A DNA stretch of 41,061 nt from an uncultured Clostridia bacterium (GTDB taxonomy: Bacteria > Bacillota > Clostridia > Lachnospirales > Lachnospiraceae), in assembly GCA_946403295.1 (NCBI GenBank), contig CAMIZL010000018.1, positions 1-41,061 on the forward strand, read 5' to 3'. Each line of letters opens with the position of its first letter. Position 1 is the stretch's first letter. A model generated the notes under the pieces. That model saw only the letters and a list, made by a program, of their open reading frames with translations, did no database searches and was not told where the DNA came from. Both the position numbers and the translations under genes were made by a program. Shown piece after piece: positions 1 to 41,061 of the stretch.

Positions 1-291
1 GTGGCCGGAGGAGTTGCCGGCGGGGCCGTGGCCGGATTCGGCGCATTTTTCGACGGCTCGATGATGACTCTGGGGCTTGACGGTTATGATTACATGATCC
101 TGCTTCTCGGCATGCTCACACTGTTTGCCGTCAGCATGATACAAAGAAAAGGAAGTGTCCGCGCCCGGGTGCTCGCCGCTCCGTTTGCGTTCCGCGCAGC
201 GCTTATGATCGCACTCCTGACGGCGGTCATCATGTTTGGTGCCTACGGCCCCGGATATGACGTGGGACAGTTCATATATAACAGATTCTAG
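1..291 (+). CDS. MBOAT-family membrane O-acyltransferase, C-terminal fragment
   Basis: The gene starts before the window and only its last 96 codons are visible. The fragment carries hydrophobic segments (about residues 28-46 and 65-82) and ends in GQFIYNRF, which resembles the C-terminal aromatic tail of AlgI/DltB-type MBOAT proteins such as xFIYFQF. MBOAT proteins pass acyl groups across the membrane to polysaccharides or teichoic acids. The next gene encodes an SGNH-fold protein, and AlgI-like plus AlgX/DltD-like pairs are a classic O-acetylation arrangement, so the context supports the call. The catalytic His is not in the visible part. The family assignment is inference from the tail and the neighbour. 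Confidence 0.6.
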   Translation: MAGGVAGGAVAGFGAFFDGSMMTLGLDGYDYMILLLGMLTLFAVSMIQRKGSVRARVLAAPFAFRAALMIALLTAVIMFGAYGPGYDVGQFIYNRF

Positions 292-403
292 ATCATTTTA
301 TCCGCTGAATCCTTAAGAGAGGGATCGGCGGTGATCCACCCGGATATTCATAAGGATGCCGGGAGAAATGTGTGAAACCTGCATCAAAAGAGGAGTTACG
401 AGA

Positions 404-2041
404 ATGCTGAAAAAAACAATTTGCGTACTAAGTGTACTTTGTATCGCGATCGTCATACTTGCGGCGTTGCAGCGGCTCGTCACTCCCAAGTATTACGACG
501 GCGACATGGCTGAGGGAGGACTTATAGCCTCATATTATGACAGCGAAAAGGATCATGACGTGATCTTCCTCGGGGACTGCGAGGTTTATGAGAACTTCGA
601 CCCCGCGGTGATCGAAGAGGAAACGGGTCTTAAGACATATATCCGCGGAAGCGCGCAGCAACTTATCTGGCAGTCCTATTATCTGCTTGAGGACACGCTT
701 CGCTACGAAACGCCGAAAGCGGTTGTCTTCAATGTGCTTTCGATGAAATACGATGAACCGCAGAACGAGGCATATAACAGGCTGACCCTTGACGGCATGG
801 AGTGGTCGGGCGCGAAGATCGGGGCCATAAACGCTTCAATGACGGATGACGAATCTTTTATAACCTACGTCTTCCCGATCCTTCGTTATCACGACCGCTT
901 AAGGGACCTGGGGGAGGAGGATTTTAAATACTTCTTCGCCTCGCCCCGTATCACGACCGACGGCTCTTACCTGAGGGACGGTGTCCTTGCGGGGAACGAG
1001 CAGATAGTGGCAAAGCCGCTCGTTCAGGATGATTTCGGAGCAACCGCGTGGGAATATATGGAGAAGATGCGCCGCCTTTGCGAGGAGAACGGCATAACGC
1101 TCATCCTCATCAAGGCGCCCTCGATCTACCCCGTGTGGTATACCGAGTGGGACGGGAGGATTTCCGATTATGCCGGGGCGCACGGCCTTAACTACATAAA
1201 TCTTTATGACCGCAGAGGTTATGCCGGGATCTCGTTTGAAACCGATACTTATGACGGGGGCCTGCATCTTAACCGCACCGGCGCGCAGAAGCTTTCCCAT
1301 TATTTTGCGCCGATCCTCAGGGATGCGATCTCAGGGGATGCTCCGTGCATCGTCGATCGCAGGGATGTCGGGGATTCCGAAGGGGCAGACGGCAGGGATG
1401 TCGGGAATTCCGGGATGGCAGACGGCAGGAATGCCGGGGATTCCGGGATGGCAGACGGCAGGGATGCCGGGAATTCCGAAGGTGCAGACGGCAGGGATGT
1501 CGGGGATTCCGAAGGGGCAGACGGCAGGGATGTCGGGAATTCCGGGATGGCAGCGGGCAACGACGATGGTTCAAACGGTGAAAACGAGCCGCGGGATACG
1601 GTTTGGCCGGACGGACGCGGGCCGGAAGACGAATCGGCGGAGAAATACGCATTTATAAGCGGCGGAGTGGATCTTGTGCCCGGAATGAAATGGGACAAGG
1701 AAGCACCGATTACCGGCGAACCCATCAGTTATTTCGAGGCGAAGAGCTGTGTGTTTGAGGGAATCGACAGGATGTACACATATGCGGGGTTTGAAGTGGA
1801 CGTAAGTCCCGACGCAGACGGAGGCGAATCGGTAACCAGCATTTGGCTGCTCGACGATTCCGTGACGACCCCCGAGGGTGCGTATATCGGATGCAGCCGT
1901 GAATATGTGGAGAAGATCTACGGAGAAAGCACTTCAGCGCAGGAAAACGGATTGTCATATGAGAAGGGCGGCATTTCGCTTGAATTCGCATTCAGAGACG
2001 ATGTGGTCGTAAGCATTTGTTACGCGCTCGACGCGAGATGA
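404..2041 (+). CDS. Membrane-anchored SGNH/AlgX-like O-acetylation protein with 11-residue repeat linker
   Basis: The protein has 545 residues. The start at 404 is preferred over an in-frame ATG at 356 because AGGAG lies 8 nt upstream and the N-terminus then begins MLKKTICVLSVL, a signal-anchor helix (about residues 4-23). An SGNH-like domain follows: VIFLGDCEVYENF holds the block-I position normally occupied by GDS, and GGLHLNRTGAQKL resembles the Asp/His-x-x-His block. The nucleophile appears to be Cys or displaced, so activity is uncertain. Six copies of an 11-residue Asp/Gly/Ser-rich repeat form a linker (bases 1355-1552). After it comes a C-terminal domain of about 130 residues that I do not recognise (YFEAKSC, DDSVTTPEGAYIG). 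Pairing with the upstream MBOAT gene suggests a role in acetylating a surface polymer outside the membrane. Confidence 0.7.
   Translation: MLKKTICVLSVLCIAIVILAALQRLVTPKYYDGDMAEGGLIASYYDSEKDHDVIFLGDCEVYENFDPAVIEEETGLKTYIRGSAQQLIWQSYYLLEDTLRYETPKAVVFNVLSMKYDEPQNEAYNRLTLDGMEWSGAKIGAINASMTDDESFITYVFPILRYHDRLRDLGEEDFKYFFASPRITTDGSYLRDGVLAGNEQIVAKPLVQDDFGATAWEYMEKMRRLCEENGITLILIKAPSIYPVWYTEWDGRISDYAGAHGLNYINLYDRRGYAGISFETDTYDGGLHLNRTGAQKLSHYFAPILRDAISGDAPCIVDRRDVGDSEGADGRDVGNSGMADGRNAGDSGMADGRDAGNSEGADGRDVGDSEGADGRDVGNSGMAAGNDDGSNGENEPRDTVWPDGRGPEDESAEKYAFISGGVDLVPGMKWDKEAPITGEPISYFEAKSCVFEGIDRMYTYAGFEVDVSPDADGGESVTSIWLLDDSVTTPEGAYIGCSREYVEKIYGESTSAQENGLSYEKGGISLEFAFRDDVVVSICYALDAR
1355..1552 (+). 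repeat. 33-bp tandem repeat inside the SGNH gene, 6 copies
   Basis: Units begin at 1355 (diverged first copy), 1388, 1421, 1454, 1487 and 1520 with an exact 33-bp period. Each encodes 11 residues of the type DGRDVGNSGMA or DGRDVGDSEGA. Two alternating sub-variants (GGGATTCCGAAGGGG and GGAATTCCGGGATGG) show that copies were amplified in blocks. The period keeps the reading frame. Confidence 0.95.
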
Positions 2042-2045
2042 CACT

Positions 2046-2615
2046 TTATCCGAACAACTTCGCGGTGAGTGCCGAGAATTCCTTCCAGGGTTCGAGATCG
2101 GAAAGGTCACTTAAGGCATCCGCGAGTCCGAGATAGTACCAGCCGAGGGCTTCGCGGCTTCCGGCTTTAAAGCTTGACCAAAAGATGTCGCCCCTCACCG
2201 CATCCCGGGAAATGGCGCGCATGTTGGAAAGCTTGTCACCGAGGGCAACGATCTTGGCGTCGCGCGGGGCGGACAAGAGTCTTTTGAGGCAGTCTTCCTT
2301 ACGGATATGCCAGGAGTCATGAGCGGAAAGACCCGCATCGGAAGCGGGATAGCGGTCGGTATTGATATCGACTATTTCCGCGATACGGGAACCGAATTTG
2401 TCTTTGATCATTTCGAGAGTGATGGGTGTGTCCTCGACGACGTCGTGAAGAACGGCAGCAGCAATAAGCTCAGGATCCTCGCTGACCGAAGACACGATAA
2501 CGGCTGCCTCGAGCGGATGGAGAAGGTAGGGAATGTTCTTCCCCCGCCTTACATCTCCGGAGTGGGCGTCAGATGCGAATGCTACTGCTTTTTCAAAGAG
2601 AGAAGTATCATGCAT
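2046..2615 (-). CDS. HD-domain protein, small alarmone hydrolase (MESH1/SpoT-like)
   Basis: The protein has 189 residues. The start at 2615 has AAAGGA about 6 nt upstream on the minus strand; the longer open frame to 2903 runs through intergenic repeats and is rejected. Motifs match the hydrolase half of RelA/SpoT proteins: RRGKNIPYLLHPLEAA with the first metal His, AAAVLHDVVEDT with the HD pair, and ALGDKLSNM with the last metal Asp. No synthetase or TGS domain is present, so this is a free-standing hydrolase-type protein, expected to remove the 3' pyrophosphate from (p)ppGpp using Mn2+. The family link is strong. The actual substrate is inferred, because some relatives act on other nucleotides. 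Confidence 0.8.
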   Translation of the reverse strand: MHDTSLFEKAVAFASDAHSGDVRRGKNIPYLLHPLEAAVIVSSVSEDPELIAAAVLHDVVEDTPITLEMIKDKFGSRIAEIVDINTDRYPASDAGLSAHDSWHIRKEDCLKRLLSAPRDAKIVALGDKLSNMRAISRDAVRGDIFWSSFKAGSREALGWYYLGLADALSDLSDLEPWKEFSALTAKLFG

Positions 2616-2710
2616 AAGAAGTCCTTTCGTTACGTTGTGAAAGTTGCGTTTAATTAGTTTTATCACGATGAGATAAAAATTGCAATGCCGACCCGGGGCA
2701 CTGCGGAAAA

Positions 2711-2830
2711 ATGAAAGTGTTCGGTCCGCGTGAAAACCGGACACGGGAAAATAAAAGCGTTCGATCCGCGTGAAAACCGGGCACGGGAAAATGAAAGTGT
2801 TCGATCCGCGTGGAAACCGGGCACGGGAAA
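2711..2830 (+). repeat. 40-bp intergenic tandem repeat, 3 copies
   Basis: Units at 2711, 2751 and 2791 share AAAGTGTTCGATCCGCGTG followed by AAACCGGGCACGGGAAAA, with only a few substitutions. The array fills the gap between the divergent alarmone hydrolase and transglutaminase-like genes and ends 18 nt before the ATG at 2849, just before the ribosome binding site. Confidence 0.95.
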
Positions 2831-2848
2831 AAGAAAGAAGGTTACGAT

Positions 2849-4033
2849 ATGTCTGAAAACACAAAAAAGGCACCGATACTCGATGCGGATATAGAATGCA
2901 CATTTACTCTCAGGATCAGGGACGACGTGTTCAAACCGGGCCGCGTGAGGGTTCATCTTCCGGCGCCCGTAAACGCGGACTGGCTGTATATGGGCCAGGT
3001 TCTCGCTTCCTCGCCCGCTTTCCGCATGATCAGCATCGAAGATCATCCGCAGCGTTCGGTGTGGTTTGATGAAGTTCTTGACGAGAATGTGGATTTTACT
3101 GTCACATATGCGTTCGAGAGCGCGCCCAAAACGGTGACTCCCGATATCGAAGCCATCAACGCGGCAGAGCAGCCGGGCAGGGCGATCGACCCCGCGATGA
3201 TAAAGAAATACGAAGAAGGCAGCCACTGCGACTGCACCTCATACACCGGTCCGTTTTCGGACAGAGTAACGGTTATGGACCTCGTGTCGGAATCTGGCAT
3301 CAAGGTGCCGAAGCCCGGTGAGGCGGCGAAAATACTCGGAACAAGCGTCGAAGAGATCGAAAGCGCGGGGCCGGGAAATCTTATAAAGAAAATATTTGAT
3401 CTCTGCGCGACCGGCAACCCGGGAACGGTGAGCTTTGCGGATGCTTCGGGATCATACGAATCACGCAACGCCTTGCTCGTAGCGCTTATGAGGTCTTGCG
3501 GGATACCTGCACGCTGGCAAGGCGGATTTAAGATCGTTGGTGCGCCGGCCGGCGAGAGCGCGACATCCGGCGATGGTGCGGCGTCCGGCGAGGGTGTGAC
3601 ATCCGGCGAGGATGCGGCGTCCGGCGATGGTGCGCCGGCCGGCGAGGGTGTGACACACGGCGAGGGTGTGGCGTCCGGCGAGAGTGTGACATCCGGCGAG
3701 GGTGTGGCGTCCGGCGAGGGTGCGCCGGTTGCGAGCGTTGTCCCTTCGGACTGGGCGATCGTGAATGCGGCGCCCTACGGATGGATCTATGTCGATGCGC
3801 AGGCAGCCTTTGAGGCACGCGAAGAGGGTGACGAAGAACTTGCAAAGTTTTATTTCGGAGGGATCGATGCTCTCAGGATCCCGACCGCGTCGAAGATAGG
3901 AGCCGGGCTTTATCCGGCGAGGGACTATAAGCGTGCGGACGAAAAATATAATCGTTACGGCGAGGTTGAGTTTGAAGAGAGGGGACTTGAGGCAGGAGAA
4001 TTTACGACTTCGATAACTTCAAGTATCGTTTGA
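2849..4033 (+). CDS. Transglutaminase-like fold protein, apparently without catalytic Cys and His
   Basis: The protein has 394 residues. The start at 2849 (MSENTKKAP) has AGAAGG about 8 nt upstream; an upstream ATG at 2810 lies in repeats. The N-terminal part (about 10-100) looks like the beta domain preceding many bacterial transglutaminase-like domains. The core contains ALLVALMRSCGIPARWQGGF and SDWAIVNAAPYGWIYVDAQ, which match the usual 'll.alcR..GIpAR...G' and 'H.W.e.y..gW...D' blocks. The segment before the first block reads ASGSYESRN rather than GdCxdha, and the His position appears to be Asp or Ser. I therefore infer loss of the Cys-His pair. Ten 6-residue SGEGVA-type repeats are inserted between the two blocks. 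No signal peptide is seen. It may be a binding or structural relative rather than an enzyme. Confidence 0.65.
   Translation: MSENTKKAPILDADIECTFTLRIRDDVFKPGRVRVHLPAPVNADWLYMGQVLASSPAFRMISIEDHPQRSVWFDEVLDENVDFTVTYAFESAPKTVTPDIEAINAAEQPGRAIDPAMIKKYEEGSHCDCTSYTGPFSDRVTVMDLVSESGIKVPKPGEAAKILGTSVEEIESAGPGNLIKKIFDLCATGNPGTVSFADASGSYESRNALLVALMRSCGIPARWQGGFKIVGAPAGESATSGDGAASGEGVTSGEDAASGDGAPAGEGVTHGEGVASGESVTSGEGVASGEGAPVASVVPSDWAIVNAAPYGWIYVDAQAAFEAREEGDEELAKFYFGGIDALRIPTASKIGAGLYPARDYKRADEKYNRYGEVEFEERGLEAGEFTTSITSSIV
3539..3730 (+). repeat. 18-bp tandem repeat inside the transglutaminase-like gene, about 10 copies
   Basis: Units start every 18 bp from 3551 to 3713 (GGCGAGGGTGTGRCRTCC type), with a partial unit in front. 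They encode GEGVTS, GEGVAS or GDGAPA hexapeptides, which form an acidic, flexible insert between the Cys-block and His-block regions. The frame is preserved. Confidence 0.95.
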
Positions 4034-4079
4034 GTCGCTCCCGTTTCATTTGATAAATTCATGTTATCGCAAGAAAATA

Positions 4080-4108
4080 GTGACTTCGGTTGCTTTTCGT
4101 GATATAAC
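4080..4108 (+). promoter_or_regulatory. Probable promoter of the EAL gene
   Basis: GTGACT at 4080-4085, a 17-bp spacer and TATAAC at 4103-4108 resemble a housekeeping sigma promoter. It lies about 100 nt before the ATG at 4211. Confidence 0.5.
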
Positions 4109-4210
4109 ATAAGCGTGGACTAAATCGCGTTGGTCGGGTTTGGGTAAAAACTAAAAAGGGTACAGGGCGGGACGCTTTTTTCGGAAATACTAAAGGTAAT
4201 TGGAGACAGT

Positions 4211-6445
4211 ATGGACAAACGCAGAAAAAAACAATTCCGGGCTCTGAAAAAAGGACATCCGGTAGTATCAATCGGGATGTTTATTATTATGAGTTTGGCT
4301 GTGACGTTTCTCGTCGGAACGATCGCATCCCTGATAATCAGTTATATCCTCGACTCAAAACTGGGGTCGGAATACAGCGACCTTCAATACATGACACGCA
4401 TATACGAAGCAGCCGGGAAGATGCTCGACAAAGAAGATGCTTATGAACTTCTGGGCGAGGAAGGACGTGATTTCTATATCACTTCCAAAGACGGAAATAT
4501 CATTTATCAAAAAGGAGAGATTACGGCCGGTTCCGAGCCCGTAAGCGCATTCCTTTCTTACATGGCGGACGAGGACGACCTCGAAAACGATGACGATTAT
4601 ACTTCCAAAGTCATATTCAGAACCGATACAAAAGTGCCGCTTTTGACGCCGGACGGTGAAGGTCATATCGGCCTTGACGAGTTGAGTCTTTTACGGGATC
4701 TTCCCGATCTGATCGAGCATACGCCCGAAGTCGGAACGACGGGAACAGGCAATTTTATCACAAGATTACTCGACATCGAGCCCGGTGCCGTGGCAATGGT
4801 CCCGATATGGTTCGATCTTCCCCTGGGAAGCGAAGGAGACATTCTTTGCGGTAAAGCATATGTAAAGATAAACATGATAGATTTTGCATGGATAACCATG
4901 CTCTTTGCGGCGCTTTTCGTGCTTGTAGTTATCCTGTTCGTGGTCATATTCGTTAATCTCATAAGAGGCCTCGTAAGGAGAAGAGGGGCGACGAAGATAT
5001 TCTTCACCGATCTTTCGACGAGAGGAAAGAACTGGATGTGGTTCCTGCTTCGCGGCGAGACGTACCTTAAGAGCGGATTTGCCAAGAGGGACACATATGC
5101 GGTGATCAATCTTGTGTTCGTTAATTACAGAAATTATTGCGCGTGCCATTCGATCGCGGCCGGTGATGAGCTCTTGAGGAGCATCGACCAATGGATCAAC
5201 ACCAAGCTTCGCGGCAAGGAAATGTGCGCGAGGGTTACCGGCGCGGAATTCGCGATCCTTCTTAAATTTACGGATAAGCGCGCGCTTGAATCACGCTTAC
5301 GTGAGATGATCGACGGCCTTCAGAATATTGACGGCGAGCACATCTTCCACTTCCAGGCGGGCGTGGATCTTGTCGGGATCGCGCGAAATGCGAGCGGGAA
5401 GCCCGCCAAGAGACGTTATTTCGACATGGAGATCGCCTATAACAACGCATGCACGACCAGGGGAACGATGGCCGATACGGAGGATTCCGGAGTTGCGTTC
5501 TTTACGGAGAGCATGATCGAGGACCAACGCTGGGTCGATCAGGTACAGGAAAAGCAGCGTCAGGCGATCGAAAACGAGGAATTTCAGGTTTACTATCAGC
5601 CTAAATATGATCCGCAGACCGATGAACTTAAGGGTGCCGAGGCGCTCATAAGATGGATCTCTCCCGAATACGGATTTGTTCCGCCCGGAAAGATTATTCC
5701 GATCTTTGAGAAGAACGGTTTTATTACCGAGATCGACCATTATATGGTCACGCATGTTGCGAGAGACCAAAGACGCTGGCTTGACCGCGGTTTCAAGTGT
5801 GTGCCCGTTTCGGTCAACATCTCGCGTGCACACTTTATCGAGAGCGACCTTGCCGAACAGATCCGTGATATGGTCGATGCGGAAGGCACGCCTCATGAAC
5901 TTGTCGAACTGGAGCTTACGGAGAGCGCATTCTTCGATGACAAGAAAGCACTTATCGGTACGATCACAAGACTTAAGAATTACGGATTCTCCGTTTCGAT
6001 GGACGACTTCGGATCGGGCTATTCCTCCCTTAATTCATTGAAGGATATGCCGCTTGATGTCCTGAAGCTTGATGCCGAATTCTTCCGCGGCGAGGGCAGC
6101 GGAGTCCGCGGAGAGATCGTTGTCAGTGAAGCGATCCGTCTCGCCAAGAGCCTCAACATGCTCACGGTTGCGGAGGGCGTTGAGGTCAAGGAACAGGTTG
6201 ATTTCCTCGCCTCCCAGGGCTGTGATATGATCCAGGGATATTATTACGCCAAGCCCATGCCCGGCCCCGATTACGAGGAGCGCATGAAGAACAACGAGGA
6301 GAACCTGAGAAGAGCGGCCAGCAGCGTCGAAGCTTCCGAATACGCGGCACTCCTTCAGGGAATTCCCGACTACGAGCAGATTGAAGGAACTGATGTGTCG
6401 GACGCGGCGGACGTGGCGATTATTGCGCCCGGGGATGGCGAATGA
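4211..6445 (+). CDS. Membrane GGDEF(degenerate)-EAL protein, cyclic-di-GMP phosphodiesterase
   Basis: The protein has 744 residues, starting at 4211 with GGAGACAG upstream. A first membrane helix (about 20-45) and a second (about 228-252) bracket an extracytoplasmic sensor region. A GGDEF-like domain (about 285-420) has TGAEFAILL in place of the GGDEF signature, so cyclase activity is unlikely. The EAL domain (about 455-700) keeps the key elements: GAEALIRW, VNISRAHF, LELTESAFFDD, DDFGSGYSSLNSLKDM, LKLD and AEGVEVKEQ. It should therefore hydrolyse cyclic-di-GMP to pGpG. The acidic tail (about 705-744) ends in Ala/Asp-rich residues encoded by the first unit of the repeat array that follows. 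The gene is monocistronic, with its own likely promoter. Confidence 0.88.
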   Translation: MDKRRKKQFRALKKGHPVVSIGMFIIMSLAVTFLVGTIASLIISYILDSKLGSEYSDLQYMTRIYEAAGKMLDKEDAYELLGEEGRDFYITSKDGNIIYQKGEITAGSEPVSAFLSYMADEDDLENDDDYTSKVIFRTDTKVPLLTPDGEGHIGLDELSLLRDLPDLIEHTPEVGTTGTGNFITRLLDIEPGAVAMVPIWFDLPLGSEGDILCGKAYVKINMIDFAWITMLFAALFVLVVILFVVIFVNLIRGLVRRRGATKIFFTDLSTRGKNWMWFLLRGETYLKSGFAKRDTYAVINLVFVNYRNYCACHSIAAGDELLRSIDQWINTKLRGKEMCARVTGAEFAILLKFTDKRALESRLREMIDGLQNIDGEHIFHFQAGVDLVGIARNASGKPAKRRYFDMEIAYNNACTTRGTMADTEDSGVAFFTESMIEDQRWVDQVQEKQRQAIENEEFQVYYQPKYDPQTDELKGAEALIRWISPEYGFVPPGKIIPIFEKNGFITEIDHYMVTHVARDQRRWLDRGFKCVPVSVNISRAHFIESDLAEQIRDMVDAEGTPHELVELELTESAFFDDKKALIGTITRLKNYGFSVSMDDFGSGYSSLNSLKDMPLDVLKLDAEFFRGEGSGVRGEIVVSEAIRLAKSLNMLTVAEGVEVKEQVDFLASQGCDMIQGYYYAKPMPGPDYEERMKNNEENLRRAASSVEASEYAALLQGIPDYEQIEGTDVSDAADVAIIAPGDGE

Positions 6446-6630
6446 TCACGCAGACGGACGGTTGTTGCGGACGCGGCGGACTGTTGGACGTGGCGATTAT
6501 TGCACCCGGGGATGACGAATGATCGCGCAGACGGACGGTTGTTAGGGACGTGAAGTCGGAAGTTTAGGATGATCGTGCAGACGGACGGTTGTTAGGGATG
6601 CGAAGTCGGAAGTTGAGGATGATCGCGCAG
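6409..6630 (+). repeat. Nested 77-bp and 50-bp repeats copying the end of the EAL gene
   Basis: The last codons and stop of the EAL gene (6409-6445 and on to 6485) recur at 6486 with few changes: GGACGTGGCGATTATTGC, CCCGGGGAT and GAATGATC are all shared, including the TGA. A shorter 50-bp unit (GATCGCGCAGACGGACGGTT, then TTAGGGA and GAAGTCGGAAGTT) repeats at 6521, 6571 and, cut short, 6621. Confidence 0.9.
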
Positions 6631-6665
6631 AAAACAGGATGATAAACAAGAGTTTGACAAAACTC

Positions 6666-6820
6666 GGTCCTATAGAAAATAGATGCTCTCGGTGGACCAC
6701 GAAATTTTCGTGTTTTGGTCCATCGGGGGCACTGATTTCGTATAGGACCATATTTTTTGAAAATTGGAAAAAATTGGAAGAAAAAACGGTCCACGGGGAG
6801 CATGAATTTCCTATTGGACC
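6666..6820. repeat. Three 33-bp GGTCC...GGACC units, one inverted
   Basis: Units lie at 6666-6698 (inverted), 6717-6749 and 6788-6820. All are exactly 33 bp and begin with GGTCC and end with GGACC. The core reads like GGGAGCATGAATTTCCTAT in the direct copies. The inverted first unit and the second unit are separated by a spacer containing ACGAAATTTTCGT, so together they could fold into one long hairpin. No gene is seen here. Confidence 0.85.
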
Positions 6821-6828
6821 AAGAGAGA

Positions 6829-6975
6829 AGCAGAAGCCTATCAATGTTCAATCCAGGCAACAGAGAAGCTCATCAATGTTTAATCCAAGCATGAGAGAAG
6901 CCTATCAATGTTCAATCCAAGCAACAGAGAAGCCATCAATGTTCAATCCAAGCAACATTGAAGCCATCAATGTTC
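6829..6975 (+). repeat. 31-32-bp tandem repeat, 5 copies
   Basis: ATCAATGTTCAATCCA recurs at 6840, 6872, 6904, 6935 and 6966 (last copy partial), joined by AGCAACAGAGAAGCC-type sequence. The units touch each other with no unique spacers. No convincing coding potential was found. Confidence 0.92.
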
Positions 6976-6982
6976 GTAAAGA

Positions 6983-7096
6983 AATAATTGCGCAGATGGA
7001 CGGAAATGACGGGGGCGGTGAATAATTGCGCAGAGGGATGGAAATGGCGGGGGCGGTGAATAATTGCGCAGAGGGACAGCAATGGCGGGGGCGGTG
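6983..7096 (+). repeat. 38-bp tandem repeat, 3 copies
   Basis: Units begin at 6983, 7021 and 7059 (AATAATTGCGCAGAGGGA, then GAAATGGCGGGGGCGGTG). The period is exact. Confidence 0.93.
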
Positions 7097-7134
7097 ACGA
7101 TGGATGTGACTGTCGGGTCATATCATTGAATGAC

Positions 7135-7374
7135 TTGATCGTTGTCACCGTGTCGGAGATGACGATTTTTGACTAAACCCGACAATTCTACGTTTTTAGT
7201 CAAGTGTTTTCCTCGAGATTTGATCATTTTCACCGCGTCGGAGATGACGATTTTTGACTAAAACCGCAATTCCACGTGTTTTAGTCAAAAGTTTTCCTTG
7301 TGGCTTGATCATTTCCGCCGCGTCGGAGATAACGGTCCTTGACTAAAACCGCAATTCCACGTGGTTTAGATAAG
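7135..7374 (+). repeat. 85-bp tandem repeat, 3 copies, each carrying a TTGACTAAA hairpin
   Basis: Units begin at 7135, 7220 and 7305 (TTGATC, then CGTCGGAGATGACG). Each contains TTGACTAAA(AC), a short AT-rich loop with CGCAATTCCACGT, then (GT)TTTAGTCAA. This makes a 9-11-bp stem at about 7169-7204 and 7254-7288. The third copy loses the right end of the stem. The stems are not followed by T-runs, so terminators are unlikely. The rest of 7375-7554 is AT-rich and shows no convincing gene. Confidence 0.88.
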
Positions 7375-7554
7375 ATGTCTTATCTTGAACTTGAAATTTT
7401 CATTGAAAATGACATTTCAGTGTTGACTAATTTGTGTGTTTCTTTGCTTTTGGTCAAATTTGCGGCCTTTTCGATACAAATTTCTTTAATTGTCCGGATC
7501 ATCAAAAAGAATCAACAAAAAGGATATTCAAAAATTCAAAAAGAAAACTTCTCC

Positions 7555-7584
7555 TTGACAAGATAGGAAACAGGGCTGTATAAT
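7555..7584 (+). promoter_or_regulatory. Strong promoter of the tRNA-Val/tRNA-Met unit
   Basis: TTGACA at 7555-7560, an 18-bp spacer and TATAAT at 7579-7584 give perfect -35 and -10 hexamers. It sits about 150 nt before the first tRNA. Confidence 0.85.
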
Positions 7585-7700
7585 CTGTTTGTTGCGCGGA
7601 AAGCGAAACACGAAAGATCGTGAAAGTGTGATTTTAAGTGTGTTGGCGGTGATCAAGTAATTATTCGTCGCAAGCAACCTGAATCCTTTCGTCGAGCTCA

Positions 7701-7722
7701 CAAAATTCGCAAGCGAATTTTG
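7701..7722 (+). other. Hairpin just before tRNA-Val
   Basis: CAAAATTCGC and GCGAATTTTG form a perfect 10-bp stem with a two-base loop, 10 nt before the tRNA. It may guide 5' processing of the precursor; that is inference. Confidence 0.6.
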
Positions 7723-7732
7723 GAGGTTGTAT

Positions 7733-7805
7733 GGGATCTTAGCTCAGCTGGGAGAGCATCTGCCTTACAAGCAGAGGGTCATAGGTTCGAGCCCTATAGG
7801 TCCCA
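7733..7805 (+). tRNA. tRNA-Val (anticodon TAC)
   Basis: The 73-nt cloverleaf has acceptor stem GGGATCT/AGGTCCC, discriminator A, the TTAGCTCAG D-arm, anticodon loop CTTACAA between TCTGC and GCAGA, and T-loop GGTTCGAGCCC. CCA is not encoded. It reads GUA and related Val codons. Confidence 0.95.
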
Positions 7806-7835
7806 CTTATGTGGAAGTGAATGCTTCCATTACAT

Positions 7836-7909
7836 GGCGAAGTAGCTCAGTTGGCCAGAGCACGCGGTTCATACCCGCGGTGTCGAGGGTTCGAATCCCC
7901 CCTTCGCTA
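7836..7909 (+). tRNA. tRNA-Met (anticodon CAT), elongator type
   Basis: The 74-nt cloverleaf has acceptor stem GGCGAAG/CTTCGCT with a first-pair G-U, anticodon loop TTCATAC in a CGCGG/CCGCG stem, and T-arm GGGTTCGAATCCC. The CAT anticodon could also be a lysidine-modified Ile tRNA. The overall shape is closer to elongator Met. It is 30 nt after tRNA-Val, in the same transcript. Confidence 0.88.
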
Positions 7910-7916
7910 CTACAGG

Positions 7917-7944
7917 ACGTCCCGAATCGGGGCGTTTTTCTTTT
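7917..7944 (+). terminator. Intrinsic terminator of the tRNA unit
   Basis: ACGTCCCG, loop AAT and CGGGGCGT form an 8-bp stem followed by TTTTTCTTTT, 8 nt after tRNA-Met. Confidence 0.85.
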
Positions 7945-7960
7945 GTAAAAAATCGGGACG

Positions 7961-8099
7961 CCGGGTCAAATTTCGGAAGCCCCGCTCGCGGTGCGCCGGG
8001 TCAAATTTCGGAAGCCCCGCTCGCGGGACGCTGGGTCAAATCTCGGAAGTCCCGCTCGTGGGATGCCGGGTCAAATCTCGGAAGCCCCGCTGTATCCCG
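7961..8099 (+). repeat. 35-bp tandem repeat, 4 copies
   Basis: Units begin at 7961, 7996, 8031 and 8066 (CCGGGTCAAATTTCGGAAGC, then CCCGCTCGCGGG). The period is exact. The unit contains TCGGAAGCCCCGCTCG, a short self-complementary element. The rest of 8100-8262 shows no gene. Confidence 0.95.
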
Positions 8100-8262
8100 C
8101 AAGCATTGTATGCTGGACGCCGGGTTGCGTCTCGCATTTTTTCGAGGCAGACAGAGCCCGGTGGCGGGAGTCGGTCGGCTCGAGGTGAAAAAATTGAAAA
8201 AAATCCGCATAAAACCTGCTTTTGGCATTAAAAACACATATACATGGCAAAGTAACATGTGA

Positions 8263-8268
8263 TATAAT
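8263..8268 (+). promoter_or_regulatory. Candidate -10 box of the Yip1-like gene
   Basis: A perfect TATAAT lies 38 nt before the ATG. The -35 region is weak, but ACATG...CATGT forms an inverted repeat just upstream (8242-8260) that could be an operator. Confidence 0.45.
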
Positions 8269-8305
8269 TATTGAAGATATTTTAATATCAGAAGGAGGTA
8301 TTATC

Positions 8306-9145
8306 ATGGCGTTTTGTAAGTATTGTGGTGCAGAGATTCCGGATGGTGGGGTGTGCAGTTGTCCTCAGGCTCAGGCAGAGGCAGCAGGAAATGCTCCTCA
8401 GGCTCCCGTTGCGGAGGTACAGCCTGTAGCGGCTCCCGCAGTTCAGCCTGCAGCTCCCGCAGTTCAGCCCGCAGCACCCGCAGTTCAGGCTGTTCCTGCA
8501 GCGGCTCCCGCAGCAAACTACTTTGGGGAGGCATTTAAACAATTTGTAAAATTGTTTACGAAGCCCACATCACTTGTTAAGGATTCGATCGAAGGCAAGA
8601 TCTCGTTTGAGGCATCCATTGTTCTCGCCGGTCTTTACGGAGTGGTTGTATGGATCATGAACATGATCACAGGTTTTGTAGTGGGTGCAGGATGGGAGTC
8701 GATCCTTTGGTCGTTACTCGCTACGGTCGTTATTTGTGGTTTCAGATTCGGTACCGCGGCACTTTTCATGCTTTTCGGCAAAAAGAAAGGTCTTACTTAT
8801 AAGAAGAGTCTTTTGACCTGCTTCGTTACGACCATACCTGCCACTATATGCTGGTTACTTTACGGTACCTTCGGATTGATCGGAGCGGGAACAAGATCTT
8901 TCCTCTTTATTATGACATTGCTTATAGTGCTTGTTTTCTATGCAGCAATCATTGATGCATATGTTGAAAACAAGGATCTTGCACTTCTGTTTACGATCGC
9001 TATCATTTGTGTGCTTATGATTGGATATCTTCTTATGAATGCATATGAAAATTTAATCTTTGATAGAGCGATGGACCACATGAGTGTCCGCACTATGAAT
9101 GCATTAGAAGACTTGTACAGTGGTTTCTTAGGATCTTTATTCTGA
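8306..9145 (+). CDS. Zinc-ribbon plus Yip1-like multi-pass membrane protein
   Basis: The protein has 279 residues. The ATG at 8306 follows AGAAGGAGG with ideal spacing; the open frame upstream is not used. It opens with a short zinc ribbon (Cys4, Cys7, Cys17, Cys19), then an Ala/Pro/Val/Gln linker (about 25-70) containing three PAVQPAA repeats. The remainder (about 72-279) has an amphipathic segment, AFKQFVKLFTKPTSLVKDSI, and five or so membrane helices. This layout matches bacterial Yip1/YIF1-related proteins with an N-terminal zinc ribbon. Their function is unknown; roles in membrane organisation or stress have been suggested for relatives. The gene stands alone between the tRNA unit and a terminator. 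Confidence 0.7.
   Translation: MAFCKYCGAEIPDGGVCSCPQAQAEAAGNAPQAPVAEVQPVAAPAVQPAAPAVQPAAPAVQAVPAAAPAANYFGEAFKQFVKLFTKPTSLVKDSIEGKISFEASIVLAGLYGVVVWIMNMITGFVVGAGWESILWSLLATVVICGFRFGTAALFMLFGKKKGLTYKKSLLTCFVTTIPATICWLLYGTFGLIGAGTRSFLFIMTLLIVLVFYAAIIDAYVENKDLALLFTIAIICVLMIGYLLMNAYENLIFDRAMDHMSVRTMNALEDLYSGFLGSLF
8435..8497 (+). repeat. 21-bp tandem repeat in the Yip1-like gene, 3 copies
   Basis: CCCGCAGTTCAGCCTGCAGC-type units at 8435, 8456 and 8477 encode PAVQPAA. The period is divisible by three. Confidence 0.9.
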
Positions 9146-9174
9146 TACCCGGATATGATTCATATGAATTGATG

Positions 9175-9208
9175 AAAAGGCCTCCTGCCGCGAGACGGGA
9201 GGCCTTTG
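9175..9208 (+). terminator. Intrinsic terminator after the Yip1-like gene
   Basis: AAAAGGCCTCC and GGGAGGCCTTT form a long GC-rich stem around TGCCGCGAGAC, ending in a short T stretch. Confidence 0.75.
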
Positions 9209-9214
9209 TGTGCG

Positions 9215-9330
9215 CCAAGAGAAGCTTCGCGTCTTGCGACGGGAGGCTTTGCTATGCGATAAGAGAAGCTTCGCGTCTTGCGTAGAGACGGTTTGTTATG
9301 TGATAAACGAAGCTTCGCGTATGCGTAGAG
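9215..9330 (+). repeat. 44-bp tandem repeat, 3 copies
   Basis: AGAGAAGCTTCGCGTCTTGCG-like sequence recurs with GAAGCTTCGC at 9221, 9265 and 9309. Each unit holds the palindrome GAAGCTTC. The array directly follows the terminator and precedes the next promoter. Confidence 0.88.
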
Positions 9331-9339
9331 AGCTTGTCC

Positions 9340-9367
9340 TTGAAAAATCAGGATTTTTTGCTATAAT
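9340..9367 (+). promoter_or_regulatory. Promoter of the NlpC/P60-cysE unit
   Basis: TTGAAA at 9340-9345, a 16-bp spacer and TATAAT at 9362-9367, 92 nt before the ATG at 9459. Confidence 0.7.
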
Positions 9368-9458
9368 ATCATGGTGAATTTGTGTGCCTGTGTAACATAC
9401 GGTAAAGCAGGCAGGCGTTTTATGTCGGAAATGATCCGGGGAAGGAAAGCTACTTAGA

Positions 9459-11153
9459 ATGTTCAAATCACACATATTAAAATACAGGGTTGGAATCGTT
9501 TCCATGCTCGTGGTTATGACCTGTATGATAGTATGCTCTGTACTGTTTGATGCATCCGGAAGTGTTCACGAAGGTGAACCGGGTGATGTAGCGATTGTAA
9601 GAGTTGAAGCAGGGGACCCGGGAGAGAATACGGTGATCGCTCCGATGGTTGGGGTCACGGGCAAAGAGGTAACGCCGGACGGTATTTCATCGGGGGAAGT
9701 TATACCGGAAGGACAGCAGGACGAAACCGAGCAGAAAAGCGATCCTATGGAAGATCCTGTGGTTGTTGCGGAGGGAGATCTCGCCGAACAGATCGTGGGA
9801 GAGATCCTTTCTCAATATGAAGTCACTATGATAGGCGATGACGACGAAGAGATCGTTCTTGATATCAATGATGTCGAATTTTTGCCTATTTATAATCACG
9901 GAACAACAGACAAGAGTGTTGCCGTTATTCAGTCAAAACTCATGGATCTCGGGTTCATGGATCCCGCGGAGCCTACGGACTACTACGGAAGCATTACAAT
10001 GGATGCGGTGAAGCGCTTCCAGAGGCAGAACGAACTCAAGCAGGACGGTATCATGGGACAGGAAACCATTGCCATGATCCTTGATCCGGCTGCCAAGTCG
10101 TACCTCCTTAAGAAGGGCATGGAAGGCGATGATATTGAGCTTATACAGAACCGTTTGTACGAGCTTGGTTATCTTGATAAAAAGTCGCTTATTACAGGAA
10201 AATTCGGAGCCGAGACAGAATCGGCGGTACGCGCACTTCAGACCGCCAACGGTCTCACGGCCGACGGACTTATCGGAACGGCCACGACCGAGCTGCTTTA
10301 TTACGGAGACGTAAAGGCTAATCTTTTGTCGTTCGGAGACAAGAGCGATATTATCCTTGAGTGTCAAAACAAGCTTAAGGAACTCGGTTATATGACAACA
10401 AATCCGGATGGAGTTTACGGTGGCGATACGCTCGCTGCGGTTAAGCTCTTCCAGTCCAGAAACGACCTTGTCGTTGACGGATATCTCGGACCCACAACAA
10501 GAGAAAAGCTTATGAGCACATCGGCAACCCCGAACGGTCTCGTTATCGGTGATGAAGGCGATACCGTTAAGCGTGTTCAGGAGCTGCTCATAAAACTCGG
10601 CTACCTCAGCAAGGGCAGTGCGACAGGATATTTCGGCGATGTTACCGACAAAGCCGTCAAGAGTTTCCAAAAGAATAACGGACTTGTCGCTGACGGTAAT
10701 GTCGGACGCAAGACCATGGCTATGCTCACGGACGGAGGAAAGGGCGCTTCGGGTTCATCGTCGGGTGCGGTTGAGACGGGAAGCGCGAGCGGCGGTTCGG
10801 TCAAGTCGCTTCTTAAGGTAGCGCTTTCGAAACTCGGTTGTTCGTATAAGTACGGAGCAAAGGGACCTGACAAATTCGATTGTTCGGGATTTGTATACTG
10901 GTGTCTCAATCAGGTCGGGGTAAAACAGAGTTACATTACATCTTACCAATGGCGTACCGTAGGTAAATACAAGAAGATCACTTCGTATTCATCGCTCAAG
11001 GCGGGTGACATAATCGTTGTTACCGGTCATGTGGGAATCATTGGCGAAGACGGAACCGTTATAGATGCTTCATCGTCCCGTCAGCAAATAATGCATAGAA
11101 AGCTGTCCTCATGGTGGAGCAGTCGCTTCATATGTGGATGGAGGATTTTCTGA
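9459..11153 (+). CDS. Secreted NlpC/P60 peptidoglycan endopeptidase with four peptidoglycan-binding repeats
   Basis: The protein has 564 residues. A signal-anchor helix (about 10-30) is followed by an acidic linker (35-140), four PG_binding_1 repeats (about 150-210, 220-282, 291-352 and 363-423, each with the 'D/GYFG..T..AVK.FQ....L..DG..G..T...L' pattern), a Ser/Gly linker (426-447) and a C-terminal NlpC/P60 domain (about 448-564). The domain has Cys475 in DCSGF and His524 in GHVGI as the likely catalytic pair. It should cut peptide stems of peptidoglycan outside the membrane and help remodel the wall. The stop lies 1 nt before the next start, and the cysE ribosome binding site is inside this gene, so the two are probably co-transcribed. 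Confidence 0.9.
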   Translation: MFKSHILKYRVGIVSMLVVMTCMIVCSVLFDASGSVHEGEPGDVAIVRVEAGDPGENTVIAPMVGVTGKEVTPDGISSGEVIPEGQQDETEQKSDPMEDPVVVAEGDLAEQIVGEILSQYEVTMIGDDDEEIVLDINDVEFLPIYNHGTTDKSVAVIQSKLMDLGFMDPAEPTDYYGSITMDAVKRFQRQNELKQDGIMGQETIAMILDPAAKSYLLKKGMEGDDIELIQNRLYELGYLDKKSLITGKFGAETESAVRALQTANGLTADGLIGTATTELLYYGDVKANLLSFGDKSDIILECQNKLKELGYMTTNPDGVYGGDTLAAVKLFQSRNDLVVDGYLGPTTREKLMSTSATPNGLVIGDEGDTVKRVQELLIKLGYLSKGSATGYFGDVTDKAVKSFQKNNGLVADGNVGRKTMAMLTDGGKGASGSSSGAVETGSASGGSVKSLLKVALSKLGCSYKYGAKGPDKFDCSGFVYWCLNQVGVKQSYITSYQWRTVGKYKKITSYSSLKAGDIIVVTGHVGIIGEDGTVIDASSSRQQIMHRKLSSWWSSRFICGWRIF

Positions 11154-11154
11154 T

Positions 11155-11808
11155 ATGGGTTTCTTTAAATATGTAAAAGAGGAAATAGCGGTCATCCGCG
11201 AACGGGATCCCGCTATCAAGAGTGTGATGGAGGTTTTCCTCTATCCGAGCTTTAAGGCTGTGCTCCGTCACAGATTTGCTCACAGACTCTACAAAAAAGG
11301 CCATTATTTCTGGGCAAGAAAGGTGTCCCAGCGTACCGTGCGCAAGACAGGTATAGAGATCCATCCCGGTGCTCAGATCGGAAAAGGGTTCTTTATCGAT
11401 CACGGAATGGGTGTTATAATCGGTGAAACCGCGATCATCGGTGACAACGTAACGCTTTATCAGGGTGTTACCCTCGGTGGTACGGGTAAAGAAACGGGTA
11501 AGCGTCATCCGACCATATGCGACAACGTCATGATCGGTGCGGGCGCTAAGGTGCTCGGTTCGTTTACGGTAGGCGAGAATTCGATGATAGGCGCGGGCGC
11601 CGTTATCCTTCAGGAGGTTCCGCCGAATTCGACCGTTGTCGGTGTACCGGGACGAATCGTAAGACACGAGCAGATCAAGATACCCAGAGAAACACTCGAT
11701 CAGGTACATTTGCCCGACCCCGTTATGCAGAGCATAAACGAACTTCGCGAGGAAAACAAAGAGCTTCGCGACATGATCGTAAGGCTTGCGGAGAAAGTAA
11801 AGGATTAA
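11155..11808 (+). CDS. cysE: Serine O-acetyltransferase
   Basis: The protein has 217 residues. The start at 11155 ([11 protein letters not shown]) has GGAGG 11-15 nt upstream, inside the end of the previous gene; an ATG at 11134 lacks a site. It has an N-terminal helical part ([10 protein letters not shown]), then left-handed beta-helix hexapeptide repeats with [22 protein letters not shown]-type residues, [31 protein letters not shown] and the VPGRIVR tail. CysE makes O-acetylserine from serine and acetyl-CoA, the first step of cysteine synthesis. It is followed by cysS, a pairing common in Firmicutes that links cysteine supply to its charging. It lies in the same strand block as cysS and mrnC. 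Confidence 0.95.
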   Translation: [217 protein letters not shown]

Positions 11809-11816
11809 GGAAGAAA

Positions 11817-11980
11817 AAAGCAGAAGAAAGCATAAAAAAAATAAGGGAAAAGAAGAAAAAACAGAGGAACAGAAGAAAAACAGAGGAAAGAAAAAAACAG
11901 AGAAAAGAAGAAAAAACAGAGGAAAGAAAAAAACAGAGAAAAGAAAAAAACAGAGAAAAGAAGAAAAGTAGAGGGAAAAA
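11817..11980 (+). repeat. Polypurine repeat tract between cysE and cysS
   Basis: The gap is almost entirely A and G on this strand. It is built from irregular units such as AGAAGAAAAAACAGAGGAA and AGAAAAAAACAGAGAAA. No promoter or T-box element is seen in it. The last purine run, AGAGGGAAAAAAAG, acts as the ribosome binding region for cysS at 11984. Confidence 0.85.
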
Positions 11981-11983
11981 AAG

Positions 11984-13399
11984 ATGCTTAGGATATACAA
12001 TACATTAACAAGAAAAGTCGAGGACTTTGTGCCCAATGTTGAGGGAAAGGTCAATATGTACACATGCGGCCCCACCGTCTATCATTTCGCGCACATCGGA
12101 AACCTTCGCAGCTACATCTGCGAGGATGTTCTCGAAAAGTCGCTCAGATATATGGGGTACGATGTAAAGAGAGTAATGAATATCACTGACGTCGGACATC
12201 TTTCGAGCGATGCCGACACCGGCGAGGACAAGATGCTTAAGGGCGCAAAACGCGAGCACAAGACGGTCATGGAGATCGCCGATTTCTATACAAAGGCTTT
12301 CTTTGCCGATTGCGCAGCCCTCAACATCAAGACTCCCGATGTTGTTGAACCCGCCACGAATTGCATACCCGAGTTCATAAACATGATCGAGGGACTCCTT
12401 GAGAAAGGATATGCTTATAAGTCGGGCGAGAATGTTTATTTTGACACCTCGAAACTCAAGGAATACTATGTCTTCGGCAATCAAAACGAAGAAGAGCTCA
12501 TGGTCGGTGTCAGGGATGACGTCGAGGAGGACAAGAATAAGCGTAATAAGAACGATTTCGTTCTTTGGTTTACACAGTCCAAATTCGAGGATCAGGCACT
12601 CAAGTGGGAAAGCCCCTGGGGCGTCGGTTATCCCGGCTGGCATATTGAGTGCTCCTGCATAAGCATGAAGCACCTCGGAGAATACATGGACATCCATTGC
12701 GGCGGCGTGGACAACATCTTCCCTCATCATACAAACGAGATCGCGCAAAGCGAATCTTTCATCGGTCACAAGTGGTGCAACTACTGGTTCCATGTTCACC
12801 ATCTCAATGATCGTTCGGGCAAGATGAGTAAGTCAAAGGGCAATATCCTTACCGTTACCGTTCTCAAGGAGAATGGCTATGATCCGCTGGCTTACAGGTT
12901 CTTCTGCCTTCAGTCGCATTATCGCAAGCCTCTCGAGTTTTCGTTCGATGCTCTCGACAATGCCGTGACCGCATACGACAAGCTGAGGAAGGCCGCGCTT
13001 CGTTGCACGACAGGCGAACAGGGAACGGTCGACGAAGCAGTCGTTAAAGAATACAAAGAAAAATTCATCGCAGCACTTTCAAGTGATATCAATACATCGT
13101 CCGCACTTACGATCGTTTACGAAGTGATCAAAGCCGATACGAGTAATTCTACAAAAGTAGAACTGCTTAATTCCTTCGATCAAGTCCTCGGGCTCAATCT
13201 GCTGGCTCCCATCGAAGAGAAGGAAGGCGAGGGTGTTGACGAGGAGCTTCGCGCTTATGTCGAAGAAATGATCGCAAAGCGTGCCGAGGCAAAGAAAGCA
13301 AAAGATTTCGCCACAGCCGACAAGATCCGTGACGAGCTCGCAGCCAAAGGTATCACGATCAAGGATACACGCGAGGGAGTTGTTTGGGAGAAGGCGTAA
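11984..13399 (+). CDS. cysS: Cysteine-tRNA ligase
   Basis: The protein has 471 residues, the usual length. It begins MLRIYNTLTRKVEDF and has zinc-ligand Cys28 in YTCGPTVY, the HIGH variant HIGN (37-40), GWHIECSCISM with further zinc ligands (about 218-228), HHTNEIAQSE, and KMSKSKGN (about 281-288). The C-terminal anticodon-binding region ends with AKDFATADKIRDELAAKGI. It charges tRNA-Cys in the cytoplasm. The upstream neighbour is cysE and the downstream neighbour mrnC, a conserved order in Clostridia and Bacilli. No T-box leader is visible upstream. The last codons and stop (GAGAAGGCGTAA) recur about 150 nt downstream at the end of a repeat array. Confidence 0.97.
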   Translation: MLRIYNTLTRKVEDFVPNVEGKVNMYTCGPTVYHFAHIGNLRSYICEDVLEKSLRYMGYDVKRVMNITDVGHLSSDADTGEDKMLKGAKREHKTVMEIADFYTKAFFADCAALNIKTPDVVEPATNCIPEFINMIEGLLEKGYAYKSGENVYFDTSKLKEYYVFGNQNEEELMVGVRDDVEEDKNKRNKNDFVLWFTQSKFEDQALKWESPWGVGYPGWHIECSCISMKHLGEYMDIHCGGVDNIFPHHTNEIAQSESFIGHKWCNYWFHVHHLNDRSGKMSKSKGNILTVTVLKENGYDPLAYRFFCLQSHYRKPLEFSFDALDNAVTAYDKLRKAALRCTTGEQGTVDEAVVKEYKEKFIAALSSDINTSSALTIVYEVIKADTSNSTKVELLNSFDQVLGLNLLAPIEEKEGEGVDEELRAYVEEMIAKRAEAKKAKDFATADKIRDELAAKGITIKDTREGVVWEKA

Positions 13400-13411
13400 A
13401 GAAAGCGAGTT

Positions 13412-13527
13412 TCCCGAAGAGAGCTTAGGGAGTGCGAGTGTCCCGAAGAGAGCTTAGGGAGTGCGAGCGTCCCGAAGAGAGCTTAGGGAATGCGAGCGTC
13501 CCGAAGAGAGCTTAGGGAATGCGAGCG
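13412..13527 (+). repeat. 29-bp tandem repeat, 4 copies, between cysS and mrnC
   Basis: Units begin at 13412, 13441, 13470 and 13499 (TCCCGAAGAGAGCTTAGGGA, then GTGCGAGCG). Just after the array, GAGAAGGCGTAA at about 13535-13546 repeats the final codons and stop of cysS. Confidence 0.95.
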
Positions 13528-13560
13528 TCCTTTTGAGAAGGCGTAAGGAGTGCAAACAGA

Positions 13561-14004
13561 ATGACAGGTGAAGGATTGGTGCGCGATCTTTGCGAAAGCC
13601 TCGGACTCAAAGACAGAGATCCGAAAACTCTTCCGGGTCTGACGCTGGCATACGTGGGAGACTGCGCGTTTGAGATGGTTGTAAGGTCTACTCTTGTAGA
13701 AAGCGGATTAAATCACGTGAGTGAACTTAACAAAGTTGCTACGGGAATAGTCAGTGCGAAAGCTCAATCGGCATTTATGAAGACGATCGAGGATTCGCTC
13801 GAACCTGACGAGAAGGACGTCTACAAACGCGGCAAGAACACGAACAGCACATCGATACCGAAATCTGCCACCAGAGCGGAGTATCATACTGCGACGGGAT
13901 TTGAGGCGCTTATGGGTTATCTTTTTCTTATGGGGCGGACAGACAGGATCATGGAGATCTGTCGGCCGATACTTGAGGAAATAGTACAAAAGAAGAAAGG
14001 TTAA
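13561..14004 (+). CDS. mrnC: Mini-ribonuclease III
   Basis: The protein has 147 residues. It is a stand-alone RNase III catalytic domain without a dsRNA-binding domain. LAYVGDCAFEMVVRSTLV carries the conserved Asp of the first motif, and TGFEALMGYLFLMGRTDRI carries the Glu/Ala signature of the last (compare EALIGYLYL). Mini-III matures the ends of 23S rRNA in Firmicutes. GGAGTGCAAACAG gives a reasonable ribosome site. The position after cysS and before rlmB is the usual one. Confidence 0.94.
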   Translation: MTGEGLVRDLCESLGLKDRDPKTLPGLTLAYVGDCAFEMVVRSTLVESGLNHVSELNKVATGIVSAKAQSAFMKTIEDSLEPDEKDVYKRGKNTNSTSIPKSATRAEYHTATGFEALMGYLFLMGRTDRIMEICRPILEEIVQKKKG

Positions 14005-14094
14005 GGGGAAAACCGTGAGCTTTTGTATTATATTTTATACAGATACCCAAAAGGGAAGAAAGGAGAGTTCGCGGAGAACCGCGGACACAAAAAA

Positions 14095-15186
14095 ATGGAA
14101 GAAAAAAGGGAAGAATCACAGGAGAACAAGAATTCGGGAGGATTTAAAGCTTTCCTGAAGAAGCAAAACATCGTTTTCTCGGCCAAGGCGTATTTTATTG
14201 ACGCAATGAGTGCCATGGCGAACGGATTGTTTGCATCTCTTCTTATCGGAACAATACTTTCCACGATCGGAACACAGTTAGGGATCGACTTCTTTGTCGA
14301 AGCCGGTAATTACGCAAAAGGCGTGGCCGGCCCTGCAATGGCAGCCGCTATCGCATATTCGTTAAAGGGATCGCCCCTCGTAATATTCTCGATGATCGCG
14401 GTCGGAGCAGCAGCCAATACGCTCGGTGGGGCGGGCGGACCGCTTGCGGTATTCTTCATTGCGATCATTGCGACCGAACTTGGAAAACTTGTTTCCAAAA
14501 CAACAAAAGTTGACATACTTGTAACGCCTTCCGTTACTATCTGCACAGGTGTCGGTCTTTCGATGCTCGTTGCGCCTTATATCGGAGAGGCTGCAAGCTC
14601 GGTAGGCAATATAATCATGTGGGCTACGGAACAGCAACCGCTTGTAATGGGTATTGTGGTTTCGGTTGTTATCGGTATAGCGCTCACGCTTCCCATCAGC
14701 TCTGCAGCGATCTGCGCGGCACTCGGACTTACGGGTCTGGCCGGCGGAGCGGCAGTTGCGGGATGTTGTGCACAGATGGTCGGATTTGCGGTAATGAGCT
14801 ACAGAGAGAACAAAGTCGGCGGTCTCGTTTCGCAGGGCATCGGCACAAGCATGCTTCAGATGGGCAATATCATAAAGAACCCCAGGATCTGGATCCCTCC
14901 GATCCTTGCATCGGCTATCACAGGACCGATCGCTACGTGCATCTTCAAACTTGAGATGAACGGCGCACCCATTTCTTCGGGTATGGGTACTTGCGGTTTT
15001 GTAGGCCAGATCGGGGTATATACCGGCTGGCTTGACGAAGCGGGACATTGCACTGCGGGTGCGATGGACTGGATCGGTCTCGTACTTATCAGCTTCATCC
15101 TTCCCGGACTTCTTACATGGGCGATCGGACTTGCCCTTAGGAAGATCGGCTGGATCAAAGAGGGCGATTTAAAGCTCGAGAAGTGA
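14095..15186 (+). CDS. PfoR-like EIIC-type membrane permease
   Basis: The protein has 363 residues. The ATG at 14095 is the only good start; the TTG at 14023 overlaps an AT-rich stretch and has no site. After a charged N-terminus, about ten membrane helices follow, rich in Gly/Ala, with FSAKAYFIDAMSAMANGLFASLLIGT at the first helix and conserved blocks such as SSAAICAALGLTGLAGGAAVAGC and NIIKNPRIWIPPILASAITGP. These match the PTS_EIIC_2/PfoR family, whose members are linked to regulation of perfringolysin in Clostridium perfringens and to sugar transport by similarity. No PTS EIIA/B domains are present or adjacent, so phosphotransferase-driven transport is unproven. A hairpin terminator follows. 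Confidence 0.8.
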   Translation: MEEKREESQENKNSGGFKAFLKKQNIVFSAKAYFIDAMSAMANGLFASLLIGTILSTIGTQLGIDFFVEAGNYAKGVAGPAMAAAIAYSLKGSPLVIFSMIAVGAAANTLGGAGGPLAVFFIAIIATELGKLVSKTTKVDILVTPSVTICTGVGLSMLVAPYIGEAASSVGNIIMWATEQQPLVMGIVVSVVIGIALTLPISSAAICAALGLTGLAGGAAVAGCCAQMVGFAVMSYRENKVGGLVSQGIGTSMLQMGNIIKNPRIWIPPILASAITGPIATCIFKLEMNGAPISSGMGTCGFVGQIGVYTGWLDEAGHCTAGAMDWIGLVLISFILPGLLTWAIGLALRKIGWIKEGDLKLEK

Positions 15187-15250
15187 TTTAGGTACAAGTA
15201 ATAACGGCTCATTAATATCCGGGCCGTTATACAGGGATAAATGATCTTAA

Positions 15251-15285
15251 GCTCAGTCGGAGCCGGGGCTTCGGCTGAGTTTATG
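15251..15285 (+). terminator. Hairpin terminator between the permease and rlmB
   Basis: CTCAGTCGGAGC and GCTTCGGCTGAG form a 12-bp stem with two wobble pairs, followed by TTTATG. A second stem, ATAACGGC/GCCGTTAT, lies just upstream at about 15201-15230. Confidence 0.6.
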
Positions 15286-15357
15286 CGTTTGAGAGGCTGA
15301 CGCATAAGAATACAGGGTTGTTTTGTTATCTGCTGAAGAAAAAGGAGTTTAAGATAT

Positions 15358-16107
15358 ATGAGATTTCAGGAAAGTACCATTGAAGGCAAAAATGCGGTCC
15401 TTGAGGCATTTCGCGCCGGGAAAACGATCGACAGGCTCTTCATACTGGACGGGGCAAGAGAGGGTGCGATCTCGAGCATCCTTCGCGAGGCAAAGAAGGG
15501 TGACACGATCATCACTTTCGTAAAGAAAGAACGCCTTGACCAAATGTCCGAAACGAAGAATCATCAAGGTGTTATCGCATATGCGGCAGCTTACGAATAT
15601 GCCGAAGTGTCGGACATTCTCGATGCGGCCCGTGCCAAAGGGGAATCTCCTTTTGTTATCATCCTTGACGGGATCGAGGACCCGCATAACCTCGGAGCGA
15701 TCATAAGAAGCGCTAATCTTGCGGGCGCGCACGGCGTGATCATTCCGAAGAGAAGGGCCGCGGGGCTCACTTCAACCGTCGCAAAGACAAGTGCGGGAGC
15801 GCTCAACTATACTCCCGTTGCAAAAGTAACCAACTTAACCGCCACTATGGAGGAACTCAAAAAAGAAGGCATGTGGTTTGCATGCGCCGATATGGGCGGT
15901 CAGAGTATGTATGATTGTAATTTCACAGGTTCCTTTGGGCTTGTTATCGGATCCGAAGGAGACGGAGTTTCAAGACTTGTAAAGGAACATTGCGATTTTA
16001 CCGCCAGCATTCCCATGAAGGGAGATATTGATTCGCTTAACGCGTCCGTCGCTGCCGGAATCCTCATGTTCGAAGCGGCAAGACAGCGTGCATTGAAGAA
16101 ACAGTAA
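15358..16107 (+). CDS. rlmB: 23S rRNA (guanosine-2'-O-)-methyltransferase, TrmH/SPOUT family
   Basis: The protein has 249 residues. The N-terminal substrate-binding part starts IEGKNAVLEAFRAGKTIDRLFI. The SPOUT catalytic domain has motif 1 DGIEDPHNLGAIIRSANLAG, motif 2 LVIGSEGDGVSRLVKEHCD and motif 3 SLNASVAAGILMFEAARQR, including the SAM-binding trefoil-knot residues. RlmB methylates the ribose of a guanosine in domain V of 23S rRNA. AAGGAG precedes the ATG. In Firmicutes this gene usually follows mrnC; here the PfoR-like gene has been inserted between them. The next gene starts 7 nt after the stop. Confidence 0.93.
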   Translation: MRFQESTIEGKNAVLEAFRAGKTIDRLFILDGAREGAISSILREAKKGDTIITFVKKERLDQMSETKNHQGVIAYAAAYEYAEVSDILDAARAKGESPFVIILDGIEDPHNLGAIIRSANLAGAHGVIIPKRRAAGLTSTVAKTSAGALNYTPVAKVTNLTATMEELKKEGMWFACADMGGQSMYDCNFTGSFGLVIGSEGDGVSRLVKEHCDFTASIPMKGDIDSLNASVAAGILMFEAARQRALKKQ

Positions 16108-16114
16108 TATTATC

Positions 16115-17488
16115 ATGAGTATTTTTGGAACAAGAAAATTTTATAAAAATGTGCTTCTCGTAGCGCTTCCGATCATGGCGCAGAACGGGATCACCAATTT
16201 CGTCAATCTGCTTGACAATATCATGATCGGGCAGGTCGGCACCGAGCAGATGAGCGGCGTGTCGATCGTTAATCAGTTTATGTTTGTCGTGATCCTGTGC
16301 CTGTTCGGTGCCGTTTCGGGCGGCGGGATACTCGGCGCTCAGTATTACGGACAGCGCAACATGGAGGGCGTAAGGAACGTCCTGCGCATAAAGCTGGTCA
16401 TTGCGATAACGCTTATGATCATCGCCGGAGTCACTCTCTGTCTCTGTGACGAGCAGCTGATCTCAATATTTCTGACAGACGCTTCGGATGTCGGAGATCC
16501 GGTAGCCACGCTCGCATACGGTAAGGAGTACCTGATGATCATGATCGTGTCGCTGCCGCCTCTTGCGATCGAGATGAGCTATTCCTCGACCCTTAGGGAG
16601 TCGGGTGTCACGAGCGTGCCTATGTTTGCGTCGCTGCTCGCTGTCCTTGTGAACCTCGCCCTCAATTATGTCCTTATCTTCGGTAAGCTCGGCGCGCCTG
16701 TTTTGGGCGTTGCGGGTGCTGCGATCGCGACGGTCGTATCGAGGTACATTCAAGCTGCCTTTGTGGTGATCTACGCACACACGCACACCCGGAAGAATCC
16801 CTATTTTACGGGACTTTGGCGTGGATTTAAGATCCCTGTCGACATGGTTATAAAGGTTGTGGTACTTTCGACTCCGCTTATGGCCAATGAGGCTTTCTGG
16901 GCCGCCGGGATGGCAGCCATCAACTCCTGTTACGCGCAGAGAGGACTTGCGGTGGTTGCGGCGACGAACATCCAGTCAACACTTTACAACATCTTCAATA
17001 TAATGTTTATAGCCATGGGTGACTCGCTCGCAATAATAGTCGGGCAGAAGCTCGGTGCGGGAGAGGTCGAGGAAGCTAAGGATTCCTCGAAAAAGATCAT
17101 CGCCATGTCCGTATTCTTCGCGACGGTGGGCGGTATCCTTATGATAGCGATGTCGTTTACTTTCCCGTCGTTTTATAACACGGAAGGCAAGGTCAAGGAG
17201 ATTGCGAGTACGATAATCAGGATCTGCGCATGCTTCATGCCGATCCACGGATTCCTGCATGCCGTTTACTTTGCGATAAGAAGCGGAGGCAGGACGATCA
17301 TTACGTTCCTCTTTGACAGTGTCTATACATGGCTTATCGTGTTCCCTGTAGCGTACATTCTGTCGTATCATACGGGAATCGATATCACACTCCTGTACTT
17401 CTGCTGTCAGGCTGTGGATCTTATCAAGGCAACCGTGGGATTCCTTATCTACAGGTCGGGAATATGGGCCAGAAATATAACCGTTTAG
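16115..17488 (+). CDS. MATE-family multidrug/metabolite exporter
   Basis: The protein has 457 residues with twelve predicted membrane helices in two related halves. Typical MATE patterns are seen: VALPIMAQNGITNFVNLLDNIMIGQVG near the N-terminus, GILGAQYYGQRN, and, in the second half, ANEAFWAAGMAAINS and IIVGQKLGAGEVEEAKDSSKK. MATE proteins export cationic or other compounds using Na+ or H+ gradients; the substrate cannot be read from sequence. The ribosome site is weak and the gene probably depends on read-through from rlmB, 7 nt upstream. Confidence 0.92.
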   Translation: MSIFGTRKFYKNVLLVALPIMAQNGITNFVNLLDNIMIGQVGTEQMSGVSIVNQFMFVVILCLFGAVSGGGILGAQYYGQRNMEGVRNVLRIKLVIAITLMIIAGVTLCLCDEQLISIFLTDASDVGDPVATLAYGKEYLMIMIVSLPPLAIEMSYSSTLRESGVTSVPMFASLLAVLVNLALNYVLIFGKLGAPVLGVAGAAIATVVSRYIQAAFVVIYAHTHTRKNPYFTGLWRGFKIPVDMVIKVVVLSTPLMANEAFWAAGMAAINSCYAQRGLAVVAATNIQSTLYNIFNIMFIAMGDSLAIIVGQKLGAGEVEEAKDSSKKIIAMSVFFATVGGILMIAMSFTFPSFYNTEGKVKEIASTIIRICACFMPIHGFLHAVYFAIRSGGRTIITFLFDSVYTWLIVFPVAYILSYHTGIDITLLYFCCQAVDLIKATVGFLIYRSGIWARNITV

Positions 17489-17513
17489 AGAAGTATACGT
17501 GTCGGAATTCTCA

Positions 17514-17542
17514 TAGACAACTTAATTTCGTTATGCTATAAT
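17514..17542 (+). promoter_or_regulatory. Promoter of the 118-residue unknown gene
   Basis: TAGACA at 17514-17519, a 17-bp spacer and TATAAT at 17537-17542. Confidence 0.7.
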
Positions 17543-17572
17543 TATTAGCATGTAAGGACTTTGGAGGTATTT

Positions 17573-17929
17573 ATGTACGTACTTAAGGTTGATCTTCCTA
17601 CCGGAAGAGCCTTTTTCACAGGGAAGAAAAAGGTAGTTCAAAGTTGTGAATTCCCCGGACTCACTGAAGAATTTGAGAATGCCAAGCAGTACGAGACGGA
17701 AGAGGAAGCTAAGAAATTCTGTAAAATGCTCATCAAGAAGTATGATATGGACTTCTATTATTCCTCAACAGATGAGCCTCACGAAGAGTATTCGGGAGAG
17801 GTCGATTTTGTTGTCCCCATCTCTGAAGATATAGAAGCGGAGATCGATGCCGAATTCAATACTCCTCAGGAAGAAGGACCGGCCGGAACTCCTTATTACG
17901 ACATCCCGGGTGGCAAGGACAGATTCTGA
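17573..17929 (+). CDS. Small acidic protein of unknown function
   Basis: The protein has 118 residues. The ATG at 17573 follows TTGGAGG with good spacing. It starts MYVLKVDLPTGRAFFTGKKK, then has EFENAKQYETEEEAKKFCKMLIKKYD, which looks like an alpha-beta fold with amphipathic helices. The C-terminal half is acidic and ends EEGPAGTPYYDIPGGKDRF. No signal, membrane segment or known motif was found. It has its own promoter and terminator, so it is probably a real single-gene unit. Confidence 0.7.
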   Translation: MYVLKVDLPTGRAFFTGKKKVVQSCEFPGLTEEFENAKQYETEEEAKKFCKMLIKKYDMDFYYSSTDEPHEEYSGEVDFVVPISEDIEAEIDAEFNTPQEEGPAGTPYYDIPGGKDRF

Positions 17930-17951
17930 GAAAATCATATGATCATTACAG

Positions 17952-17977
17952 GCGGCAGAGAGATCTGCCGCTTTTTT
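17952..17977 (+). terminator. Intrinsic terminator after the unknown gene
   Basis: GCGGCAGA and TCTGCCGC form a perfect 8-bp stem around GAGA, followed by TTTTTT. Confidence 0.93.
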
Positions 17978-18085
17978 CGGAGGAATTATTATGGTGGAGA
18001 GAGGAAGAAGTACAGAAGGGAGCGAATTTTTCCGGCTTCCGAAATTGACTTACAAGAGAATCCGAAAAAATAGTAAAAAATGTGC

Positions 18086-18117
18086 TTGCATTACTGAGGG
18101 GACTGTGATAATATAAT
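18086..18117 (+). promoter_or_regulatory. Probable promoter of the tRNA-Thr/tRNA-Pro unit
   Basis: TTGCAT at 18086-18091, 17 bp, then TAATAT at 18109-18114, with an overlapping TATAAT at 18112-18117. Confidence 0.6.
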
Positions 18118-18144
18118 CGTCGGACTTCACGCAAGGACATGTTT

Positions 18145-18217
18145 GCTACTATAGCTCAGCCGGTAGAGCGCATCCTCGGTAAGGATGAGGTCACCAGTTC
18201 AATCCTGGTTAGTAGCT
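18145..18217 (+). tRNA. tRNA-Thr (anticodon GGT)
   Basis: The 73-nt cloverleaf has acceptor GCTACTA/TAGTAGC, D-arm TAGCTCAGCCGGTAGAGC, anticodon loop TCGGTAA in a CATCC/GGATG stem, and T-arm CCAGTTCAATCCTGG. CCA is not encoded. Confidence 0.95.
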
Positions 18218-18270
18218 CTGCCGTGTAAATGTGACGGCGTGGTTGAGTAAGATCAAGTTAATATGAATTA

Positions 18271-18345
18271 CGAGGTGTGGCTCAGTTTGGCTAGAGCGCC
18301 ACGTTAGGGACGTGGAGGTCGCTGGTTCAAGTCCAGTCACCTCGA
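18271..18345 (+). tRNA. tRNA-Pro (anticodon AGG, adenosine at position 34)
   Basis: The 75-nt cloverleaf has acceptor CGAGGTG/CACCTCG with C1-G72 and A73, the bacterial tRNA-Pro identity pair. It has no long variable arm, which excludes Leu or Ser. The anticodon loop is TTAGGGA between CCACG and CGTGG, so the anticodon reads AGG. An A at position 34 is unusual in bacteria outside tRNA-Arg(ACG), and would need conversion to inosine to read more than CCU. A terminator follows directly. Confidence 0.85.
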
Positions 18346-18347
18346 TC

Positions 18348-18380
18348 AAAAAGGGATTCGTTGAAACGAATCCCTTTTTT
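18348..18380 (+). terminator. Intrinsic terminator of the tRNA-Thr/tRNA-Pro unit
   Basis: AAAAAGGGATTCGTT and ACGAATCCCTTTTTT form a 14-15-bp stem with loop GAA. It works in both directions because of the A and T runs. Confidence 0.95.
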
Positions 18381-18389
18381 GCTCGAGGT

Positions 18390-18606
18390 GGCGGCTGAAG
18401 CCGCCGACGTAACTTCGTTACGTCGCTCCCTACGCGGGAAATGACTTGAAGCGTGTCATTTCCCGCTACGGGCCCCGCATTCGCGCTAAGCGCGAAATGC
18501 TCGGGGTTCAAGTCCGCGGCTTCGCCGGGACCTGGACGCAGAACCGGCGTCCAGTGTCGCTGACCCTGCGGGTCCCCATGCTTGCGCAAGGTTAAAGCGC
18601 AAGCAT
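18390..18606. other. Array of eight consecutive hairpins
   Basis: Stems lie at 18390-18405, 18406-18424, 18434-18466 (GCGGGAAATGAC/GTCATTTCCCGC), 18473-18506 (CCCCG-CATTCGCGC, loop TAA), 18512-18531, 18532-18554 (CTGGACGC/GCGTCCAG), 18562-18574 and 18578-18606 (ATGCTTGCGC/GCGCAAGCAT, followed by TATGTTTTTC). Nearly every base is in a stem. A structured non-coding RNA or a palindromic element cluster is possible. No known RNA family is recognised. Confidence 0.8.
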
Positions 18607-18649
18607 TATGTTTTTCACTATCCTTGCACTTTCTTTTTTGGTAAAATAA

Positions 18650-19006
18650 GGCATATCGGTACCGCGTTACGAGGTTCTACACACTCAGGGAACAGATTTT
18701 GCAGTCGGAGATATTGAAGAATATATAGGGTTAAAAGGGGATAAGGTATGATAGTTTATCCCGGACATAATCAGATAGCGATACCGGCAGGACTATTAAA
18801 AGTTCATACAGCTAATGATTAAATGGAATTGATTATTCAAAGATAACTGTTCCTATAGACAGAATCAGATTTATATATTGAATTGGAGGATTGAATATCG
18901 TGAAGCGCTGGTTAAAACTATATCATCTATAGGAGCGGAGATCTGTTTGGAAGGACATTGGACCCCGGATACTCCTGACGGAATAATAAAAGATATCCTT
19001 AACTAA
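18650..19006 (+). pseudogene. Decayed coding remnant of unknown family
   Basis: Three adjacent in-frame stretches switch frame and contain stops: 18650-18751 (GISVPRYEVLHTQGTDF...), 18748-18822 (MIVYPGHNQIAIPAGLL...) and about 18840-19006 (...ISSIGAEICLEGHWTPDTPD). Each has protein-like composition and none has a full domain. I infer a gene that was broken by frameshifts. The family is not recognised. Confidence 0.4.
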
Positions 19007-19048
19007 TGTTTATAATATGGGTCTTTCCGGACCTTATTGTCTGCGTGG

Positions 19049-19054
19049 TATAAT
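19049..19054 (+). promoter_or_regulatory. Candidate -10 box for the ABC transporter
   Basis: TATAAT lies 48 nt before the ATG at 19102. The -35 region is poor. A second TATAAT is at 19011-19016. Confidence 0.4.
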
Positions 19055-19101
19055 CCCCTCTGATCAGTCATATTTTATCGGCTACGAAAGAGAAACGAGC
19101 T

Positions 19102-20832
19102 ATGAAGAAAAACATAAAAAGAATGATCGCCTACTATAAGCCCTACAAGGGCACCTTCTTCGCGGACATCTTATTCGCGTTGGTGTGCTCGGGGATCGCG
19201 CTTGTGATACCGCTTGTGGTCAGGTACATAACGTCAAATATCGCGCAGATCAAGGAAGAGGACAACATCGGACTGATCTTTGCGATCGGGGCGGTACTGA
19301 TCGCCCTCGTGGCTGTCCAGTTTGGCGCGAGATTCTTTATCTCCTACGTCGGACACGTTATGGGAGCCGGGATGGAGTATGATATGCGTGCCGAGATCTT
19401 CGCGCATTATCAGAAACTGTCATTTTCCTTCTACGACGAGCAGAAGGTCGGGCAGCTCATGAGCAGGATCACAAGCGACCTGTTTGAGATCTCGGAGCTC
19501 CTGCATCACGGCCCCGAGAATCTGGTCATCGCTTCGATCAAGCTGATCGGCGCATTCGTGATCCTTTCGCAGATCAGCGGTTATCTGACCGTTGCGGCGT
19601 TTGTGCTTGTACCTTTTATGTGCATATATGCGATTTTTATGAACAAGAGGATGCGCAGAGCCTTCAGGCGGAACAGGGAGAAGATCGCTGAGATCAATGC
19701 CCGTATCGAGGACAACCTTGCCGGGATCAGAGTTGTAAAGTCGTTCGGAAACGAGACGATCGAAAACGATAAGTTTAAGGAAGGCAACGACGGCTTCCTG
19801 AGGGCCAAGAAAAACAGCTATAAATACATGGGACTTTTCCACTCCGGCATGACTTCGTTTACGATCCTTATCAACGTGGCAGTCATCATGACGGGGGGAG
19901 CGCTACTGGTAAATGATGTGGTCACGGTGCCTGATTTTATCGCGTTCCTGCTTTATATAAACGTCTTCACGGAGCCGATCCAGACGCTTATAGAGTTCAC
20001 CGAGCAGTTCCAGAACGGTTATACCGGCTTTGAAAGGTTTATCGAGATCCTTGACACCGCGCCCGATATCACGGATGCGCCGGATGCCGAAGAACTTACG
20101 AATGTACGCGGAAGGATCGCATTTGAGGATGTTTCGTTCAGATACAGCGAGGCCGCGCACAGAGTGCTGCGTCACATAAACCTTAATGTCGAGGCAGGCG
20201 CCTATGTGGCGCTCGTCGGCTCGTCGGGAGGAGGCAAAACGACTCTTTGCAGTCTTATCCCGAGGTTCTACGATGTGACCGGAGGCAGGATCACCATTGA
20301 CGGAAAGGATATCCGCGAGGTTACCCTAAAAAGCCTCAGGAGGAACATCGGTATCGTGCAGCAGGATGTATATCTCTTCGCGGGTACCGTTTACGAGAAC
20401 ATCAGTTACGGCAATCCTTCGGCAACAAGAGAAGAGATCATTGAGGCAGCGAAGCTTGCGAACGCACACGATTTCATACAGGAACTTCCCAAGGGGTACG
20501 ACACCGATATCGGTCAAAGGGGTATCAAGCTTTCGGGAGGTCAGAAGCAGAGGCTTTCCATCGCGAGGGTATTCCTCAAGAATCCCCCGATACTGATATT
20601 CGATGAGGCCACGAGCGCACTTGACAACGAAAGCGAGAACATAGTCAAGGAATCCCTTGAAAAGCTTGCGAAGAACAGGACAACATTCGTTATCGCCCAC
20701 AGGCTCTCAACCATTAGGAACGCACAGAGGATCATCGTCCTTACAGAGAACGGTATCGAGGAGAGCGGCACGCACGACGAGCTTATGGCAAAGAACGGCG
20801 CCTATGCGGCACTGTATAAATGGAACGGATGA
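19102..20832 (+). CDS. ABC exporter half-transporter (fused permease and ATPase)
   Basis: The protein has 576 residues. The membrane domain (about 1-310) has six helices and the coupling-region pattern SFSFYDEQKVGQLMSRITSDLFEI and DNLAGIRVVKSFGNE typical of MsbA/LmrA-type exporters. The nucleotide-binding domain (about 330-576) has Walker A GSSGGGKTTL, Q-loop IVQQDVYLF, signature LSGGQKQR, Walker B ILIFDEATSALD and the H-loop in IAHRLST, all intact. It probably works as a homodimer exporting a lipid, peptide or drug. No second half-transporter is adjacent. A terminator follows. Confidence 0.93.
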   Translation: MKKNIKRMIAYYKPYKGTFFADILFALVCSGIALVIPLVVRYITSNIAQIKEEDNIGLIFAIGAVLIALVAVQFGARFFISYVGHVMGAGMEYDMRAEIFAHYQKLSFSFYDEQKVGQLMSRITSDLFEISELLHHGPENLVIASIKLIGAFVILSQISGYLTVAAFVLVPFMCIYAIFMNKRMRRAFRRNREKIAEINARIEDNLAGIRVVKSFGNETIENDKFKEGNDGFLRAKKNSYKYMGLFHSGMTSFTILINVAVIMTGGALLVNDVVTVPDFIAFLLYINVFTEPIQTLIEFTEQFQNGYTGFERFIEILDTAPDITDAPDAEELTNVRGRIAFEDVSFRYSEAAHRVLRHINLNVEAGAYVALVGSSGGGKTTLCSLIPRFYDVTGGRITIDGKDIREVTLKSLRRNIGIVQQDVYLFAGTVYENISYGNPSATREEIIEAAKLANAHDFIQELPKGYDTDIGQRGIKLSGGQKQRLSIARVFLKNPPILIFDEATSALDNESENIVKESLEKLAKNRTTFVIAHRLSTIRNAQRIIVLTENGIEESGTHDELMAKNGAYAALYKWNG

Positions 20833-20848
20833 TAGGTTTTATACAGAG

Positions 20849-20880
20849 AAAGGACATCCACATGAGGATGTCCTTTCTTT
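20849..20880 (+). terminator. Intrinsic terminator after the ABC exporter
   Basis: AAAGGACATCC and GGATGTCCTTT form an 11-bp stem around ACATGA, followed by CTTTT. Confidence 0.9.
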
Positions 20881-20927
20881 TCGAAGTTGCCGGGCTGAAA
20901 AATGAATAAAATATTTTTTCCGCCCTA

Positions 20928-20958
20928 TTGACTCTTCCCCTGGGGCACGCTTTACAAT
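20928..20958 (+). promoter_or_regulatory. MerR-type promoter with 19-bp spacer and CCCCTGGGG dyad
   Basis: TTGACT at 20928-20933 and TACAAT at 20953-20958 are separated by 19 bp rather than 17. The spacer holds the dyad CCCC-T-GGGG. Long spacers with a central dyad are the hallmark of MerR-family activated promoters. It lies 60 nt before the MerR-methyltransferase gene, so autoregulation is likely. Confidence 0.85.
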
Positions 20959-21018
20959 GGGTTCATCAGGATCCCGATACGATAGATAAAACCGAAATAA
21001 TACTGAGGAGGACCCATC

Positions 21019-22209
21019 ATGAAATCAAACCCCAAAACCACCATGACGTCAGGCGAGATCGCCAAAAAAGCGGGTATCTCGCAGAAAGCCGTCAGATTAT
21101 ACGACGAGAAGGGACTCTTAAAGCCCACCGACTATTCCGAGGGTAATTACAGGCTCTATGACAAGGCCGCTCTCAAGGTGCTCGAGAAGATCGTGGCGCT
21201 CAAGCAGATCGGTTTTTCGCTTGAAGAGATCAGGGACAATCTTGTTTCGGGACAGGCTGCCGATATTGAGGGGGCTCTGCGCATGCAGTTAAAAACCATG
21301 GAAGAGAAGAAGTACAGGCTCGAGAAGGTTATCGACGCCATAAACAGAGTCTTTGAGCGTAAGAGCGAGGGCCTCGACTGGGACGATGTGGCTGAGATCG
21401 TGCAGAACGTGAGCCTCGATCAGAGTTCCGACGAAGCGCATTGGGATGCTACCAGACATACTGCGGGTGAAGAGGATTGGTACGTAAAGATATTTAAGTC
21501 TCTGGGTCTTAAAGCCGGCACGTCGGTACTTGACCTCGGCTGCGGATATTCGAAGCTCTGGAGGAACAACTGGAGTGAGATCCCCGAGGGAATAAGCATT
21601 AATGCATATGACATACACGGCAGCTGGGCGGACGATTTTGAGAAATACCTTGGCGAAAACAAACAGTCGCTCCCGAAGAATGTCTCTATCGACCTTGTTT
21701 TCAAGGACCTTGAGGATAGTGCTACCTGGGATGAGATAAGCGCCACAAAATACGATACGATCGTGGCTCACTACATCGGTTTCCAGCTGCATGACCGCGA
21801 AGCGTTCGTGGAGCGCGCGTCGCATGTGCTTGCCGACGGAGGTTGCTTCTCGATGACCGGTCACGGAATCAGTGAATGGAACGGATTCTTTAAGGAAGCA
21901 TTTGCGGACATGAAGATTGAGGCACCTTTTATAGATGAAGTTATCGAAGAGCAGACCGCGGACCGCAACGAAATGATGGAGATGCTCGGACGTCATTTCG
22001 GCCGGGTTGAGTCCGTTATCCTTTCGAACACATGGCACTACACGGATGCGGAGGAGATCGTGCAGAAGTTTTTGAGTATCTTCCCCGACCGGGAGAAGTT
22101 TGTTGCGGCTCACAGCGAAGAGATCCACGCTTATTTTGCGAACCGCATCGAAGCGGACGGCGAGATTGCCGTAACGTCCGCTTCGCAGTTCTGGCATTGC
22201 GGCAATTGA
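21019..22209 (+). CDS. MerR-family regulator fused to a SAM-dependent methyltransferase
   Basis: The protein has 396 residues. The N-terminal MerR winged helix (about 9-78) reads TSGEIAKKAGISQKAVRLYDEKGLL and EGNYRLYDKAALKVLEKI. A dimerisation coiled coil follows (about 85-115). The C-terminal half (about 150-396) is a class I methyltransferase with motif I VLDLGCGYSKL at 170-180 and an acidic motif II near NAYDIHGSW; it ends in AVTSASQFWHCGN. In similar fusions the C-terminal part usually acts as the ligand sensor, but the intact glycine motif suggests SAM binding. GGAGGA precedes the ATG. Its own upstream region has a MerR-type promoter, so it probably activates itself on binding a signal. 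Confidence 0.85.
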   Translation: MKSNPKTTMTSGEIAKKAGISQKAVRLYDEKGLLKPTDYSEGNYRLYDKAALKVLEKIVALKQIGFSLEEIRDNLVSGQAADIEGALRMQLKTMEEKKYRLEKVIDAINRVFERKSEGLDWDDVAEIVQNVSLDQSSDEAHWDATRHTAGEEDWYVKIFKSLGLKAGTSVLDLGCGYSKLWRNNWSEIPEGISINAYDIHGSWADDFEKYLGENKQSLPKNVSIDLVFKDLEDSATWDEISATKYDTIVAHYIGFQLHDREAFVERASHVLADGGCFSMTGHGISEWNGFFKEAFADMKIEAPFIDEVIEEQTADRNEMMEMLGRHFGRVESVILSNTWHYTDAEEIVQKFLSIFPDREKFVAAHSEEIHAYFANRIEADGEIAVTSASQFWHCGN

Positions 22210-22244
22210 CATATATGTAGCTCTCTCTTGAAAAATTGTTGTAG

Positions 22245-22281
22245 GAACATCGCATTCATGTCGTCAGTGAGTGCGATGTTC
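22245..22281 (+). terminator. Hairpin after the MerR-methyltransferase gene
   Basis: GAACATCGCATTC and GAGTGCGATGTTC form a 13-bp stem with one wobble pair and an 11-nt loop. The T-run after it is interrupted (CTGCTTCTATTTGG). Confidence 0.6.
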
Positions 22282-22361
22282 TGCTTCTATTTGGCGTCTT
22301 GTTTTGATAAAATATTGGGTGTTGAAAAAATGGGAGCAAAAAAAGGATTAAGGATGGAAGC

Positions 22362-23231
22362 ATGATACAGGACATTTTTCCGAGCAGATTAAATAATGCA
22401 TATAAAAACGCGGCTCCCGGGAGTGAAGACTTTCTGTTTGTCTTTGACAAAGAGGGAAGGATATTGCACGGCGAAAAAGACGGGGTAATGGCTTTACCGA
22501 CGACCGGGGAAATACGTGACGCGAGCGGGGCGGATCCTTCGGAATTTAAAACGATCTACCTCTTCTCGGTAGATGAAGAGCGTTTTTTCATGCTCTTTGG
22601 CGCTACTCACGCAGGGGATGGCTACACATACCACTCTGTCCGTGAACTTCGGGATTTATATTCCGGTAAGGAGGTTTATGCGGCTTTTACGGCATATCAC
22701 CTTTGGAAGTGGTATTGGGACAACCGTTTCTGCGGAAAGTGCGGGGACAAGCTTAAACCCGGGGAGAAAGAGAGATCGCTTGTCTGTCCTTCGTGCGGCA
22801 ACACTGTATATCCGAGGATCAATCCCGCTGTGATCGTTGGTGTCATAAAGGGTGACAGGATCCTCATCACGAAATACAGGCGCGGTTACGGTCACAGCGC
22901 GTTGGTGGCGGGCTTTACCGAAATCGGGGAAACGCTTGAAGAGACGGTTGCCCGTGAGGTTATGGAAGAGACCGGAGTGAGGGTTAAGAATATCAGGTAT
23001 TACAAATCGCAACCCTGGGGTATGGCACAGGACATCCTGGTCGGCTTCTACTGCGAAGCGGACGGGGACTGCGAGATCCGCATGGACGAGAGTGAACTGA
23101 AATTCGCGGAATGGGTTCGCAGGGAAGACATAGAATTGCAGCCAAACAATCACAGTCTGACAAATGAAATGATGAGAAGGTTTAAAGAGTCGGACATGGG
23201 AGATCAGTTTTTCGGAAAGGCCGGTTTATGA
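22362..23231 (+). CDS. nudC: NADH pyrophosphatase / RNA deNADding Nudix hydrolase
   Basis: The protein has 289 residues. The zinc ribbon uses Cys124, Cys127, Cys142 and Cys145. YPRINPAVIVGVI follows, then the Nudix box GFTEIGETLEETVAREVMEETG (about 184-205) and the NudC hallmark SQPW (216-219). NudC splits NAD(H) into NMN(H) and AMP and can remove NAD caps from RNA. The start at 22362 has AGGATGG upstream. It overlaps the next gene by 4 nt (ATGA), indicating translational coupling. An extended -10-like TGATAAAAT lies at about 22305-22313. Confidence 0.92.
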   Translation: MIQDIFPSRLNNAYKNAAPGSEDFLFVFDKEGRILHGEKDGVMALPTTGEIRDASGADPSEFKTIYLFSVDEERFFMLFGATHAGDGYTYHSVRELRDLYSGKEVYAAFTAYHLWKWYWDNRFCGKCGDKLKPGEKERSLVCPSCGNTVYPRINPAVIVGVIKGDRILITKYRRGYGHSALVAGFTEIGETLEETVAREVMEETGVRVKNIRYYKSQPWGMAQDILVGFYCEADGDCEIRMDESELKFAEWVRREDIELQPNNHSLTNEMMRRFKESDMGDQFFGKAGL

Positions 23232-23839
23232 ATATATACGTTGATTTTGATGATTGTCTGTGTGAGACGGCCCGTTATATCTCGGGGTTGGCGGCGGAGA
23301 TGTTCGGAGTGGACGTTCCTTACGAGCAGATATCTTTTTTTGATCTGCAGAGATCATTTTCGATAACCGGAGAGCAATACGAACGAATGATGATAGAAGC
23401 TCATAAACCCGAGTCGCTCCTCGCGTTTGAGGAAACACCGGGAGCGAGTGAAACCATTAACGCGTGGATTAAAGCGGGCCATGAGGTTTTCGTGATAACG
23501 GGACGCCCCTACAGTTCGTTCGGTCCGTCGAGGGAGTGGCTGGACCGTCACGGCCTCAGGAGGGCGCGGCTTTATTGCCTTAACAAATACGGTCGTGACA
23601 GTTTCATTAAGAAGAGTGATTTTAACCTCGAGTTTGATGAATTTTATAAGATGCATTTTGATCTGGCGGTGGAGGACTCGACGTTGGCTTTTAAATATTT
23701 CGGACATCTGCCGGAACTTAAGGTTTGTGTTTTTGAACGTCCGTGGAACAGGTCCTGTGAACTGCCCGGTGAGGGCTACAGCATTTGTCCGGACTGGTTG
23801 AGCGTGAGAAAAGTTGCAAATGACATTCTTCTTTGTTAG
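23228..23839 (+). CDS. HAD-family 5'(3')-deoxyribonucleotidase-like phosphatase
   Basis: The protein has 203 residues. The N-terminal MNIYVDFDDCLCETA carries the HAD nucleophile pair DxD, FVITGRPYSSFGPSREWL carries the motif II Thr-Gly, and HFDLAVEDSTLAFKYF carries the acidic motif IV. The cap region and overall length fit the NT5C/5'-nucleotidase C type subfamily. The substrate is not known; nucleotides are the best guess, given its coupling to nudC by a 4-nt overlap. Together they could act in nucleotide clean-up. Confidence 0.72.
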   Translation: MNIYVDFDDCLCETARYISGLAAEMFGVDVPYEQISFFDLQRSFSITGEQYERMMIEAHKPESLLAFEETPGASETINAWIKAGHEVFVITGRPYSSFGPSREWLDRHGLRRARLYCLNKYGRDSFIKKSDFNLEFDEFYKMHFDLAVEDSTLAFKYFGHLPELKVCVFERPWNRSCELPGEGYSICPDWLSVRKVANDILLC

Positions 23840-23979
23840 ATCTTTTTTTCAAAAAATACAAAACAGTATTGACTTGTCCAAGGGTGGATATGTTATCATT
23901 TCAGCGTTGGTCGTGAGAAGGGTGCACGGCCGGAGTTGACTTTTTTGTAAAAAGTTGATGTTGCGTATAATTGACAGAG

Positions 23980-23999
23980 CGAGCATCCCATGGGAAGCT
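23980..23999. other. 20-bp near-palindrome before the surface-protein gene
   Basis: GAGCATCCCATGGGAAGCTC is self-complementary except for one position on each side. It lies 33 nt before the GTG start, downstream of TTGACT/TATAAT-like boxes (about 23872-23972). It could be an operator. Confidence 0.45.
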
Positions 24000-24031
24000 C
24001 TTTTGTCATAAGGGAAACGGAGGACAAAGTA

Positions 24032-27000
24032 GTGAAAAGCACAAAACAGAATAATTGTGTAAAAAAACTTATGAAACAACATAAGTTTAAGAGTGTTGTT
24101 GCCCTTTTTTTGGTTTTTGTTCTTGTAATGGGACTTTTACCGATCGAAGATGCAACAGTTGATGCATGGGCTGATAATTCTCAACAGCCATCTAATATAG
24201 TCGGGGTTCAAAATTGGGAAGATTTACAGTCTGCTCTCGGTTGTGACAATTCTGTAATCGAACTCCGGAATAACATCGAGGCGAACTGGCGAGATTCTGC
24301 TCTTGTTGTCACGGGATCGGCGATCACTATCAAAATGAACAATAATGATATCGATCGCAAACTTTCTCAGGATAATAAAGCAGCAACCGAAGCCGGCTTT
24401 GTATTAAAAGTGGCTTCGGGCGCTTCGATAACCATTATCGGTGCAAATTCCGGTAATAATCCCGGTCACATCATGGGCGGAAATAACATCGCTTCCGGTG
24501 GCGCTATTGTTGTCGAAAGCGGTGGCAGTCTCACGCTCAGAGATGTCAATATCGGAAAGAGCAAAGCTTCAGAGGGCAGGGGCATTTATCTTGAGCCCGG
24601 AGCATCTCTGACACTTGACGGAAGAGTGACGATGGGAGGTCCCTTGATAGAAAATGACAGCTACATCGATATCTTCCTGAATGGTGGTACACTTAGGCTT
24701 GGAGAACAATTCGATAGCAGGTCTAAAGTTTATGTGGGTTGCGATGTCGGAACCAAAATCTTCAGCGAGAAAGTAACAGATGAAAACGCGAAAGCTTTCT
24801 ATGTGTACAAATCCGGTAAGCCCGGTGTGAGACTTTCTTATGATACCTACAGAAACGCATTCTACCTTCCCAATAAAGTGACAGAGGCGCCTGCTGCGAT
24901 CGCCGGCCTTACATATAACAAAGACGATCGGACTCTGATCACCGCCGGCACTGCTTCGGGAGGAGCTATCTACTACAAGAATACTGAGGCGAATTCTTTA
25001 CAACCCGATTTCATTGACGCATCGGGTGAAATCGCCCCGGGTTGGGTCGATGACGCATCCCGCGTCAAGGGACAAGATGCCGGAACTTACAGGGTATGGT
25101 ATGCGGTAAAAGGCGATGACAGCTGCTGCACCGTTGATCCTGATTATGTTGACGTCGAGATAGCTGAGGCCGAGCTGGAAATAGAAAAGGAGTACACAGT
25201 TTCGGTGGTTGTAAAAAAGCAGGCTACTTATACCGTTAATTTAAAACCGTACGAATCTGTTACATATTCGATACCGGCAGGTCAAAGTGTTGGTAATTAT
25301 CTTTCCGATATCAGAGTTGAAAATAATATTCTTACTTTTTCAACCGAGTCTAAAGAGATAGGTCAAGAAGCTGTAATTAATTTAAAGGCAAAAAAAGATA
25401 ACTATAAAGAGGTCGATGTAAAAGTAACCGTTGTTTGGAACATTAAGAATGAACAATCAGATTATTTTGATAAGACTGAAGTTGTAAAGGAATTCGGTCA
25501 AGATTCGTTCACAAACCAACTCCATAACGCATACGGAAAGGTTTCTTACAGATCAGGTGATGAGTCTGTAGCAACAGTTGATAGCAACAGCGGAAAGGTG
25601 ACGATAAAAGGAGTAGGAGAAACTACCATATATGCGGAGGCAAGCGGTGGTGATAATTTCAATCCTAAGACGATTTCCTACACTTTAAAAGTAATCAAAG
25701 GAAAACCCGTGATTACGGCACCTGAGGCAATTGAAAATCTCAAATATAACAGGACTGAGCAGACGCTCGTCACCGCGGGAGCTGCTTCTAACGGTGCGAT
25801 CTTCTATAAGCTCGGTTCGGACGAAAACACACCGGAACTTATGGTTGACGGTCGGGTCGCTGATGGCTGGACAACCAACGCTTCTGCGATCAAGGCAAAG
25901 GATGCCGGAACGTACAAGGTTTGGTACGCAGTCAAGGGCTACGACGGTTTCGAGAACACAGATCCCGTTTCGATCGATGTCACGATAGACAGGGTAGAGA
26001 CGAACATTGCTTTGAGCAGATCGATAGAAGTTTTGATCGAAGAGGCAAAACAGGGATACATAGTCGAGCTCTCCGAACTTGATGATGGTCTGTTATACGG
26101 GGCACCCGTTATTTCGGAAGACGTTGCATGTCTGATCAGCAGTGTCGGAGTTATAAATAATTTAGTGAGACTTAACACGAATTCCAAGCCGGCAAGTTCA
26201 TCGGCGATCATCCTGATCCCCGTAAATGTCACCGGAAACTACAAAGAATGCACAGTCACGGTTACGATCACTGCTTCGCTTCAGAGCGATCAGACGATCA
26301 CGTTTGGCGCAGATGAGGTCAACAAGGTATATGGTGATCCGTCGTTTACGAACAAAATAAGCGGAGCTGAGACAACTCTTACGTATGAGGTTACATCGGG
26401 ACAGAATGTTGTTTCCGTAGCCGATGACGGAACGATCACGATCGTGGGTATAGGAGAGGCAAACATAAGCGTTAAAGCAGCCGGAACGAGCAAGTACCGC
26501 GAGGCGACTGCAAGTTTCAAGGTTAAGGTTTCGAAAGCAGACTCTGAGATTACAAAACTTCCTGTTGCTGTAGAGAACCTGAAGGCCGGCAGCGAGGCAC
26601 AGATGCTCATCGTTGGAGGTGAGGCAAAGGGTGGCAGACTGCTCTATGCGGTCAGCACAAAGAAGGACGATAAGCTTGACGCAAACGCATATACCGAGGA
26701 GATTCCGAAAGCCGCTACGGCCGGAACCTACTACGTATATTACATGGTTAAAGGTGATGAAAACCACAAGAATCTCATCTCGACCGATGTTCTGACCGTT
26801 GTTATCGAGGCTCCTATTGTTGAACCCGATCCCGTAGATCCCTCCGGAAGCGGCACCCAGGAGGGTAGCGGAACTCAGGAGGGAAGCGGCACTCAGGAGG
26901 GTAGCGGAACTCAGGAGGGAAGCGGAACCCAGGAGGGAAGCGGCACAGAGCAGGGAAGCGGCACCCAGGAGGGAAGCGGTACTCAGGAGGGTAGCGGCAC

Positions 27001-28219
27001 CCAGGAGGGAAGCGGCACCGCTTCCGACGTTGAGAACGAAACAGTCGAAGAAAAGAAAGACGATAAGAAAGAAACCGATAAAGAAAATGAGACATCGAAG
27101 GTTGAAACCGAGGTGATCACGAACGATGACGGCTCCACAACCACCAAGACGGTTGAGGAGAACGAGGACGGTTCAACAACCACCAAGGAAGAGACCCGGA
27201 CCTCGGACGGTACTACCGTGACCAAGGAAGAGACAGTTCTTGCAGACGGTTCGGTAGTTGCCAGGGAGGAAGAGGTTAGCACCGACGGAACAGTAACCAA
27301 GCGTGAGAAAACAAAAAACGCTCGGGGTGAAGGAACCGCAACGGTTGTCAAGGCAGATGCGGACGGCAATGTGCTCAGCGAGACACAGGAAACAACCACA
27401 GTCAACAAGAAGGGCTCGGTTACCGTTGAATCCGTGACCGAGAATGCCGACGGTTCGACTGTTGAGAGCAAGGTCAAGACAACAAAGTCCGGTAACGTGA
27501 CGGCTACGATCGTAGAGAAGGACGCTGACGGTTCCGTTACTACGACAAACGAGACGGTAAAGAATTACTCTTCGGGTACTGTTAAGACCACTACAGAGAC
27601 GGTTGAGACCGATCCCGAAGGCAATGTGATCGCAACTGTTGAAAAGACGGTCAAGGTCGCTAAGGCCGACGAAGACGGCAATACCAAGACAACAGCTACG
27701 GTTAAGTCAACCGATGCCGAGGGTAACGTAACAACAACCAAGGAAACGGTAGTTGTAGATGCCAAGGGTAAGGCAAGTGTTTCGTCCGTAACTACAAGCT
27801 CTGACGGAACCAAGGAAGAAAAGGCATTCTCCGTCTCAAGCAAGGGTACCGTTAAGATGGCCGCTCTTGAGACAAATGCCAGGGAAGTTGAGATTCCCAA
27901 GACCATCGAGGTCGGAGGAGTTGAGCGTCCCGTAACATCGATCTCCAAGAACGCCATGAAGGGCAACAAGAATGTCACAAGCGTCGAGATCGGAGAGAAC
28001 ATCACATCGATCGGCGCAGGTGCGTTTAAGAACAGCAAAAACCTTTCAACTATCGAGCTTACAGATTCGATCACCAGGATCTCGGCAAATGCTTTCAAGG
28101 GCATTGCAAAGAATGCAACCTTCAAGATCAAGGCTTCCTCTCAGGAAGAGTTTGACAGGATCGTTGCACTCCTCAAAGAATCGGGTGTAAGTGATTCGGT
28201 AACGTTCGAGATGGCATAA
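24032..28219 (+). CDS. Giant secreted surface protein: beta-helix, Ig-like modules, GSGTQE repeats, Thr-rich stalk and LRR_5 tail
   Basis: The protein has 1395 residues. GTG at 24032 is preferred because GGAGG lies 8 nt upstream; an ATG at 23990 is possible but lacks a site. A signal peptide (helix about 22-37, then AWA) is followed by a right-handed beta-helix-like region (about 45-225). Two or three repeats of an MBG/Ig-like module follow (GTYRVWYAVKG... and GTYKVWYAVKG...), with BIG2-like stretches between them. Then come ten GSGTQE hexapeptides (about 939-998), a Thr/Glu/Lys stalk of 'DGSTTTKEE' units (about 1010-1280) and a C-terminal LRR_5/BspA-like region (about 1290-1395, TSIGAGAFKNSKNLSTIEL). 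No LPXTG or sortase anchor is seen, so attachment is unclear. It is probably an adhesin-type or matrix protein. Confidence 0.82.
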   Translation: MKSTKQNNCVKKLMKQHKFKSVVALFLVFVLVMGLLPIEDATVDAWADNSQQPSNIVGVQNWEDLQSALGCDNSVIELRNNIEANWRDSALVVTGSAITIKMNNNDIDRKLSQDNKAATEAGFVLKVASGASITIIGANSGNNPGHIMGGNNIASGGAIVVESGGSLTLRDVNIGKSKASEGRGIYLEPGASLTLDGRVTMGGPLIENDSYIDIFLNGGTLRLGEQFDSRSKVYVGCDVGTKIFSEKVTDENAKAFYVYKSGKPGVRLSYDTYRNAFYLPNKVTEAPAAIAGLTYNKDDRTLITAGTASGGAIYYKNTEANSLQPDFIDASGEIAPGWVDDASRVKGQDAGTYRVWYAVKGDDSCCTVDPDYVDVEIAEAELEIEKEYTVSVVVKKQATYTVNLKPYESVTYSIPAGQSVGNYLSDIRVENNILTFSTESKEIGQEAVINLKAKKDNYKEVDVKVTVVWNIKNEQSDYFDKTEVVKEFGQDSFTNQLHNAYGKVSYRSGDESVATVDSNSGKVTIKGVGETTIYAEASGGDNFNPKTISYTLKVIKGKPVITAPEAIENLKYNRTEQTLVTAGAASNGAIFYKLGSDENTPELMVDGRVADGWTTNASAIKAKDAGTYKVWYAVKGYDGFENTDPVSIDVTIDRVETNIALSRSIEVLIEEAKQGYIVELSELDDGLLYGAPVISEDVACLISSVGVINNLVRLNTNSKPASSSAIILIPVNVTGNYKECTVTVTITASLQSDQTITFGADEVNKVYGDPSFTNKISGAETTLTYEVTSGQNVVSVADDGTITIVGIGEANISVKAAGTSKYREATASFKVKVSKADSEITKLPVAVENLKAGSEAQMLIVGGEAKGGRLLYAVSTKKDDKLDANAYTEEIPKAATAGTYYVYYMVKGDENHKNLISTDVLTVVIEAPIVEPDPVDPSGSGTQEGSGTQEGSGTQEGSGTQEGSGTQEGSGTEQGSGTQEGSGTQEGSGTQEGSGTASDVENETVEEKKDDKKETDKENETSKVETEVITNDDGSTTTKTVEENEDGSTTTKEETRTSDGTTVTKEETVLADGSVVAREEEVSTDGTVTKREKTKNARGEGTATVVKADADGNVLSETQETTTVNKKGSVTVESVTENADGSTVESKVKTTKSGNVTATIVEKDADGSVTTTNETVKNYSSGTVKTTTETVETDPEGNVIATVEKTVKVAKADEDGNTKTTATVKSTDAEGNVTTTKETVVVDAKGKASVSSVTTSSDGTKEEKAFSVSSKGTVKMAALETNAREVEIPKTIEVGGVERPVTSISKNAMKGNKNVTSVEIGENITSIGAGAFKNSKNLSTIELTDSITRISANAFKGIAKNATFKIKASSQEEFDRIVALLKESGVSDSVTFEMA
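26846..27025 (+). repeat. 18-bp tandem repeat in the surface-protein gene, 10 copies
   Basis: Units of GGAAGCGGCACCCAGGAG type encode GSGTQE. The sixth is GSGTEQ and the last GSGTAS. Synonymous changes alternate between units (GGTAGC/GGAAGC and ACC/ACT). Confidence 0.95.
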
Positions 28220-28239
28220 CAAATAGTTTTCACACGATC

Positions 28240-28270
28240 AAGCCGCGGCAATCTGCCGCGGCTTTGTGTT
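28240..28270 (+). terminator. Intrinsic terminator after the surface-protein gene
   Basis: AAGCCGCGGCA and TGCCGCGGCTT form an 11-bp GC-rich stem with loop ATC, followed by TGTGTTT. Confidence 0.88.
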
Positions 28271-28413
28271 TGGACCGTCTGTCTCGGCCATGCGGCTGAG
28301 GCAGTATGGCGCTGAATCATCGATTAAAGATCGCAGCCTTTTGCGGCGATTTTCCTCTATCTTTTGCGGTGTATGGGATGTAAAATATAAGATACGGAAC
28401 AACCTCCCGGGGG

Positions 28414-28458
28414 ATGTAAACTTTGAGTGAAAACTCTCCTTCGAATCTTGTGTATCAT
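28414..28458 (+). promoter_or_regulatory. Shared regulatory box, copy 1, with a -10-like TATCAT
   Basis: ATGTAAACTTTGAGTGAAAA at 28414-28433 matches 18 of 20 bases with the copy at 34319. In both, a -10-like hexamer (here TATCAT at 28453-28458) starts exactly 39 nt after the first base. It lies 52 nt before the small membrane protein gene. Confidence 0.55.
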
Positions 28459-28509
28459 GTGTTTGTCAGCAAGAGCTGAAACAATTCACAGGAAGAAAAG
28501 GAGATAATC

Positions 28510-28830
28510 ATGAACAGATTTAGGATCGCAACGATAATCGCACTTGTAGCCTCGTGCCTTTCAATTTTGGGAGTATGCCTCGGAGGATTGTCAAACGGAG
28601 GAATGTTTAGTGAGACCGTTATGCTTTTGGGCGGAGCTGTCGGCCTGGTTTCATATCTGTTTGCCGGACTTTGGACCGCGATAAAGATGGTGATCGGTTT
28701 GGCGTTCATAGGATTTAGCATTGGTCCTTTCCCGATCAATATCGTTATAGGACTGGCAACCTGTATGTATGCCGCCCTGGCATTTGTCTTTATCCCGATC
28801 ATACCGGTCTTAAGAGCGCGCAGAGCCTGA
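28510..28830 (+). CDS. Small multi-pass membrane protein of unknown function
   Basis: The protein has 106 residues. The start at 28510 follows AAAAGGAGATAATC, a strong site. Three hydrophobic stretches (about 5-27, 38-60 and 66-98) span most of the protein; the N-terminus MNRFR and the C-terminal RARRA are basic. No family is recognised. It lies just before the signalling operon and may share its control through the box at 28414. The gap to the next gene is 86 nt with no clear terminator. Confidence 0.7.
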   Translation: MNRFRIATIIALVASCLSILGVCLGGLSNGGMFSETVMLLGGAVGLVSYLFAGLWTAIKMVIGLAFIGFSIGPFPINIVIGLATCMYAALAFVFIPIIPVLRARRA

Positions 28831-28916
28831 ACCGCAGTTCGAAAACCGTGCTCCCACCGGTCACTCCGTGAGATTGGGAATGGGTGATAAATACCCTGAT
28901 CAGAAAGAGAGAAAAA

Positions 28917-29933
28917 ATGGATCGGACTGACAAAACAAGATACGAAACCGTGTATTTACGTGATGAGATATCCAGATGCGAGGATGTTTTTGAGCTGAAG
29001 GAAAGGATCCTGCCGATGCTCAAAACACAGCAGGATCAGTGGAAGGATAAGATCAACGCATTGATCGGGGAAAGCGGACTCACGAAGACGCGATTGGCGG
29101 AGATGATCGGTGTAAGCAGGATGGCCGTGAATAAATGGTGTAACGGAGCTATACCGAAAAACCGTGAGACGTTCCTCCGTATCGGCATGGCTGCCGGATA
29201 TAACAGGGAGAAGATGGATCAGCTCCTGATGCGATATGGCAGATATCCGGCGTTATACGCAAAAAGCCTTGAGGATTGCGTTTGCATCTATGTGCTTGAC
29301 AAGGGCTGTAAAACAGAAACGTTACAAAACTACGATTTTATATTGAACAGGATAAAAGAAAATATCATAAGGGAAGAGTCGTCCGAGACGGAAGACATAA
29401 CCACGGAAAGATTTGACGAGAAGCTGTCGGTGGTCAGAGATGAGGATGAACTCGAAAGGTTCATAGCTGAGAACACGTCTGTTTTTGCAATGACCTATCA
29501 TAAGTTCTACGCTTATGTTAAAATGCATATCAAAGCCAATTATGAGAGCTTTGACGGCAATGTCTTTGCGCTGGCGGAGGGGCAGGAATGGTCCTCGTCC
29601 CTGAGGCAGTGCGTGTCCGCCATCAGGCAAAACAAATGGTATCCCACAAGAAACAAGATCATTTCTCTGGGACTTCATCTCTCCATGGACCACGAACAGA
29701 TAGATGAAATGCTTGAGCTCGCGCATATGGAACCGTTGTGTGCGAAAAACATATTTGAGAGCATAATCATGTTTGTTCTCGACGACGCCGACCTCAACAA
29801 TATCCTTGACGAAGGATCGGATGAATATGATCCTGATGCTCTTTGCGATTATGCCAGAGAGGTGATGGAAAAACTCGATCTTCCCGAGGTGGAATCTTTT
29901 ATCACTGAATTACCGGAGAAGTATGATGAATGA
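28917..29933 (+). CDS. HTH protein with an internal duplication, first gene of the phospho-signalling operon
   Basis: The protein has 338 residues. The ATG at 28917 follows AGAAAGAGAG; a GTG at 28884 is also possible. An XRE-like helix-turn-helix (about 55-85) reads LTKTRLAEMIGVSRMAVNKW. It is followed by ETFLRIGMAAGYNREKMDQLL and YPALYAKSLEDCVCIYVL. The C-terminal half repeats this pattern without the HTH: NKIISLGLHLSMDHEQIDEML and MEPLCAKNIFESIIMFVL. I read this as a duplication of a helical domain of about 60 residues. It may bind DNA as the local regulator or act as an adaptor. The FHA gene starts inside its last codons (11-nt overlap), indicating coupling. Confidence 0.75.
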   Translation: MDRTDKTRYETVYLRDEISRCEDVFELKERILPMLKTQQDQWKDKINALIGESGLTKTRLAEMIGVSRMAVNKWCNGAIPKNRETFLRIGMAAGYNREKMDQLLMRYGRYPALYAKSLEDCVCIYVLDKGCKTETLQNYDFILNRIKENIIREESSETEDITTERFDEKLSVVRDEDELERFIAENTSVFAMTYHKFYAYVKMHIKANYESFDGNVFALAEGQEWSSSLRQCVSAIRQNKWYPTRNKIISLGLHLSMDHEQIDEMLELAHMEPLCAKNIFESIIMFVLDDADLNNILDEGSDEYDPDALCDYAREVMEKLDLPEVESFITELPEKYDE

Positions 29934-30480
29934 TAAAAAAGCGAATAATCTGATCGTTATCGAAAACGGGCAGCTCAAAGTCTACCCGCTTGATGATAAG
30001 GTCGAGTGGGAAGTGGGAAGATCGTCACCGAACAATGTGCCCGATATCAGATTTCACTCGGTGACGGTGAGCAGAAAGCACGGAAAGTTTCAAAACATGG
30101 ACGGGATGTGGTTTTATATCGACTATAACGGTAAGAACGGGACGGTGTACAATCACAGACATTTGGAAAAAGGGCTGAGAGGGAACGTAAAGCCCGTACC
30201 CCTCGGAGACGGCGACGTATTTGTGTTCGGCGGGGGCAGGGAAGAAGTGATAAATCATAAAACGGTGTGGTGTATGTTTTGTGAAAAAGAGGTGGAAGAA
30301 AACTGGCGGGTGAACGATTCGAAGGGTTTTTCCAAATTATCTTTTGTGTCGGGCGGAAAGACCAATGTGTTTACCGGTCCCGAAAAAGGAACGGTGGTTA
30401 AAGGAGAGAACGGGATCGCTATTTATATGGGTGATCTGACCTATGTGTCGGGTGATATGCAGGTGATCGGGGAAAACTGA
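29923..30480 (+). CDS. FHA-domain protein
   Basis: The protein has 185 residues. ATG at 29923 or 29926 follows GGAG. The FHA domain (about 10-100) shows the usual phospho-threonine contacts: VGRSSPNNV, VTVSRKHGKF and NGKNGTVYNHRHLEKG. The C-terminal 80 residues, WCMFCEKEVEENWRV and a beta-rich end (GIAIYMGDLTYVSGDMQV), are not recognised. FHA domains bind phospho-Thr peptides, so this is a reader of the two downstream kinases. It overlaps the HTH gene, and kinase 1 starts 12 nt after its stop. Confidence 0.88.
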   Translation: MMNDKKANNLIVIENGQLKVYPLDDKVEWEVGRSSPNNVPDIRFHSVTVSRKHGKFQNMDGMWFYIDYNGKNGTVYNHRHLEKGLRGNVKPVPLGDGDVFVFGGGREEVINHKTVWCMFCEKEVEENWRVNDSKGFSKLSFVSGGKTNVFTGPEKGTVVKGENGIAIYMGDLTYVSGDMQVIGEN

Positions 30481-30492
30481 GGGTATAAGGAA

Positions 30493-32478
30493 ATGTTTGG
30501 TGCTGACAGGAGTGAAACGGAAAAAGTATTACTTCAGCTTGAAGATCTGTTCTTTACCGTTAACGGGGAGCAATTCGGGTTTGTAAAAAATAACGGTCAT
30601 CTATGTCTGTTGGGTACCGGCGCTACATCGAATGTTTATGAGATGTACGGCGCCACGGCACCTGACAGGCATTATGCGCTTAAAGTCATCGGTTTCGGCG
30701 ACAAAGATCCCGATCATTCCTTCGTCAGACGAGTTTTCCGGGTGCAACACGCTCTGTCCGAGCTGTCGGAAAATATCGTGAGGGTGATAGCTCTCTGGGT
30801 GATCAAACTTTCCTTTGACGAGCAGGGAAAGATCCTGAGGATCGTAAGGGACACCGAAGACGGCTTTGATGACCTTGACGGTTATCTCTTCGAAATGATA
30901 CTTATGGAAAAACTCGAAAATATCATTTCGAAAGACAGATACGGAAATGTCGAACCGCTCAGGAAAGACCTTGCGGACGAGGCAGGTGTCATAAGGTTTG
31001 CGATCGAGCTCGGAGAGGCTCTTCTTGCCGTTCACAGAAATAATTTCCTCCACAGGGATATCAAACTGGAGAATGTTTTTTGGGACGAACAAAACGGAAG
31101 ATATAAGCTTGGGGATTTTGGGATAGTGCGGGCAACAGATAACGGAAATGCCGAAACGGTCGTGTTTACGAACGGTTACGGTGCGCCCGAGATCGAGAAA
31201 AGACTGCAGGATTCATATGACATCACCGCAGACATTTATTCTTACGGGATCACTCTTTACCTTCTCTTAAACGATTTTGCTTTCCCGGGATCCGATTCAT
31301 ACAGGCCGAGCATCGTTCAATACGAGAAGGACTTTGTTTTCCCCGCGCCTAAAAACGCATCGCCCAAAATGGCGGCGATCGTCAGAAAGATGTGCAGCTA
31401 CCGCCCTTGTGACAGATACAGGTCGGTTGACGAAGTCCTGGCGCAGATCCGAGGTTTGACGGATCAGGATGATAGCGGGTCGGAAGCCTGCCCGTCGGGC
31501 AGCGTGTATGACGCGGAAGCGGAAACATATGCCGGGGATCCCGCTACGGTGACTTTTCGTGAGACAACGGTTTCCGAAGCGGACGAAGGTGAAGAAAGCG
31601 ATGAAGTTGAAGAAAGCGACGTATGGGAAGAAAGTGACAAAGTTGAAGAAAGCGACGTATGGGAAGAAAGTGACGAATACATAAGCGAAGAAGGCGTCGA
31701 TTACAACGGATACGATCTGTCCATATGGGATAAAGACGAGTCTGAACTGACATATGAAGAAAAAAAATACATGGCAGCGATCCTGAAGGAAGAATACAAC
31801 AAAAGGATGGTTCTCGAGACTGTCGTTGCGTCGCTGCTGTTCTTTCTCCTTTTCGTGTCGATGTCAAAAAGCGCCGACCGGGCGGGATCGTGGATGATAT
31901 GGACTCTGCCCGCCGTTATGGTCACGGAATGCATTTTGCAGAAGATCGGTACGTTTCACATAGGCTTCGGAATGATCTCATGCGCTCTTTATATATGGTC
32001 TGCGGTAACCCTCGGATGTGATGCGCTGCAGGTGGCCATGATATGCGTTACGCTTGTCGGATTACCGGTACTCAGCGCGGGATGCGCGGCGGGAGCCGGA
32101 CTATGGATCGCATACGCGCTTTTCGGAAATACCGGCTGGCTTTCGTTCCTGAACGAATATGAGACGGGATTCATATTCATGATCGCTCTCGCAGGGGTGT
32201 TTGCAGATCTGATCCGGCAGAAGATCTTTTACGCTGTCCCGATATCGCGGCATGACTATGCGCTCACAGCGGTGATGCTGGACATTTTGCCGTATACACT
32301 TTTCGGTGCGGGCCTTATATTGTGGATCCTGGGCCTTTTTGATATATTTTCCCTTCCTGCGGTGGAAAGTATACATCCCGTCAAGACAGGGATCGGGATA
32401 TTCATTGTAAAAATTTTATTTAATTGGCAGATCGGAAAGATTAAAGAATTATTAACGGAGGAAATAAATCATAAATAG
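30493..32478 (+). CDS. Membrane Ser/Thr protein kinase 1
   Basis: The protein has 661 residues. The kinase domain (about 35-322) is complete: glycine loop LLGTGATSNVY (39-49), Lys64 in YALK, HRDIKLEN (187-194), DFG (208-210) and APE (231-233). A linker (about 325-420) contains acidic 12-residue repeats EESDEVEESDVW. The C-terminal part (about 440-645) has about six membrane helices instead of the usual single helix and PASTA domains. It should phosphorylate Thr/Ser in the cytoplasm. AAGGA precedes the ATG. It is in an operon with FHA readers and a PP2C eraser. Confidence 0.92.
   Translation: MFGADRSETEKVLLQLEDLFFTVNGEQFGFVKNNGHLCLLGTGATSNVYEMYGATAPDRHYALKVIGFGDKDPDHSFVRRVFRVQHALSELSENIVRVIALWVIKLSFDEQGKILRIVRDTEDGFDDLDGYLFEMILMEKLENIISKDRYGNVEPLRKDLADEAGVIRFAIELGEALLAVHRNNFLHRDIKLENVFWDEQNGRYKLGDFGIVRATDNGNAETVVFTNGYGAPEIEKRLQDSYDITADIYSYGITLYLLLNDFAFPGSDSYRPSIVQYEKDFVFPAPKNASPKMAAIVRKMCSYRPCDRYRSVDEVLAQIRGLTDQDDSGSEACPSGSVYDAEAETYAGDPATVTFRETTVSEADEGEESDEVEESDVWEESDKVEESDVWEESDEYISEEGVDYNGYDLSIWDKDESELTYEEKKYMAAILKEEYNKRMVLETVVASLLFFLLFVSMSKSADRAGSWMIWTLPAVMVTECILQKIGTFHIGFGMISCALYIWSAVTLGCDALQVAMICVTLVGLPVLSAGCAAGAGLWIAYALFGNTGWLSFLNEYETGFIFMIALAGVFADLIRQKIFYAVPISRHDYALTAVMLDILPYTLFGAGLILWILGLFDIFSLPAVESIHPVKTGIGIFIVKILFNWQIGKIKELLTEEINHK
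31591..31680 (+). repeat. 36-bp tandem repeat in kinase 1, 2.5 copies
   Basis: Units at 31591, 31627 and 31663 (partial) encode EESDEVEESDVW-type acidic segments between the kinase and membrane domains. The period is divisible by three. Confidence 0.88.
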
Positions 32479-32498
32479 AAGGAGAAGGTAGGAGGATA

Positions 32499-32534
32499 AT
32501 GGATGGGGCAAACATTACATTTTGTGGTCAATAA
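32499..32534 (+). CDS. Possible 11-residue leader peptide before kinase 2
   Basis: AGGAGGATAATG gives a near-ideal ribosome site, but the frame reads only MDGANITFCGQ before a stop. It ends 29 nt before the kinase 2 start and is in another frame. It could be a leader that couples translation, or a remnant of an older start. Confidence 0.25.
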   Translation: MDGANITFCGQ

Positions 32535-32563
32535 GTATACTGAAACTGAGGAAGAAAAGAACG

Positions 32564-34324
32564 ATGATCCGATGGACGAGTGACGAAATAGAAAATATTC
32601 TGAACCGCCTTGACGAAATGGGATTGCCTTTCGGTAAGGGGTATGAATTCTCCCGCGAAAACGGAAGACTAAAAAGGATCGGGCAGGGCGGTTTCGCTTA
32701 CGTATACGAGATGTGTTCCCGTCGTTTCGGGAAGAAGCCGTATGCATTGAAGATCCTCGGTTTTTCGGATACACATGCCGACTCCGAGATCTTTAAAGAT
32801 GAAGTATCCGTTCAAAACAGCGTAGCCCTTTTTAGTTATCAGGAAAGTAAAAATGTCGTGAAGATCAGTGATCATACCGAGTTGTGGCTTATATTCGGCG
32901 AAGAGGATGATCTGATCTCGGTTGAAAGGGAAAAGCCGGAAAAAATGCCGCGAAACTGCATAAAGCTGCAATTTGTGCTTATGGAGAGGCTTACACCCGT
33001 GATCGGGCGGAATCTGTCGGGGGTTCCCGTCGTAACACCCGAAGCGCTTGCGGGGGGTGACGAAAAAGAGATCATAAAGATCGCACTTCATATCGGAACG
33101 GCTTTAAAGCTCTCTCATGAAAGGAAGGTGCTTCACCGGGACGTGAAGCTCGAAAATGTTTTTTATTCGGAGAAAGAAAAAAAATATAAACTCGGTGATT
33201 TCGGAATAGCAAAACAAACTGAGGACGGATTCGCGGGTACGAGGGCATTTACATACGGATATGCCGCGCCCGAAGTGAGAGGAACTCCGGGAAATGACAG
33301 ATACGATCACACCGCCGATATTTATTCCTTCGGAATGATGCTTTATGTTTTAGCCAACAAACTGAGGTTCCCCGATTCGAAATCATACAGTGTCAATTCC
33401 GAAGCGCAATATAAAAAAGGCTACGTGGTACCCGTACCCGACAATGAGAGTATATCTCCCGAATTCTATAAGATAATCGCAAAAGCCTGCATGTACGATC
33501 CGGCTGACCGCTATCAGTCCATGAAAGAAATGCTGGCTGACATAGAAGCTCTCAAATTTCCCGAAAAGATACGGTACAGGGTGAAAAATAAGAATCAAAT
33601 TCTTGTCGCGGGTAATGCACTTCTTGTGATCGGGATCATAGCATGGAAGCTTATATTGGCACCGAACCTTGAACCCGATATGTCGTTTGCGGAATACCTT
33701 TTTCTCGCAGGTTGCATCGGAAAGGGAGTACTTAACTATCTGAAAAGAAAACAAGGTCTTGTAGATTTCGTGATGTTCTGTATCGGAGTATATCTGCTGT
33801 CCTCGACGGGCTTTTCGTGGGTGATGCTTTTAGTCATGCTTTGGATGGTCCTTTCGAGCGGGGTGTCCTCGGGATATGTCGGAGGCTGTGTCCTGCTGGC
33901 AGATCTGGTCGCCCGGATGCAACGGTTGACCGGAGCGGCGATGGATGTGAATGCCGGTCAGGGATGGATAGCGATCACTCTCATATCGGTATCCGTGATC
34001 CTTTTATACGAATATGTTCTGATATCGGTGACGGATATCGGGCAGAATGGTTTCAAGTGGTACATAAAGGGTGTATACAGAGCCATTTATGCGCTCTTTT
34101 ATATCTTCTGCATAATGTGCGGGGCTATGGAAGGAGTTTCTTCGAAATCATTGTCGAAGTTGTTCGGGGCACGGATAGCGGACATGATCATGAGCGTCGA
34201 CCTTCTTAAAGTAGGTGTTGCCGGACTGGTGTTTTGTGCGATCTGGACCATCGGTGAAAAGGTTGAAAAAAGGCGTAAAAGAGTTGACCCCGGGGATGGG
34301 CACGGGAACATCCCGCAAATGTAA
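32564..34324 (+). CDS. Membrane Ser/Thr protein kinase 2
   Basis: The protein has 586 residues. ATG 32564 follows GAGGAAGAAAAG; the upstream TTG at 32522 is rejected. The kinase domain (about 30-332) is complete: RIGQGGFAYVYEM (38-50), Lys63 in YALK, HRDVKLEN (191-198), GDFG (211-214) and AAPE (234-237). The C-terminal half (about 345-565) has seven or eight membrane helices, with no PASTA or sensor domain outside. It is paralogous to kinase 1 in the kinase core (both have 'HRD.KLENVF....KYKLGDFGI') but has a distinct membrane part. It follows kinase 1 by 85 nt, and an internal regulatory box lies between it and the J-domain gene. Confidence 0.92.
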   Translation: MIRWTSDEIENILNRLDEMGLPFGKGYEFSRENGRLKRIGQGGFAYVYEMCSRRFGKKPYALKILGFSDTHADSEIFKDEVSVQNSVALFSYQESKNVVKISDHTELWLIFGEEDDLISVEREKPEKMPRNCIKLQFVLMERLTPVIGRNLSGVPVVTPEALAGGDEKEIIKIALHIGTALKLSHERKVLHRDVKLENVFYSEKEKKYKLGDFGIAKQTEDGFAGTRAFTYGYAAPEVRGTPGNDRYDHTADIYSFGMMLYVLANKLRFPDSKSYSVNSEAQYKKGYVVPVPDNESISPEFYKIIAKACMYDPADRYQSMKEMLADIEALKFPEKIRYRVKNKNQILVAGNALLVIGIIAWKLILAPNLEPDMSFAEYLFLAGCIGKGVLNYLKRKQGLVDFVMFCIGVYLLSSTGFSWVMLLVMLWMVLSSGVSSGYVGGCVLLADLVARMQRLTGAAMDVNAGQGWIAITLISVSVILLYEYVLISVTDIGQNGFKWYIKGVYRAIYALFYIFCIMCGAMEGVSSKSLSKLFGARIADMIMSVDLLKVGVAGLVFCAIWTIGEKVEKRRKRVDPGDGHGNIPQM

Positions 34325-34363
34325 ACTTACAGTGAAAAAAGAGCCCGTAAACCGTTGTAAAAT
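34319..34363 (+). promoter_or_regulatory. Shared regulatory box, copy 2, with a -10-like TAAAAT
   Basis: ATGTAAACTTACAGTGAAAA at 34319-34338 matches the box at 28414 in 18 of 20 bases. TAAAAT at 34358-34363 starts 39 nt after its first base, the same distance as in copy 1. It overlaps the end of kinase 2 and lies 59 nt before the J-domain gene, suggesting an internal promoter under the same control. Confidence 0.55.
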
Positions 34364-34422
34364 ACAGGAGAAACAGATAATATTAATACATGCGGTTTAA
34401 CGCATAAAAGGAGGATAAAAAA

Positions 34423-35319
34423 ATGTTTTGGATCATTGTTGTGTTGGTAGTGGTGCTGGTTGTTCTCTTTAAATTGGGTATTTTCCGCAAGCCCGGTGTA
34501 TGTAAGTGCTGCGGAAAGAATATCAAGGGAACGGAACAGGTCGTTTTTAACGGCTCGAGTGAGAGATTCATACTTTGCAAAGAGTGTGCGGCAAAGATAC
34601 ATCCGCAGATAATGAAATATGCAAAAGATAACTGGAGTTATGAAGATTACACGACATATCTTGCATGGGACGAAGCAACAAGGGAAGAAAGAGCGGCATT
34701 TAAGCCTACGAATACCTATGGCTACAATTCCGCACTGATGGTAGATATGGAGCACGGTCTCTTCACGCTCGGCAAGAGCAGGATCTTTAAGGAAAACGAA
34801 AACGGACTTGTGCTCAGATTCGCCGATGTCAACGATTTCGACATCGATTTCAAGCCCGAACAGGTTAAGGAAGGTCTTATCAGCGACAAAGCGACCGGAA
34901 CGGAATATGCGATGGTCGAGATGGCCTGCCCCAGAGTCGTGATCGAGGAAACACTTAATGCCTCGGCAAAATACAGGCTTAAGCAGAAGGGATTCTTCAG
35001 CTCTCATTATTCTTATGAGATAAAGGGAGCCTTTCTTGATATCATTCAGGAGTTTACTTTCTGCCTTTGGATCGAAGAAGCAAAACAGAGCGGTAACGTG
35101 ACCGAAGAAAACCAGAACTTTGATGAAGTACAAAAGGCTCTTGCACTCTTTATGTTTGACAGTATGGCCGATGTTACGGAAGACAACCTTAAGAAGCAGA
35201 GAAACAGCCTTATAAAGGCATTCCATCCCGACGGAGGAGAGGATAATGCTTCATATGCGCAGAAGATCAATACGGCATATGATCTGTTGTTCAGTCTTGT
35301 CAGAAATAAAGAGGGGTAA
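34423..35319 (+). CDS. Membrane-anchored zinc-ribbon (DUF4428-like) protein with C-terminal J domain
   Basis: The protein has 298 residues. An N-terminal membrane helix (about 2-18) is followed by a zinc ribbon (CKCCGKNI ... LCKEC, about 26-53, DUF4428-like), a middle beta-rich domain (about 95-225) and a J-domain-like tail (about 250-298) with KQRNSLIKAFHPDGGEDNASYAQKINTAYDLL. The HPD triplet at 267-269 is intact, so it could stimulate an Hsp70 ATPase or another partner. J domains with HPD are known to recruit DnaK. Here it may link the membrane to the ClpB-like AAA+ protein; that is inference. AAGGAGG precedes the start. Confidence 0.82.
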   Translation: MFWIIVVLVVVLVVLFKLGIFRKPGVCKCCGKNIKGTEQVVFNGSSERFILCKECAAKIHPQIMKYAKDNWSYEDYTTYLAWDEATREERAAFKPTNTYGYNSALMVDMEHGLFTLGKSRIFKENENGLVLRFADVNDFDIDFKPEQVKEGLISDKATGTEYAMVEMACPRVVIEETLNASAKYRLKQKGFFSSHYSYEIKGAFLDIIQEFTFCLWIEEAKQSGNVTEENQNFDEVQKALALFMFDSMADVTEDNLKKQRNSLIKAFHPDGGEDNASYAQKINTAYDLLFSLVRNKEG

Positions 35320-35321
35320 AA

Positions 35322-36767
35322 ATGAGTAGCGGTATCGTTGATGATGTGATGGTAGTGCCTGCGGTAGGACTGGCGATAGCCGAAGTTGCCGGCCTCGCCG
35401 TGCGGGGAGCAGTGAAAGTTGCCGGAGTCATTACCGAAAATCTCGCAAGCGGTATTTCCGATGTTATTGCGCAGATGCGCGAAGAAAACCGGCAGCGGCT
35501 CGAGCTTGAACGTGAATGGATCGAAGATCTGAGCAAAGAGAGAGATCAGGCATTTAATGACATAAACGCCTATATATCAAGCCTTAACAAGCTCTCGGAA
35601 AGCGATGACAGATTGTTCGCCGCTTCCGGTGTGAATGAAGCGAAGGAAAAAGCAAAGAGCATAATAAATAAGCGTGAAAACGTTGTAAGAAAGATCAGGC
35701 AACTCCGTGAGCAGGCCGTTAAGAGCAAAAATGTCGATGAGATCGAAGCCTGCGCCGAACAGGCGAAGCTTTTGTTCGACGGCTTGAACGGCAGCCTTCA
35801 TGAAGAGCTTGTGTTTTTCGGCAAGAACGGAGTGAAACTGCCTGAATACGGAAGCATGCACGAGGACGCTGTCAGGATGGCGATCACCAAACACCACGAT
35901 GTTTTCAACGTGGTGCTTAAGACCACGGCGCAGGACAATGCCGGACAGGTGGTCACCGAATCCATGCTCAGGTACGATTTTGCGGTATTTGAAGACAGTC
36001 TGTCGGAATTATTGTGCGTTGAGGGGCTTAACGACCGTCAGGTGAGAGACATTCTCGCGGTCAAATCGGAGCTTCAAAAGATCAGCAACGATGACGGACT
36101 GGTCCCCGAGATCAAGAAGAAAAGACTTGCCACCCTGTTTGATATATATTCGAGAAGACGACGGGCGATCCTGTCGGAGCATAAGGAGATGGCGGAATAT
36201 TATTCGCAATATCTTGACGTAACATGCGATATTCCGGAGGAAAGGATCGAGATGTCCGATTTCGATTCCCTGGATCAGCTCGCAGAAGTGCTCGAAAAAG
36301 CCGAGGCTGACAGACTGGAAAGACTTAAAAAGCAATATGTCAGGATTCAGATGGACCGTGTTATGAAAAAGCACGGTCTGAATGTCGTTGAATCGGCAGT
36401 CATGAACCGAAAGGAAGACGACAAGAGAGTTCTGTACGGTATAGACGATACGACTGCGGTCGACGTCCTTATTTCGGATCAGGGAACGGTTGCAACAAGG
36501 GTTGTCGGGATCAACTTCGGAGGGACTCCTTCCAAAAATGATGAAAAAGAACTTGTGAAGAAGGAACACAGCTTTTGCAGCAAGATGGCTGCCATCGAGC
36601 AGGATCTCGAAGATCTCGGTATCATCATGAGAAGAAAGAAGACACTTCCGCCCGACGAAGAATTCAGTACCTGGATAAAACTCGACGAAACCGTGAAGAC
36701 GGATAAGAAAAACATCAACCGCAAGAGAAAACGTCAAACAGGCGGAAAAGTAATGTATATGGAGTGA
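35322..36767 (+). CDS. Coiled-coil protein of unknown function in the signalling operon
   Basis: The protein has 481 residues. The N-terminus (about 5-45) is Ala/Val/Gly-rich and may touch a membrane. From about 45 to 375 it is charged and strongly helical, with heptad-like stretches (REENRQRLELEREWIEDLSKERDQ and EKAEADRLERLKKQYVRIQMDRVMKK). The C-terminal part (about 385-440) is a small beta-containing segment (VDVLISDQGTVATRVVGINFGG). The last residues are basic (NRKRKRQTGGK). No family is recognised. The start is 2 nt after the previous stop and the next gene starts 4 nt later, so it is a fixed member of the operon. It could be a scaffold or kinase substrate. Confidence 0.75.
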   Translation: MSSGIVDDVMVVPAVGLAIAEVAGLAVRGAVKVAGVITENLASGISDVIAQMREENRQRLELEREWIEDLSKERDQAFNDINAYISSLNKLSESDDRLFAASGVNEAKEKAKSIINKRENVVRKIRQLREQAVKSKNVDEIEACAEQAKLLFDGLNGSLHEELVFFGKNGVKLPEYGSMHEDAVRMAITKHHDVFNVVLKTTAQDNAGQVVTESMLRYDFAVFEDSLSELLCVEGLNDRQVRDILAVKSELQKISNDDGLVPEIKKKRLATLFDIYSRRRRAILSEHKEMAEYYSQYLDVTCDIPEERIEMSDFDSLDQLAEVLEKAEADRLERLKKQYVRIQMDRVMKKHGLNVVESAVMNRKEDDKRVLYGIDDTTAVDVLISDQGTVATRVVGINFGGTPSKNDEKELVKKEHSFCSKMAAIEQDLEDLGIIMRRKKTLPPDEEFSTWIKLDETVKTDKKNINRKRKRQTGGKVMYME

Positions 36768-36771
36768 TCAT

Positions 36772-37497
36772 ATGAGCTGGGAATGTCCGAAATGCTATTT
36801 TATTAACGATGACGATGACAAGATCTGCGCTATGTGCAGTGAGCCGCGCGAAACGATACCGGAACCGAAGGCTCCGGCGCCGGCCGCAACGGTCAACGCT
36901 CCGGCAGTCGGACCGGAGATCGCGGATGAGGGAACAAACATCCCCACCGCCAAAAACGAACCCGTGAGTTATTTTATTTCTTGTCCCACAAGCGGTTACA
37001 AAACGGTCGTTGATTCTCCCGATGTGACCGAATATTTCTGCAAGGGATGCGGTGAGATACATCCCGTCGACAATGTTCTTTGGATAGTTGAGAAAGAAGT
37101 CGCACAGGCCACGGCCGCTCCCGCTGCGTCAGTTTCCGAAACGACCGGTGTGTCAGCCGGCACAGCAGGAACCGTGGAAAATAACGGCGGTATATTGGTG
37201 CTCGAGGATGTCGATACGCATTTCCGTATCGAGATCGACAAAGCAGGCGGAACGATCGGAAGATACGGTAAATACGGAGCCGCATATTTTCAATCCGATC
37301 CGAGGGGCAGGATGGTCTCCGGAGAGCATTGCAGGATCAAGTATGAGTACACAAAATGGAGCATCGAGCATCTGAGCAGAACGAACGATACCGTATATAA
37401 CGGCAGAAAGCTTGAACATGGCTTTGAGGAGGGCCTCCGGGACGGAAAGACGCTGACCCTCGCAAATGCCATGACTTTCTTGATAAGGATACTCTGA
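36772..37497 (+). CDS. RanBP2-type zinc finger plus FHA-domain protein
   Basis: The protein has 241 residues. The first residues, SWECPKCYFINDDDDKICAMC, exactly fit W-x-C-x2-C-x3-N-x6-C-x2-C of the RanBP2 zinc finger, a fold best known from eukaryotes. An Ala/Pro linker and a second Cys set (YFISC ... FCKGCGE, about 67-91) follow. The C-terminal FHA domain (about 140-241) has GTIGRYG, VSGEHCRIKY and NDTVYNGRKLEHG. It is the second phospho-Thr reader of the operon. The fingers may bind another protein or RNA; that is inference. The next gene starts 1 nt after its stop. Confidence 0.85.
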   Translation: MSWECPKCYFINDDDDKICAMCSEPRETIPEPKAPAPAATVNAPAVGPEIADEGTNIPTAKNEPVSYFISCPTSGYKTVVDSPDVTEYFCKGCGEIHPVDNVLWIVEKEVAQATAAPAASVSETTGVSAGTAGTVENNGGILVLEDVDTHFRIEIDKAGGTIGRYGKYGAAYFQSDPRGRMVSGEHCRIKYEYTKWSIEHLSRTNDTVYNGRKLEHGFEEGLRDGKTLTLANAMTFLIRIL

Positions 37498-37498
37498 T

Positions 37499-38065
37499 AT
37501 GTATGTTGAAAGGATCCTTTGTCCGATCGTAACGCTCGGTCCGAACAAAAGACTGGTGCTTTGGACAAAGGGATGCACAAAGGCCTGCAAGGGCTGCATA
37601 AGCCCGGAAATGGCCGACACGGGCGACGCGAAACCTGTCGCCGTGAGCGAGATCTACCGGATCATAGAAAATGTATTTAAAAGCGAAGGATTTGAGGGAG
37701 TGACCATAAGCGGAGGCGACCCGTTCGAACAGCTTCCCGAACTTCTGGAACTTGTAAAGATGCTTCGCCGTATAACGGATGATATTTTGGTTTATACCGG
37801 ATTTGTATGGGACGAATTCTCGAAGACACTTTCGCCGGAGACGATCGATGATATCACGCGTAACATAAGCGTTCTTATCGACGGACCGTATATTCCCGAA
37901 AGGAACAAAAGTGGGCTGGCGCTGCGGGGATCCGACAACCAAAATATCATTTTCTTTGACGCCGGAAAAAAGAAGGTATACGAAGATTACATCAAAAACG
38001 GAAGAACGTTGCAAAATGTATATATGGACGACAAGGTGATCGTGGTCGGGATCCTTGACAGATAA
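37499..38065 (+). CDS. NrdG-like 4Fe-4S radical-SAM activase homologue
   Basis: The protein has 188 residues. The iron-sulfur motif CTKACKGC (C-x3-C-x2-C) binds a single 4Fe-4S cluster. VTISGGDPFEQLPELLELVKML and LVYTGFVWDEF match the SAM-binding and following strands of NrdG-type activases, which generate a glycyl radical on the anaerobic ribonucleotide reductase. No nrdD-like reductase is in the window and the gene is embedded between FHA and AAA+ genes. It may therefore activate or modify another protein, or was recruited as a redox sensor; both are inference. The start ATG follows the previous stop by 1 nt. A short spacer separates it from the AAA+ gene. Confidence 0.88.
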   Translation: MYVERILCPIVTLGPNKRLVLWTKGCTKACKGCISPEMADTGDAKPVAVSEIYRIIENVFKSEGFEGVTISGGDPFEQLPELLELVKMLRRITDDILVYTGFVWDEFSKTLSPETIDDITRNISVLIDGPYIPERNKSGLALRGSDNQNIIFFDAGKKKVYEDYIKNGRTLQNVYMDDKVIVVGILDR

Positions 38066-38103
38066 ACATGAGCCCCTGAAAAAGGGCAAAGGGAGGATAA
38101 AAA

Positions 38104-39969
38104 ATGGCGAAGAGCAATTTGCCGAAATGGCAGCAGGAGATATCAAGCTTCAAAGGTATCAAGAGTACTTTTATCATCGAAGGGAACATAAATGATATTT
38201 ATCCTTACTATATGGTCGGATCGGAAGAGAGCATGCCTGTTTCCTTCGTCGATATGAGCGCGGTCCTGCTCCGTTTGTTTAACGAAAAGCAGAACGAAAA
38301 CGAATATGATTTTGTTTTTTGCGATCCCGCAACGGGATTTCATAACAAGTTCGGCGACCGTTTCGGAAACGTTGAGGAGTTTTGCGCCAGATACAGCAAT
38401 ACGGATAGGGATAAATTACCTTTCGGCGCCGACAGGCTCTTCAAAAAGACATGCAAGGTAGATGACATCGAGACGGTATCGAACGTCATCCGCAATGCCA
38501 TTGTCGATACGGAGAGACAAAAGCCCATAGCGGTCGTGCTTAATTTCGCGTCCAGATATATTTCGTCTCCCCAAAATCTCGATCCCGACGAAAGCAAGCT
38601 TTTCCTGAACCTTCTTGTTTCCTCCGTCAACGCGGCCAGGATCAACGATTCCTACAATACGCTCGTTCTGGTAGTGGAAAAATTCAATGACCTTCCGGCG
38701 TGGTTTTTCTATAACAATCCCAATGTGAGGACCATATCGATCCCGAATCCGGACAAAGATATGAGAAGCACATTCATTGACAAGGAATACAACGAATTTC
38801 AGGAAAATCCCGAGCTTCTGAAGATCAGGGAAAAATTCATCGACCAGACCGACGGTCTCAAGAACAGGGAGCTCAGAGAACTTCATGCTCTGTACAAGAG
38901 GCTCAGGAACAAGGATGCCTCCATGGAGCTTCTCGATACGCTTTCGATCTATAAATACGGTATCCTTGACAATATGTGGCACTCCATAGACAAGACAAAG
39001 ATAGACAATCTTGAGGATCTCCTTAAGAAGAGAGTCATCGGTCAGGACCGTGCGGTATCAAAGACCGTTAATATCGTAAAGAGGGCAGTATCGGGTCTTT
39101 CCGGCATGCAGCATTCGTCGGGAAGCAACAAACCCAGAGGCGTTCTGTTTTTCGCGGGCCCTACGGGAACCGGAAAAACAGAGCTCACAAAGGCGCTTGC
39201 GGAGCAGTTGTTCGGCGATGAGAACAATTGCATAAGATTCGATATGAGTGAATATTCGGAGGGTCATGCCGATCAGAAGCTCTTTGGCGCGCCTCCCGGA
39301 TATGTCGGATACGAAGCCGGCGGTCAGCTCACGAACGCGATCAAGGAAAAGCCTTTTTCGATACTTCTTTTTGATGAGATAGAAAAGGCTCACCCCTCGA
39401 TAATGGACAAATTCCTACAGATCCTTGAGGACGGCCGTATGACGGACGGCCAGGGAAATACGGTTTATTTCTCGGAAACGCTCATAATCTTTACGAGCAA
39501 TCTCGGTATCGTGAGACAATTTGTGGACAGTACGGGCAGAGAAAGACGTGAACAGCTTGTAAGCCCCGAGGAAACGTATGAAGAGATCAACCCGAAAGTA
39601 ATAGATGCGATCAGGAACCATTTTAAACCCGAGGTTTTGAACAGGATCGGAAATAACATAATCGTCTTCGATTTTATCCGCGAAGAAGCTTCCAAACGTA
39701 TTGTTGAATCGCAGATAGAGAAGATAAACGGACGTGTTTTGAAACAGAACAAATTAAACATCTCGGTCGCAAACGAAGTTAAGGAATATTTTTGCGATCT
39801 TGCCGTCCGGCCCGAGGTCAGGGAAATGGGCGGCCGCGGGATCGGTAACCTGATGGAGGACAAATATATAAATCCGTTGTCGGAATTTATATTCGAAGCA
39901 GGTTGCGGTGAGGGCGATACGGTTTCGGCAACGATCGAAAACGGCGAGCTTAAATTTTTAAAGCAGTAA
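38104..39969 (+). CDS. ClpA/B-type AAA+ ATPase with a P-loop-less AAA-like N-terminal half
   Basis: The protein has 621 residues. The C-terminal half (about 300-610) is a ClpB D2-like module: VIGQDRAV, Walker A GPTGTGKTE (352-360), Walker B LLFDEIEKAHP (421-431), pore loop GYVGYEAGG (399-407), sensor-1 FTSNLG, arginine finger EVLNRI and sensor-2 GGRGIGN. The N-terminal half (1-290) has FIIEGNINDIYPYY, PIAVVLNFASRY and LPAWFFYNNPNVRTISIPNPDKDMR, which look like a degenerate AAA fold without Walker A or an acidic Walker B. No ClpP-binding loop is evident. It should unfold or disassemble protein complexes using ATP. GGGAGG precedes the start. Confidence 0.9.
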   Translation: MAKSNLPKWQQEISSFKGIKSTFIIEGNINDIYPYYMVGSEESMPVSFVDMSAVLLRLFNEKQNENEYDFVFCDPATGFHNKFGDRFGNVEEFCARYSNTDRDKLPFGADRLFKKTCKVDDIETVSNVIRNAIVDTERQKPIAVVLNFASRYISSPQNLDPDESKLFLNLLVSSVNAARINDSYNTLVLVVEKFNDLPAWFFYNNPNVRTISIPNPDKDMRSTFIDKEYNEFQENPELLKIREKFIDQTDGLKNRELRELHALYKRLRNKDASMELLDTLSIYKYGILDNMWHSIDKTKIDNLEDLLKKRVIGQDRAVSKTVNIVKRAVSGLSGMQHSSGSNKPRGVLFFAGPTGTGKTELTKALAEQLFGDENNCIRFDMSEYSEGHADQKLFGAPPGYVGYEAGGQLTNAIKEKPFSILLFDEIEKAHPSIMDKFLQILEDGRMTDGQGNTVYFSETLIIFTSNLGIVRQFVDSTGRERREQLVSPEETYEEINPKVIDAIRNHFKPEVLNRIGNNIIVFDFIREEASKRIVESQIEKINGRVLKQNKLNISVANEVKEYFCDLAVRPEVREMGGRGIGNLMEDKYINPLSEFIFEAGCGEGDTVSATIENGELKFLKQ

Positions 39970-40107
39970 TGCGATGCTTATGTAGCAAAGCAGTAACGCG
40001 ATGCTTATTTAGCAAAGCAGGGGACGTAAATTTGAAAAGCAGTTACGCGATGTTTATGTAGCAAAGCACTTGCGCGATGCTTATTTAACACAACAGGGGA
40101 CGTAAAT
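39961..40107 (+). repeat. 76-bp intergenic repeat, 2 copies, duplicating the AAA+ stop region and the PP2C ribosome site
   Basis: The unit from 39961 recurs at 40037. Each contains two shorter sub-repeats (GCAGTAACGCGATGCTTATT and variants) and ends in CAGGGGACGTAAAT. The first copy contains the stop codon of the AAA+ gene. The second provides GGGGA, the ribosome binding site for the PP2C start at 40106. Confidence 0.9.
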
Positions 40108-40867
40108 GTACAGATATGCTGCTTATACGGACAAGGGTCCGGTACTTGAAGTAAACGACGACCGTGTTGCGGTCGGAAACGAGATAACGGGAAACGGCGG
40201 TTTCTCGGGGGTCACGGATGAACCGGTGATATTTGCGGGTGTCGCAGACGGGGTCGGAGGTCTTTCGCGGGGATATGAAGCCGCGGAAATAACGCTCAGG
40301 ACATTGACCGCGATCAACAAACCGGGGGTCGAAAGGACCGGGATCACCGACAGTATCGAGAAGGCAAACAGGATCATACGGTCAAGACAGACGGAACTGA
40401 ATATCGAAGACGGTCTGAGGACCACCCTGGCGGCGATCTATATCGACAACGATGTTCTGTTTGTGATAAATGCCGGTGACAGCCGTGTGTACAGACTGCG
40501 GGACGGCCGCCTTGAACAGCTTTCAAAGGATCATTCGGTAGTCCAGAATTATATCGACACCGGAAAAATAACCGAGGAAGAGTCATATGATCATCCCAAA
40601 CGTAACGTGATCACAAAATGTATCGGCGATGAAGATCGTGTGAACGCGAGGATCATAGATCTTTCGGGAAGTCTTCGCGATAACGATATGTTCATGCTCT
40701 GCTCCGACGGGATCTCGGACTGCATCAGAACGCCGGAAGCTGAACAATTGTTTATGTCCGGGGAAAACGACGATCTCGGGCACATATGCCGCAGTTTCGT
40801 TCAAAAAGCAATAGAAAACGGAAGTACCGATAATATAAGTATTTGTCTTGTCAGGAGGGAAAACTGA
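40106..40867 (+). CDS. PP2C-family protein phosphatase
   Basis: The protein has 253 residues. The metal and catalytic motifs are intact: VNDDRVAV (motif 1 Asp), VADGVGG (about 46-52), INAGDSRVYRL, DHSVV, RNVITKCIG, LCSDGISD (about 198-205) and STDNISICLV near the end. PP2C enzymes remove phosphate from Ser/Thr using Mn2+/Mg2+, so this is the eraser opposite kinases 1 and 2. GGGGA in the adjacent repeat gives the ribosome site. The next gene starts 1 nt after the stop, with AGGAGGG inside this gene, which indicates co-expression. Confidence 0.93.
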   Translation: MYRYAAYTDKGPVLEVNDDRVAVGNEITGNGGFSGVTDEPVIFAGVADGVGGLSRGYEAAEITLRTLTAINKPGVERTGITDSIEKANRIIRSRQTELNIEDGLRTTLAAIYIDNDVLFVINAGDSRVYRLRDGRLEQLSKDHSVVQNYIDTGKITEEESYDHPKRNVITKCIGDEDRVNARIIDLSGSLRDNDMFMLCSDGISDCIRTPEAEQLFMSGENDDLGHICRSFVQKAIENGSTDNISICLVRREN

Positions 40868-40868
40868 G

Positions 40869-41061
40869 ATGGGAGATTACGAGCACATTCCTACAATGCC
40901 GCAGGCACCGGCTGAGAGCGGTCATATCCCTACGATGCCGCAGGCATCCCTTGAGAGCGGTCATATTCCCACGATGCCGCAGGCACCCCTTGAAAGCGGT
41001 CATATCCCTACAATGCCGCAGGCACCGGCTGAGAGCGGTCATATCCCTACGATGCCGCAGG
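40869..41061 (+). CDS. Start of a Thr/Pro-repeat protein (runs off the window)
   Basis: Only the first 64 codons are visible. ATG 40869 follows AGGAGGG with good spacing. After MGDYE, a 13-residue unit HIPTMPQAPAESG is repeated (fifth copy cut by the window end). Each unit has one Thr flanked by Ile-Pro and Met-Pro. Such repeats could be phosphorylated and bound by the FHA proteins of the operon, as in other FHA/kinase pairs. That is inference. What follows the repeats cannot be seen. Confidence 0.75.
   Translation, partial: MGDYEHIPTMPQAPAESGHIPTMPQASLESGHIPTMPQAPLESGHIPTMPQAPAESGHIPTMPQ
40884..41061 (+). repeat. 39-bp tandem repeat in the last gene, at least 4.5 copies
   Basis: Units begin at 40884, 40923, 40962, 41001 and 41040 (CATATYCCTACRATGCCGCA, then GGCAYCCSYTGARAGCGGT). 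The period is exact and divisible by three. The array continues past the window. Confidence 0.93.

Follow-up and report, generated by a model that had tools for sequence, protein, structure and literature searches.

Type VI secretion is regulated by a kinase, a phosphatase, an FHA protein and a Clp-type ATPase (PpkA, PppA, Fha and ClpV), and a MkoA-type helicase is the hallmark of Mokosh. According to the accessible text of their description, vWA-MoxR and ternary conflict systems are built on an AAA+ core with modular effectors, some of them with kinases, FHA, PP2C or radical SAM (PMC7159879). KKP (kinase-kinase-phosphatase), an anti-phage module, has, in the accessible text of its report, a PP2C gene followed by two kinase genes of 900-1300 bp with fused FHA/CSD; it is mobile, and a defence role has been reported (PMC11341870). 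Here we describe genes of related families at the end of a 41,061-nt stretch of DNA from an uncultured Clostridia bacterium (hereafter the window); some of them, unit B, are part of a widespread and apparently undescribed gene set.

Gene organization at the end of the window

The eleven genes of a preliminary description, ten complete and one truncated, are all present on the + strand from 28917 to the contig end at 41061 (Table 1). Neighbouring genes, described there as mostly overlapping or 0-100 nt apart, overlap by up to 11 nt or lie up to 98 nt apart, except for the AAA+ and PP2C genes with 136 nt between them. Scores above the Pfam cut-offs were obtained for FHA (two genes), Pkinase (two), Fer4_12 and Radical_SAM, AAA_2 and ClpB_D2-small, PP2C and HTH_3. 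The kinase, FHA, PP2C, radical-SAM, AAA+ and HTH roles first assigned thus stand, whereas the J domain falls below its cut-off, the AAA+ protein is not ClpB or ClpV, and the supposed Thr-repeat protein is most likely the tail of a kinase. Within the window, the flank upstream of these genes has a housekeeping look.

Table 1. Features at the end of the window, with model scores
Feature	Position	Strand	Score or remark
XRE-type HTH protein, unit A	28917..29933 (GTG start possible at 28884)	+	HTH_3 26 bits, cut-off 23
FHA protein (FHA1), unit A	29923..30480	+	FHA 47.9 bits
Membrane Ser/Thr kinase K1, unit A	30493..32478	+	Pkinase 103 bits
Membrane Ser/Thr kinase K2, unit A	32564..34324	+	Pkinase 112 bits (scored from 32561)
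Zn/J-like membrane-anchored protein	34423..35319	+	DnaJ 17.2 bits, below cut-off 27.8
Coiled-coil protein, unit B	35322..36767	+	no Pfam family above cut-off
Zinc-ribbon FHA protein (reader), unit B	36772..37497	+	FHA 32.1 bits
Small NrdG-like radical-SAM protein, unit B	37499..38065	+	Fer4_12 104 bits
Tandem AAA+ protein, unit B	38104..39969	+	AAA_2 177 bits
Imperfect DNA repeats, AAA+ to PP2C	39951..40107	+	periods 27 and 76 nt
PP2C phosphatase (eraser), unit B	40106..40867	+	PP2C 42.4 bits
Most likely start of third Ser/Thr kinase K3, unit B	40870..41061 (cut by contig end)	+	five IPTMPQ copies

The eleven genes are two adjacent units with no single conserved block. Unit A (28917-34324) has the order HTH-FHA-kinase-kinase, and unit B, from 35322 to the contig end, holds the coiled-coil, zinc-FHA, radical-SAM, AAA+ and PP2C genes and the truncated ORF. 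Relatives of the HTH protein at E 1e-30 or better occur in six other genomes of the family, with an FHA gene adjoining in three of the six loci opened, and relatives of unit A are found in family genomes that have no unit B match. By crude hydropathy K1 has 5 and K2 has 6 TM-like segments; neither has a Thr-repeat tail in a shuffle test (p=0.512 for K1; p=0.974 for K2, scored from 32522). An HSP70 gene lies near a unit A relative in one genome. The J-like protein, which has one N-terminal membrane-like segment (crude hydropathy), has partial relatives only, in 11 other family genomes, and we are unsure whether its gene belongs with unit A or unit B.

The proposal that all eleven genes form one system was rejected: tblastn of HTH, FHA1 and the J-like gene against 82 loci gave no match, these genes do not travel with unit B, and an HTH-FHA-kinase set is found alone elsewhere. 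That both units act as one system in this particular organism is a narrower idea, which could draw on their common strand, on the J-like gene ending 2 nt before unit B and on the phospho-signalling nature of all the genes; we regard it as highly unlikely in view of these missing matches and of the six genomes with unit A relatives, none of which is among the AAA+ matches.

Conservation and distribution of unit B

The AAA+ loci of the best 80 of 572 relatives were mapped, 46 of them with enough flank. Among these 46, 15 are AAA+/DUF4236-only or solitary, and all six unit B genes are present in 23 of the remaining 31 (within the best 80 of 572), as judged on simple ORF calls with family models built from the same loci, whose FHA and kinase labels are broad and also mark FHA1, K1 and K2 of the window. 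The AAA+, radical-SAM and zinc-FHA genes, whose co-occurrence in other genomes the preliminary description had asked about, are thus co-conserved. In this set L040, on the same contig as L012, was replaced by it, and L028/L029 and L043/L050 are near copies. A separate search yielded L148 with six genes, L146 with five of six and L149 with AAA+ and radical SAM only; L145 and L147, which were not counted as independent of L053 and L031, were left out. The organism labels of the loci span ten phyla, although names of metagenome-assembled genomes may be wrong. On a quick, midpoint-rooted tree with several long branches, L028, labelled Muribaculaceae, is almost identical to L029 of Blautia.

The AAA+ motor can exist without the phospho-switch, since a clade of 20 loci among the best 80 of 572 has kept only AAA+ and DUF4236, and since L098 and L100, with full flanks, have AAA+ without any of the other five genes. 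The DUF4236-only clade is present in Clostridia. In plasmid and ICE-like forms, the AAA+, radical-SAM and coiled-coil-position proteins remain and there are no separate kinase, FHA or phosphatase genes; in the proteobacterial plasmid forms and in L013 the coiled-coil-position protein is unmatched by our coiled-coil models. None of the tested genes adjoins the two Clp loci of the window's own genome. Presence is patchy: relatives occur in 3 of 200 genomes of the family and, with a threshold of 120 bits, in 6 of 291 genomes of the class, each count including the window's own. A phage-borne module was rejected: of 113 phage records matching AAA+, none covers 80% of the protein, and all 15 matches listed begin at residue 230 or later; no relative was found in the viral collection, where none of 189 pattern matches among the contigs was borne out by the D1 profile. 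The cassette of the Moellerella plasmid has no copy in E. coli at megablast level.

Features of the unit B proteins

The coiled-coil protein begins with MSSG, has one N-terminal membrane-like segment (crude hydropathy) and carries an invariant Cys in its C-terminal domain (alignment of 29 sequences). Most of its PDB matches (best E 0.0022) are helical or coiled-coil proteins. The zinc finger of the FHA protein is weak (Zn_ribbon_RanBP 15.8 bits, cut-off 27); CxxC occurs within the first 150 aa in 54 of 55 FHA-labelled genes. The phosphatase scores 165.6 bits with the Stp1/IreP model (cut-off 230).

The motif CxxxCxxC is found in 54/54 radical-SAM-labelled genes. Identity of the window protein with NrdG was rejected on its score with TIGR02491 (99.6 bits, cut-off 126.1). 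We regard it as extremely improbable that this gene is the host's working NrdG and that the cassette tunes nucleotide supply. No NrdG-like ORF was seen beside NrdD at C5 and no other protein of the genome matches Fer4_12 better, as such a role would suggest; against it, besides the score, there are four other Fer4_12 matches, and the sole one examined, at C43, follows a pyruvate-formate-lyase-like ORF.

Motifs in 55 aligned sequences divide the AAA+ protein into a degenerate D1 (about 1-290) and a ClpB-type D2 (about 296-607) with Walker A/B, arginine finger and D2-small domain. The D1 profile matches the degenerate N-terminal domain of Cdc48-like proteins, which points indirectly to kinship with it; among solved structures D1 has non-significant matches only, for the most part in the sensor/lid region of VCP and FtsH-like proteins, and it aligned poorly with the canonical second domain of bridge proteins (probability 7%). 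ClpB identity was rejected, the score with the equivalog TIGR03346 (293 bits, cut-off 1232; match confined to 294-618 of the protein) being far under the cut-off, and the ClpV model gave 234 bits (cut-off 885).

The truncated ORF most likely encodes the N-terminal tail of K3, a third kinase that probably continues at C54:1-2250 through a C18-C54 link that we infer. This reading rests on the repeats at the K3 start (DNA period 39 nt, 4.4 copies), on 83% identity over positions 1-139 of contig C54, on the C54 ORF (Pkinase 84.7 bits) and on the relatives, in which PP2C is followed by a kinase bearing the same repeats. Lineage-specific Thr repeats characterize the kinase tails. Of 46 kinases, the 2 from the window served as controls, 6 lacked the catalytic pattern applied and 3 had too short a tail; the other 35 tails, ending 120 residues before the catalytic motif, were compared with shuffles. 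The repeated Thr sites that would suit an FHA-kinase docking pair were found in 29/35 tails at p<0.05 (22/35 at p<0.01, both uncorrected); six were no better than shuffles at 0.05. In window-type loci, grouped by eye so that the count is illustrative, 7/7 tails carry 3-10 copies of the motif, and IPTMPQ is absent from every other ORF of these loci.

Neighbouring genes and possible effectors

Effectors had been described as not visible, which holds for the window subtype, where no helicase, nuclease or FtsK was seen among the genes present and K3 is followed by a polytopic membrane protein, but not for some relatives, in which helicase-nucleases, PIN domains and FtsK/HerA with toxin-like genes are likely effectors. 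Nuclease-helicases of kinds typical of anti-phage defence sometimes adjoin the cassette. In 11 of the 80 loci (best 80 of 572) a helicase family is encoded close to AAA+ and on its strand; each of the five plasmid records opened has the family in one gene row with AAA+, and four of them also have transposase, integrase or ArdA genes nearby. The helicases tested (L107, L108 and L073) fall in or near the Mokosh, Hhe and PDC-S37 models of PADLOC; that of L073 scores 1259 bits with PDC-S37 and 570 bits with Hhe, and that of L107 340 bits with MkoA. MTES_1575 nuclease and PIN domains lie beside some cassettes, and PglZ (893 bits) beside one, L012.

One could see in unit B a machine for stress response or envelope maintenance, in which a membrane complex is remodelled by an AAA+ unfoldase under the control of the switch, the helicases being unrelated island passengers. 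The polytopic membrane protein of the helicase-free window subtype, the HSP70 gene mentioned above, the J-like gene between the units and the occurrence of the DUF4236-only clade in Clostridia would fit this role; its patchy presence and the helicases in loci and plasmids speak against it, and we consider it unlikely.

FtsK-type genes occur in 6 and HerA-type genes in 3 of the 80 loci (best 80 of 572), and the proteins encoded between AAA+ and HerA in L087 and L097 differ in their toxin-like ends (one resembling an ADP-ribosyltransferase, below cut-off, another a WHH nuclease, above it). Together with the resemblance of kinase, FHA, PP2C and Clp-type ATPase to type VI regulators, these genes would suit a control or assembly module of a toxin-delivery machine of T6SS- or T7SS-like type. 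This is decidedly unlikely, given the lack of TssB in the window's genome and of FtsK in its subtype, and the TagH and ClpV scores far below cut-off.

Proposed mechanism

We tentatively favour a reading of unit B as a mobile conflict module, probably anti-phage or anti-plasmid, run by a phospho-threonine switch. In its favour are the co-conservation of the six genes, the Thr-repeat tails, the defence-type helicases, PglZ, nuclease and PIN domains near some cassettes, the mobility genes on plasmids and the patchy presence; against it are the absence of helicase and nuclease from the genes seen in the window subtype, the housekeeping look of the upstream flank, the lack of viral relatives, the loci that have the motor without the switch, L149 with AAA+ and radical SAM only, the unmatched coiled-coil-position proteins and the six tails no better than shuffles. 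Judging from the repeats and domains, K3 would autophosphorylate its N-terminal repeat tail, zinc-FHA would bind several phospho-Thr sites of the tail, and PP2C would reset them. Assembly on the tail may recruit the coiled-coil protein together with the tandem AAA+ motor. The first, inactive ring of this motor would hold a partner, which the ClpB-like second ring would thread or remodel. The NrdG-like enzyme may install an activating modification on a partner; the coiled-coil protein is the most likely target, since AAA+, radical SAM and the coiled-coil-position protein remain together in plasmid and ICE-like forms. The output would be an effector encoded next door: putatively a helicase-nuclease, a helicase with PIN, or FtsK/HerA with toxin-like genes elsewhere, and probably the polytopic membrane protein in the window subtype.

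It is possible, and we advance it with greater reserve, that unit B stands for a new class of conflict platform found in many phyla, combining a self-scaffolding kinase with a multivalent phospho-Thr tail, an FHA/coiled-coil/tandem-AAA+ complex, radical-SAM arming and varied plugged-in effectors. If the reading as a conflict module holds, bacteria would arm an AAA+ machine against invaders by combining reversible phosphorylation on Ser/Thr with multivalent docking of FHA and a radical-SAM modification; to our knowledge, these enzyme classes are not known together in one defence system. Furthermore, the combination of Thr-repeat kinase tail, zinc-FHA, NrdG-like protein and tandem AAA+ would then serve as a search rule for more loci, and it would become testable what an orphan family of NrdG-like enzymes acts on.

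Comparison with known systems

The initial impression that the gene combination is unfamiliar agrees with our literature search, which covered few subscription journals and no preprints and found no description of the six-gene set among the titles and abstract openings listed. Type VI secretion was rejected: the sheath protein TssB (PF05591), matched in the E. coli control, is absent from the window's genome, and the TagH model gives 31 bits for zinc-FHA and 14.4 bits for FHA1 (cut-off 120), which sets the cassette apart as first supposed. Kinase, phosphatase, FHA and Clp-type ATPase are common to both; the window's genome lacks TssB, the one structural family searched, and the window AAA+ protein differs by its degenerate D1 joined to a ClpB-like D2.

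Membership of TerD, TerY-P or vWA-MoxR systems, for which the preliminary description had suggested a check, was also rejected, with no TerD in the genome and no vWA among ten window proteins, whose only MoxR match is sub-threshold (14.6 bits, cut-off 27). The six-gene set was not found in the accessible text on vWA-MoxR systems (PMC7159879).

Mokosh was rejected for want of a MkoA-type helicase among the ten window proteins; the MkoA scores of the window kinases, 73 and 77 bits, come from the kinase part only. Helicases like those of Mokosh, Hhe and PDC-S37 stand beside relatives, whereas the window subtype showed none. No PADLOC model matched the window's coiled-coil, FHA or radical-SAM proteins. 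BREX/Pgl was rejected too, since PglZ, which would stand beside the kinase, is absent from the ten.

With ClpB/ClpC disaggregases, the AAA+ protein shares a D2 with Walker A/B, arginine finger and D2-small domain, but it differs in D1, a probable relative of the degenerate Cdc48-like N-terminal domain. KKP likewise unites Ser/Thr kinase, PP2C and FHA, and its accessible text contains neither AAA nor radical SAM (PMC11341870). KKP membership was rejected: in unit B, PP2C is followed by one kinase, of 2.2 kb or more in C54, and, unlike in KKP, FHA is a separate zinc protein on its own gene and the kinase carries a Thr-repeat tail.

Conservation of the unit B cassette

All genes reported in the preliminary description are present in the window, and its observation of an undescribed-looking gene set was right: comparison across genomes shows a conserved cassette behind it, here called unit B, of which no description was found in the literature searched. 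An AAA+ profile was scanned against one genome per GTDB species, the best 80 of 572 relatives were kept, and, with one duplicate contig swapped for L012, 80 loci were mapped. Among these best 80, the same strand within 8 kb of the AAA+ gene carries a coiled-coil protein in 50 loci, an FHA protein in 51, a radical SAM protein in 51, a PP2C phosphatase in 41 and a kinase in 40. Enough flank (over 5 kb upstream and over 3 kb downstream) was available in 46 of the 80, of which 15 hold AAA+ with DUF4236 only or a solitary AAA+. The other 31 contain the coiled-coil protein in 29 cases, FHA in 31, radical SAM in 30, PP2C in 25 and kinase in 29, and all six genes occur together in 23 of these 31. According to MAG labels, complete sets lie on contigs of Bacillota, Bacteroidota, Ignavibacteriota, Myxococcota and Armatimonadota, and partial sets on those of Pseudomonadota, Chloroflexota, Actinomycetota and Krumholzibacteriota. 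Searching 291 class genomes separately yielded one locus with all six genes (L148), one with five (L146) and one with AAA+ and radical SAM only (L149). At the own genome's two Clp loci, none of eight families tested was found except AAA itself.

Twenty loci of the best 80, with full flanks or not, are DUF4236-only, the other five cassette genes being absent from the same strand within 8 kb of AAA+. They form one clade (SH-aLRT 100), and because this clade is nested in a tree region where cassettes too carry DUF4236, they look like a stripped derivative of the cassette. AAA+ stands alone in four more loci, two on short contigs and two (L098 and L100) with full flanks.

Genomic context and the upstream genes

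The window is the whole of contig C18 (41,061 bases), one of 65 in a 2.39-Mb genome, and up to about 28 kb it resembles an ordinary stretch of chromosome, with four tRNAs and, by reading of translations, cysteinyl-tRNA synthetase-, RNase III- and rRNA-methyltransferase-like genes, MATE and ABC transporters and a large repetitive surface protein. Several genes outside the reported set have short in-frame repeats (see table), as if the source genome readily expanded coding repeats.

The preliminary description had joined eleven genes into a single system, which was not borne out. Window proteins were compared by tblastn with 82 loci (79 from the best 80 of 572 AAA+ relatives, L012, L013 and the own-genome contig C54), where AAA+ is matched in 81, radical SAM in 52, PP2C in 40, the coiled-coil protein in 25 and the zinc-finger FHA protein in 11. 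The HTH protein, the first FHA protein (FHA1) and the J-like protein have no match in the 82 loci, and the upstream kinases K1 and K2 match as kinases, at no more than 44% identity among the matches listed. Relatives of the HTH protein at E 1e-30 or better occur in 6 of 199 other family genomes; in the six loci opened, FHA1 adjoins in three and a kinase in five, and L132 preserves the HTH-FHA-kinase-kinase order of the window. The coiled-coil, zinc-finger FHA, radical SAM, AAA+ and PP2C proteins have no match in any of these six loci, and none of the six genomes is among the AAA+ N-half matches of the family search. Since HTH and FHA1 are unmatched in the 82 loci and the six HTH loci opened come without unit B matches, unit A (28917-34324) is a unit separate from unit B. 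The J-like gene has partial matches only, in 11 other genomes.

Coordinates of features in the window and in other loci
Record	Position	Feature
Window	28917-34324 (+)	Unit A: HTH, FHA1, K1, K2
Window	34423-35319 (+)	J-like gene
Window	356-2041, 2810-4033, 23990-28219	MADGRDVG-like, GEGVTSG-like and GSGTQE-like in-frame repeats (read from translations)
Window	39951-40107	Between AAA+ and PP2C: 27- and 76-nt imperfect direct repeats, within which GGGGACGTAAAT is duplicated ahead of the PP2C start
L132	409-9743	HSP70 gene about 2.3 kb before the HTH-FHA-kinase-kinase unit
L156 (own genome, C5)	1351-3744	NrdD; no NrdG-like ORF seen in surrounding 6 kb
L004 (own genome, C23); L016	26843-27040; 6493-11541	Long own-genome protein, open frame 1691 aa, FHA domain
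L087	11790-13289	Slot between AAA+ and HerA: ADP-ribosyltransferase-like C-terminus, below cut-off
L097	11808-13715	Slot between AAA+ and HerA: WHH nuclease C-terminus, above cut-off
L108 (Rhizobium plasmid)	14479-20739	2086-aa fusion: Ser/Thr kinase, DUF4011/SF1 helicase, MTES_1575 nuclease
L059, L061, L062, L064, L065, L066, L069, L070, L071, L072		DUF4236-only loci
L074, L076, L077, L079, L080, L081, L082, L084, L086, L094		DUF4236-only loci, rest

The window subtype and the kinase tails

In six loci of the window's subtype (L026-L030 and L032; AAA+ 71-74% identical), the order is coiled-coil, zinc-finger FHA, radical SAM, AAA+, PP2C and kinase (split ORF in L032), followed by a c13- or c46-cluster protein, which has eight membrane-like segments in the two loci tested, L026 and L028. 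The window cassette ends inside the repeat tail of its kinase, and contig C54 begins with the same repeat (83% identical), followed by a kinase domain (84.7 bits) and a protein with nine membrane-like segments. We infer that the two contigs are linked; a repeat at this point would account for the break in the assembly. As the nine-segment protein has no sequence match in relatives (tblastn, 82 loci), its equivalence to c13/c46 is one of position and kind.

The tails carry lineage-specific Thr repeats: IPTMPQ, in 3-10 copies, in all seven window-type loci and in no other ORF of these loci; T-x-I/L/V-N, in 1-4 copies, in 14 of 14 loci and ATQ/E-V/I-DEGW in two of two (loci grouped by eye); and others read by eye, among them ETVTV, TEYMP and TVLSS. 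Thr-centred self-similarity exceeds that of shuffles in 22 of 35 tails at p<0.01 and in 29 at p<0.05, the six tails not above shuffles being those of L031, L041, L052, L056, L090 and L101; K1 and K2 show none above shuffles (p=0.512 and 0.974). FHA domains recognise phospho-Thr and are selective for the residue at position +3, and the cassette FHA protein may bind the tail of the cassette kinase. A catalytic H-x-D-type motif is present in the cassette kinases examined, including those missed by the first pattern; the pattern used for the DFG-like motif did not find it in L058, L092, L101 and L104.

The AAA+ protein and its partners

Across 55 aligned AAA+ sequences, Walker A, Walker B, sensor 1, arginine finger and sensor 2 residues are invariant in the second half, and the PDB entries that match best are ClpB and ClpC, over about 260-605. 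The first half (D1) is without Walker A in the same alignment; it has a G-N-x-x-D motif (G27 and D31 invariant, N28 nearly so), P198, P216 and R221 are also invariant, and one segment resembles a lid. Five class proteins match the D1 profile in their N-terminal part, with scores of 22-30 bits, and the three retrieved (L150-L152) are Clostridia-class Cdc48-like tandem AAA proteins. In profile-profile comparison, D1 aligns with their N-terminal domains at 96.9% probability (E 1.7e-10, 217 columns), versus 7% over 73 columns with their canonical domain. We read D1 as a putative degenerate AAA domain, and the degenerate first domain of L150-L152 is related to it.

CxxxCxxC occurs in 54 of 54 genes labelled radical SAM, whose closest named family is NrdG, at a score below cut-off. 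Nearly all coiled-coil proteins begin with MSG or MSSG, M1 and S2 being nearly invariant and one Cys of the C-terminal domain invariant in 29 aligned sequences; among 50, 44 have [M/V/L]S[S/G] within the first 70 residues and 33 have SGPK.

Sixteen plasmid records match the query over 80% or more of its length; three of these were opened, along with two others whose listed coverage is lower. In four plasmid records, and in the ICE-like L013, there is a helicase (accompanied by PIN, or part of a fusion with kinase and nuclease) together with AAA+, radical SAM and a further protein at or close to the place of the coiled-coil gene; no match to a separate kinase, FHA or PP2C was found in them. This partner has no match to the coiled-coil models, and its identity is positional. 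Because these forms keep AAA+, radical SAM and the partner without separate kinase, FHA and PP2C, the former look like an executive core and the latter like a control layer.

Neighbouring genes and comparison with known systems

FtsK-type genes occur in 6 and HerA-type genes in 3 of the best 80 of 572 loci, and two of these loci hold differing toxin-like proteins in one slot. The own-genome 1691-aa FHA protein also matches the FtsK model (L016); we take it to be EssC-like, and its gene may mark a type VII locus.

The defence-system label for the cassette is inferred from neighbour genes and mobility. Downstream in L012 lie PglZ (893 bits), GmrSD and, by reading of the sequence, a probable WYL-type regulator. 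One SF1 helicase family lies near AAA+ in 11 of the best 80 of 572 loci, some cut by locus ends, and the Rhizobium fusion protein adjoins AAA+ and radical SAM. The family member tested, that of L073, combines DUF4011 with helicase and MTES_1575 nuclease domains and matches PDC-S37 (1259 bits) and Hhe (570 bits) of PADLOC, and the helicase of a Moellerella plasmid matches MkoA (340 bits).
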